Origin: Branchiostoma floridae
Taxonomy: Eukaryota; Chordata; Leptocardii; Amphioxiformes; Branchiostomatidae
Assembly (NCBI RefSeq): GCF_000003815.2
Contig: NC_049981.1
Location: 18,089,041-18,153,040 of the forward strand
Reading direction: 5' to 3'
Length of the DNA stretch: 64,000 nucleotides
Part shown: positions 1 to 64,000 of the stretch, one piece after another
Layout of the letters: the number at the start of each line of letters is the position of its first letter
How positions within the stretch are numbered: the stretch's first letter is position 1
Made by a program: the position numbers and the translations under genes
The notes under the pieces: generated by a model
Databases searched by the model: none
Told to the model about the DNA's origin: nothing
The model's input: only the letters and a program-made list of their open reading frames with translations

Positions 1-119
1 TATCTTGCAATGCCTCGTGCCTTCCGAGCTAGAAATGGTAAAATATGTCGGGGGTGGAGGTCAAAGCTACAACCATGTGTAATATTTAGATCAAAATGTC
101 ATTAGTCTAGATATGTTGG

Positions 120-290
120 CAAAATTTGCCGAAAACTGCAGGAAAAAGCATTTCAGAGTGTCATGATTTAAAAATTTCTCGGGGGAACATACCCCCGGAC
201 CCCCTAGGATGCGTTGAAATTGCACCTTCAGCGCCCCATGTTCTGAAAATTTTGTCAGCAATAGTTCAATCCCCCCATAAGAAATTTGCT
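120..290. repeat. Interspersed repeat fragment in the SRA gene
   Basis: A degenerate copy of a dispersed repeat, with the core GCAGGAAA...AAAAATTTC followed by a G/C-rich block. A second, diverged copy is at about 32998-33130. The open reading frames across it on both strands look like by-products. The rest of 1-805 holds no exon I can support. Confidence 0.45.
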
Positions 291-805
291 GCCGCCGCTT
301 CTGTGGTGGGAACATTGCCCCAGGAAGCGAATGTGATTGATTGAGGCAGCGGACAGTCTTCCTGTTATTCCTCTGGGTTCTGGGCAACTTTTCCTTCTCA
401 CAATGCCATTTGTCAGACATTTTCACCCATTGAGATACACTAATCTAGCGTTGTACGAATAGGAATGAACGTCAATGTTACTGTTATGCTTTGTGACTCC
501 TCCTGAATTTACCGTTAAGCGTTACCGGGCCTCCTAAATTCACCGTTAAGCGTTACCAAGCCTCCCGAATTCACCGTTAAGCATTACCAAGACCACCCCA
601 TGCAGACCCTCTTCTAGGAACAAAATAAAAATCTGTAGGTGTCTGTGCTGGCATATATGGTTTGGTATTTAAGGTGGTAGCTCCCTCTCGTGCACCCCTA
701 GGCTACTTTGAATATACTCTGTATGTTTATATTAATGTAGTGCAGATGATAATCATTCATTGAACACCTCCATCCTATGTCTGTAGTCCTGACTTTATAA
801 TTTAC

Positions 806-2607
806 CTGTGAACCCCAGCTCGGCATGCCTCCATCCTTGTCTCAAACCAAGTGCCAACTGGAAAATCTGAAAAAGAAAAGCATATTGTGAAATGAAAGGG
901 ATAGTGACGTGCAAGAACAGAGTGGACAGCCAATGCTTATATTATGTCTATGGGAGAAACTTTTTGTTCTCTTCCTTAAGTCACATTTCCAAACCGGGCC
1001 TGGCCAGGCTGGGAACGAAAAACAAACGTCTATTTCAAGAAATAAACACATACTATGCTAATGACTAACAATTGCCTTCTGTGTTATTGTTGTCTTTATA
1101 TCTTCCTTGTCATCCTAGTCAATAGACTGCCAGGCCCCTGTATGGAAACATGACACTAGCATTTAGTAATGCAAGTGTAAGTAATACTCTGGACACCTAA
1201 TCTGAGGTAACTCCTTATCAAATAAGAAAAGGTTAAACTTTCAGACAAACTGACCTGGGATTTCCCCAAAAACATTGGGTCTGTCTTTAGGCACTGGTTT
1301 GTAGCCAGTGTCCTTCTCTGCTTCTAACTCTTCATCTACCTCAGTTCTTAGCTCCTGTAATGAGGGGGCAGCCTGGTGGGGAACAATGAGAGTGTTTATA
1401 CCAATTGATAAATCTATCAACCTCCCCTCTACCACCCTCCCCCAATGGACATTAATTTTGATTTGATGTGCCAGATTTATTTTTTACGCTGAATGTTGTA
1501 CACTTTTTGTACACTTTTGCCTCCTGACAGTATGTTACATGTCTCATTTATGTACAAACTGGATCCTCTTGGAAACCAACTTTTATACGTTGAAGGGACT
1601 GCCCAGTCGTCTTTATATACTAATAGAATGAAATAAATAAATACGTTTACCTTTCCACGGAGCCTAGCTGACCTCCTTGTGGGTGTGAAGACGTCCTGTT
1701 CTGTATCCACCTGTTCCTCCTCAGCTAATATGACCTTCTTGGCTGGAGTGTGCACTCGAATGGCCTTCTTTCTCTTCACTGGAGCCTTCTTTTTTACTAC
1801 CCTTTTTGGTTTCACCTATATTCAAGAGACATATACATATAACGTTATACATTTTGTTTTGCATGATGACAGGATATTTGCATGATCAAAAATGTTTGTA
1901 AACATGTTTTTGTTATGACCAGAACTTAGCTCATTCATCCATCCATCCATCCATCTGTAACAGTGGGGGATTCAAGTTGTGCTAACTGACCATGCCAAAC
2001 GCCTCTCAGGCTTTTTGGCCAGTCAGTTACGCTGCTAGTGTTGTGATCCTGAGGATCCGGGTTCGGTCAGGATATTTGTTTATATTGTTTCTTCCTGTTC
2101 TACTCGCCCCTCTTTTTGTTTCACATCCATCCATTCATTTATCCATCCATCCATCCATTCATTCAATTATAATTAATTGCATAGCAATCGCAACATTGCA
2201 GTCACATACCAACAAATATCATGACTTGAGGTTTGATCCATGGACTTCAAACATAATTTTCAGAAGACCATACGTGAGATAAAAGTAAACCCCAATGCAA
2301 AGACATCCAATCTCACAGATAGCTAGAGGCTCCGTCTGTAAGGCGTTGCCAAAAATTGTAATACTCAAGACAAACAGGTAACGTTACACCGCCAGAATTA
2401 ATACGTGAAATTCAACCCTTTTACAAACACACAGACACACGATGTGAAGACAAGAAATTAAATTCTTACAACACTTCATATCTAACAAAAGATCAAACAG
2501 TTTACCGAGTCAGGCCCCACCAACCCCAGACTCTCCAAAATTCGTCTGTTTTCCTCCATGTTCTTCAAACGTTTCTCTTCGTATGGAGAAATGTATCTTC
2601 CCGCCAT
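806..2607 (-). CDS. SRA/YDG-domain protein, N-terminal exons (3' part beyond left edge)
   Basis: Four exons on the minus strand join in phase: 2607-2506 (ATG; MAGRYISPYEEKRLKN..., phase 0), 1815-1651 (lysine/arginine-rich, containing RRSARLRGK), 1372-1255 (ends DRPNVFGEIPG, phase 1) and 866-806 (DFPVGTWFETRM...CRAGVH, ending in phase 2). All have AG/GT borders. The run FGEIPG-x-x-PVGT-W-x-x-R-M-x-x-x-x-AGVH matches the start of the SRA (SET and RING associated) domain, which in UHRF1 and plant SUVH proteins flips and reads modified cytosine. The basic RRSARLRG stretch before it suits chromatin binding. The rest of the SRA domain lies left of position 1; I found no further exon between 1 and 805. 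The SPYEEKRLKN start also resembles the N-terminus of WDR76-like proteins, but the SRA motif decides the call. It probably acts in the nucleus; function is inferred. It is head-to-head with the DAPP1 homologue. Confidence 0.7.
1936..2164. repeat. (ATCC)n microsatellites around a SINE-like stretch
   Basis: Short ATCC tetranucleotide runs lie at about 1936-1957 and 2126-2164 in intron 1 of the SRA gene. Between them, at about 1985-2085, is a sequence containing GGTTCGGTC, close to a tRNA B box; it may be a decayed tRNA-derived SINE. Confidence 0.45.
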
Positions 2608-3231
2608 CTTCACAACTTGTTTGCACTACGTTAGAAGTCGCAAAAATTCGGAGAAATGCTTCAAAATTGTGCTGCAGATGTTGTAAGAAAGGTTACGATA
2701 TGCATGCAACGAGAAAGGACGCCACCACTAGGTCATGTGGAACTGTTGTCACAAAAAGCGCGCGAAAGTGGTGACCTGTAGTGACCCACGGGACAATGCA
2801 CTGCCTGTTGCCTTCGGGTTCACATGTTTTATCGAAAATTTCATATTTTCAAATATTTCAATCAATAAGCTTATTATTACATATGTCTTAAGTACCTATG
2901 GTCTATCGTAGAATTCATATCATGTATTTTGAATACTTATGAGCATTACCCGCATACTACATGATTTATCCCTAAACGAAACTGTTTCGCAAAGACCTGT
3001 GGGTTTTAGTCTCGTCAGCAGTCCCTGCAGTGGATGGTCGTTGCAAATTATTTTCCTGCTGATTGCGACTATTTTTTCATGGCTAACTTTTTCTACAATG
3101 CATGAAGATGAATTAACAGGAGTCACTATATCAAATGTAGATGTCGGCAATAGAAAACGAAACATTGAGTAGAGAGAAAATTATCCGTGGCAGAGTCTGC
3201 TGCGGAGGCTACTAGGACAACTGACAACGGA
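2608..3231. promoter_or_regulatory. Divergent intergenic region between the SRA gene and DAPP1
   Basis: 624 bases separate the two start codons, which face away from each other, so this region must hold both 5' ends and probably a shared promoter. I saw no clear TATA box or other defined element. Overlapping small open frames on both strands at 2920-3172 have no recognisable product. Confidence 0.5.
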
Positions 3232-6200
3232 ATGATGGCTGGGTTGCGGAACTTTGAAGTAGAGCAGCTAGAGTGAGTATTATACCGGGTTAACGTGAGA
3301 TTAAGGCGATCAAATTTACACAGATGTTGTATGATTGGTCAGAGATCGTATTTTATTAGCTACGGCATCTGAATACAACACGTAGTTTGTACACGAGCAT
3401 TTTTTTTCAACCCGGAAGTGGCATGTCTTCAAAAGATAGTCACGTCGTCACCCCCCTCCCCAGTTTCGTCTTTGTTTTGTTCGAACTTTTGTGTTATTTT
3501 CTAAGTGGCTATGTTGACAACGTTGCATGTCATCCCGTGTCAAGGATTGATGGGAGCATGAATCTTTCAAAATAGTCCACCATTTTTATAAATGTTTAAC
3601 GATAGTTACGGTCGTTGCAAATAGAAACTTGATACGTTACATCTGCCACATAATTAATGCCCGATGTTTGACTTTCATTAAAGTTCGCCACCATTTCTTA
3701 GAAAGTTAACTAGTGGTCAGACGTTGAAACGATCTTTCTCCGTAGTGGTCCCTTTTATTTCATAATTTACCATGACAAAGATGACCCTCAACGAAAACGA
3801 AAGGAGGGTAAGTGAAAATGAAAGTGAAAGTTTAAAGTTAAGGCTGAATTTTGACACAAAGAGTGCCGGTAGTTTTGACCACCACCACTTATTTTTTGCC
3901 ATACACATTTATTTTGCAAGTTTATAGGCCACATGGAAACATTAGCAATGGCTTTTCTATTTGAGACATTTGCTCCTGGCTGTGGATTTGTTATCTTACC
4001 TGCTACAATCGGACCATTTTCTTTGTGGAAAGGCATTCATTAATTACCTCCATGAAAAAATGGAGGTATAGTTTTTGGTGTGTCTGTGTGTGTGTCTGTC
4101 TGTCTGTCTGTGTGTCTGTCTGTGTGTCCGCATATTTGTGGTCAGCATAACTCATGAAGGGCTGGGTGGATTGGTTTCATACTTGGTGTGTTGGTAGTGT
4201 GTGATGAAAGCTGTAAATGATTAGATTTTGGGCCCCCTAGCGACTCCCCTTGGTACTGCAGCGCAACTTCCGGTTTTGCTATCTAGGTGTTCTGAACATG
4301 CTATGGTCACGATTATTGAGTATCAGATAGCTCTTGTGCTCAGGAAGAAATGACATAAGTTTGGACCTCCTAGCGTCTAGTTTTGCTATAGCAGGGGCAT
4401 TTTTGTCAAAAACTTCTGAAGAGGATAACTCAAGAAGGGAGCAACGGATTTTCATCATTTTTGGTATGTAGGTACCTTAGACAATGTTTTACAAGAAAAG
4501 ATACTAATTATGCAAAATAGGAGTACATTTGCATAATTAATGAGAATATTCTATCATAGCAGTTTTTTCAATGTATCTCTTGTTCCAGACATGCTATGGT
4601 CTTGACATGTAGGTGATAAATAGCTTATAGCACCATAAACAAGTGGTGCAAGTTTCAGCCCTCTAACATTTAATTTTGGAACTGCAGGGGTGTTTTTGTC
4701 CAGACACTCCAAAGAGGATAACTGCAGAAAGGAACGACGGATTGCCTGCATTTTAGGCATGCAGGTAGCTTAGGCAAAGATGTTCATAATGATATACATG
4801 TTATGCAAATGAGGACTTTATTTGCATAATTAATGAGGAAATTGTATAGTTCCATTGTTTTCAATAACTGGACCTCAATACATGTAACACATGTTAATTA
4901 TGATAGGTGGAATATAAGCAGATACCAAATATGGTAATGAGGAACTTATTTGCATAATTTATGCAAAAATTGAAAACCACTTTATGATTAATAATGGGAA
5001 TTTTATCATTGTGACATGTGTACGTTATTCAATGATTAACAACACCATGCATAAATTATGTTAATGTGTTAGTCAATTGCATGGAATTTACGAAAGCTCT
5101 AAATTTTCATGGAGGTATGAGGTCGCCGAACTCTAGTTATATGATAGTTTTACAGTGTGGAGAAAGTTTATGGTGACTCATAAAAAAAACATGTTGGCTC
5201 TTTGATGTTTTATGGGGCTACTGTTGTCCTGTCTGAATGTAGAGCCACAGTACCACTGTGCCACATCTCAGGTTCATATTCCATGAAACCAGCAACCCAT
5301 GTTCACTTCCAGGTCTTAGATAACACAACTGGAACTGAATCACATTGTTCTTTCAGATGGAGATATAAAGTCGGCAGCCTTGTTTATTAGGGAGCTTATA
5401 GCATGAAACCTTTGTACATAAAAGAACCCAACACATAACGCTAGTTCACCTTTATCCGTAGGGTAACCTTTATCCCTTCTTTTTAAGAACAATATATTTA
5501 GGGAAATTAAGCCTACAGATGATAGTTTCAAACTGTAACATTTTTAAAATAGTTCAATTTGAAACTACCGTCCATCGACTGAATACTCCTGGATACCCTG
5601 TTTAGCAACACAACAGATATAGGTTACCCAACGGATAAAGGTGAACTAATGTTACATGTACACTTATTGCAAAGAGTTGGGGTGACCCAGTATACTTGGC
5701 TGAAATTACATGTAGCTCACAGGATTGCACTACTAGCTAATGAAAAAAGAATCACACTTTGGTCTTTTATTGCGTACTTAACTTTTGGTTATCATACCAA
5801 TGTGTAGTTGGTACCATGGGGACTTGTCACGTCACATGGCTGAAGCCCTCCTCATGGCGAATGCAGAGGATGGAAGCTACCTTCTACGCTCCAGTGCCAC
5901 ACGAGTTGGGGAATATTCACTATCAGTCAAGTAAGCTGAAAACTTTCACACCATTTTCAACCTCAACACAAGAATGCTGATTTCTTTTCATATCTCCACA
6001 TGAACTACCTACCATGTATCTACAGATTTATATGTATCAATACTTCATGTTTGGGACCATGTCTATAAGCTACAGTACATAATAGAACCAGTCAGAATTG
6101 CCCTGAGGAAGGTGACAGTCACTAAATTGCCAGCTTGAATAGATCTATGACACATGGTTTTGCACAACAAACTTTGCTATCCTGGGTGTAGATGTTGTAA

Positions 6201-9200
6201 GTTTTAACTTGAAAGTCGTGTTGGTTGAAGGCAAGGAATGAGCCATCCATTGCTTCTCTGACAATATGCACAAAACATGTGACATGGGAGCAGTGAATCA
6301 TAAGTTGTAGAAAGCCTATGGTGCCCCCGTCTCTGTTGAGGGATGGTTGTAAAGCCCTGATGTAGATGACAGGGGTAGCGCCATAAATGTACTGCTCACA
6401 TAGTCACATGTTCTATCTGCATAACATGATGTCACAGAGACAGTGAATTGCTTATTCCTTGACAAAGACTGGAGTTGTCAGTCAGTCCAAAATCTGGGTT
6501 GAATTTTTTGTACTGGAAATTATAGTTTAACTTTCAGATCCAGAATGTTATAAGTTCACTGCCTGTGTTTGGTGTTTCTTTAAGGTGCAAAGACTCAGTA
6601 AAACACTTCCAGATTGGATGGGATGGCAAGCAGTATCAGTTTGGAATGGGGGTGTTCCAGTCTCTACAAGAGTTTGTTGAGCACTTTGCAAACCAACCTC
6701 TCATTGGTGGAGAGTCAGGTAATAAGTATTCTACTTATAGAAAATATGAGAGAATATGTAGTCTTGTCTCTCTCGCGCACCTGTTTCGCTCGAGCACCTG
6801 TTTTGCTTGCGCACCTGTTTCTCTCTTGCTCCTATTTCTCTCTTGCACCTGTTTCTCTCTCGCACCCATTTCTCTCTTGCGCACCTGTTTCTCTCTTGCG
6901 CACCTGTTTCTGTCTTGCGCACCTGCTTCTCTCTTGCGCACCTGCTTCTCTCTCACGCACCTGTTTCTCATGCACACCTGTTTCTGTCGCGCACCTGCTT
7001 CTCTCTCCTGCACTTGCTTTTCTCATGCGCACCTGTTTCTCTCTCGTGCACCTGCTTCTGTCTCGCTCACCTGTTTCTCTCTCGTGAACCTGTTTCTGTC
7101 TCGCGCACCTGCTTCTCTCTTGCACACCTGTTTGTCTCATGTGCACCTGTTTCTCTCATGTGCACCTGTTTCTCTCTTGCGCACCTGTTTCTCTCTCACG
7201 CACCTGTTTCTCTCTTGCGCACCTGTTTCTCTCTTGCGCACCTGTTTCTCTCTCGCGCACCTGTTTCTCTCTTGCGCACCTGTTTTTCACTCTCGCACCT
7301 GTTTCTCTAGCGCACCTGTTTCTCTCGCACACCTGCTTCTCCCTTGTGCATTTGCTTCTCTCTTGCGCACCTGTTTCCCACTTGCGAACCTGTTTCTCTC
7401 TTGCGCACTTGTTTCTCTGTCATGCACCTGTTTCTCTCTTGCGCACCTGTTTCTGTCTTGCGCACCTGCTTCTCACTTGCGCACCTGCTTCTCTTTCACG
7501 CACCAGTTTCTCTCTTGCGCGCCTGTTTCTCTCTCTCCCACCTGTTTCTCTCTCACGCACCTGTTTCTCTCTCGCACCGGTTTCTCTCTGGCGCACCTAA
7601 TTTTCTCTCGCACATATCTCTCTCTCGCACCTTTTTCTCTCTCATGCACCTGTTTCTGTCTCGCGAGATCGTGTATGCAAAATTTAGAGATTAGTTTGTA
7701 AGTGACTGCATGTTTTTTTTGCTATGATACTTTCATGAAAAAATAAATACATGTAATGAGTTGTATTTCCCAGTGATTGGCAAAGGACTGATTGCAACAT
7801 GGAACAGTATCCCAAAGAAGAATATATATATAATAGCAAAGGTGCAAGATAACAATGGTGACAATTTGAGGAAGTGACTATTCTAAGGACTGCTATAGAA
7901 AACAATCTGAGCTCGACTTCTTTTAGAAGCACATACTAGAAGGTCCCACTTTTTCCGTAATGAGCAGGTTCATACTACATGTAACTTGTAGTTTTCTTTT
8001 CATCAGTAATGCCATGTTGATTTGGTAATATGGATGATGTCCTCTGGGAAATCTGCTAAACAGACAGAGTATGGTATACTATAGTCAGTTCTTCATTTTC
8101 ATTCTTTGACATCTTCTTCCTTGACTTTGGAATTGACTTTGCCGTTCTATGACATATGTATACATTTTCTGATATTTTTGCAATTCACAGCATATATTTG
8201 CTCAATTTCCAGATGCTTTGTAGAATTTACAGTACGGTTGAAAATCTTCTTTTTTTTTTGGAAATGGATGAAAATCAATATGCTGATGTCAGCCATCTAA
8301 TCAACTCAACATAGCCTAAATTTTGATGAGTTTTGGTGCCTTCTGAGTTTAATAACTCTGTTGATTTTAGTCTAATTGCGTTGTCTTGCCTCTGAATCAC
8401 CTGTAGGCAATTGGGTTATATTATTGAGGCACCCTTATCCTCGTCAAGTCATGGAACCACCCGTGTATGATCAGGTGGGCATTTCCATGCACTGGGAGTC
8501 CGGAAAGACAGAGGATGATCTTAGAGCCGAAACTCGAGCTCCGTCCGTAAGTCCTTATGACAAGGGCACCTGTCGGTGTGATCCATATGGAAGATGCTGC
8601 CTCAAGTATTTTAAATGGACTCGTTCATTCAAACACTTTCTATATCCTGTATTGAGATGACTTCATCATTGCATGTGATCACATATTAGGTTCTGTGGTT
8701 CATAAGTCCCCTGAACCCATGGCATGTATGTGTGCTGGAAATTAATATCTTTTTTGGGTTACAGTTTAATGATGCAAAATTGAAATGCCTCAAGATACCA
8801 TATTTTAAACATCATATTACAATTAAACAAGTGCACTGTTGTGCAGTGTGTCAACATACAAGGTAATTTTGAAATGATCAAATGAAAAGCCTGGCCTTGA
8901 ACTTCACAGAAATTTCTGTTCTTGTCAGTGATTCAATGATTTTATAACAGAATCAGTCCAGTTGCTTGTCAATGAGTAATTGCTATTTGGCATAAAAGAG
9001 TCAGCCTTTGTTTCTCTATGCAGCATGAACAAGAGGTCTAAACCATTGCATCTTCTTCCACAGGGGTCACACAGATAGATGCCTAGTACATGCATTAAGT
9101 ATGGTAGCATAATGCATCTGACTCTTACTTCTGGCTGTAGGCATTCTCACAGTGCTGCGTCACCCCTATTCCCGTAATGTGCTTGAACCGGACGTATACG

Positions 9201-12200
9201 ATACTGTGACCGTCCACGCGTCTCTTGGGCAGCATGATGGCATAGCTCCAGCTGTAGCCAACTCCTCCTCGACTAAGACTATTCCTGTGAGTTTACTAAA
9301 TTTGCTCTCTACATTAGCAAGTGGCTGATGTCTATAGGGTCAGTGACCTGCCCACTTGGTGGTTTATAGGGGAAAAAATGGCCATTAATGTTATCATACC
9401 TGTGAGTTTACTGAATTTGCTCTCCACATTGGCAAATGGCAGATGGTGATAGTAGGGTTAATGACCTGCCCACTCACTCACTCAGTGGTGTATACAGTGT
9501 TTATAAATTATAGGACCCAACCATGTTTTATGACACCGTATAGACGGAGGGAAATTGGGCCATTAATTTTATCATTCCTTTGAGTTTGCTAAATTAGACT
9601 TTATATCTAGTCTATACCAAATTCCATAGGTTGCTACAAAAATATTAGAAATTGGCCAAACAGACTGAATGATGTGCCACATGATTGTACTGTTTGCTAT
9701 GTTGCCGTAGAAATCTTGCAAATAGGAAGCAAACTGCACTACAAACAGATAACTCCTCTGCCATATCATTCAGTCTATCAGGCCAATATCTACTATTTTT
9801 CCAGCAGCCTATGGTAGGAACTGCAGCTGTACATTGGCAAGGGGAAGATGGTTTTCCATAAGATTCCCGCCTTATTTTGCATAGTAATTAGTGCCTCTTT
9901 GCATAGTAATTTGTGCATTTTGCATAAGATTCATGTGTTTTTGCATAGATATTCATGCATTTTCTTACAAATTCAGACTAATTTCATAACATTCATGCAC
10001 ATGCTTGCTAAGCACTCTTGTAAATGCTCTATTAACTGCTGGCATGTCTGATCATTCCTTTTTACATCAGCAAAAAAATGAATGTTACTTTGCTGTCTCT
10101 TTTAGATTAGAAGTCTTAAGTAGTGAGCTATCTAATGGGTACTTGACAAATAAGACATTCTTGACTTTACACGTATTGATGCATGCAATTTTCAGTAATT
10201 ATTTCAGATGTTATTTTATCATGCGTTGGTTGCAGAATCAATGATTATGTGTATAACATTGAAGATGATGATAGATTTGCTTCAGATCATTAAGATTGTC
10301 ATACTGTCAAGTGTCATACTCAAGCAACATATGACCAGACTAGTAAAGCCAAAAGATAAAACATTTTGATCGTTTAATTGAATTTTGGCTTGAACTTCTT
10401 TTACATAGCTCTTTTATTTTATTATTTTCCAGATTGCATCCAAGGAGGGATATCTTACAAAGCAGGGGTTTAATTTCAAGGTAAGATGGTAAAAAGTTTC
10501 CACACCTCAAGCATGTAAAAGAAGCCACCAGAATTGTTTGAAAAGAATATGTGTCCACCCCGGTGTGAGTGGACCAAATAAATCTGTTTGGGTATGCAGC
10601 TTGTACTGTTCAGTACAAACCTGGTGTATGATGCCTTGAGTTGGTTTACCAAATATGCAATAAAAACAAACAAATAGATAAATAAAGAGCATCTCCAGAG
10701 AGCTGATGCTACTAGTCTATGTCGTTATACTACAGAATGATGTTGTGTATTTTCTGAAATGTTTCTGATTTTTCGTCCCTCTCATGCAGTCGTGGAAGAC
10801 CAGATGGTTTGTTCTGAAGGGAAATGAGATGAAGTACTTCAGAGCAAGACTGGTATGTTACCATATCGTACTGTAAATGCAATTAAGTTTGCGGAGGTTT
10901 TATGTTCGTGCAGCGACCTCTTCAGTGCAAATTTAAACCACTGCAAAATTTTGTTTCCATCTTTTGCCTGCCTACCTTCTTGTCTGAGCACTACATATAT
11001 GTGCTGTGTTATGTACAGTATTGTGCTGTGTTTGAGGCAACTCTGTGTAGTAAATTTGCCAAGTCACTGGGAGGTGGTTTCAAACTGGCTCTCCGTAAAG
11101 ACGTTTGTGTTTCAATTACAGTGTAGCTACAATATGTGACTAAATAGCTTTATCATAGCTTACCACGAAATCAAATCACTGCAAACTTTTAAGTTTACAG
11201 TATTTTAGTACTCCTTGTGTGTCAATATGAACATGCATGTGTGCTAGTGTGCACCTGTGGTACTGGAAGTGTCACAAAGCAGTATGGACAAAGGGGTGAT
11301 ATTATGCCATATCTGATTGCCTTGTTATTTTTTGTCACATTCCCATTATATATAGCTGGTGCTATTGAGGAAAGAATTACCAATGCTCTCATTTTTCTTG
11401 TTCCTTTTCTGTCCCTTACTCTGACATGAGCTATGTTGTTGATTTTTAGGACACGGATGCCTTGAGAGTACTGGACTTGAATACATGTACAGGAGTGGCC
11501 CCAGACTTCACCCAAAATAAGTCCAACTGTTTCAGGTTAGTTGTGTGACAATGTGGAATGTGGCCATTTTGCCACTGCTCTGCATGTTTTACAGTATGAT
11601 CCAAAACTTTTTTTCTTTTGGAAATGGATGAAAATTGATGCTGGTGTGGAATTCATTCATATAATCCATTCAACATGGCATAACTCTTAACGTTACTGAC
11701 TTGTACTTTTTTTCCAGCCTGACATTCCCCGGCCGTACGTTCTACATGTACGCCAACACCCAGGAGGAGGCTAATGAGTGGATGAAGCTGCTCAAGTGGA
11801 AACTGGTAACGTAGCACTAACATACCTTGTGTACTGCCCAATGTAGGCCGCTTATCATGAAATGTATCTACTCACTAATGTGTACATCTGCATATTGATA
11901 ATGAAAGAAGATACATTTTGTACATCAAAAGATTTGTTTTAGCATAATTCACCAGAGACCCCAGTATGATTACATATTTGGAGACCATGCATTGCTCTTT
12001 GTAGAAGAGCTGATATGGGCTCTGTCGGTCCAAATTGGATGACATTTGGTAGCACTACGTTATATCATTTCTCATTTAGGCTTTAGTAATTCTATCTATT
12101 CATTCTTATATTTGCTACTTCATTTTTTTTTAAATGATTCTGAATGCAGAATCTGATATACTTGTCCTCAACAGTTTAAGAAAGTCTTTGTCATCCTAGT

Positions 12201-12583
12201 TTCTACAGTTTTCTATATGGCCATTTTGAGTTAGAGGAACAGGGACAGTTAAAGAGGAACAGCAGCTGATAGTAAGAGGTAGACAGCAGTAGAGATTGGT
12301 CTATTTTTGTTGTAGCATGTTAGTTAATACAAGTTTCAGTACTGTCCAGATAGAAACTGACAGTAGAGTTCAGTATTATAAAGATCATAGGATAATCTTA
12401 CCAGTATGTTGTTGTCCGGTACATTACAAGAATGAAAGTGGCTGATTTACTGAACTGTTACTGAAATATAACTGTTAGTAACTGTTCAGTAATGGCAGTC
12501 ACATTTGGTACTGATAATTTACCCAACAGTAAATATATGATTCATTTGTCTTTCTTCCTGAACAGGAACACAAAGGCCAGTGA
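3232..12583 (+). CDS. DAPP1: DAPP1-like SH2 + PH adaptor
   Basis: Exons: 3232-3272, 5808-5930, 6585-6718, 8407-8546 (4a) or 9141-9286 (4b), 10433-10480, 10790-10852, 11450-11535, 11718-11805, 12566-12583. All phases match; with 4a the product is 246 residues (human DAPP1 is about 280). Residues 14-100 form an SH2 domain (WYHGDLSRH, phosphotyrosine-pocket arginine in GSYLLRSS, HFANQPLIGGESG). A PH domain follows (KEGYLTKQG, WKTRWFVL, ending EEANEWMKLLKWKL) with the basic pattern used to bind PtdIns(3,4,5)P3 and PtdIns(3,4)P2. In vertebrates DAPP1/Bam32 moves to the plasma membrane after PI3-kinase activation and is phosphorylated on one tyrosine by Src kinases; that tyrosine lies in exon 4. 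There are two start codons in a row (MMAG). It ends in EHKGQ, without the longer vertebrate tail. Confidence 0.9.
4046..5116. mobile_element. Non-autonomous DNA transposon with short TIRs (DAPP1 intron 1)
   Basis: The ends are inverted copies: ACCTCCATGAAAA at 4046-4058 and TTTTCATGGAGGT at 5104-5116, each flanked by T/A, which suits a TA target site (Tc1/mariner-like). Inside are a TG/TCTG microsatellite (4078-4130) and several short motifs with TTTGCATAATTAATGAG. There is no transposase frame. A related TTTGCATAAT-rich sequence is at about 46850-47395. Confidence 0.65.
5436..5654. mobile_element. MITE family A, copy 1 (DAPP1 intron 1)
   Basis: About 219 bases with imperfect terminal inverted repeats starting TAACGCTAGTTCACC and ending GGTGAACTAATGTTA; each extends about 30 bases inward through CTTTATCCG and GGGTAACCT. 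No coding capacity. Four more copies are in the window (16247-16536, 23093-23321, 27708-27935, 29248-29694). Confidence 0.75.
6768..7668. repeat. 19-base minisatellite (DAPP1 intron 3)
   Basis: About 47 imperfect head-to-tail copies of a 19-base unit, typically GCGCACCTGTTTCTCTCTT, fill some 900 bases. The unit has almost no stop codon in any frame, so long false open frames appear on both strands (cysteine/leucine/serine-rich on plus, arginine/glutamate-rich on minus). It begins about 50 bases after the donor of exon 3. Confidence 0.9.
8011..8320. repeat. Dispersed repeat family B, copy (DAPP1 intron 3)
   Basis: Starts GCCATGTTGATTTGG and ends in the inverse, AACATAGCCTAAA; about 310 bases. 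Related copies or fragments: 11565-11683, 17575-17906, 24009-24140, 33409-33627, 38973-39288 and 54570-54870. The imperfect inverted ends and lack of coding frame suggest a MITE. Confidence 0.6.
8407..8546 (+). other. DAPP1: DAPP1 exon 4a (alternative phosphotyrosine exon)
   Basis: 140 bases, entering in phase 1 and leaving in phase 0. It encodes LLRHPYPRQV, then the tyrosine in EPPVYDQVGI, then GKTEDDL, which is also in human DAPP1 (RTEDDL). The acceptor is CTGTAG and the donor GTAAGT. It is the closer of the two copies to the vertebrate exon. Confidence 0.85.
9141..9286 (+). other. DAPP1: DAPP1 exon 4b (alternative phosphotyrosine exon)
   Basis: 146 bases, also entering in phase 1 and leaving in phase 0, with acceptor CTGTAG and donor GTGAGT. 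It encodes VLRHPYSRNV and the tyrosine in EPDVYDTVTV, but lacks the TEDDL segment and is serine/threonine-rich at its end. Splicing 4a to 4b would break the frame, so the two must be alternatives. Confidence 0.82.
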
Positions 12584-12643
12584 CCATACTAACTGAGGCC
12601 ATCAAGGATTTTGCCAAAGATTGATAAGAAGAAACAAGATACA

Positions 12644-13536
12644 ATGTAACATGCATTGGCATAATACCGGTCATAAGCCTTATACCGGTCGATTAAAAAT
12701 AGTGGAACTTAAAGAGATCTACACATGCAACAATAGTTATTTCTGAGGTTTGCACACTTCAGACATCTAGGTGTCCAATACATAATTTACAAAGCATCGA
12801 TAACAATGCATTCGAAGACAACAAGGCCAAAAGTTTTCAGGTCATTTTCGGGGCAGGCGAGCTCGTCGTGGGACAAACACACTGTCACGTTCATCGCCAG
12901 ATTTGTAGATAATAATCACATGTGCTCACGGCACAAGACGAGCATGATTCAACAGCAATCTTGAATTTCTTTTGGTGACCTACAACTCGTGTAAAAGTGT
13001 GAGGAACCGTTGCATTATCGCCCGGATCTACGGCTGAATGGGTCAAATTGAACGTACGCCGCCATTTTCCCGCCATTTTTAATGCTACGGCCAGCAGTAA
13101 GTTTTACGTCATAGCGGTTGTGACGGACCAAAATTAAATGAAAATTCTTGTCAGTATACGCCCATTTTCTCATGACTTTTTGTATGCTCATGCAGATTTT
13201 TGTTTTGTGCAACTACTAACAGGAAAGAAAGGAACAACAGAGGATGTATAAAGGTACATAGCGGCAGTTAATTGTGCCGTGTTTCGTTCGACCGGTATAG
13301 TGCACCCTCTTCCAACCACGCGCCCGTTCTCCGTGCAATTCCGCGGTGTGTTCCAATTACAATATTATGTTTTTAGCAGGCCAGAGAGACAAAACAATTT
13401 ACACAGAAGAAGTGGCAAAGCTAAGCTGTAACAGCAACATGTAACTGGAGAAAATGATGCGTTGATCATTTGCCAAATTAGCATTGCTTGAGAAATTGCA
13501 GTAAACCGACCGGTATCATGCCAATGGATGTTACAT
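12644..13536. mobile_element. Non-autonomous DNA transposon with about 29-base TIRs after DAPP1
   Basis: Both ends carry the pattern ATGTAACAT-x-CATTGGCAT-x-ATACCGGTC in inverted orientation (12644-12672 and 13508-13536), with two mismatches. The 893-base interior repeats ACCGGT near its ends and has no long frame. It starts only about 60 bases after the DAPP1 stop codon, so the DAPP1 3' untranslated region must contain it or stop just before it. Confidence 0.75.
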
Positions 13537-15390
13537 TCCTCTTAACATGCTGTCATTTTACTTAAGCTTGCTGTGTTATTATTAGATTTAGATAGAGATT
13601 TATGAAATCTAGAAGTGCCTCAAGTTTATTTATTACATTTACACCAGAAAGCACTGCATTTATGTCTTTACAATTATGCAGAAATATTAGATAATAATGA
13701 AATTCAACATTTCTTGATCACAGTATATTACATGTAGCTCCAAGAGCTGTTAAAATGGGGATGTGGGGCATTTACCTGAGCCAGTATTCGAGGGCAGCAG
13801 ACCATGACCAACGAGATTTTACAGCTTGTATCTGAAGCAAATGATTTTAAAGACATTTGCCCTAGGAAAAAAATGTTTCTGGATACCCAGCAGACCCTAG
13901 CAAAAACCTGCCAACTGTAGCCTTTTTATGGATCAACTGATGGCAAGGGACATCTAATGTTCCATATGGGTGATAAAAACATTGGTAACTTATTTTTATC
14001 ATGTTCTCCTGGCATGTCTGTTGCAATAGAAAATTGTACTTGTACAATGTATATCTGTAAAATATGAAAATACCAGTTCCCTGATGCATTTAAGATTTAC
14101 GTTCATTTGTTAAAGTTAATTTGTCGGATCATTTCAGCTGAAATCTAGATCTAGATCAAAGAGAGAAATCTAAGAGAGAATCCGACCCTGATTTGTTCAG
14201 AAGCACAATGTTTATTTTCCTGTATACGTACCTTATCCAAGATGCAGTATGTAGATAGGAGACACAGTTAGTTTTAAAAAAGTTGTATCATTAGTTAAGT
14301 GCACTTGGGTATGTCATACATGTATGTCTTCTGAGGTGAGGTTCATTATCAAAGAGTGACTGAGATCTGCTTTGTAACATACTGCATACCTCAAAAGTAT
14401 CATTATCAATGGACCACCATTCTGATGCCTAACTCTACAGTCATCCCTGGCAACACTTAGTGATACCTGCATAGTTTTCAGTTATGCCAGGGTCACATTT
14501 TCAAACTTGGGCCAGGCCAGCTGATTCTGGCTCATGCTCATGAGTGATTTGTGTGTATGTTATCTGTCATACTTTCTGTCCAAGCAAACTGCCCAGCCAA
14601 GCCCCTGTTTGGAAATCACTCACACTAGCATTGAGTTGAAGCTGTTATTAGTATTCTCTTTTCTATCTGTACATGTTGTTGTTTTGTTATCTAACTATAC
14701 ATGCACTTTAACATTTTATCTTGTTGAGATATTAGGATATAGCCTTTGAAATAGATAGGTGAATATGATATCAGAGTGTGACTTAGCTTCTTTGAGCAAA
14801 TCAGTTCTTTTCAGGAATGCACTAGTACCAACCATACAGAAGCATATTTTGTGATCTCTAGATTTAATGGCAATTGCAATTCAATGGTATACACAGTGTA
14901 ATTATATTATCAGACTATGTATTGCATCATACAATGGTGTCATGGGGCTTTGAATTCACATTTCAACTACATACATGTACATGTACATAGCTTGTACATT
15001 CCAATCATTGTGCCTAATAAAGAAGTTCAACTCGTATGAATAACAGTCTCTGCCAAAGATGATTAAAAAAATTATTGTCTCGAGGACCCTCCCTCCGTCC
15101 CGGGACAAATTTCACTCCATTTGTCCCAAAATCATCATATGAAGTAGATGAAAATGCATTTTTGCCAGCTTTAAATTACATTCAACAACAAAAGCAACAA
15201 CAATTGGACTCCCAAACAGTGAATTTGTGAATTTGAATAAAAGGAAACAATTGAATTGTCGCAATTTGAATTAAGTCAAACAGTGAATGGGAAAGAAACA
15301 TAGCTAAAGCTGGAGACAGTCCTGGTAGAAAGTGACTGGACTCCATTACAATCGGTAGTGTGAAAACAGATATCTTCATCAGAATACAAG
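13537..15390. other. Intergenic region between the DAPP1 and NAALADL1 3' ends
   Basis: No exon seen. At about 14480-14640 is a stretch similar to 960-1160 (both hold TCACATTT-CAAAC and a later ACACTAGCATT), probably a decayed transposon pair. An AATAAA lies near 15016 on the plus strand and could be a distal DAPP1 poly(A) signal, but this is uncertain. Confidence 0.4.
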
Positions 15391-18300
15391 CTATGACTCC
15401 ATTCCAGCTTCTGTTAATATGCTAGCTGCTGATTGGATGATGAACGTTATGACTGACAGGCGTTTGTTGATGGCATCCAAACGTTGTTCAGGATTCATGA
15501 TGCTGTCATCCAGGATGGCGTCGGTCAGACTTGGGAAGGCAGCGGATGAGGAGTTGAACCTGCTGAATCCTGCCGCAACATGCCTGCATGGGGTCATGCA
15601 GGGAAGGCAGTCATGTTTAGAATCACACCAGAACATCTCACCAGAGAGCACAAACTTACATGTTCATCATTTCTTTCCAAGCTAAAAAGCTATCTACCAC
15701 CCAAAGTCATGACCATAACCTGTCCAGAACAGGAGATGCAGAAAAAGAAATTCTGCTGCAGTACCAAGGAAAGCTGCCATGTGGCCAAAAATCTTAAGAC
15801 TTAAACTACATACCAAATTCATGAAATCCACTGATAGCTTCTTGCTTTATGCTGTTCAACCACACATATGTACAAAAATACAAACACAATGTATACCTGG
15901 CATCAAAGCACATTCAAGAATCATCAGTGACATTGTGGACTTGGGGTGCTCTCCTGACTCAGAGTCAAAAGGTGTTTCGTCCAATGTTGGGCCCTTGGGA
16001 AAGGCACCACTCATTTCTTTTCTCAACTTAGTTAAGCACCTTAATGTACTGTTATGCCTTGATGGTGTTTACTAGTTATATAACATGAATGGTTCTGTTA
16101 CATTACATGTATAATGTTACATGACTAACATACCAGAGGAAGGGTGGTCCTGGCAGGCCTAGTGGGTCAATGAATGCTCTCTCCAGGTACAGTAACTTGT
16201 CGTTTAGAGCACGGACATCCAGGGGACTGGAACGAAAACATGATCAATGATAGTTCACCTATATCGGTGGGGTAGCCTATAGTGTTGTTTTTTTTATATC
16301 AAATTGATGGATGGTGGTTTCAAATTGCAATATTTTTTTAACATTTCATTTTCCACTTGATGTCCCTAAATACTACTCTCCAAGCAGAGGTTAGGCTCCG
16401 GCTGTTTTTAACGGTTTTTTAGTCGTTTTTATCGGGCTTTCTATTTTGTCATTTTTGTTGAAGTACGCCAGCCAAACCTGTTTTTAAAGGCGATGGATAC
16501 ACTAGTTACCCCAGGGATAAAGGTAAACTAGCGTTACAGACATATTAATCCCTTCAGATGGTTTTAAAACGGATGTTAATTCGTAGTGTTTTGAGTGGCA
16601 TCTTTCATTCTTTTCCAAAGAATAAATTGCCAGAATAACTTGAACACTGAGGTATGAAATTTACAGCTGTTGTTTTTTTAGTTTCATATCATATCCTAAA
16701 CCAGAAACTACAGTCAAATGCAACCAACTTCAGTTTGTTGACATCTCCAATCTTCCTCTCCAATCTCACTGCAGCAGAAGTGAAGTTGGTGACTGCTGAT
16801 TCAAGATATTCTATCAGAAAAAGAAGGCAAGATGATAAAATGTGTTTTTACAAGTACACATCTTTAAGATACATATTTCTTTTAATAAAACCATGCTAGA
16901 CTTAAAAGTAAACACCCAAAACCTTCCTTACCAAGGGAAACACCTTGTGCCGTCAGCACCTCCCCATGTTCTAACTGCACACCTGTCAGATAGGCCTGCA
17001 TCTTGTCCGCAAACGACAGGAGGTCAAAGGGTAGGATCATGGAATCAGAGAGGACGCGCACTGTTTCTATGGCGACCCGAGCCACTGCTTGGTGAGCCTT
17101 AAACTCAGGGTCAATAAACCGTTTGACATAATCGAAGGTATCGAAGGCAGTGTGGTAGGCGGGATAGATGGGCACTGGCTGGACACCTGGTTTCTCCTGG
17201 ATACAAATAAAGCATTTACAGTGTTTGTTAACACACATTAGGTTGTAATTCTCCTACAAACAGCCTCGTCCCCAGCCTACGTGTTAGTTACATTATGGAG
17301 GCTCTGATAAACCAAGCTGAGATTTCCAGTTGTGTTGGCATGGCATCTCACAAGCTGTCAGCAAATCAGAATCTGATTTAACTAAAAAAACATTTATTAA
17401 GCAATTCTCTGATTGGCTGGCAGCTGGTTGGAAGCCACGCCCACAAAAGAGGATACCTCAGCCCAGTTTTGAGCCTCCCCAAGGTAGATTGTATTAGCTA
17501 CAGATGAGACTGTACATTATTGGGGAATGTAGATTATACAAATGCATAAGGCCTTGTTGATGCGATTGTCTGAGTGATATCCTCTCTAAGCACCAAAATT
17601 GACGCAAGCATGCGGAAGAAAAAAAATTGGCAAAAAAAGTTGCCTTCATTATGAAACCTAAATCGTCTGGAAGTGTGAAGAAATGACTTAAAACACAGAG
17701 TATGGTAAACGTAACAGTAGATTCTTCAGTTTTGCTCTTCCACATCTTTGACTTTGGAACTAACTTTGGCAATCAATATCCATTTTCCAGTATTTTTTTG
17801 CCTGTTACAGCACATAAGTGCTCATTTTGGAGCTGCTTTGTACAATTTAACGTTACAGTATGGTTAAAAACTTTTTTATTATATAGTCGAATCAACATGG
17901 CCTAAATGTGATATCCCATCTGAAACAACTCTATCTCTTGCTCTCTGTGCTATTCTGACAGAAATCTGGGGATATCAAGTGAGTACTCACACGATTTTGA
18001 ACAAACATGAGATCAACAGATGGAATCCCAAGTCGATGGTAGAACACGACATAATCACTACCACGGCCCATTTCAAGGAACCTGAAAAGAAAAGAAAGTA
18101 AATTAAACCTAAATTCAAAAGGTCGTGGGTAATTTGGATAGGATAGCCTCTATGTGTGGTACGTGGATGGTGTTCAACACCAATGACAGGTTTGTGTATT
18201 CGTTTTGTGGTGTTCAGATAAAGTGGACTAGGGACATGTTTGTTTACCTGTGTGTAGATGGGGTTTGCCACCAAGGATATGTGGTGGATGGCATTCAGCA

Positions 18301-21300
18301 CCAAGGACAGGTGCGATAATACTATTTTTTGTGTATATGATGTCCATCACCCAGGACAGGTGTGTTAACCAGTATGCAAATGCCATTCAGCACCGAAGAT
18401 GTGTGTGCTTATTTATGTAGGTGGAATTCAGCACCAAGGACAGGTGTGTTAACCTGTGTATGGATGGTGTTTGGCATCAGGGACAAGTATGTTTATATAT
18501 ATGTGTGTGTGGATGGTGTTAAGCACCAAGGATATGTGTTTTATCTGTGTATGGATGGTGTTCAGACAGGCATGTTTAGCTGTGTGTGAACGGTGGTCGG
18601 CATTAAGGACAAATATGTGTCTATTTGTGTTGGGATGGTGTTCAGCACCAAGGTCAGGAGCGTTCATTTGTGTGTGGATGGTGTTCAGCCTGAGGGCTCG
18701 GAGCATTTATTTGTGAATGGCATTCAGTACTTTTACTTCAGTATTTTAAATGTGTGTGGATGGCATTCAGCGTCAAGGACATATGCGTTTATTTGTGTGT
18801 GACTGCCATTCAGCACTGTTTTATTAAGGAATCTCATCTGTATTGGTAGTAATCATTGTGCAATGCTTAAGTTTCTTCCAACAGGTATAAACGGATCAAA
18901 TTTTCAACTGTCGTCTTCTTATATTGATCCTGAAGAAGGCAACAGTGGTCGTTGAAAATTTGGATCAGTGTATACCTTTGTTTTGGAAGAAAGTTGAGCA
19001 TTATACTATAAAACAGACGTGTTTATCTGAGTGTGGATAGCGTTCAGCACTAAGGACAGATCCTACCATATGGCACTGTAAGTACTATTTCTACCATATA
19101 CCCTGTAAGTACTATTTCTGACACGTTACCGCGGAGTTTCAGCTGGTTGTCCATTGACGTTTGGTGTGTTTTCAACCATAGTCTCGTACAAGCTTTTCTC
19201 AAGGCCCGCCCTCTTCATGCGAGACTTTCTGTTTCCCGCATCTGACACGAGACTCCTTTCATGAGATGGTACCTGAGGCACATATAAAAGACTTTTGCGT
19301 TTTTTCAAGTCCATGTGAGTGCGTATTGATTTGTTTGGGGGTTCGGGTAAAGTTTGCAGAAAAGACGTTGCATTTTACCTGTACCAGCTTATTTATGAAA
19401 CGGACAAAAAATGATTGTTTGGCCGGAAACTTTACCTAAGACCCAAACCTGTAAATATGAAAGTCATACGGACTTGAATATATGCACAATTATTAACGGG
19501 GCCTTCAGACAAAATGCTTCCATAAACAAACGTTTTCAGTTCAGAAACAGGACGAAAGTGTCAATCCACAAGCACAAGTATTATTACTGTGTAAGAAATG
19601 GTCACGCGAACGTCCAGGACACATTAGTTTGGCATTTGCCACGTGTCATAATCAATTGAAAAGAAATGGAGACATGAGTTACATGATCATTGTGAACATC
19701 AATTGTCGACAACAAACAGGACATGAAATGTTACCTTCTTCGTAGCATCAAAGATGGCTGTCTGCAAGAGCTTGCTACCGCGCACCCGCATGGTATCATT
19801 TGCTGGAAAGAGACACACTTTAAGCTTTGTATCAATATGTTGTTGTGCCTTGTAGTGCCTTAGGTGGCACATAGGTCAGCAAGCCTCTTTGATGTTTCTT
19901 GATATATTTTACAGGGGGAGCATGCTGCACCCTCACCTTTGAACGCACCTCCTCGAACACGGGATCCCCATTTTACGCGTCTTTGGAAAGTTAGGCGTAG
20001 CCCCAACCAAGATACCCTGTCTCCGCGACTCGAACCAGGCCTCCCAATTACCAATTAGTTGGAAACAGGAGCACAACTTTGAGAGCCGTCAACATTTGTG
20101 CCACAAGGACATCTCTGCATCAAATATGACTGTCTTTGAAATTCCTTTGATATGTTCTTTACACCTATTTCGTTAGGTATACAATTTTGAAAATATACGT
20201 ATATCTGCATGTGAGCAATTCTGTACTTTGTTCACTCACTTCTAGCACAGATAAAAACAGCTATTTTAGCAGAGTTTCTGTGCTTTGCTGTGAAAATTTT
20301 AAAACGCTCAAAAGTTTTGTTCATTCTGTTGTTGTGTGGATAAAAACACACTTATAGAATGTTTTACATACCCATAACTGCTATATCCACGTTAATGTAG
20401 GCAACAGCTCTTTGTGTCAAGGTCTTGACATACTCCTGAAATGACAAAAACGTAACGTTAGCAAGGCAAAATATTTTTGTCTTTGTCGCACGTCGCTTTA
20501 ATGCATAGAATCTAACGTTATATGAAAGAAACCTATGTTGAATTCCTTGATGAAGGATAGACGTCCAGGTAAACAATTGTTGAAGGCAATAATCGATATC
20601 TGCAACTGGATAAGGTGTTTAATTATCTCAGGACATTTCGACTGACATCAATCACTCTTCTATGTTGAATACGGGTCTGTACTAAATAATATGATACTAA
20701 GAAAGCTATAAGGAGATTACGTTGACAATACACAATTATTGAGTTCTAAGAACCACAAGAGATGAAATGGCGTACTTCTGCCCATTCAGTTGACCCTATC
20801 AAACCGAATTCCTCCGAACCCCAACTGCCAAATACTATGGTCCTCTTCGGTCTCCAACTTCCTACAATAAATGGATAGTGACAAAGAAAATTGTTGCTTG
20901 AATCAAAAGAAAAAGAAGACTAACACAAAGACATAGCACTAATTGCCACACAAATGATCGCACTAACGTTACCTTACGCAGGTTATGTACCTCAACCGAG
21001 CGCTCATTGAATAGCTCCCATAATAAAACACAGCAGCCGGTTCAGAACCTGGCACAGCAACTTTTAAAAATTATCTTTTTTTTTCTAGAAGCAGACTTCT
21101 ATGTTCATTGAACAAACTTTTACAAAAGGAATTGCATAAACTGCTTACTAAAATTTCTACAACAACGGCGGAAAGACATACCAGACTTGACGAGTGCGCC
21201 AAGGACCCGTATGATCTCTAGCATACAGGCGGTGCCAGAGGTCGGGTCCACCGCCCCATACACCCAGCCGTCACGGTGATTTCCGTACAGAACGTAACGA

Positions 21301-24300
21301 TCTAAAAGAGATTCGCAATAGACATATCCTTTTTAACTGAAGCCAGTTAATGTTAACACGGAATAGTTTCATTTTTATACTGTTATCATTGAGGCGGCCG
21401 ACTACTCTCTCTTTGTAGCCAGGAGCTGAATTGTGAGGAACTTACAGAAACCGCAAGGGCCTGTAGCGGCTCTCGTTCGGCGCTTTAACTCCGAAAACCA
21501 GTAATTGCCCATGGGCGGCCATAGGACTGTCGGTTTTGAAACTCGAGTGTTTTCGATATATGTGGTGGGTTCTTGACGGTGAAGCTGTCAGCCATCGGAT
21601 CTTCGCCATGGTTGAATAAAACTCTTGGCTGTGTAAAACAGATTTCATTATTCATTAGTTCGAGATCACTTTCAGAAGAACCCCTGAGCGGAAAGGATGA
21701 CCTAGCCTTACCCGGTTCCACACTACCCCTGATGGTGCCGATGACGTTGTAGGTTCTCCTCAGAACGTTTTGATTGGTCACTTTCAAATGCACCTTCCTG
21801 TGGTTAAAACAGCAGGTATGTACGACATAAGATAATTTTCAAAGAAAATTCCATAGCTATACAGTAAGGTATGCATTTATAACTTTCGAACGTTGACAGA
21901 TTCTCTCAGTAGAAGATCACATTTCGAAATCATGTTTCCCGCCTTAGTTACAGTTTTAGTGACGAGTAAGAGAGAAAGACAGGGATACTAATGAACACAC
22001 GCACACCACAACCAACCTGTTAGCGTACGGTCCCACAAAGCCGGGTCCTACCGAGTAGTTAAACCCAAGCCCGCCCTGCCAGTCACTTGGAGCCGCTGGG
22101 CCGGACAGGTGTCTGTCAAAAATACAAGTGAAAGGGATCTCAAGAACTCAAGAAAGAGGTGAGATAATCTTTCCACTTGTCGTGAAGACAGATGTTGTGG
22201 AAAGGTTCATTGTTCCGATGAAATTCCCCTTCGACAAGTAAGGTTACAATGACTAGTGGACCAAGCCCAATGGGTCCCTTTCCAGTAGCATGCATGCGGA
22301 GAAACACATACATCCCCAGCTGCCTCTACTTTGCTCCATAACTGATTTTATCACCAATCGAAATCTTTGTAGTGATCACCTCATGAGTGTGGCAGCATCC
22401 TCCCATCCTATTGGCTGAGTGGGGATTGACGCCAGCCCAGTTGCTGTGATGTTGTTGATGTCTGTGCGGTAGGCGTATTCTGTGCACAAGTGTACAGGCT
22501 TTATACACGGGAAGGTATACAAACTAGAAGTTCTGCCACAATAGAAAGCCGTTAGGAGGCCCGTTATGAGAGTTGACCTTCATTTGCCTGTACCCTACCA
22601 ACTTACCAATTGTAATAATGATCTATCGGCAGCTTCTCGACTTATACCATTCACACAAACACACACACACACACACACACATACATACATACGCAAAGAC
22701 AGGTCTATCAAATGCTTGGAATGATTGATGTTTAGTACCAGGATGTTTATTACTTGTGTGTGGATGGCGTTTAGCACCAAGGACAGGTGTACGTTGACGG
22801 GTGGTGTTAAGAACTAGGGACAAGTGTGTTCAGCACCAAGGACAGGTGTGTTTGTGGGTGGGTGGTGTTCAGCACCAAGGACAGCAGTGTTACCTGTGTG
22901 TGGATGATGCGCAGCACCATTGATCACAAGTTCGATGTATGATGAATCAAAGATGAACCCTAATTTATAACACAAAATTGGACTGACATACATTTCGACT
23001 GTCTAACTCTGTCAAGAAGAAAATGGGAAAGTCTGATTATTGTGTTTAGAATTACAGTGCAATTTTGGTCCGGAATCTCTTCTACCTATACAGATGGAGT
23101 TCGATCACCCCAGTTTGTGCGGTAACCTATACCCGTTCTTTTAAAAGCATGGTTAGGACGGTGGTTTGAAACCACCGTCCTAACCTTGCTTTTAAAAGAA
23201 CGTATGTTTTTCAAACTGTTAAAGCTTGAAACCACCGTCCGTCAACTTAATATCCCTAAATACCGTTTTTTTTTTAACAACGGATATAGGTTACCCCGCG
23301 GAGGATTGTGAAATAGCGTTACCCTTTGCCGGGTATCCTGGTGTCAAGAGGTCACCGTAATCGCCGTTGAGGGAGCCGCGTTGCACGCCGGATCCGGAGA
23401 GAAACCACGTTTCCGGGTAGTTGGGTCCGTCAGGGTTGCCATAGTCTCCCGGGTCGGAGTACACGATGACGCCCAGCGCGCCAAACTTTTCCGCGTTCAC
23501 AGCCTGAGGAAAGTGAAAGTGATGTCGATCCAAATTAGCTCACCGAACAATCGTTCACTGGTCGTCGTGACAGAGAAGGCATGTGCTATGCACAGTATTT
23601 ACAGGTTCATTGTGGTGGAGAAATTTATTTTGATTCATCATTTTGATAAATGCGTAAACTTTACACTTTCCCATTGAAAAGAATAATCAGACAAAATCTG
23701 TGGCTTGATAGGTTGAAACATCATGCAGCAAATGTAGTGCGATGCATGTTCTTTGAAAAAAAAAGCTTTGGTCAGATTCCCTCAAAGTTATGCGACAACG
23801 TAAGGCTGTCATGAGGTCACCTTGTCCCCACGACCGACGGCTCCGTATTTCACGATGACGATTTTTCCCGCCAAGTCCACACCCTGGTCCACTAGATACT
23901 GGAAATCTTCCATAGAGCCGTGATTGGCGAATACCAGGTCACCCTATGGGGAAAAATAAAAAGTTGTCCCTGGAAGTCAATTGAATTATGAAAACTAATG
24001 CCATCAAAAAAGGCCACAGTGAGTTCATTATATGGATGACATTCTCTGGGCACTCAAACATAGATGCTGCGTTGGAAGAAAAAAGCAACTGGGCCAAAAA
24101 AAAGTTGCGTTCATTATGAAATCTAAGATCTCATACCAATTCGTACGATCTAAAAGGGTATTATAGCACCACACACCACAGTGACAGTGAAGTTCGTGCC
24201 ACGCTAGCTTTTACGTATAAATTTTACGTAGTGTTTAAGATTTTGTCGCATTATTTTTTTTTTACTCGGGGTCTCGGATAAATACTGTATGGTGCGAACT

Positions 24301-27300
24301 TACCTCCGCCTCTCCTGGTGGGGAGTAGGCACTGTAATACGTGACGGCATCAGGGTCATTCTCAAACCCCTCCTCTATCCTCCTGCCGGTGAAAACTACC
24401 GTCCCGTTTGCTGCTACCATAGTAACGGTGTTCGGAGTTGTTGGATAAGACAAGGCGACGTCATAGGGCGTCAACATCACGTGATCCAACCCATCAGCCA
24501 ACCACCTGTCCCGGATGTATTGGGCGCCTTGAAGGTCAGATGCAGTACCGGCGAGACGCGTCGTCTGAGTGAGAAGCCTTAAAAACGAAAAAAAAAGAGT
24601 CCGTAGGACACAATTCCCAGCAATTACCAGCAAGGTTTTTTTTACACAGCACCTTGCGGCTACGCCACCTCACGATAAGGACTAGAAGTGTTCCTTGCAC
24701 CAGATGATGACCAAATAAAAAACGTAGAAATGCAAAATAAAGACAAGTGACCGTAGGTAACATACTCTGGGACGTAATTATGGTGTCTACGTCGGTTGTG
24801 CTGTCTTCTGTGGTGTTTATATCGCATATAGGACACATCACATCGACTTATACCAAAAACTTAGTTAAATGCTACCGTACCTATTACTCCCAAATATAAA
24901 ACACAATCCGGTAGGCATCAACAGCAAAATCACCATCTCAAAAGAATAACACGAAATGTAAAATTGAAATATTCAAAATTGTCAGGAATACCCCTAAACA
25001 GTTGTTCCGCGACGTCAGATGTTGTTGTTACACATAATACGACGAACATCTGTTCAATTTCATCATTCTGTTACTTTCGCCGCATCAGTTACAACTATAT
25101 ATATGTTACTACGCCGACGAAACACTGATAACCATAGAACAGCCAACAACACGCTCAAAGCGGCAGAGGGATTCACGTGTCTCTACCGCGACAGCTGTTC
25201 TTGCATCGGACAACACATAACCCGCCCTAGCTATCTGCTTGGAGATAAGCTGATTACCAAACGCCGAAACCACATTGCCTGTTTCATAATACCGAAAATA
25301 TAGGGGCGATTTCTGAAATTATTACATCGATTATAACAACAGCTACAGCAAAAAAAGAACGTGCATTATCGCGCAACTGAGTACAGACAACATGCCAAAC
25401 CACATACGAATGCAACAAACGGAACATCTATTAGAGATATACAGTAACGTTAGGTACGAACACTCAAGACATAGACCGATTACAATACTCTGTCGACGGA
25501 GGTTACCCTCCAATCACAGAGTAAAAAGGCAAACATTTGACAGAATTCAGTGACTTTCTCATTAGACGAGCCAATAATTGCTATTCTCTCATTGGTTAAA
25601 CAACTAACTTGTGATGGACAATCTGGATTGGACTACGTATTGTATGCAGGGCATGGAGTCAACTCGTGGGGATCCCGCCCTTTCTAAACATACTTAACCA
25701 CTTTATTGTTCAATGGAAAATTTGAACATTTCAAAACAATCCACACAAACTTGTTTGCATTTTTGCGTCATTTGGATGTTTAGCAAATACTTGAGCAAGG
25801 CTCAGATTAGATTGGAATAACAAGTAGCCTGGTAAGTGGTAACCATACCATCGGGAGGTCCCGGTATTGCTACGGTGCTGGGAACGCTACCCTACCCCCA
25901 TGCCCGTTAATACCGCACGCCTATGAATTTTTAAGGTTTTAAACCTCCCCATACGTTTGCACTGGAAACACCGAGACAATTTCAGCACACTGCCGAGAAG
26001 TGCGTGAGGTGTGCAGATATCTTACACTCGGGGTATCTTACAGAAATATGGTTCGGGGTCGAAAAGGATCAAACATCATGGGATGGCCTGGGCGCCATTC
26101 TATGTACTACCGGCTATCTACTACCGCCGCGCTCCCATACTCGCTGCTATACTAGAGGTTAGGCTCTTTTATGGACGTCTTTTAGGCCTTTCTATCTGGA
26201 TTTCTATTATGTAAGGTTTTCTTTCAGTCCGACAGACCTCTGCTTGGAGTAAGAGAGTAGCTCGCTCTCTCAAAAAAGAGACGTGTATGGAAGGGGGTGA
26301 GTATGGTAGCCACCGTAGCCGGGAGCCCAGTGTTGTTAGCTTCAATGGTCCGCTCCGGAAGGGCTCCGGAGAGCAGACTAAGGCTGGACTCCAGGCTACG
26401 AGTATGGGAGTAGTAACTACGCATGTGTATTATAGCACCCAGGTTATGACAAACAGACAACCCTAAGAAAGCCAAAGACGAGAGAGGGGGTTAAAAAGGT
26501 TATTCAAGCGGGTTTTTCTCATGCAAGGTCTGGAGTACGCTTGATGAAAATCACCTGTGGTCTCCAATGTTTGAGTCCAAGACCAAACCTGTTTTTGTTT
26601 TAAAACCTGTCTTCACGCCGAAAGTTCTGAAAATCAAGATCTTGATCTTGGCCTGTCGTAAGGCCACAGCAAGTAAATTTTGTAGATGCCATCAATGCGC
26701 GTATATTAATATTGGCTTTCGCTTGATTTCAAAAAAGGGGCATGAAATGTCCTTTCCCCCAAGATGGTCAATATGACAAGAAACACGTAAAAATAGGAAC
26801 ATGTGTTGTGTGGTAGCTTTGAGTATACTTGTTAAAGTTACACTAGTGTGGTAGCCTTGAGTGTAGTTGTAGTGCTACAAGGCCACTTTCTGCATTTAAA
26901 TCATCAGGTTCTTGAATACAGGAATAAAAGACTTGTTGGCTGTGATAAGATGTCTTGATCTAAAAATTTAAGCATCTTGCCATTTGTGTGAAAGGAATAC
27001 CACACATAAGATTTACCTGTTTTGGCCAAATTGCGATTTTTGACGTCAGTGTGCCAAAGCATTGCGCATAGAATGTTATGCATAAACAAATACTTTCAAC
27101 TTGGTTAAGGCGCTTACACGACTTTACCTGGCGATGACGCGCATCGAGCCTCTTGGCTAATCTGTCAGTGTGCCAAAAATCACGATTTGGTGCACCAAAG
27201 TCATCATGTATGTGACAACATTTTCCACCAAGAGCCATAAAAAGCTTTATTCAAGGCCCCCATTCCACTAGACGGCGATCGTGTTGCGATCTCGCTAAGT

Positions 27301-28266
27301 ACTACCTACTGTGTTGAATTTGCGCGACCCTTGATGATTGGAATATCGTGCAAAATGTAAAAGTAGGCTCTAGGACTGAAAACACTAAAAAAACCATCCA
27401 AATCGAAAAAAAATCGTTTTTTTTTTATCAATTGGATTCGCTGAGCGCTCGGTCAAATCACAGGGCGGTCGCAGCGAGGTCATCAGCCTAGTGGTAGTGG
27501 AGGCGTGATTGAAGAACATTCAAGTATGAGTAAGCATCAGCTTCAGCATCAGCATCAGCTTCTGTCTGTTTTCCGCAAAGGCGTTCGAGGTTGTCGGTAA
27601 AGATCGGTAGTGTTTTGTATATATAAACAGTGAATATTACTTTCAACAGTGCTGAACTGCACGGGCAGACTGTTTTCTGAGCAGTAATCCGACAACGTTC
27701 TGAGGTTGTTAGCGTTAGCTCACCTTTATTCGCGGGTATATCCGAAGTATTTTAAGAAATGGGGTATTTAGGATTATCAAGTCAACGGACGGCGGTCTCA
27801 TACTGCTGTATTTTGAAAATATTACCAGAAACCACCGTTCGTCGACTTGATATCCATCCTCTGAAATATGTTGTAAACAATACCTATAAACAACGGATAT
27901 AGGTCACCTCGCGGATGAACGTGAAATGGCGTTATATTCAGCTAATATAAAGTAACTATATAGGCACTCTTATGCACAAGTTGTAAGTATAGGTCTAGTA
28001 TACCGGAGGTTTTCCTCTATATTGGCGGCGCTGATGTCGTCTATGAGGCGTTGACTGACCCAGGCTGGTCCTTCATGGGTCAACATGTACTCCCAGCTAT
28101 CCGTGGGGAGGGCGGTGCCACCTCGGGAAAAATACCCAATCAAAACTCCCAAACAAACTCCAAGAACGGCTACAAGCCCCACGGCGGCAAGTTGCTGCCA
28201 TGAAACAGACAGAAACGATCTCTTGTCGCGCTTGTGTTTCCTGTCGTCAAAGGCTATGTCATCCAT
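15391..28266 (-). CDS. NAALADL1: NAALADL1-like M28 carboxypeptidase (type II membrane protein)
   Basis: Exons (high-low): 28266-28004, 24577-24304, 23943-23821, 23503-23323, 22479-22380, 22112-22017, 21797-21712, 21301-21182, 20861-20776, 20435-20372, 19802-19735, 19272-19130, 18081-17991, 17196-16932, 16810-16729, 16226-16134, 15583-15391. All phases match; about 775 residues (human 740). A short basic cytoplasmic tail (KHKRDKR) precedes a membrane segment at about 25-47. A protease-associated region ([19 protein letters not shown]) is inserted in the peptidase domain. Zinc and catalytic residues are present: H383 and D393 ([14 protein letters not shown]), E431/E432 (WGSEEFG), D460 (YINVDI), H580 ([14 protein letters not shown]). 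The last block is closest to NAALADL1 rather than FOLH1. The family cuts C-terminal acidic residues from peptides at the cell surface. Exon 12 is longer and more basic ([10 protein letters not shown]) than the human counterpart, widening the D460-H580 spacing to 120 residues, against 100 in GCPII. Confidence 0.93.
16247..16536. mobile_element. MITE family A, copy 2 (NAALADL1 intron 16)
   Basis: Starts TAGTTCACCTATATC and ends GGTAAACTAGCGTTA. It contains a single arm of the foldback seen complete in copy 5 (TTAGTCGTTTTTATCGGGC). Confidence 0.65.
17575..17906. repeat. Dispersed repeat family B, fragment (NAALADL1 intron 13)
   Basis: Ends in ATCAACATGGCCTAAA and shares with 8011-8320 and 38973-39288 the blocks ACATCTTTGACTTTGGAA and CAGTATGGTTAAAAACTT. 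The left end is not clear. Confidence 0.5.
18230..18800. repeat. Irregular minisatellite, array 1 (NAALADL1 intron 12)
   Basis: Degenerate repeats of GTGTGGATGGTGTTCAGCA followed by CCAAGGACAGGTGTG, with uneven spacing from about 40 to 135 bases. A second array of the same unit is at 22740-22920 in another intron of this gene. Confidence 0.7.
18862..19002. repeat. Short foldback (NAALADL1 intron 12)
   Basis: An imperfect inverted repeat of about 140 bases: AATGCTTAAGTTTCTTCCA on the left and GGAAGAAAGTTGAGCATT on the right, with matching inner blocks (TTTTCAACTGTCG and GTCGTTGAAAATTT). Probably a small MITE. Confidence 0.6.
19860..20055 (-). mobile_element. Possible tRNA-derived SINE (NAALADL1 intron 10)
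   Basis: On the minus strand it contains GGTTCGAGTC, a good RNA polymerase III B box. The 3' part shares GCTTGCTGACCTATGTGCC with about 61942-61960 in the mannosidase gene, so the sequence is dispersed. The A box is not clear. Confidence 0.4.
22655..22920. repeat. (AC)n microsatellite and minisatellite, array 2 (NAALADL1 intron 4)
   Basis: An (AC)n run at 22655-22691 is followed at 22740-22920 by four or five copies of the same GGTGTTCAGCACCAAGGACA unit as in array 1. Confidence 0.7.
23093..23321. mobile_element. MITE family A, copy 3, abutting a NAALADL1 splice donor
   Basis: Right end ...GGATATAGGTTACC...GCGTTA, which stops at 23321 beside NAALADL1 exon 4. It contains a near-perfect 34-base-arm hairpin (23134-23202, centre 23168, one mismatch) made from CGTTCTTTTAAAAGCA and its complement. 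The left terminus is diverged. Confidence 0.7.
24009..24140. repeat. Dispersed repeat family B, fragment (NAALADL1 intron 2)
   Basis: Contains TATATGGATGACATTCTCTG and CATTATGAAATCTAAG, also seen in the other family B copies. Truncated. Confidence 0.4.
25826..26410. mobile_element. Possible DNA element (NAALADL1 intron 1)
   Basis: Bounded by TAGCCTGG (about 25828) and CCAGGCTA (about 26391-26398), a weak 8-base inverted pair. The interior holds GAGGTTAGGCTC and CCTCTGCTTGG, related to the foldback in MITE copy 5. Elsewhere, intron 1 (24578-28003) shows no exon. Confidence 0.35.
26640..26890. repeat. Dispersed repeat family C, copy 1 (NAALADL1 intron 1)
   Basis: Shares with 32430-32655 the ordered blocks AAGGCCACAGCAAG, GATGGTCAA-ATGAC and GTGGTAGCCTTGAGT. 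Non-coding; class unknown. Confidence 0.55.
27708..27935. mobile_element. MITE family A, copy 4 (NAALADL1 intron 1)
   Basis: Starts GCGTTAGCTCACCTTTATTC and ends GGATATAGGTCACCTCGCGG...GGCGTTA. About 228 bases, non-coding. Just upstream (about 27258-27510) is another G/C-rich dispersed sequence, starting CCATTCCACTAGACGGCGAT. Confidence 0.65.
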
Positions 28267-29028
28267 GGCGTCTCACTCTGGGCGACCAAAAAACGCACCC
28301 GGAACCTGTGCAAATTTGTATTCTGTATACAAGAGCCTGCTATGTACCGTTTACTAACCCCTTTCACTCAACACATGTACATGATTTGTGAGGCTAGCAC
28401 TCAGGCGATACTGGGCGGTGGGAAAGGCGTACGGTGGTTTATGCAGATTCGGAAAGAAACAACACACAACATTCGTGACGATCAGTTCCGCCACCGCTCC
28501 TCAGTCCTTCAGGATGTTGATATTTTGACGATATCTATCATCATTCATCACATTTGTTTACGTCACTTTTTGACAACTTCCCACCGTGTAAAATTTCATT
28601 GAAACCGACGGAGACCGTTAAATAACGGTAACGTTACTTCGTTACCCTTCAAGTCGAACTTTGAACAAGTGCAAACATGGCAATGCTTATTACACAATAG
28701 TGGGATTGCTGCCCCTACGGCCGGTGAGGCTATGGGACCGGCGAGGTGAGGTGAGGTGAGGTTGTGGAAAACACAAAATAAGCGAAACTTCGTTTGGAAA
28801 AATCCAAATCAATAGTTTGAAAGCTTTCTCCCTTCTCTGATACCCACTCATCGATCCTGTCAGAGAAGTCGGGCAGTCAGAAATCTGTCGGGCCAATTCC
28901 GCTAGAGGTCGCTCTTTCTCGTTACTATGGTGCATGCGTACATGCTAAGCCTCCCACTTCCGCATTCCATTGGGCAAAACAGCTGTAACTTCGTGTTCTT
29001 GATCAAGGACGTCATATCATTGCACAGG
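28267..29028. promoter_or_regulatory. Divergent intergenic region between NAALADL1 and the EF-hand/death-domain gene
   Basis: 762 bases between opposed start codons. It contains GAGGTGAGGTGAGGTGAGG (28742-28761) and an inverted CCAAT box (CCATTGGGC near 28968) about 60 bases upstream of the plus-strand start. No TATA box seen. Confidence 0.5.
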
Positions 29029-32000
29029 ATGGGTGCTTACGCTAGCAGCTTCCAGGGGGACGCTGGTAGCCTTGTGGGGGAGCTGACAGATCCTAACCAA
29101 CCCAACTGGATCACGGCCCACGCTGAGGCCTGTGCTCGTGAGTTCATTTCATCATACACAATGTCAATTATAACAACATATCTGAAACGGTAAATGCAAT
29201 CTTAAACGGTCCCCTGATTGGTAGGTGAACATGCTACCAAGTGAGCAATAATTTCACCTTTATCCGTGGCATAACCTATATCCGTTGTTTTAAAAACCGA
29301 ACTAGGATATGTCATGTCATCATCAAGTTGATGATCCTACTTTCCAAGGCCAAGCAGAGGTTATCACGTTTGGCTCTGGCTTTTTTTATTTCAACGTCTT
29401 TTTAGTCGTTTTTATCGGGCTTTCTATTTTTTCTTGTATCTTGTACTGTCAAAGCCCGTTTTGACAATACAATACAAGATACAATACAAAATAGAAAGCC
29501 CGATAAAAACGACTAATATACATTTAAATAAAAAAACAGCCAGAGCCTAACCTCTGCTTGGAGAGTAAGATGGTCCCAGGTTTCCAGACTTTGAAAATGT
29601 TTGATTGCAATTTGAAATCACCATCTGTCGACTTGATAACCCTAAATACCGTGTTTGAAAGAAACGGATATAAGATAAAGATGAACTAGCGGTAAATGGG
29701 ATATATAATGATTATCCTAATACCTGTGTCTTATTGTGTCTGTGCTTTAGTGGACATCCCTGAGGTGGAGCGGCTGTGGCAGCGGTTCCAGCAGCTGGGG
29801 TGTGACAGTACCGGGGTGCTGGCTCAGAACCAGGCACTGCAGCTCACTCAGGATGTCTTCATCAAACAGGTGACACTTCACACTACAGGCACATGATGAC
29901 ACCATTTGTGATCTTACTTGCTTGTTACTTTCATCAAGAATGTTATGACTTCTGTTTGTCCTTGGTGTGTCTGTTTATAGAACAGCACATCCTCCCCAAA
30001 ACCCATGACATCAGTTGTGACATGAAATGTCATGTCCCAACTGATATGTTTTTATGAGGCTTTATCAATACATTTGTGTGTAGCCGAGTGCCATCTTTGG
30101 AGTCAGACGCAGTAATGGTATGACTAAGTACACTATGGTGGTAACTAAAAAAGATGGTACCCAGGGAAGTGTCCAAGCTTTCTCCAGTGAGAACCCATCC
30201 CTCCATCCTGGGATGAAAAGTTGCATATTGGGACGGTCACAAATTTTGCCCTGTCTGTTCCAAAAGGCTGAGCAAATGATTAACCGTTAGTAATACATGA
30301 TATTGATGAAAATCTATTTTTGTAAGCTTAAAATGATATTTAACCGTTAAACATATAAACTAACATTGGCTCCCAATGGGTGGGATGAAAAAATTCAATT
30401 TTAAGCTGGCGACAGCCGTGGTTTATTATGTATTGTCTGTTTATCTCCTTACCAGAGCCTACGCCAGGTCCCGCGGGATGAGAATGGAGGGATCACATTC
30501 CAGACGTACTGCAACGCTGCCAAGTGGATGTCCATTGCTGAGGTAGAGGACAAGCTGAGAGGTAGGACACAGGTTAATTTGCACTGTGCCTACTGCGTAA
30601 CACTCTAGATTGATGGCTACTTTGGACAATTTATGAGCATTTATTTCTCATCTATGCTTCTGACTATTGTGCTATCACACAAACTCGAAATGACCGCAAA
30701 CACTCCATTTTCTCCCTACTGAGAAATCAAATCCAAGCAAACTGTAATGCATTAGATTTTACAGTATATACTATTGTAATTCCATTCTGTAGGTGTGTTC
30801 AAACTGTTGAATCGTGGGAAACCTGTGGACAGAAACATCATGAAGAGAATCCTATCCAAGTTGTATGAGGAGGAAAGTGAGGTAAGGCATATGCTTCATA
30901 ATTGGTCAAGAGATCACAAATAAACAAATGTGACAATTTGATATTCTTATAAACCATTTAATTAAGGTAAGTTTACACCAATTAACAGTCAGACCTTTCA
31001 GACAGCATTTGCTGTCTTATGTCAATGATGCTGAGAAAGATCTGTTGATCAGCAGGTTCAAAACTAAAATATATGAATTAATATGTAGATAAATTCTAGA
31101 TGGTCTAACAGAAGCAACGTCAACACAAGGTTAGCTGTTGTTTGAGTACAGGGGCTAATGTTGTCTTGTGGGGTTGGAGGGCAGGATCCAAGTACTGGAA
31201 ATGTCAACACCTATAGACATTCTTACCTGATCTTTTTATCAATGTTTTTGTATTCAATATTGATCAAAGAAAATGTGACTGGTAGCTGATTGTACATGTA
31301 TGTCTGTGTTCAGGAAACCATCACTAGACTGGCAGACATCTTTGTGACCCAGATAGATGCCAAGCAACAGGGTAAAAGATGTGTTCTATTTTGTGTACTT
31401 GTGATTTATTCTTAATCTTTCTCACTCAAGTATACAATAAAAGTTTCTGTACAGTACTGTGGGAGAATTTGGTTCTCCATCACAAAATGCCAGGTTTTAT
31501 TTTACCATTCCAGTCATTAACTTTCTGCAGTAGCCATGGAACAAATAAATTGAATAGGTGTAGCAGCATGCAATATGTTTGGTACCCACGGACCACTGTT
31601 AGAATTACCCATTAAAAGATGCAGGCAGGTAGGCAGGCAGTCTTACAGCTCTGCCATTTCTGACCAATCCCCGTTCCCCCAGGTGAGGTGGACGAGGACC
31701 AGTTTATAGAGTGGGTGAAGACGATGCCGTTTGAAACTGTCAACGCACTTCTGGAGTTCAGCATAATTCCTCCCGAGTTACAGGACACCAGAACCTCCGC
31801 CTCACAGGTCAGTTAGTGGTCAGCTTTATTAAAGGAGTGTATTTGTACTAGAATGTTGTACTCCGAGTTTGCAAACAAAGCCTTCGCCAAATCTCACATT
31901 TAGCATAGGAGATAGTCACATTCATGATGTTTCTGGCTAAAGCAGGTGTCTCAATGAAGCTGCAGCACATTGTCCAAACAATTTGACAGAGCGCTCAATG

Positions 32001-33843
32001 AACTTCATCGATGACAAACAAAACTTCACGTGTATTGTTGTTTCTAGTCATACTTGTACATTTTGCATGTAGTTCAAGGGTAACACAAATCAAATTTAGG
32101 ACACAGCGATGCAGCCAAAGGGCCACAGCTTCCATATTTGAGTGAGTACTGTTTTAGGGTGAGAGTGGCCTTTGAATCTTGTTAGGTGATGACCATTATA
32201 TTGAGTAAAGCATGGGCATTCAGTATAAAAAAAATTAATGTTGTTTAGTTCCTTTTTGTGACTTGATCAGTTTTTGATTGTGACATTAATGTTTTGTTCC
32301 TGTGATGCACATCTACTGTACTGGAGGACAAAGCGGTAAGGCACAATTCTCCTTCTGTAACATGCAAGTATCTGTACCACAGGGAAAAGTCCATCTTCTC
32401 CCTACTGCAAATTGGAATCCCTGCAAACTTGAAGGCTTTTATATTAAGGCCACAGCAAGAAAATTTCATGGATGACATCAGCATACTCATTAATGTTTGC
32501 CAAATTTGGAAACAAAATGTTTCCCCTCAGGAGATGGTCAACATGACGAGAAAGTACCAAAATGGGAATGTGGTAGCCTTGAGTCTATTTGTAAAATACA
32601 CTAGCGAGGGAGCCATGAGTGTAGTTGTAGCTGTAACACTAGCGAGGCATTTTGCTTTGAAATGTGTTTTGTAGCATTGGTATGACAATCATAAATAAGA
32701 TACAACAGTGTCGGTCATATATATACAACGCATCACCCTCGGTCCCAGCCCTCCTGCAGGTAAGATCACCCACCCACCCAATCTGGTCCCCAGTCATGCT
32801 GGTTAGAGTGATATGGAATACACTGTGTTGTATTGTAGCCGTGAGCTTCCGTCCTTTGTTGGAATTTTGCAGGTGGGGATGGAAAAAAAATTGCCCATTC
32901 CATCCTCTGTGACAGACAAAAATGGATATGCAAAACCCTTCTGTAATTTTTCACCCAAACAGATGCCATTGAATGGCTGTCTGGCAATAAAATTTACAGC
33001 TTAAAATGCAGGAAATGGCGTTTGAAAGGGTCTAAATTTCAAAAATTTCGGGACCCAGTTGGAACGGCACACTGTGCCTTCGGCGCTCAATAGGATTTCC
33101 ACTCAAAATCAAGGGGACGGAAAATGATTTCAGGCTGGCTACAACCCTGCTGTGTTGCATTCTATATATACATACAACCTGGATATTCTTTTGCTCAGGC
33201 GACATCACGAGCAAGTGTAGACGAGCTGGCTGTGCCTGTGTCTGAGGAAACCCTACAGCAGGTGGCGTCTAAGGTACACAACAGGGACTGGGTCCTGTTC
33301 GCCAACAAACTGGGCTTCACTCAGAACGACCTGACGGGCATCAGCAAGAAAGTGGGGAAGAACGTCTACCAACAGGTACAATGAATCTGAGATCAAAGTA
33401 ATCAAGCCAGGCCATGTTGATTCCATTATATATGGATGACATCCAGTTACATATCAATTTTCGTCTGTTTTCTAAAATATTTGACCATTCCACTGCAGAA
33501 TGAGTAAATATATGGTTTGAGTTACAAAAATATCAGAAAATGGATACTTAGATACTAATTTTTAAACTTTTTTAATCACATGCTCACACCAAAAATGTCA
33601 TTCGTACAATCAAATCAACATGGCCTAGGGGTAAATTGTTGATAGGAAAATTTTTCAATTTTTATTTGTGAAGATACAGAGGCTAATATCCCATGCAATC
33701 TGACACCTGTTTCAAATCTGCAGGTGTTAGAAATGCTGCATACTTGGCAGAGACGAGAGAGTGATGCTGCGACCTGCCGGGTGTTAGACACGGCCCTGCG
33801 AGACGGGGACTTCATCGATGTCGCCAATGACATCTTCTTTTAG
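29029..33843 (+). CDS. EF-hand (calcineurin-B-like) + death domain protein
   Basis: Eight exons: 29029-29137, 29751-29869, 30456-30561, 30793-30881, 31314-31371, 31683-31807, 33199-33375, 33724-33843; all phases match, 300 residues. The start gives MGAYASSF, an N-myristoylation motif (G2, S6) as in CHP1 and other calcineurin-B-like proteins; an upstream in-frame ATG at 28927 would bury it. Residues about 37-200 look like four EF-hands (IPEVERLWQRFQQLG, VPRDENGGITF, GVFKLLNRGK, QIDAKQQGEVDEDQFIEWV), with loops missing several calcium ligands. Residues about 210-300 form a death domain (LQQVASKV, RDWVLFANKLGFTQNDLTGI, VLEMLHTWQRRESD, CRVLDTALRDGDFIDVAND). Death domains build signalling complexes by like-with-like binding. 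I infer a membrane-tethered adaptor; partner unknown. I recognise no vertebrate orthologue. Confidence 0.88.
29248..29694. mobile_element. MITE family A, copy 5, with nested foldback
   Basis: Outer ends TTTCACCTTTATCCGTGG and GGATATAAGATAAAGATGAA...CGGT. Nested inside (29350-29561) is a long foldback bounded by CCAAGCAGAGGTTA and TAACCTCTGCTTGG, whose arms share TAGTCGTTTTTATCGGGC and TTGTATCTTGTA. It lies in intron 1 of the EF-hand/death-domain gene. Confidence 0.75.
32430..32655. repeat. Dispersed repeat family C, copy 2 (intron 6 of EF-hand/death gene)
   Basis: Ordered blocks shared with 26640-26890. Further along, at about 32998-33130, is the diverged second copy of the repeat at 120-290. 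Confidence 0.5.
33409..33627. repeat. Dispersed repeat family B, copy (intron 7 of EF-hand/death gene)
   Basis: Starts GCCATGTTGATTCCATTATA and ends AATCAACATGGCCTA: clear inverted ends on a copy of about 219 bases that fills most of the intron. Confidence 0.65.
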
Positions 33844-34123
33844 CTGCAAAGCTGTCTTGCGTACAGAGGAAACTTTCCAGTATGCTAACACGTAAAATCT
33901 TGCATGGCAAAAGTAATGTCAGCTTTACAGATGTTAATGTTATACCAGGGCTGTCTTCAGCTTTAATTTTCCAGACATTCCAATTTGTTAAGACAAAAAA
34001 AGATGGTTAAAACAATGTCAGCTTTACAGACATTGTATGTAACGGCTGTGTCAAGCTTTTGATTCTTTTCTTTTTTACCATCACACTCATTACGTTTGTG
34101 AAGATTATACATCCAGGAATATA

Positions 34124-34733
34124 ATGAATAGATGAAAGTTGAATCTCTACTTCTGGATAAATCAAATTTAATTCAGACGTTTCAAACGACCTCCATCGTT
34201 CTTCTTCAGTGAAATAAAACTAAAAGTTTACAACTCTGCGGAATAAGGAATACTTCTTACGTTCTAAATAAACAAAAAAGGTAACGGCTAAGGTGTTCTA
34301 AAGTAAACAAGGTAGGTAACTACAGAGGTGTTCTAAACCAGTGTTCTAAATAAACAAAAAGNNNNNNNNNNNNNNNNNNNNNNNNNNNNNNNNNNNNNNN
34401 NNNNNNNNNNNNNNNNNNNNNNNNNNNNNNNNNNNNNNNNNNNNNNNNNNNNNNNNNNNNNNNNNNNNNNNNNNNNNNNNNNNNNNNNNNNNNNNNNNNN
34501 NNNNNNNNNNNNNNNNAACACTGTTTAGAACACCTCTGTAGTACCTACCTTGTTTACTTTAGAACACCTTAGCCGTTACCTTTTTTGTTTATTTAGAACG
34601 TAAGAAGTATTCCTTATTCCGCAGAGTTGTAAACTTTTAGTTTTATTTCACTGAAGAACGACGGAGGTCGTTTGAAACGTCTGAATTAAATTTGATTTAT
34701 CCAGAAGTAGAGATTCAACTTTCATCTATTCAT
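34124..34733. repeat. Long inverted repeat (foldback) spanning an assembly gap
   Basis: The left arm (34124-about 34346) and right arm (34517-34733) are near-perfect inverse complements over about 215 bases, starting ATGAATAGATGAAAGTTG and ending CAACTTTCATCTATTCAT. 155 Ns (34362-34516) sit at the centre. The inner arm repeats GTTCTAAA-TAAACAA several times, so the gap probably holds more of this. TCACACTCATT lies on both sides. Confidence 0.9.
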
Positions 34734-35481
34734 CACACTCATTGTTTGGATGCCCATGTTCTTAATTTTCATCCATAATGATAATCTAATCTGTCATTTC
34801 AAATCTACAAAAATCCATTTTCATAAACTTTATGTCATGAAGTTCTGATTTTTTTGACAGACGGGTGAAATTTCTGGGATGAAGGGATGGGTCAAGGAGA
34901 CAGCCGTGTTATAGGTACTATATGTGTTGTTTGTTTGTCAATGACTGCAGGAAATGTTCAAGACTAGAGATGAATGTACAAAACTAATCAATTTACCAAT
35001 GAAGATCTATTAGAAGTTGTGAACAGTCTCATTGATAAAAGGTAGTGGATGCTACCTGAAAAGTCTGACCATTCCAAAAATCCAGTTGCTTGAGTTACTG
35101 TTATGTAAACTTCAGGCGTAATGTTGTAAACAATATGTAAGAGAAAGATACATTGTATACCAAGACTTGAAAGAGCTAGACTAAATTTATTTTCTACAAG
35201 ATGAAGTATATTGTCAAATTAATGTTATTTATTCTATTGGGTATTTTGCTGTTCATATGTATTTCCTGTCAAATGCACTATCTATATATATATGTGTTAA
35301 TGCCAAGATGTTTTTTACTTCCATAACCACATGCTTTTACATCTATCTTATTCTATAGATATTCATGACACCTTTGTCCACATGGCCTTATGCTGAAAAT
35401 TTTTATCTGGGTATCTTTCACAACATAGCCTAATGGACTGTCAAATGGAATTCCCTTCATGCTTTCAGCACAGAAAAAATA

Positions 35482-36421
35482 CGAGGGCGCTTCAAAAAGT
35501 AATGTCACTAGTTTTATAACAGGCTCATTTTTTCATCGAATGAGTTGAAATTTGGCACAAATTTAAAGGTAAAGCTATATCTCCTGTTGAGATTGAAATA
35601 TCTCACTTTGTTGTTCATATTTTTATGAGTGACTGACTTGAGTTCTAACTGACCACACCCTTGTTACTCCGTCGAAAGAAATTAGAGGTTCAATTTATGT
35701 GCAATTGATAATGTCCCTGACTTGCTTGTAGCTATTGTATGAAGCTGAAATTGCACATGTATCAAGTTCTACTTCTTTATAAGGCACATGCCAATGTTCA
35801 CCTTTGAAATCCAATGATGTTTTCTTTTTTCGTTCCTTGGGTGAAGTGAGGTATGTCCCTGGTCATCGGTGTCGTTAATCAGGGATGGGCTGATTAAAGT
35901 TTCTGTAGTGGACTTTTCAATACACATAAAGAAATCAAACTTTGCACACTTCTTGGTCTTGAAACAACCAATAACCGTGCCAAGTTTCGTATCTTTTGGT
36001 TGATGGAAAATTATTCTACAAAACCGTTAATAAATAAACCACGTATTTGGCTATCAATCAAACTGCCAGTAATGTAGTAACTCGCTCCTTTCTAGCAGCT
36101 GTAAAAGATGAACCATTGTGAGTTCAGAAATGAAAATTGGCATGTGATCTATAGAGACATGTGTTATTATATAGATGAAATTTCGGCTTCCTACATTAGT
36201 TGTAAGAAGGTCAGATCTAGAGGAACTGATCTTCTGACAAACTTCCAGGGGTATGGTTATCTAGAAATCAACTCAGTTGCTCATAAAAATTTGAACAACA
36301 AATTGAGATATTCTAATCTCAAGAGAATATATGCCTTTACCTTTGTGCCAAATTTCATCTTCTTGGAGGAAAAAATGAGCCTGATATATAACTAGTGACA
36401 TTACTTTTTGAAGCACCCTCG
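35482..36421. mobile_element. Tc1/mariner-like non-autonomous element with long TIRs
   Basis: Bounded by TA on each side. The ends CGAGGGCGCTTCAAAAAGTA and TACTTTTTGAAGCACCCTCG match as inverted repeats for over 30 bases with one mismatch, then continue imperfectly for about 170 bases (GAAATTTGGCACAAA and TTTGTGCCAAATTTC, and others). No transposase frame in about 940 bases. It lies between the 3' ends of the EF-hand/death gene and the CENP-U gene. Confidence 0.85.
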
Positions 36422-37135
36422 TAGCACAGTGTAATGTGAGTTGTGCAATGTTAGCAGTACTATCATAATAATACATCATCATCATCATCATGGGTTACCC
36501 CCATATAACCCCGCAAGGGGCAAAGTAGGGGGGGAGCTGAGGTCCCGGGTTAGGGGACCTCAGCTCCAATACAACGTACAATATGATGTACAATCAAGTG
36601 GGTTAATGCCTTATTACTAAGGCTACTAAATATCAATTGGGGTTCATATCATACTTTCAGCACACAAAAAATATGGCATGTAGAATTGTTGAAGACAGTG
36701 TACAACATAATACGTAACACGATGATCTATAAAATAACGGAATTTCGTCAGATTAGTATGTCTTTGTACACAACTAAGTGTTTTATTTGACCAACGTTTT
36801 GGTGACCGTCTGTTACCTTCCTCAGTGCAATTCTGATTGATTTACTTCGCACAGCAGCTGTTTACATATGCGGCACCAAAGGTAAAGTAGTTATACTTCA
36901 AATACATGTATGATATATAATTAACATTTGGGACCACATCTGGATGCAGCGACTCCAATAGCTGCAGTGAAAGTGAACCAGTTAGTATTACTACGAGGAA
37001 GGCAACAGACACTCAACGAAACTTCCTCTGAATAAAACACTTAGTCATGAAAAAAAAAATTCTGTTATTCATTAAATTTACCAACCTAATGATTCATTAT
37101 TGTATTAGGTGCTATTAGGTGCTAGGTTTAAGCTC
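36422..37135. other. Intergenic stretch before the CENP-U 3' end
   Basis: Contains a perfect hairpin at 36531-36567 (stem GGAGCTGAGGTCCC, six-base loop), a short CAT microsatellite (36475-36492) and, at 36780-37030, a dispersed repeat with CTTCCTCAGTGCAATTCTGA, also related to 6085-6120. No exon seen. Confidence 0.5.
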
Positions 37136-40100
37136 CTAGGTGCTGTCCATGTATTTCTGCTGCAGTTCCTGTAGGTCCTTTAGAAAAGTGCAGGTCTTCT
37201 GTAGGGTCAGCTCCCTCTCAGTGGAGTCAGTGAGTTTCTCTTTAAGCTGGTCAAGCTGTTGGTCCAGTCTGGAATGATTCCATGTAAAATACACAATATA
37301 AGTGTGAATGGATAATTGAGGCTTGTACTGTTGTGGCAGAATAAAATCAGACCCTGCAGTTCCCAAAAAGCTGCTAGGAGGCTCATACCTAGACCATTTA
37401 CTCTCTGCCCAAAACGCTATCTACCAATCAAAAGTCACAATGACAGCATGTTCAGAACACAAGCTACATGTATGACAACCAGAAGTTCCACTGCAATACT
37501 GTAGAAAGTCACTAGGGAATATAATCAACTAACTGGACATTCATTTTCCTGACCTCTACCCACTAAACAAATAAATGTATCATTAGGATCCATCTACAGT
37601 TTCTTCATTCTTGAGTTAACCTGTTCACTGACACACACACACACATGAAACCAGAAGTTCAACTGCAATACCTTAGAAAGCTAATAGGGGGCCCATTATC
37701 AAACTTGACCTTTGTTTTTGACCCCTACTCATATCAAATATCATTAGGATCCATCCACAGCTTCTTGATCTATTCTGTCCACTGAGACACACACACATAA
37801 AACACAGCCTTCTTGGTGAAGGTAATAACAGTTGCTGATAAACTCACCTCATATCTTCTCTCTGTAGAGACAACAACTCTGCACGTCTCTTCCTTATTGT
37901 GAGGTCCATCTGTATAGAAAATATATGGTCATCCAGTTTAAGTATGAATAAGTTATGTCAAAGACCTACGTGTACATGTAAATACTATACATGCCAGCAA
38001 TCTCTTCAAGTACTTGATAGAAGATGACAACCCCACACAGGACCTTGTTTCCTCTTCCAGATCCACAGCTACAGGATGCACACTCAGAAACAAACACACC
38101 ACCTCCATCCAAAGGCTGCAGATCTCTTTATTTTCTCCATCAATCATACATGTAAATGTGGAATGATGAACATACCAAAAAGGTAAATTGTTGACAAGTT
38201 ATCAAAGAACACATAAGACAGTTTTTCTTATTGCCCCGAAACTACTTCTGTAAACTTTAATCTGACTCTTACTGATTTGAAAATAACATCCCCTTCTGAA
38301 GCTCCTTTAAATTTACTTACAAAAAAATTACAAATTCATAAACTTTAAGTTACATTAAAATGCATAATGCAACCTAACCAGCTGTCCAGCTTGGGTCTTA
38401 AGTACAGCGATAATATCTAAAAATCAAATTTGTCAAAAGGAATATACAAGATAAAGGAGGAAAACTTACCTTCCTCAGTCTGGACTGGTCAAACTTGCAC
38501 TTCTGTACAATGTCGATCTGCAAGGAAAGAATTAGAGGTTGGGAAGATATCATTATCCAGCGCGTACATGGAAGCCCAACATCGATACAAAGCCAAACTG
38601 CTGGCTGGCTGGAACAAGGGGATGCAGCGGGGCTTAATAGCTCAAAACAAAGGCTGCGTCAGGCTGATACTCAGGAGCCTACTCCTTCTCATATAACCTC
38701 CTCGGTTTAGAGCTTGCGGTGAAGCAGTCAACATGAAACTGGCACGGACATTTCTGCATATACAAGCACCTCAAAAACAGCGAACATAAAACTGCCGCAG
38801 ACATTTCTGCATATACAGTATATCTTATGCTCACCTTCCTCTGGATGGCAGCCACGACTCTGTCTCTGAACTGTGTCATCATTTCCTGGCACACTTCTGG
38901 CTCCATTAAGTCTCTGTGAGGCACAACAAAGTTTGGCTTTCATTTCATTTCCACAACAGTTGGGTTCCTAATTAGGCCATGTTGATTCAATTACCTGGAT
39001 AACATGTTCTGGGACCACAAAACTGATGTGATCTTGCAAATAAAAAGTTTTGAAGAAAAAAAGATACCTTCATTATGAAAACTACGCGATCAGAAAGGTT
39101 GAATAAATGACTAAATACACAGAGAATTGGTATACCGAAAAATTTCTTAATTTTTGTTCTTTCACATCTTCTTCATGGCATACATTTGCTCATGTTGCAA
39201 CTGCTTTGTATGGTTTACAGCATGGTCAAAAGTTTTGTTGTAAATGCACAAAATTCATACGCAAGGATGTCATCCATAGAATCCAACCAACAGTGCCTTC
39301 TAAATAGTTATCCGCCGCCCAGCCAGCCCAGGATGTTTAAGTTAGACTGTGGGCTGGGGTCTGCATAGGAAAATGTTGTTTAGAAGATGAGGTGGAAATT
39401 GTGCTTACCCAGAAGCATCCAGGTACTGTTGTGTCATATCGTAAATCGTCGTCAGCACCACATCCAAGTCTGACAGGTCACCAAGGTTACGCTCAAGCCC
39501 ACCTCCACTCCACTGATACACAGTTTGTCCTGATAAGAAAGGAATACAAAGATATGTTATTCTATATCTGAATATACACTCAAAACTTGATGAAACAAGC
39601 TGCTAGGGGACCCAAACTTTCATCACCTTTTCCTTACAACAAAAGCTATGAGACACTAAAAAATCAACACCACAGCATGTACAAGGTCATCTACCAGGAG
39701 GCCCCAAATCATCCAGAAAGTCTTAAGATATTCTGCCAGACACACACGATGCATGCACAGTAAAAACTATAGCTCCATTTTTCATGGAAGTAACAATTTC
39801 AAGCCAGGGCTTATCTATTAATACACAAAACACTGGTCATTTTATTTTTGCAAAGACACAAGCCATTTGGAAAATCAAGCAAAATTGCTGTTCTACCTTC
39901 AAGTGAGATATCAGGTTGTAGCTCTTGACATACTGAGTATGATGATATGAAAATTATTATTGTACAACGTTCACAACTTAAGATATCATTGATGAAATAT
40001 GCAAGGAGACCGCGGTCTTTTTAGAGCATCCCGATATCTTTTTGGGTCGCCCGTCGGAGAGAAATTGGAACACCGACGGGGTAAACTTACTCAGGCCGTC

Positions 40101-43100
40101 GGTCTAAACTCCCAACCCTACGGACAGAAGCGCCAAAAACCATGCAACCCGTCGGGTTTTTTGTGTCCCGAGGGCCGAGAATTTGTCTCCTCACACCTCT
40201 CAGAGAGGTAAAAGGGAGAGGTGTGAAAGGCGTGAATTGAACAATAATACAACCGTCGGCCATGAAACGACCCCGACGGGCTCATATCATAACTGACGGT
40301 TTTTCAGTTAGAATGGGTTTGAATTGATAATAAGCAAAATTCAAACCCCTCAGACTATTACCAGAGTGCAACAGTCATCGCTAGTATTCTGAGAATGGTC
40401 AACACCTCTCTCATCCTGAAGCAGCCCAAATTTGTACAATAGTCAAATGTTGCACTGTGACAAAACCTAAATAAACATTCTTTATTATAACCATAAAAAT
40501 ACAAATCTGATATGCACTGGTATCTTCCTCACAAACTGAACATAATCCAAACTTGATACAGCAAAAGTTTTTTGGATGTGAATAGTTTGTCTCCTAAAAT
40601 TATCAAGTACTTATCAGTAGTAATATAAGGTGTGAAGGGACTTTTGTTTTCTACAAGGATGCAAACAATAATCTTGTTTTTTCTTTGTTTTCATTCTGTA
40701 GGCCTTGACTTAAAATAAATAGTGACAATTACATAATGGAGAAAAATATACTAAGGCTGTTAAGAATAAGATTATAGAAAGTTTTGTTTGCAAGTTCTTA
40801 TGTGAGTGGGTTACGTGACGTTAACAGGCCTAGGGTTAAAGTTTTGTTTTCATCTTTAAACGTTTGGAAATTTTGTGGGTTTTGTAGGCCTCTTCGAATA
40901 ACTCTAAACTTTCGTTGTTTCCTGGTCATTCAATAGAAAGGCAGTTTGACTTAGAAGTAAATTGTACCATGTATTTCGTCTTTCACTGGTTTTGAAATAC
41001 AATAGTTACAGGTTCTTTTGCCCACAGGTAGCTTTTTGTGCTGCCATTTCTCAATTTCAAGGGGGTGGGCGCTAATTCTAAGTTTTACACATTGCTGATC
41101 CTACCTCATGTTTATCAAGTAACGTTATATAATTTTCCATTGAGTATCCCTTCTTTAGTTTGTTGGAAAATCTTAACTTACCATTGTTTATCTTTAGACA
41201 GTGTATGAAAAAATGTCTAGATATATACATCTTCCAGTCTTTTTCTTAACCAAGGAGGTTCTCTTTCTTTAACCTCCTTGTCTTACCAATGAGGTAAGAC
41301 AAGGAGGTTAAGGTACATGTATTTGCAAGTTCATGCCTGAGGGCTAATTGCAAGTACATGGTATAAACATAGGATATATGTATATACAAGTGACAATGAA
41401 CAGATAAACAATACTCTAATTAATACTAGTGTTGACTTGAAAAGCCCCACCCTTTCTACAGTTTATGGGTTCTGTGATTTCAAGAGATTGAATAATCAAC
41501 AACTACTGTCAGTTATCCATTTAGTGTGAATGACCTTTGTTGTCTGCTGTGTTCCACTTTGCATACAAAAAGCACAACAGTGAGAAATCTTTCTGTGCAT
41601 TCTAACAATCACCATGTTAAAAAGATGAAGGTTTGGCTCTGGCTTTTGTTTCTATTTCAATCGTCAGGCTTTCCTTTTGTCTGCCAGCCAAATACCATAC
41701 AGTTTTAAGGGTTAAAAAGAATACTTGACAAGATAGAATTAGAAAGCCACATAGAACACATTAAAAAATAATTCAAAACAGGTTCAAGCTTAAACACATA
41801 ACACTTAAAAAATTAATTCAAAAGTTTGAGCCTAAGCCTAAGCCCTCTTTCAACCTCCTTGGCCTAAGGACTGAAGGAGAGTTATATTAGCATCATCAGA
41901 TGCTAATCTAAAAATGGTTTTGTTTGTTTTGGTAAGCCCTGGATTGATTTGTGAGTATAATTCTACAAGCCATGGCCAGGTTCTAGCTAATAGCTTGTTC
42001 TAACCTGTCAGAGGTGGACCCCTAGTTCTGCCTCGGTATTAGATCAATACAAAGAAAGTTTATTTGCAAGTTCATGCCTGTAGGCTAATTGCAAGTACAT
42101 GGTAGAAACAAGATAGGGAATATCCATATGAAACAATCAGAGGGGCATTAGAAGAACACAAAGAAATATCCTGACTCCCGGGATTCGAACCCGCACCAAA
42201 CCCAGGCAGCCGGATCACAAATGCAACATGCAAACCACAACGACAAAAGCTCGGAGCTGTGGGCGTGGTCAGTTTGGCAGTGCTTGAACCCAACTGTTAC
42301 ACAGTCATGTAACAATGAACTGTGATAAATATTAATATCATTCAAAGAGACAACTCAAATACTATACATGTATCTAGATAGGTTGGGTAACTTCTTTTTT
42401 GGAGGCAAAGAAAGACAAAGAGTCCCGCTTTTTCTATAATTTGTGCTCAGAGCTGTTGGTGTGCACGTGGTCAGTTTGGCAGCACTAATATTCAGATTTG
42501 CGAATAATAATTGTCATCATGTCAACACAAAAGCAGCTTGAATTCGTCTTACATCCGGGTACATGGGGTCATAGTTGGCAGCGTCATGTGTAAAAGTGGA
42601 AGGTTTTAACTTTCAATGTACGCCATGGCTTCCATGAACTTTACCCACAAAACTGTTTGGATTTCACCTTTGTGATGGTGAAACAAACTTGAATCATGAT
42701 ATAAGTATTAAACCGTCGTAGATTCTATTCTCACTGATGATCTGTTCTCCAATCTTGAATTTTTTCTTTCAATTGCACTTCATATTTCAATCCTGGATTA
42801 CTGTTGAACCCGCATGTCTACAGCAACTTGATATGCTTCTGTTTACACTATACTTCAAACTATAGCCTTTGGTTGGGTGGGAACATAAGCACCATTTATG
42901 AGATATTCACCATTTGAGAATTGAAGTTGAGACTCAAAGGATTACACTGCTGACTGTTAAACTCCACGGGTGAGCCTTGCGTCATCCAAGTCTGGCTGGA
43001 CAAGAGACAATGGTTCTTTCACCAGGTGTCATTGTTGGTCAGGCTTATTCAGTATTCAAATTCCTGTTGCACACTTGACAAAACACCTTGACAGAACCAG

Positions 43101-46100
43101 AAAAAAAAAATGGTATACAAGAAAAAAAACCAAAAGTAGTGTTTTCTCTGTGGAAATAAACAAACTAAATACCTGCTGGATATTTTTCTGGCTCACACTG
43201 TCACAGTTTTATTCATCATCAGGTACATTTTCATTAGCAAAAAAACAATTGTCAAACAAAGCGCGCAAAGCCATGCACAGCCTCAAATGTCTAACCAAGG
43301 ACTTGAAGGAGGTTGAAAAAAGGAAACCTCCTTGGTCTAACTCGTTCATTTATAGTTTCACCTGATAGCCTTCTGAGAATATTCGATTCCTGTGGTAAAC
43401 CAATTCTGTTACTTATATGTTTGTAAAATTTGGGGTACTGAGAAATTAAATGATACATCTCTGATCAAAATTACACACTACCAATTCTGCAAAAACATTT
43501 AGGCATTCATCCAAGTTGGAGTCTCTAGAAATAGTAGTAATTCAGCATGTAGGTCTGAATTAGGCAGATTTTCCACTAGACATAGATATTCCGTTCGACT
43601 TGTAAAATATTGGCTAATAGTATGTAATGTTTCACACAAAGATTTTACTAAGCATCCATTTACAAGTAAACGCACTCTTGGAACAGCACAACTCTGTTGT
43701 AAATGGCCGGAGAAGTTCATGGTTGCAGCATGTTAAAGAAATACTTGATTACAGTGGATTTTCTTATCTCTGGTACTCTGACAACTCACTCTGTGACCCT
43801 GTATATGTATGTAATCTGATAAGGAACAGAATTACCGATATGTATATCCAGACATTTCTACATAATATAACTATAAGTATAGATATAGATTCCCCACACC
43901 CACAGACGAACAGAAAGCCACTTTTCTCTTGAAATCGCAGAACCCACAAATTGTAGAAAATGTGGGGCTTTTCGTCTCCCTCTGCTTCCAAAAAAGAAGT
44001 CAAACCCAACCAGTTTAGAAATAGCCAACACTAGTATTAGAGTAGAATATTGTTTATAACTGTTTATTGTCACTTCTATATCTCCTATATATACACCATG
44101 CACTTGCAATTAGCCCTCAAGCATGAACTTGCAAATAAACTTCTCTATTCATCAACTCAGATTAGACATAGGCTGAGTTCCTCACAATTCAGCCCCTGGT
44201 TGCAAAGAGAGAGTAGTTGGCCCACTCAATAAATAATAATAAACTGGCACTAGCCACCCTGCTGGGAGGCCAGTGGCAATTTCGTTAACTAAGAAGGTTA
44301 CAGGGACAATGTTATATCCCTAAGTCTTGTGTGATTAAAACAAAATAATAAATATCGGACCCGGTGTAGTTCCTTGGGCAGACAAGGCTGTGCTATTCTT
44401 TCAAAGATAACTTTTCTTCATATGGAGCATTGAAGTCAAGCAAATTGTACTGATTTAGCTAACTATATAAAAAACAACCTTTTCTCGCCTTTAGCGGGGA
44501 ACGGGTCAGTAATATTTCCCGAGGATCTTCTGTCCACCCCGTCGGTCTGTACCTGAGTTGCCATGTAGTCATACACGTGCTAATTACACAAGCTTACCAG
44601 GTGTGAATTCTTACTGAATAACAGTTTTTTGGTGCATTCTATTTAATTCAGTGATTTTCATGGTGTTAATTGTATGCGGTCTTCAATCGGGGTAAGCTCT
44701 GAAGACCGACGGTCTGACTTGATTGAGCCGGCGGGCTCAAGAATTTTCTTCGGGTTTCGGTGTCTAACCCTCGGGATAAGCAATTTTCAAAGTCAAATAT
44801 CTCAAAAAATTTGTACGTTATGACCATAAAAAAGGAGCCTCATACTCCAGATAACATGATCTTTCCAATGGTATGTAAAACTTTCATGTATGTTCAGGAA
44901 GAAAAAAGTTGAAAAATGGGGATTTCAAGATGTCCGCGTTCAAATCTGGAAAACAACTTTCCTAGAATGAAGTGACTGGTGTTACAATATTTACTTGATC
45001 CACCCTCTCTGTACCACCAACCCCTATGACAGTTCATTAAAAGGCAATTTTGTGTTGGAAATTACAGTACAATTTTGATCCAGGACCCATTTCTCCCTCT
45101 CGAGACTGAAATCTGCTTGTCACCACAGACAAAAATTTCACCCCGTCTGCATGCCTAAAAACTCTGAACTGCATGGCATGAAACTGATGAAATTGTATTT
45201 TCCTAAGCTTAAAATGAAATATTTTAACAAAGAAAATGAATACTGTAATTCCTGATTTTTTCAATGTACTGTTATGTTCACGGTTTTCACTGTGACGACT
45301 GAAACGTGAACTTATCATTACTGATAACAAATAAATCGCAGACTTTTTTAATGCGTACTTGCCACGACAGTGAACATTAAGTTCCGAGAACAAGTTAAAT
45401 TTTCTCAGACCGTGAAAGTTTGGTACTGAGAAGACAAAGTGAATTACAGTAACTGGGCTCCAGGCTACCAAACAACAAGCAGAATGGAAAACAATTTAAA
45501 GCTGGAGACAGCCCTGGTATGAAATAATTTGTCATCAGCACAGTTAATTGTATCAAATGTGTAAAGATGTCACCTTTAGTTTTATTATCAGCAACTGCAT
45601 GTTGGAGAGGGATGGAAGGTCGTTTTGAGATGACACGCCTGCTAATCCCACTGACAAAGTTGTTGGCATCTCCCTATCCAGCGGCAAAAAAAATAGAGAA
45701 TACAACACTGCATTTGTTTGTACATGTATTGCATATATTCAATAAACTGACTGTGACACACCAGATTTGTAATGAACAGTACAAAATGGATTTTATTTGG
45801 ATTTTATTAGTTCCACTCATACTGGGAAGGACCCCTGCTGTTTTTGAAAAGTGTGGAATATGTATCCGTATCTAAATAGCAAAGAACCAAACCAGCTTTC
45901 CCATCCTGCAGGTCTCCAGTAACACCATCTTCCTCACACCCTGCCACCTTGGACCTGGGTCAGCAGGAGCAAACGTACACACACAAACCAAGACGAACAA
46001 ACTGACTGAAAACAATACCTCCGTTGTCAAAATTGTCTCACCTGCCCTTGGCTCCTTGGTGTTTTCATCCCCCTGTACCCACCAGATGAACTGGAGGAAC

Positions 46101-49100
46101 CTGAAGACAATCCCATCTGGTTCTCTTCCTCAACAGATGAACTGGACATCCCGCTTCTGCTGTCTGAACCTGAGCATGTAAAACAGAATCTTACACCAAA
46201 ATGGACAGGAGAAAATGTCGGGCAAGACTTGCACCTTGCTTCATTGGGTCGTTGTAACTTTGTTCAGTTTGTTAGTGGAACATACATATAGGTCAGCAAT
46301 TGCAACTTTCCGTGCAGTTTCTGTAGTACGAAGGTGATGCTAGCCCTTCCCCTCTTAATCAAATTAAGAACTCCATTGTGCGTCCCTTCTGAATGATGTT
46401 GACCCTGGAACTTGAACCGGAGTCTCCCCAAGTTAGAACCATGAGCTTAAACATAATAAGGCACTAGCAGTTGAGCCATAGGGACATCTCTGTTTCCTGG
46501 AATCTATTGCCACATCTTTCATTTAAACATTTTGTCAATACTCATTCCCCATGATAAGAAAAACTGACAAACATAACACAATGTAGACCAACTTACCACT
46601 CCTCCCTGTAACTTTCCACCATTCCGTTGGAGATTTGGACACACGTCTGAAAAAAAAAATGATTTTAAAGAACTTTTGGCCCAGTTTTGATTGCTATATG
46701 TACATCATCTGAATACAGTCTGTGAAAATATTCAGAGCCTTTGTAGATTTCAAACATCTTGCTGATTATGAAACTATGGCTGTAATTGGCATGATCTATT
46801 TTATTTATTTTCTAAATACATATATTTGCTTATTGAAGTCCTGTCATTTGGAAAAATTCCATGCTTATATCAGATCATAAATTATGCAATTGACTTTCAC
46901 ATTTACATAATGTACAATTTTTTGTGTAAACCTCTAACTTGTCACAAGTAGGTAACCCCCACCATTTACAACTATTAAATTACGGCACTTTCACATTAAC
47001 TATGCAAATCAAAATCTTATTTGCATAATACAAACTATATTCATATCCTGCAATTGTTTACCTGCAATGAATACTTAATGATATAAAAGCCCCATTATGA
47101 AAAACACTGGACTTATGCAAGTTACGTCATAATTTGCATAATCTGCATGTCATTATGTACATCTCTGTCTAAACTACCTAATAGTATATACTAAATATCA
47201 TGGAAATTTGCTGTTCCTTTGTTTATTTATCTTCTTTTACAAAAATATGCCTGCAGTTCTGGAGCGAGCTGCTAGGGGGCTCAAAACCATCTTGCAAAAT
47301 CTTCTTGCGTCCAAAGCTATCTACCACCAATACATCAAGACCATATCATGTCTAGGACAATAGATACAAAAATTGAAGTTCTGCTGCAGTACCAAGGTCA
47401 CAATACACTGAGTCACCTTGTCCTCTGCATGCTGGATTCTGAGGGCACATTTGACTCAATATCTGGTGTCCTCTGACTACTTGGCCTGGTCTTTTCGGAT
47501 CCATGCTTTGCTGACCTCTGCCGTGTCGGTTGTCTCTTCTTGCTGGTGGCTCTGGTGGGAAGTGTCTCATTGAGACTCTGCTGTTCCTGTTGTTTCTTCC
47601 CAACGCAACTGATGGAACCCGAGTCTGAATCGTCTGCCTGGAAACTTGGACGTCTCTGGCGTTTCTTCTTTCCAGTTGTCATTACCGCACTTGAGTCTGA
47701 CTCGTCAGCCTGAAAACTCTGCTGCGCCTGTCGTTTCTTTCCAACAGCAGTAACAGAACCGGAAACTGAATCTTCTGGCTGGGACCTCTGTCGCCTCTGA
47801 CTTTTCTGCTTCCCTGTTGTTCTAACCGAACTTGAATCTGAGTGTTCTGGCTCAACACAATGTTGTCTCCTCTTCCCAGAAGCTCTGGTAGAACTCAAGG
47901 CTTGAGTATTCTCCTTTCTCTGATGTTTCTTCTTCTCAGAACTTAAGTCTGACTCGTCTGGCTGGAAGCTGGGCCGTCTCTGTCGTTTGTTTTTCTGAGT
48001 TGTTGGAACTGAACTGGAGTCAGAGTCTGCTAGCTCGATACTCTGTCGTTTCTTCCTTCCAGTAGTTCTAACAGAACCTGAATCTGACTCATCTGGCTGG
48101 AAGTCTGCCTGTTTCTGTTGGCTCCTCTTTCTAGTGTTTCTGACAGTGTTGGAGTCTTCTGACTCGATACTCTGTTGTTTCTTCTTTCTGGTAGTTTTAA
48201 GAGAACTCAATTCTGGCTTGTCTGGCTGGAAACTTGTCAGTTTCTGTTGTCTCTTCTTTTTGGTATTTCTGACAGAGCTTGGGACTTCTTGCTGGAGACT
48301 CTGTTGTTTCTTCTTCTCAGTGGTTTTAACAGACTCTGAGTCTGATTGTGCCGTGCTGCTGAGATCTGAACCCCTCTTCTTGTTCTTCTGCTGTGTTGTA
48401 CTCGAGTCCAATTTTGCAGGAGTGTCGTTAGGTGGGGTTAAGGCTTTACCTAGGGTCAGCTTGTCAGCTGAAGAACCTGATAAATACAAATTTGAGAACA
48501 TTGTGAAAACAACTATTTTGAGGTGACAGGTCAAGCTCCTAAGACAGCCATTGAAAAGGCCATGTAAATATATCCATTGGTGTAGAATTGACCCACAAGT
48601 TGAATATAAATAAGCACTTGGCTAGCTGCCAGCTTGTTCAAGATGATTTTTACAATGATCTAATGTGATTCAGGTTACCCGAGCTAAAATCTGCCAACCC
48701 AGCTTTTCAGGGGGAGGGGGATTGAAAGCTAGGATGGGCACAAGTTTTTTTATTTGACATCTGGGCTATGAAAATGTTGTAGAATCATTTTCCAAATCCA
48801 ACACATTCTCCTCATTTCTGTTTCATAGAAAAGTGACATAAACAGACCCACTGAACTTAGGTCCCATATACATTGATTCACACCCAAAATGCACAAGCAG
48901 CGTAATCAACATATGATGTTGAAAATACTAATGTCCTAATGCATTTCAGTTTTCCATCAAACTATCTATGTTGGATGACATCTGCCAAAGTCTAAGAAGT
49001 AAAAGAGAGAGTGTGAGAGTTCCTATCTACCAATCTTATTTCTACGGGATTGTACATGCAAGGCATGAAATACTTTTTTCTGCATACCTGCACTGGTGCA

Positions 49101-52100
49101 GGTAACAGTGAAAATTACCTGCATCAGACAAATTTTACCTGTACCACTCTGAATTTAGGAAGAATACTAAAATTGTTGAGGAACCATTGCTATTTTTTCT
49201 TTTATACTTAATAGGTGGTAACAGTCGACGCAGCTAATAACAATCCATACATCTACATCATAGGACATTATGTATAAACCTAGTGCATGGACCAGTGCAA
49301 ATTAGGTGCAGGTAGACACCAGAAATAACTGCACAGTTCCAATTTTACCTGCACTTTAATACCTGCATATGCAGGTGGTATTTCGAGCCCTGACTTGGAA
49401 ACAGTTACATAACTTTTTTTCTAGGCACATCAAATTCTTATAGCTAGAATCATAAACTTGTCTCAGTACTTGCAGCTTTCCACACTTACCAGCTTCAGGG
49501 CGTGTCTTCCACCACTCACTGCGACCCTTACTAGTAGACACACGGCCACTCTTCCTGCGCTGGCCATGGGCAGACGAGCCTGCATCTGGTACAGGGGTTG
49601 TACAAGAACATTAACCTTGTAACCTTGTGAACAATCGTACTGTACTGACTTTGTAGCCTGTTAGCCAAAATTATTATAGCTGCCAAGATTATTATAGCTG
49701 TCGTGTCTCTTTGTCATCTCTCCCAAATACTAATAGACGAGAGATAATGAAGAGAGACTCAGCAACTATAATGGGTTTGGATTTTGGCTACTTAATAACT
49801 TTGGATCAAACAGTTTAGCATAAATTTTCCTGAAAATATCTGTTTGTTTGTTTGTTTGTTTGTTTGTTTATTAAAACTTACTAAATATGTGGATAGGTGA
49901 GAGGACAGGTGTGTATCACCTCACTGACTCTCATCTTGAAATGGCATACAATTAAATGCAATTAAAGAAACAATTGTTTGTCTACCATCAAATAAATATG
50001 TAACAATCTAAGGTACTTCAGAAGTATGGTAAAAATTTGATGAGGCTTTTATCTCACCATGAATGTCTATCTCTGGTGGTTCTTCTTGTTCAGGCAAGCT
50101 ACCATGACGTGGGCTCTCATGCACCACTGATTCAGGGCTGCCAGGAACACCGCAGGACTGGGGCACTTTCGAACCCAATGGTGTATGAGTCTTGGGATGT
50201 AAGATAAAACAATTGGCATACGTGCAGTGAAGTCTGATACTATGTAATACATTTAACTGTGAGAAGACATTGATGTTGCCATGCATATTGAGACAGGTGT
50301 TGCACTACAGAAGGAAAGACCAGTTTCTTTCAGCAGGGCTGGCCTGACTGTCACTAATCTACAATCTGCTTAACTTTCTTCCAACTAAGGTGTAGTATCC
50401 GTAAGATCGTGTGTTAATAAGATCAAGTGTCTGCAGCTCTTAAGAGTTTACATTCTGAAGTGGTTGGTCATTATTGATCCAGAAGAATTTGATCGTGTAC
50501 GCCTGAGTTAGTGTTGTAAAAAGTTTAGCCTTGTACTATTACTACATGTATGTTGTTTCCAAACAAGTGAAATATTGCATTAAAAGCAGCAGTTTAAAGT
50601 GCTTTACACAAATCTCAAATACTCATCTGGTTTACAAATCCATTAGACCTGACTGTGTTGAGGTGAGACAATCTTAAAAACACATCAATTTTCTGAAAAA
50701 TAATAGTACTAGTACTAGTAGTACATGTACCTTATCATCATCATCATCATGTTGACTGCTCGCTGGGGAACTCCAGTCTTTCACAATTTTGAAGGGGCGG
50801 ATGGTGGTCTTCCTCCGTCTGCACAGGAGGAAAACAAGATAATTTGCCCATCAATACGTGGTTCATTCCTGTGTGAGTGGATCAAAAGTAGATTAAGGAC
50901 GATTCGAACTTTAACTTTAAGCATAACGGGAGGGGGCCATACTTCGACAGCCGTTCTAGGTGGATGTACATGGCTTTTGTCATTGTACATTTTACAGTGA
51001 ACTCATCAAAAACAAGTTAAGATCTTGTATACATCCATATAACTGTAATGGAAGCTGTACAGATATATATTTCATTTAACGGTAGCGTTCCGCACTGTAC
51101 TTTGACAGCGCACGAAACTTACGGCAGGTTTTTGGCTTGCGTCCTAGCAGAACATTCCAACACAAAAAAAGGGTCCAAACACCGACATAGTAACAACCAG
51201 ACCATCGCCGTGCATCTTAAAACAACTTCTGCAAATAGAATAGCACTACAAGTTTTCATTACTATTTTTTTGTACGAAATATGGGTCATATTTTGTATTA
51301 CGCGACTTATTCAAATACGGTGTGTTACTACATTTACCTCTCACAGTGAGACCAACTTGCCGCAAAACGGCAGCGCCTTGTTTACGTTGGACTGTGATGG
51401 CATTTTCGCTTCAGTTTGGCTTCCTTGATTGCCTTTTCATCCTGTCTTTTGGCAGCAGCAATGGCTACAGGATTTTTAAGTCGGTAGGGATTGATTTTTC
51501 TTCAATGTTTGTCGCTCTACGGATGGGTTGACTAAGTTCATCGTGTTGTGCATCGCTCGCCTGCCTGCGTGCGTAATAGTAAAATGGCGGGGCCCCGAGT
51601 GGATGAACATTGTGGCATCATTTTAGCTCCGTTTATCCAACCCAGTTAAAGGCAGGACAGAACACAGGTATTATTTTTCGGAAGGCTAATAAACATCATT
51701 TCTATGTGTGGTGGTATTTTTTTACATGTCGCATTTTGCGAAGAATAATTCAAGAGTTTCCCGGGCCATGGCCTCGATACATTCCCTAGTCAACTTGCAC
51801 GGAAGGCGTCAAACTTGTGCAAGTTTTTCAAAGTTATCTGTGGGACTTGTGAAACAACCAGAGGGGCGAGTAGAACAGAAAGAAACAACATGCCCCCTAC
51901 CCGGGATCGAACCGGGGTCGGCACATTACAAGTCATGACCGCTATCGCTGTCGCCACAAAAGCACTAGTGCTCTTGGGTAAGGACGATAGGCAGTACTTG
52001 AACACCACTGTTACACTACTCCCCCTTTTCTTTTTAAGATTCGTCCTCGAATCTCCGAGTTCGACATCCCTGTTACTCACAGGGTCGGCATGGGAACCAG

Positions 52101-52843
52101 TGAAACAACCAGAGGGGAGAGTAGAACAGAAAGAAACAACATGCCCCTACCTGGGATCGAACCGGGGTCAGCAGATTACAAGTCATGACCGCTATCGCTG
52201 TCGCCACAAAAGCACTAGTGCTCTTGGGCAAGGACGATACTAGTAGGCAGTACTTGAACACCACTCTGTTACACTTGCTATATCTTCGACACATACCCCG
52301 TCTTTACAGTTATTTACAACAAGGTTAAGTCTACAGCTAGTTGTACTTCTCATGTGCAGGCATAGATATGCATTTCTCCGCAACAATGATTTTCAAAACC
52401 TGACGAAATTTGGACCCCTGTCGAAGTATGGCCCCCTCCCGTTAACCTATGTGTCTTTCACAACAAAATATGCTTCTTTCTGTTGAGTAGAGTAGATCTA
52501 AGTAGAATTGTTTCAGCCAGGTAGGAGTGTTAGTATTAAATTTGTGTTGTTAGTAAACAACAAACATGGTACATGCAGTTACCATTAATTTAACGAAATA
52601 ACGATTTAGATTCGAGAAAACAATTTCGCGCCAATTATTTTTGCTGTAACGTTATACACAGAGAAGAAAATATACGCTACAGCTGCATAACAAAGACAAA
52701 TATCTGTCCTAAAAACATCCCTGCCTTTGAATAACAAATTTATCTTACGCTATGCCCCTAGCAGGCCGCAGTCCCGGGCGAGGTTTGTCTCTGTCGGGCC
52801 AAAACGTAAAACTTGTGGCATCTTCGGAATTAGAAGTCGCCAT
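37136..52843 (-). CDS. CENPU: CENP-U-like inner kinetochore protein
   Basis: Twelve exons (high-low): 52843-52749, 50818-50731, 50190-50058, 49585-49490, 48476-47417, 46646-46597, 46169-46083, 39529-39409, 38913-38835, 38517-38470, 37909-37848, 37268-37136. Every phase joins; about 683 residues (human 418). The C-terminal 145 residues match CENP-U in order: VYQWSGGGL, DLSDLDVVL, a basic helix KKRAELLSLQ-like region (RKRRAELLSLQRED), then a coiled coil ending CTFLKDLQELQQKYMD, like human AYFLSNLKQLYQDYSD. In vertebrates CENP-U pairs with CENP-Q in the COMA/CENP-O complex at the centromere. The extra length is one large exon (residues 138-490) of about 13 degenerate repeats. Two RKSGR...SEWWK and RRVSKSPTEWWK motifs flank that exon. 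Exon 7 may instead read on to a donor near 46043, needing another small exon. Confidence 0.82.
38973..39288. repeat. Dispersed repeat family B, longest copy (CENP-U intron 8)
   Basis: Starts GGCCATGTTGATTCAATTAC and ends GATGTCATCCATAGAATCCA, the inverse of the family's start. About 316 bases. Confidence 0.65.
39986..40290. repeat. G/C-rich patch of CCGTCGG hairpins, A (CENP-U intron 7)
   Basis: In about 300 bases CCGTC or GACGG occurs at least seven times, often as a small stem (AACCCGTCGGGTT). A hairpin with stem CACACCTCTC/GAGAGGTGTG is at 40193-40228. A second patch with the same core is at 44490-44770. The base composition contrasts with the A/T-rich intron around it. Identity unknown. 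Confidence 0.5.
41320..41361 (-). mobile_element. LINE 3'-tail remnant 1
   Basis: TTTGCAAGTTCATGCC...GGCTAATTGCAAGTACATGG, inverse of the LINE end at 44098-44143. It lies just after a hairpin of AAGGAGGTT arms (about 41253-41309). Confidence 0.5.
42058..42102 (-). mobile_element. LINE 3'-tail remnant 2
   Basis: Same sequence as 41320-41361 with a few changes, 740 bases away and next to the SINE at 42130-42304. Confidence 0.5.
42130..42304 (-). mobile_element. tRNA-derived SINE, copy 1 (CENP-U intron 7)
   Basis: On the minus strand it contains GGTTCGAATCCCGGGAGTC, a perfect B box in a tRNA-like context, followed by a body ending CCCCTCTGATTGTTTC. The same body follows copies 2 and 3 at 51851-52016 and 52102-52274. 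Confidence 0.7.
43640..44143 (+). pseudogene. Decayed LINE retrotransposon 3' end (CENP-U intron 7)
   Basis: The plus strand reads SSWLQHVKEILDYSGFSYLW, then IRNRITDMYIQTF, typical of the C-terminal region after reverse transcriptase in jockey/CR1-like LINEs. After a frame break come residues like EPTNCRKCGAF. The tail ends ACTTGCAATTAGCCC...GAACTTGCAAATAAA. No reverse transcriptase core is left. Confidence 0.6.
44490..44770. repeat. G/C-rich patch of CCGTCGG hairpins, B (CENP-U intron 7)
   Basis: Contains CCCCGTCGGTCTG, GACCGACGGTCTGAC and the stem GAGCCGGCGGGCTC. It shares its core with patch A, 4.5 kb away, so the two could be ends of one old insertion. No coding frame. Confidence 0.4.
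46850..47395 (-). repeat. Dispersed repeat with TTTGCATAAT and GAGCTGCTAGGGGGC
   Basis: A/T-rich sequence related to the interior of the element at 4046-5116, in the opposite direction. Its end (GCTGCTAGGGGGCTCAAAA, then AGCTATCTACCA) is also found at about 37370-37500, 39595-39740 and 15685-15780. Confidence 0.5.
47417..48476 (-). other. CENPU: CENP-U repeat exon
   Basis: A single 1,060-base exon with about 13 units of 20-24 residues. Each has an acidic/serine half (FQPDESDSGSV, FQADESDSSAV) and a basic half (TTGKKKRQRRPS). The serines before acidic residues fit casein kinase 2 sites. Antisense open frames over it are by-products of the repeats. Confidence 0.85.
49847..49871. repeat. (TTTG)n microsatellite
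   Basis: About six TTTG units in CENP-U intron 3. Confidence 0.8.
51851..52016 (-). mobile_element. tRNA-derived SINE, copy 2
   Basis: On the minus strand: A-box-like TAGCGGTCATGAC and B box GGTTCGATCCCGGG, then the common body ending CCCCTCTGGTTGTTTC. It is about 85 bases from copy 3, same direction. Confidence 0.75.
52102..52274 (-). mobile_element. tRNA-derived SINE, copy 3
   Basis: Nearly identical to copy 2 across the tRNA-like head (TAGCGGTCATGACTTGTAAT, GGTTCGATCCCAGG) and the AAGAGCACTAGTGC segment, with a 6-base insertion near the end. The high identity indicates recent insertion or duplication. Confidence 0.75.
52624..52632. promoter_or_regulatory. Possible E2F site in CENP-U intron 1
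   Basis: TTTCGCGCCAA matches the E2F consensus TTTSSCGC; it is about 210 bases inside the CENP-U start codon. E2F control would suit a cell-cycle kinetochore gene. Confidence 0.4.
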
Positions 52844-53225
52844 CTTACCGCCTTTTGAAGTTGACGCTTCTCGCGCCAGGAGATCTCGCGAGAGTTGGAG
52901 TCAATCCTAATATGTATGCACAAGACTAACATATCTTTTTTCAAACAAAAAAAGAAAGCTCATCATCATCAAAATATAACCATATTTAGCCCTCAAAATA
53001 ACTTGTCGACTTTTGGAACGGGCGTCAGCTACGCTCTTGTGATAACTGTCTCATTTTGTGCTCCTTCTCCTTGCCTTGTAACTGTATGCATCCGATTTAT
53101 GTGTGAGCATTATGAAGGTCACAGGTCACCCATCATGCTGTAGTCACATGCCTCATGTTGTACAAGTCGTGACCGATAATTTTTGACCGTAAAGTCTTGG
53201 AGTTTGTACTTTGATCGTGTCCAAC
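52844..53225. promoter_or_regulatory. Bidirectional promoter of CENP-U and alpha-mannosidase
   Basis: 382 bases between opposed start codons. TCTCGCGAGA, the palindromic element bound by BANP in vertebrates and common in bidirectional housekeeping promoters, is perfect at 52884-52893, 41 bases upstream of the CENP-U start. CTTCTCGCGCC lies beside it (52867-52877). No TATA box. Confidence 0.65.
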
Positions 53226-56200
53226 ATGGATCGATCATCGTGTTTACTGTTGTTCCTGGCGATCGGCATCACGTGTGTGGCTACACAGGAGTGTGGATAT
53301 GAGGTAAACATTTCCAAACTTGAGGGCGGGATCGGGATAGCCACGTACAAGTTGGTTTATAGGAGAGTCATAATCTGCTGCGAGATGTTTTCCCTCCAAT
53401 TTACCCAAATCTGCCAGAGGGTCTGCATGGGGATGGCATTACACTGAATTCAGAAGAAGCCACTGCATATTACTTAAAATATACATAAGTTCCCAGACAT
53501 TTACTTTCGCGTCAGCGAAAAATGCAGTGTTCGCAGTGGTTTTAAGTTCACGATGAAGTGGCCACCGCGAAAACTGCAAATATAAAACCACGTGCACCAC
53601 AAACATAATTTTCTGCCTTAACAGTAAGTTAAAATCAAGGACGCATTTATGTAACATTTTGCATAAATGCATCATAAATGATAAACTGCCTAACGTTCTC
53701 GCAAACAGCCCGACTGGGCACCGGTTCAGAAATATGACCCTGGCGAATTACATAATAGTAAACATGTCCTGTCCATCAGCACTTAAAAATCCTTTATTAT
53801 CGTGATTGCTGGGATAATGTTAAAATTACGATGATCCCTTTCTCATGATGATCCTTTATCTGATACAGAAAAAAAATTGCAATTTTTGAAATTTTTGTGC
53901 TGGGAACGACCGCGTTCTAGGATGTTGAAGGCTTTGCCTGTATAGAGAATACTCACAATGATTATCTTAACACTAATTATGCCCGAAGGCTAATTGCACA
54001 ATGACGAAGAGAAGTAGATAGTGTGATACATAAAACTAGTGTTTAATCAACCATATAATACTACATATGCATATCATATTATGCATTTTTCTTTGATTGT
54101 TTCGTCCTGCAGAAATGTCGTTCCCTGCCGATCAAGCCTGGTATGATCAATGTACACCTGGTGCCACACACGCATGATGACGTTGGCTGGCTCAAGACAG
54201 TGGACCAATATTACTCTGGAGGTACAGTACTGTACAAGCAGAACTATATTTCTATTTCTATTTCTATGTTATACTGGGCAAAGCCCCTTTTAGGGGCATC
54301 CCGCCCAGGTGAGAAAAATGAGGTGCACGGCACTAGTGCGACCGGTGGTGGTGTATATCTGACTACCGGTACACCAGTGAGACCTTGGTGATAGCTGTCT
54401 GTGTCCCACATGTATTATCGTGAATGTACTCTAATAGAATCAATTCAGAGTCTATCAGACTAACTAGTTTTACGTAGTATGGTAGAAATTTAGTGTATAA
54501 CTATCATACTATAACTTATAAGTAGGGGTTCATTTCAGTGTGAGAGAATCAGACTTTACAACCTTCACTTATTCAGTTTGATTATATGGATGGCATCTGC
54601 TCATCAATTTTTGTCTGTTTCAACAACAACAAAAACTTTTCAACCATCCTGTACTTGTGTACATCGTACATCGTATAAAGCTGCTCCAAAATTAGCAGAT
54701 AAATGCCATAAATTGAAAATGATCAGAAAATGAATAGACTTCCAAAGTCAAAGAAGAAGATGTGATAGAACAAAAATGAAGAATCTATTGTTCTGTATAC
54801 CATGCTGTATGTTCAGTCATTTGCTTAACCTTCTGGACCACTCATATTTCATAATGAGGGGAACTTTTTTTTCTTTCAAAATCTTTTCTATTTGCAAGCT
54901 CGTATTGAATTAGTGCAGGGGTTCACAGAGGATGTCACCCATATACAGTACTGTAGAAACAATGGTATCTAGCTTTGTAACAAATGCCACCATCCAGACC
55001 ACTCTAGGACTTAATCCCCATGTGAGCGGACTACGTTTTCATAATACCCCTGTCACATTAGGCAAAAATCGATCGAAAGACTAGTCTACGAGCTCTAAAT
55101 GACATCTCGTGAGTAAGACGTCCGGTGTTCTCACGATCATCTTGCGATTTTTAGGGATCGCTGGCGATTTTCAGGGGTCGTACGACAGTCGCGGTGCAGC
55201 CAAACATGTTCTTAACATAAGCAACAAGTTGCAGGAGATCTCTGAGATCGCAGAGCTTGTTAACAAGTCACAAATCGGATGGAAACGCCCGTCAGTCGGG
55301 CGACGTTCGGACGACGTTCGCCCGACTTCCGTTTGTGAGGGTAATTCTGACATTGTGGCCTCTGTGCCAGTATGCAGGCTGCCTTTGTGACACAATTCCT
55401 TTTCTTTTGTCATTTCTAGTATGCTCGCGCATTCTATTAATTGGTTAAAAAGATTATGACAACAAAAGAAACAACATTTATTGATATCTTGCCTTTCTGT
55501 GAGGAACATTTTGTGTTACCTTGTACGCGGGCAAGAGGTCATGGGAGGTTCATTATCATAGATTTATTCACAGCCGATCGCACGAGCCTCGCTTATAATT
55601 AAGTTGTATGTGACAGGGACAGTTTTGGGGCAAAAAATACGCAAGACCATCTTAAGATCTTAAAATCAGCCGAAGATTGTGACATATATAATGTACGGGG
55701 GTATAATGAAGGCAGCTTTTTTTGGCCAAACTTTTTTGGCATCAGTTTTGGGGTTCCTAGATAATGTTATCCAATTAATTAGATCATTATGTCCTATCTG
55801 TACAAAAATGTAGTGTGTTACTCTATAATGTTGTGTCCCGGGTTATTCAATAACAAAAAAGGAAACAAATCTCTTTGCCATATTTTGCAGCAAACAGCAG
55901 CATCCAGAGGGCAGGTGTTCAGTACATCCTGGATTCAGTCATTCCCCAGCTCGAGGCCAAACCTGAGAGGAAGTTCATCTATGTGGAAATAGCCTTCTTC
56001 AAGCGCTGGTGGGATGAACAAGATGAAGACATGCATGGCAGGGTGAAGAAGCTCGTAGACAAAGGCAAGCCTCGCTTTTCACACAATCCTGATATTATTA
56101 TATTCTGCTACAAGCCATTAACTTGGTTACCATCCTATGTACTAACTGCTGGCTAAATCTTTCCGCTTGCTAACCACAAAAGATTGAGCCAGCAGTTTTA

Positions 56201-59200
56201 CAACGGAGTATAGCATTGGCAGGCTAGCAAGCCATTCACTAAAGCAGGATCCTCCCATGCCCTTTGAAGTTTGATAACTGTAAATGCAGAAATGTTCGCA
56301 GCTTTCACAGTGAACTCAAACCCACAGCAAAAATTTGTGTTCTGTCTTCTCAGGTGATATCTTGCTGTATCACATAGGGTTCTACCTGTATCACACAGGA
56401 TTCCATCAAATAAATCAAATGCACTCAGCACATGCCGGGTTTGGCAGGGTAAAAAATTAGAATTCTAATAGTCCAATTGTTTTGTGTTGGAAATTACAGT
56501 TCCACTTTGATTCATGATAACTTTTACCAACTAGCAATAAACTTTTTATTGAACAGTTGATGATGGTTAGTACTGATAATTGACAACCATTCCATGCTGT
56601 TTTCCACAGGCCAATTAGAATTTATCAATGGAGGCTGGTGCATGAACGATGAGGCCAGCACACATTACAATGCAATCATCGACCAAATGACGCTCGGACT
56701 GCAGTTCTTAAATACAACATTTGGCGAGTGCGGTCGACCTCTTGTGGCATGGCACATAGATCCATTTGGACACTCCAGGGAACAAGCTTCACTTTTTGCA
56801 CAGGTACTGGAAGCTTATTCACAAAAATATAATGTGACATTGGAGTTGATACCACATTACATTATGCATGGGTGTAAAAAGTACAGGTAGTTATGCCTGG
56901 ATTCCATGCATAAATTACTTACTAAATTGCTTACCACAAAAGAGCCACCTGTTCCCAGCTGTGAAATCTAAGAATATTCAGAGGTGAACACAAAATCCAG
57001 ATTAGTACCTACTTTTATGAGGGCAAGAACCCAAATCCTGCGCATTGTGTCAATAAGAATTCTTTGGCTGACAGAATGTCCCCTCATTTATTGAAATACA
57101 TGTTGTATTAGCTACACGCATGTGACAAGTACTGCTACCTCCTCTCCTAGATGGGCTATGATGGATTCTTCTTTGCAAGACTGGACTATCAGGACAAGGC
57201 GAACAGATTGAAACTACAGAACATGGAGGAGATCTGGCGGGGAAGCCCCAACGACCTTGGCAAGGTTGCCGACCTCTTCACAGGTATGACAAGGTCATAG
57301 CCATAATGAGGTTCACCATTCGTACAAATCCACAAGGTCCCTGACTTGGAAACACTTCATGCAAGCCCAGGTGTATATTTCCTGCATTGGTCTGTTTGCA
57401 TAACAATGTCCAGATGTGTGATTTTGTTTGTGACCCCTGGGCCTTCACCTTTGACCTTGGGCATGCTCAGGGCTTTAGCCAGCTCGAAATATTTTTCCAT
57501 CAGCCAATTCCCATTGTCGCGAAAACACTATTCCAGGCGTTAGAGGGACTGAACTGACACCTTGAAAAAACGGTTTTTAATGAGATTATTGTATGCGAAA
57601 GGGCGCCGACACACATTGTCAACAATCATAACAATAGCAAAACAAACAGTGTGTGGCTTTTACGGCCGTGGACAGCGTCCCCAAGCCGCCTGTAGCTTCC
57701 ACCAAGAATTTTTGTCCGTCAAGGTTAACGGATTGCTTTTAAAATTTTTCCGTCACACGCAGCAAATTTCCGTCAATTGATGGAAAAACGGACGCTGGCT
57801 AGAGCCCTGGGCATGCTCCTTATAAAATATTGTGCTAGTCCACAGCAACTTATTTCCTTGGTTCTCAGTCATTTTTTGTGAAAATTCAAGGTCAAGATGA
57901 AGCCTTGTGCTTTGACATACATGTATGTCACACTTGGGCCTAGCCTGTGTTTACACAAGCTCTCGCCGGCTGGGCTTAATGACCCCCTCCCCCCTAGGGA
58001 GGCGGCAATCTTAGGGCCGGCCGCTAGGGGCGCAATTTTAGTCAGGCTAACTTAGGCCCTGTTGAATAGATGATAATGAAAAGTGTCAAATAAAAGCGGT
58101 GTCAAATTTATGTTTCCTAGTGTTATACCAACCATACTCTGTGCGTTAACTCATTGTTTAACTTTCATGATCACTTCAATTTTATAATCAATGCGATTTT
58201 TTGGAAGGGACAAACTTTTTTTTTGGGGGGGGGGGGACACAACGTTTTTTTCACGCGTCTATTTGGATCACTTTATATACCACCACCTGGTCTATGCTTT
58301 GCCTTAGAGCTCTTACGCAAGGACCTTTCCTATACAGGTAAGATACATACATGTTTTCCCTATTGTGTTTCTATCATATACAGGTGCCCTGTTTGCCCAC
58401 TATACACCACCAGAAGGACTCAGCTTTGAAATACTGAACAATGACCCACCAGTCCAGGTAAGGCTACAGGGCAGACATCACAGTTAGACCTGTCCACAGG
58501 AAAGCATCTTAAAATATATTGAAACAAAGCGTCAGAAAGGTACTTATCCCAATTTCAATCTTAGCAGCCAGAAGTAAGGTTTAAGCTTTAAGGGAGATTT
58601 GAGCCAAATGGCAATCAGAATTCCAAAATTAACTCTTTCCAACAGAAAACATGTTAGCTGTCAGAGGTCAAAAAAGTGTATTGCATCCAAACAATGGCAC
58701 TAGCCTGATCAGGCGAGTCCACTGGCCTCATTGGCACTCTCACTTGCCCAATTTTTGCAGTGACCTCTTCACCAGGAACTCATTTTCAGTGCATTTACAG
58801 TTATTTGATTTTAGTAATCTGTTTGTGTGCCTGAACGATGCAAAGCTGTCTCTAGCTTTTAATTTTTCTGTTCCAAACTCTAACTGATAAGTGTTGAACA
58901 ATTATCAAAGAAAAAAATGTTTATTGCAAACTTTTTTCTTCTTAGGCTTCAGGACATGGGGATACAGGATACAGGGTCTGTAAGGTGAACATGTTTGTAA
59001 CTGTGTATTGTTTTATATCTATCACTAGGATGACCCCAGGCTACATGATTACAATGTGGATGAAAGGGTGAACACTGCTCTGAACCGGTCCGTGGAACAG
59101 GTTTGTGCAATGTTTTATTAAGGGAGTCCTGAATTCTGGGTGTTATTTGATTATGTATCAATGATATTACATCGATAATACCCTGCCATGAGTGGTTGAG

Positions 59201-62200
59201 TGAGATATTACATAATCATCTGACGTTTTGTAGAATTTCACTTGTGGTTAATTATGCCATGTGTTTTTGTAAAACAATATGATACTCACTTAACCATGCA
59301 AACCCTACATATGTATTCCCAATATGTATAGATGCTTCCTTCATCATAGGTATTTTCAACATAGATGCAGGGCGATCAGCACACCAAGAAGGCAAATTGT
59401 TGATAAGCGTAACAAAAAGTTTTTCTTATAGCCCCCGAAATTAATTTTGTAACATAAGTTTTTATTGTATTCAGCCATTGGCTGATATTGCTTTGTTTAA
59501 TTAGAGGATATTTGGGGAGTTAGATAAAATACTGAACACATTTTGATGTACATGGACCTATATTGAGTACTTAATCGTATACTGTGAAGTAGTATGCATT
59601 TTCAATGGGCCTCACCCAGAAATAAGGTACACAACTCCATTTTCTGGGCATATTTGTATAGCTTTGAAGTCTTGTATCAATGTCCACCAGATTTCAATTG
59701 TCCATGTTTTTCTGTTTTTCTCTCTTACCTAATGTTACTGGGTTCACCTGAAAAAGTAATGATCAGGATAATCAGAATTTTGACAGACATGCATAAAAGG
59801 CTTAAGACATACTTGAAATTTGAGGTACAAACTTTATTTCTCTATGAGGCCCAGAACTTACTAGTCACCACTCTTATTGTGACTCCAGGCAAAGTACTTC
59901 CGTACAGACCACATCATGTGGACCATGGGGTCAGACTTCCACTACCAGGCAGCACATACATGGTACAAAAACATGGACAAACTCATCAAGTACACCAATC
60001 CTGGGGTGAGTACGGTATAGGCTTTGGGGTTGGTAAAGATAAACTTTGGCCATAACCTTTTGAAGTCAGTTGTTATCCACTGTGTCTCTGGCACAGTATT
60101 GGAGGGAGGAGCCCACTCCTCTCCTTTCACCCCAACTGAAGTGAGGAGAGTGAGGAAAGTGGAAAGCCACACCTTAGCTGCAGTGTGGAATAGTACCAGC
60201 CAGCATTGACCAGAGGAAGGTGACAATTGGTAAAATTGTTGGCTGTTGACTGTACATAATATGATATATTGATCCCAGTTGTAAATAAAACACCAAGACT
60301 ACTTTTTTAAAAATTACATTGACATTTGACTTACGTACAAGAAAACCTCTAAAAACTATGTCTGTTATATTAGAACAAGGTGAACCTGCTGTATTCCACC
60401 CCATCCTGCTACGTGTACCACAAGAACCAAGCTGCCGACGTCAAATGGAACACCAACAACACAGACGACTTTTTCCCGTACGCAGACAAACCTCACAGTT
60501 TCTGGTCGGGATACTTTACCTCACGACCTGCCATTAAAGGCTATGTCAGGGAGTGTAACAACTTCTTGCAGGTGAGACACAGTGGGAGATATACATGTAG
60601 ATGTATGGCACCTGGAATAATGCAATGCATGATAGTGTGCTAAGTGTATTACAATTTTTAAATGTTCATTTTATAATTACATTGCCTTAGCAAAAGTGTC
60701 ATGCTTCATCCATATTAGGAGGTTTGGCCACTTTTCCTTTACCTTTATCAACTGAAGACAATAAAATCATGTCATTTATGTCCCAAGACAGGTAGGTATC
60801 ATACTGAAGTACTGAACAGAACATTTTTTCTCTTTGTTGAATGGACACAATGCAGGTTTGCAAGCAGCTAGAAGTCATAGCTGGGCCCTTACCATTTACA
60901 AACGGAGGACCATCATCACAAAGATTCCGTGAGATGATTTTTGTTGTTGTTGTATTTGCCCTTGTTATTTAATCCGTTTTGTTTGCTGAATGAAGGTGAT
61001 GAATTTTTCATTGTGAAAAACTTAAGAAGAAGAAGATGGATAAAACATCTACTAGTATCATTAATAAAGGACCTCGTAAATCCAGAAGTGGGTGATATTT
61101 TCCAATAGATTAATTTTAGGAAACAAAAATGTATACTATTTCACAATCACAGTTTACAATAAAGTACCCACTTTAGTCTCGTAATTCAGCAGTAGAATTC
61201 GGTAAAAAAAGCCAGCTGGTTATATACCCATGAAAAAAATAGCACCCCCTTCTGGAGTTTAGGGCTCCTTTAAATCAGGTATAAATCATCCAACTTTGTC
61301 TGAAACCAACTTTGTCACCATTTCAGGAGAAGCCATGGCTGTTGCCCAGCACCATGATGCTGTCAGGTAAAAAGAAAAACTGGTCAAATATCAGTTTGTC
61401 ATTGTCATTGCCAATGCCATGAATGATATCATTTACCTTGTCATTATATTTCTAAGAATTCTGATGAAAGGTTTCTGTTGATTGCAGTGGAACTGAGAAG
61501 CAGCACGTGGCCTATGACTATGCCATGCGGCTACATGCAGGTGCAGTGGAATGCCAGGTATGTGAAGACACCTGTAGCTGTGTGAAGTCTGGTCAGGCCC
61601 TGTTCACGCTTTTTGTGTTAGGTAAAATTTGCAGTAAAGAAGTTACTTTTTACCTTGCTCCATTGTGCAGCCTTAAACTTTACGATCACATCAATACAAA
61701 AGGCAACTCATACAGACTTAAATAAATGCAGTTTCAGCATGTATGTGTGTGTGTGCGTGCGTGCGCGTGTTTATGTGTTTGTGTGCATGTGTTTTCATGT
61801 GTTTGTGTGTTTGTTCATGCGTGTGTGTTTGGTGTGTGTGTGTGTTTGTGTTCTCTATTAGACTACCTGAATTCTTCAGTTGCCTCGAGCATGAGAAAAG
61901 GGGTAGATTTTGAAATATACCCTGCTACAGGACAGCAGGGAAGCTTGCTGACCTATGTGCCTAAAAGAGGCTACTAGAGTTACAACATCACCCTGTTAAC
62001 TGCACTGATGTGTTGTATACAGGAGGTGGTGAGCCATGCCCTGGCCGGTAAGATGAAGAAGGGAAGTGTTGAGCCGCCGGCTGCTCAGTTCTGTGCCTAT
62101 CTCAACGTCAGCATCTGTCCCACCACTGAGGAGAATGATCATGTATGTTCTTTCTGATATTTCCAGTAAATATACCCAATAAACATAACTGTGCCATGAT

Positions 62201-64000
62201 AACGTTCCATAAGGGTGTTGTGGACTTTTTGTCCAAACATGCTGTTTCAAACTACACATGCCCCACTGGGTTCCTCTTTTGCACCCTTAATCAACTTAAA
62301 TTAAGTGCCTAAAATACAAAAATCCCTACGAAGTAAAACAAGCGCTGGATCGGAACACTGTGCAACCTGGCTCAGAAAAGTTTTTCACTCACTGTGAATA
62401 AAACAAGAAATTCATTAAAAATTTTGAATATATGAATGCAAGATCTTTAACCTCTTGTTGTAATTAGAATAAATTTAGGGTTTATTGTAAGTGTCGGTTG
62501 ATATCAATTGATATGATGGAACAATATCTGGCTATTGTTTCCTGTCTTCACAGTTTTCAGTGACCGTGTACAATCCCCTGGCCAGGCAAGTGACTGGACA
62601 CTACCTCCGCCTACCTGTCAATGGTCAATCTTACACTGTCACGGCACCTAATGGCAAACCAGTCAAAACTCAGGTATCTAATACTTAAAACTATCTGTAC
62701 AGGGCAGTCTCTAGCTGTAGTTATTTTTTCCATCCCACTCATTGCTTGGGAATAGGGTTTACTTGAGCTGGCTTTCCTGAGGATGATTTTGAGGCAAGCT
62801 TGGAGCAATGGTGGGAAGGTCTATAAGGAAAGCTAGCTTGAAAAGCTGTCTTCACATATAGCAGATCTGATTGGGACATGTCGCATCTAGATGTCACAAA
62901 ATTCAATCAGTCATTTAAGTAGCCGCACAGCGTAACTTTCACACGGTGGGAGAGCCCTGAACTATGACGAAATATGTAAAACAAGTGAGAACTTAACTTA
63001 GAGGTACATGTATAACATTTACATTGTTGTATTTACATGTAGTATAGTATAGTGTGCTTCTCAGTTTTAAGTTTAGCTTTCCTTTAAGTGATGACTTGCT
63101 TATCGGCTCTTCCCAGATGCTGAAGGTAACTCAGCAGACTGCGAAGGTGAGGGGACCTCGTGGTAATGCCACCAGTGAACTGGTCTTCCCTGTGACTGTG
63201 GAAGCTCTGGGCTACAGTACTTACCTCATTTCTAGGGCTACAAGGACTACAAGTAAGGAGCAACTTTTTATGTTTACCCCTGGCAAAGGTTTTTGCTTCA
63301 TTTAGTCTTCCTCCATTCCAAACAAATGTAATGACCTTGACCAGATGGCTGTCACCTTGGTAACTAGTAAAGTAGTGCACACTCTGTGGTTCCCATCAAC
63401 TCATGGATGGTTCTTGTCTTTCCAGGGAGCCTGTTCATGCCTCAGGCAGAGACTAATGTGATTTCAATGGCGATCCCCCAGTCACCCAGGATGAGGGAGG
63501 ATATTGAGATTCATAATGAGGTATGATTAACTTTTAGATATTGGAGTTTAATTTTTCACAACCAGCTTACATTTATTTTTCTGGATAAGAAAGTCAACCC
63601 CTTTGATGTACCAGGATCAGAGGGGTATACTACATTTTCAGACATGTTTGGATAGTGCTCTCACCGCAAAAGTGCCACCTACATCGCTACATATACAGTA
63701 GTAACAAAAAGCAGCACACCAGTCAGAAGCTTTGAGAAAGTGTCAGACATTGATGGTGTCAGACAGTGTGTGTTTGCTCACTAATGTTTCCCTTTCCCCC
63801 CCAGCACCTGAGTTTGATATTTGACACCACCACTGGTCATCTAAAGACTGTGACAAACCTGAAGAACAAGTTGATACTAAACGTGCAGCAGGCCTTCTAC
63901 TGGTACAACTCCAGCACAGGGAACAACCAGGACAGCACCCAGAGGTCGGGAGCCTACATCTTCCGTCCTAATGGCACCGAACCGTTCCCAATACACACAA
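53226..64000 (+). CDS. MAN2B1: Lysosomal acid alpha-mannosidase (GH38), 3' end beyond window
   Basis: Seventeen exons: 53226-53303, 54113-54221, 55891-56064, 56610-56803, 57151-57283, 58384-58457, 59029-59100, 59889-60005, 60380-60571, 60856-60928, 61327-61366, 61488-61557, 62023-62142, 62554-62673, 63117-63252, 63426-63520, 63805-64000 (cut). All phases match; about 664 residues seen of roughly 1,000 in the family. A signal peptide ([15 protein letters not shown]) leads to the GH38 domain. H47 and D49 (PHTHDDVGW) and D171, the nucleophile in [12 protein letters not shown], keep the spacing of the bovine enzyme; the later zinc histidine is in QHHDAVSG (about 414-415). [11 protein letters not shown] and NFLQVCKQLE also match MAN2B1. 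The enzyme removes alpha-mannose from N-glycans in lysosomes; several N-glycosylation sequons (NTT, NVS, NAT, NSS) agree. Exon 3 ends in a GC donor. Confidence 0.95.
54570..54870. repeat. Dispersed repeat family B, copy (mannosidase intron 2)
   Basis: Contains TATATGGATGGCATCTGC and CTTCCAAAGTCAAAGAAG, inverse of blocks in the other family B copies. Another dispersed sequence with GATCG motifs follows at about 55040-55400. The rest of the intron shows no exon. Confidence 0.5.
61737..61856. repeat. (TG)n-rich microsatellite (mannosidase intron 12)
   Basis: Impure TG/CG/TTTG dinucleotide run of about 120 bases. Small frames rich in C and V across it are by-products. Confidence 0.85.

Follow-up and report, generated by a model that had tools for sequence, protein, structure and literature searches.

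A predicted gene joining EF hands to a death domain

The window, a 64,000-nucleotide stretch of lancelet DNA, contains on its forward strand a gene model (29029-33843) of eight exons that splice into 300 codons and a TAG stop, with no internal stop codon and GT-AG borders at every intron (Table 1). The sequence-only reading of this DNA had described an EF-hand part fused in phase to a death domain, and the splice model agrees: exons 6 and 7 meet phase 0 to phase 0 at the junction 31807/33199, where that reading had placed it, and the frame stays open across it. GC content is 0.43-0.61 in the exons (GC3 0.58-0.79) against 0.32-0.41 in the introns. Exon 4, at 0.43, barely exceeds the introns adjoining it, and the two death-domain exons (0.55 and 0.53) are similar to the EF-hand exons. 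Repeats lie in two of the introns: an inverted repeat at 29382-29536 in intron 1 and an interspersed repeat at approximately 32846-33149 in intron 6.

Table 1. Predicted gene structure and neighbouring features, in positions of the window
Feature	Position	Strand	Content	Basis
CpG-rich stretch	27801..29000	.	probable promoter, common to a head-to-head FOLH1-like gene	
Possible in-frame N-terminal extension	28927..29028	+	34 aa; would abolish the myristoylation signal	
Exon 1	29029..29137	+	residues 1-37; begins MGAYASS, then linker; ends in phase 1	splice model, pattern check, own-exon match
Intron 1	29138..29750	+	phase 1; position and phase of a calcineurin B intron (codon before D-x-x-E)	
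Exon 2	29751..29869	+	EF-hand 1 region; loop GCDSTGVLAQNQ, residues 53-64	splice model, alignment, pattern check
Exon 3	30456..30561	+	EF-hand 2 region; loop PRDENGGITFQT, residues 82-93	splice model, alignment, pattern check
Intron 3	30562..30792	+	phase 1; position and phase of a calcineurin B intron (codon after KLR)	
Exon 4	30793..30881	+	EF-hand 3 region; loop shortened around LLNRGKPV	splice model, alignment
Exon 5	31314..31371	+	residues 142-161; first part of EF-hand 4 with loop start (DAKQQGEVDEDQ, residues 156-167)	splice model, alignment, pattern check
Exon 6	31683..31807	+	residues 161-202; rest of EF-hand 4 loop, helix, linker	splice model, alignment, pattern check
Intron 6 (fusion intron)	31808..33198	+	phase 0; CpG-poor, no CpG-rich stretch	
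Possible EF-only isoform ending by read-through	31808..31833	+	Val-Ser-stop, TAG 31814-31816; ATTAAA 31828	
Exon 7	33199..33375	+	residues 203-261; linker and first half of death domain	splice model, Pfam search
Intron 7	33376..33723	+	phase 0; interrupts the death domain after residue 261	
Exon 8	33724..33843	+	residues 262-300; second half of death domain, stop TAG	splice model, Pfam search

In 400-base windows, the CpG observed/expected ratio is 0.78-1.20 over the upstream CpG-rich stretch and 0.07-0.62 in those starting at 29600-33400, including 0.14-0.46 inside intron 6; the mean of the whole 64-kb window is 0.51, and the 1 kb around exons 7-8 stands at 0.59. CpG depletion that runs through the linking intron fits one transcription unit, whose single mature transcript would carry both the EF-hand and the death parts. 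The argument is weak because low CpG is common in the window. Gene-body depletion is also in keeping with the lancelet methylation levels given in the available portion of PMC4284660 (33 % in coding exons, 23 % in introns and 5.8 % upstream). We regard the fusion as very probably one real gene; we do not place this prediction higher because of the weakness of the CpG argument and the presence of a further in-frame ATG immediately ahead of exon 7.

The two halves of the protein

When the translation was searched with phmmer against PDB chains, calcineurin B chains were the best relatives (5b8i_B, 4.9e-7; 6tz7_B, 1.2e-6; 1mf8_B, 8.2e-6), with an alignment that spans residues 33-174 and thus all four EF hands. 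The formal top match, 4il1_A (1.3e-7), comes from a construct in which calmodulin is present as well and raises the score. Of the two domain families expected from the sequence-only reading, Death is recovered above its Pfam cut-off (see below), whereas the EF-hand families are not: EF-hand_7 (PF13499) reaches 16.9-18.3 bits against a cut-off of 30, and EF-hand_1 (PF00036) 13.2-14.6 bits against 25.4. The calcineurin-B-like character of the N-terminal half and the degeneracy of its loops, both noted earlier, do hold. The canonical EF-hand loop pattern has no match in the protein. Position 12 of loops 1, 2 and 4 is Q, T and Q rather than an acidic residue, position 1 of loops 1 and 2 is G or P instead of Asp, and loop 3 is shortened in the alignment. 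What is kept is Asp at position 3 (loops 1 and 2), Gly at position 6 (loops 1, 2 and 4) and Asp at positions 1 and 9 of loop 4. The four calcium-binding loops of calcineurin B were therefore not found in the EF half, which would be expected to work independently of calcium. BLAST, at the sensitivity of that search, found no close paralogue of this half in the genome.

Introns 1 and 3 sit at the same base and in the same phase as two introns of the calcineurin B gene that this genome carries, a coincidence that is new here. The sharing amounts to two of the five EF-region introns and two of the four calcineurin B introns seen, which leaves three and two, respectively, unshared; under uniform placement, at least two coincidences have a probability of ~0.0008. 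At the first shared site, only the acceptor side of the calcineurin B gene was seen, and several other EF-hand matches likewise start nearby. The second is crossed uninterrupted by 31 of 34 genome matches to the calcineurin B query (8 of the 31 have stop codons), and of the remaining three, two are the calcineurin B exons and the third lies past the site. Because both introns coincide, the N-terminal half is probably a diverged calcineurin B duplicate.

The C-terminal half matches a death domain significantly, and exons 7 and 8 encode it, as had been claimed. Residues 219-297 score 44 bits with Death (PF00531), for which Pfam sets 22.6 as cut-off; E is 2.4e-11 for the whole 300 aa, and searching this half alone gives 46.9 bits (E 3e-12). 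A non-significant match, one of the outcomes that would have spoken against the fusion, is thereby excluded. The nearest death domains of solved structure are those of TNFR1 (1.4e-4), FADD (1.1e-3) and RIPK1 (2.9e-3). Up to E 10, the whole protein matches only Death, EF-hand_7, EF-hand_1 and UBA_6 in Pfam, the last three under cut-off. It has no Pfam match to a receptor domain, a kinase domain or a DED such as that of FADD-type proteins, and no effector domain was found by Pfam in the 300 residues.

The MGxxxS start noted earlier is present at 29029, where MGAYASS fits the N-myristoylation pattern and its ATG has A at -3 and G at +4. Two in-frame ATGs lie upstream, at 28927 (good context) and 28942 (weak context). 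Judged from the sequence, translation may start at MGAYASS or at one of these upstream ATGs, either of which would remove the myristoylation signal.

Origin of the fusion and alternative explanations

The position of the death domain on the last two exons had been taken to fit exon shuffling, which in its simple form is not favoured. A recent event of this kind, in which an EF-hand gene took in a copied exon of an expanded death-domain family, could draw on a large repertoire (150 matches scored of 588 first-look candidates), and the interspersed repeat inside the fusion intron would suit it. However, among sampled death-domain exons elsewhere in the genome the best acceptor candidate is phase 1 in 45 of 53 by a rough score, while the death domain of the fusion has one phase 0 intron in front of it and another inside it, so it does not belong to the single phase 1 exon class. 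Intron 7 is absent from 22 of 22 BLAST relatives in the genome, among the matches listed, and the best relatives of the domain are only 29-39 % identical to it. The 53 loci comprise 13 from searches and 40 chosen from the match list; being drawn from the best matches to single exons, they bias the sample against split domains, and they include near-duplicates (e.g., L007/L008 and L018/L020). The acceptor score is a simple one (the window's own acceptors range from -0.7 to 7.0), and some best acceptors sit up to 136 bases upstream; under a stricter rule (score 6, margin 3), 3 of 53 qualify, all phase 1. We consider recent shuffling unlikely.

The locus might instead be split in two, with a calcineurin-B-like gene that stops after exon 6 and, in exons 7-8, a small death-domain gene whose start lies within intron 6. 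Read-through of exon 6 leads to a stop followed by ATTAAA at 31828, an in-frame ATG at 33124 is open directly into exon 7, and the 26 codons of an ATG frame at 32682-32759 run up to a strong donor, CAG|GTAAGA, whose phase suits exon 7. Yet intron 6 has no CpG-rich stretch (0.14-0.46, with a window mean of 0.51), the ATG at 33124 sits within the interspersed repeat, and one good donor is unsurprising among 76 ATG-to-GT frames listed regardless of donor strength. Moreover, the phases of exons 6 and 7 agree and the exon 7 acceptor is good. We give two genes a low probability, although the read-through sequence means that an EF-only form may be made beside the fusion. A cassette exon in intron 6 was also considered and dropped, since its phases do not fit. 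A similarly low probability attaches to a calcium-sensing switch, in which the EF half binds calcium or another ion via a non-canonical loop and frees the death domain as calcium rises. The Asp and Gly residues kept in loops 1, 2 and 4 favour it, as does the calcium dependence of calmodulin binding to the TRADD death domain (PMC4313936, available text), but the changes at positions 12 and 1 and the shortened loop 3 count against it. Finally, a calcineurin B duplicate that acquired a death domain could now be drifting as a degenerating or non-functional gene. Degenerate loops and the lack of a close paralogue speak for this; 300 open codons across eight exons, intact splice sites, coding-like GC3 and, weakly, CpG depletion over the gene body speak against it, and we think it improbable.

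Proposed action and relation to known systems

For the single fusion gene, we tentatively propose a membrane-tethered, calcium-independent death-domain adaptor or decoy, a reading we hold as possible rather than probable. One gene would give a 300-residue protein with its N-terminal two thirds from a calcineurin B duplicate and its C-terminal third a death domain. Because the EF half has no canonical calcium loops, its one remaining task would probably be to clasp a helix in a partner. Should translation begin at MGAYASS, the N-terminal glycine would be myristoylated and the protein held at the membrane, where its death domain could recruit or block TNFR1/FADD/RIPK1-like partners. A bridge or decoy role is suggested because no effector domain was found; the anchoring, the partners and the direction of the effect are all conjectural. 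According to the available text of PMC4313936, the EF-hand protein calmodulin acts in trans, binding FADD as well as the death domain of TRADD, and its calcium-dependent binding to TRADD would, by analogy, count against calcium-independent action. A bolder version, which we put forward as speculation that is probably wrong, is a calcium-blind pseudo-calcineurin-B death adaptor: a calcineurin B duplicate that gave up calcium binding, became a permanent membrane clamp and was fused to a death domain of ancient, non-shuffled descent. Such an adaptor would link calcineurin-type helix recognition to TNFR/FADD-type signalling, and it might date back to the deuterostome ancestor and have disappeared from vertebrates.

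The pairing of a calcineurin-B-like module with a death domain appears to be new. For the earlier remark that no vertebrate protein with this order comes to mind, the analysis covered PDB chains and papers. In full-text literature searches, no EF-hand/death-domain fusion was described in titles or abstract openings, and the exact phrase returned 0 results. The words amphioxus, death domain and EF-hand co-occur in PMC9334734 and PMC3039611, as a word match only; 'EF-hand' is absent from the main text of PMC8195603 and PMC2246300, and 'death' from that of PMC4987107, whose available part places the greatest diversity of the chordate calcium-signalling toolkit in cephalochordates. Ilborin was rejected as a precedent: it combines a TIM barrel with an EF-hand, and 'death' does not occur in the portion of PMC8864356 available. 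If true, the fusion would link the calcineurin B fold covalently and directly to death-domain signalling, with an origin that is traceable, as the common introns point to the source gene of its N-terminal half. If expressed and myristoylated, it would offer a test of calcium-free EF-hand control over death-domain assembly. As a counterweight, the part of PMC4284660 available reports more than 10 domain pairs gained per million years in the lancelet lineage, a rate so high that another new pair is expected rather than shocking.

The N-terminus of calcineurin B is myristoylated, and the MG start of the fusion resembles that of calcineurin B. Calcineurin B (PPP3R) is also its best PDB match over four EF hands and has two intron positions and phases in common with it; the fusion differs in its degenerate loops, the ~36 residues before EF-hand 1 and the C-terminal death domain. 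By sequence, that domain is closest to those of TNFR1, FADD and RIPK1, but it follows an N-terminal EF-hand module and comes without their receptor, DED or kinase match. New death-fold combinations are known from the same lineage among lancelet domain-shuffled immune and apoptosis proteins (PMC2575513 and PMC3196919, in the parts available); these use TIR, DED, CARD, NACHT, caspase, TNFR and SAM, and 'EF-hand' is absent from the available main text of PMC2575513. With calmodulin and FADD or TRADD, too, a death domain is acted on by a protein of the EF-hand kind, although those are separate proteins and, for TRADD, calcium-dependent, whereas the fusion is one chain with degenerate loops (PMC4313936, in part). 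A mitochondrial carrier with a fused EF-hand regulatory domain likewise combines an EF-hand module in cis with another module; the partner domain there is unrelated, and the protein is described in the available text as calcium-regulated (PMC6283063).

Predicted protein and features of the window

Spliced together, the eight exons of the window gene give 300 codons followed by a TAG stop, with GT-AG at every border, and exons 6 and 7 meet in phase 0, so that the in-phase fusion of an EF-hand module to a death domain put forward by the sequence-only reading holds as a splice model. GC content is higher in the exons (0.43-0.61; smallest excess in exon 4) than in the introns (0.32-0.41) and does not differ clearly between EF and death-domain exons.

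Among PDB chains, the formal top match of the EF half was a calmodulin/calcineurin construct (1.3e-7). The best pure matches were calcineurin B (4.9e-7 downwards), in an alignment spanning all four EF hands, followed by programmed cell death protein 6 and guanylate cyclase activator (2e-4 to 9e-4). No Pfam EF-hand model reached its cut-off with the window protein; of the proposed EF-hand module, the likeness to calcineurin B stands and the family match does not. At the positions taken from this alignment, loops 1, 2 and 4 are degenerate, as had been described, and loop 3 is shortened. With the EF half alone as query (E <=10), the genome search gave hits to all six of its exons and to two further places at chance level; at one of these (E 7.3) lies the true calcineurin B gene.

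Pfam Death matches residues 219-297 of the predicted protein (E 2.4e-11), which excludes the lack of a death-domain match that would have spoken against the fusion. The closest solved structures to this domain are TNFR1 (1.4e-4), FADD (1.1e-3) and RIPK1 (2.9e-3), and it aligns with 13 others of the genome at common tryptophan, leucine, isoleucine and Ala-Thr core positions. With the whole protein as query (E <=0.01), the genome matches listed included its own eight exons and 22 other places, the latter matching the death domain only, at 29-39% identity. A Death-family search of the 513.4 Mb genome (431 contigs; the window lies on C3, 18089041-18153040) gave at least 150 matches over the cut-off (150 scored of 588 first-look candidates). 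In the dispensable genes of two lancelets, the Death domain is reported to show the strongest over-representation of any domain (PMC12373286), and PMC4284660 puts the gain of new domain pairs in lancelets at more than 10 per million years. Judged from sequence, the gene model is sound and its domain matches are good; the fusion joins other combinations of this sort in a lineage where they are well known.

The window holds further features (see table). A gene that we take, by sequence likeness, to be FOLH1/NAALADase-like lies head-to-head with the fusion gene and has a CpG-rich stretch in common with it; one piece scored below the cut-off against the PA domain (E 1.6e-4; 22.2 bits, cut-off 23.9). 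An SH2-domain piece (21.3 bits, cut-off 21) is followed, after a minisatellite, by a frame presumably resembling DAPP1 that had no Pfam match. The minisatellite lies inside a 391-aa open frame, and several other frames are open too. Just 3' of the fusion gene, inverted repeats around an assembly gap form either a palindromic element or an assembly artefact; another inverted repeat, in intron 1, appears MITE-like. A 353-aa piece of a long basic/serine-rich frame had no Pfam match, and a 64-aa piece of an alpha-mannosidase-like gene, whose extent comes from open frames only, matches the GH38 N-terminal domain (E 2.5e-22).

Coordinates of features in the window and of the calcineurin B introns used for comparison
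Feature	Position	Strand	Detail
Fusion gene, EF half	29029-31807	+	exons 1-6
Fusion gene, death domain	33199-33843	+	exons 7-8
Intron 1	29138-29750	+	phase 1, splits codon before D-I-P-E-V-E-R-L
Intron 1 inverted repeat	29382-29536		68-base arms, 82% complementary, 19 bases between
Intron 3	30562-30792	+	phase 1, splits codon after K-L-R
Intron 6	31808-33198	+	
Intron 6 interspersed repeat	32846-33149		
Intron 7	33376-33723	+	phase 0, between residues 261 and 262
Presumed FOLH1/NAALADase-like gene	about 16885-28272	-	
SH2 piece and presumed DAPP1-like frame	6526-8657	+	
Minisatellite	6767-7665		19-base units, ~48 copies
Inverted repeats	34117-34740		122-base arms 98%, 88-base arms 95% complementary
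Assembly gap	34362-34516		155 N
Basic/serine-rich frame	47416-48621	-	402 aa, imperfect 129-141 base repeats
Alpha-mannosidase-like gene	about 53193-63999	+	
Calcineurin B gene	C1:14848919-14851265		90-93% identical to query
Calcineurin B intron	codon before D-P-E-E		phase 1, acceptor side seen
Calcineurin B intron	codon after D-F-K		phase 1
Calcineurin B intron	codon after K-L-R		phase 1, both sides seen
Calcineurin B intron	after F-C-E		phase 0, donor side seen

One gene or two

PMC4284660 reports lancelet methylation of 33% for coding exons, 23% for introns and 5.8% for sequence upstream of genes, so an unbroken loss of CpG fits one transcribed body. Windows between 27.8 and 29.0 kb have a CpG observed/expected of 0.78-1.20. 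The ratio is 0.64-0.79 from 28.8 to 29.8 kb, falls to 0.07-0.62 in windows that start at 29.6 to 33.4 kb (0.14-0.46 in intron 6) and climbs to 0.65-0.92 from 33.6 kb. It is 0.59 in the kilobase around exons 7-8, and 0.40 for the gene body; among 53 death-domain loci the median is 0.67, and nine lie at or below 0.40.

Alternatively, an EF gene and a death-domain gene could be separate. Reading through past exon 6 meets a stop, with ATTAAA at 31828; an ATG at 33124 is open into exon 7; and intron 6 holds a 26-codon frame with a strong donor, one among 76 ATG-to-GT frames listed. That ATG lies within an interspersed repeat of ~300 bases, a fifth of the intron, which recurs, with 72-82% identity, in at least 39 other places; searching with the whole intron gave 4158 first-look candidates. 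Against two genes, the CpG loss runs on without a break through intron 6, a weak argument because the window mean is itself 0.51. This low mean and the ATG at 33124 slightly lower the odds of a single gene, and of the mechanism below, and slightly raise those of separate genes. With both weighed in, separate genes seem quite unlikely, and the fusion is very probably a real single gene.

Origin of the two halves

The death domain had been thought to fit exon shuffling, which in lancelets reportedly favours 1-1 phase exons (PMC4284660). Among 53 other death-domain exons, 45 have their best acceptor near the start of the domain in phase 1, four in phase 0 and four in phase 2; the score is rough, and the sample of best single-exon matches is biased against split domains. 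The window domain has a phase 0 entry and is cut by intron 7 at a point through which all 22 BLAST relatives listed continue unbroken. On both counts it does not resemble an ordinary exon of the mobile class, and simple shuffling is not favoured. A death-domain lineage that is older, or separate, appears more likely than a plain mobile exon, as does a later intron change.

The origin of the EF half can be named with fair confidence from introns apparently shared with calcineurin B, whose introns were taken from its loci L067 and L068. The codons split by introns 1 and 3 both pair with split codons of calcineurin B in the protein alignment; the other three window introns inside the EF region and two calcineurin B introns are not shared. 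Under uniform intron placement, at least two exact coincidences between five and four introns over 411 bases arise in ~0.08% of random placements. As a control, 31 of 34 calcineurin B query matches span the K-L-R site unbroken (eight with stop codons), the remaining three being two calcineurin B exons themselves and one match beyond the site. The first shared site discriminates less because five other matches start within two residues of it or its edge.

Possible mechanism

The Pfam search of the window protein found no effector domain. The simplest reading is thus a bridge or a decoy, which we propose tentatively from the predicted domains. Its first part would be a myristoyl anchor, provided that the predicted start is correct; the presumably calcium-blind EF fold would grip a helix; and the TNFR1/FADD/RIPK1-like death domain would meet partners. 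We infer the anchoring, the partners and the direction of effect. Calmodulin is described in PMC4313936 as binding the TRADD death domain in a calcium-dependent manner, and FADD too, a case of an EF-hand protein acting on a death domain; in the window gene, by contrast, the EF module would lie in cis and the canonical loops are lost.
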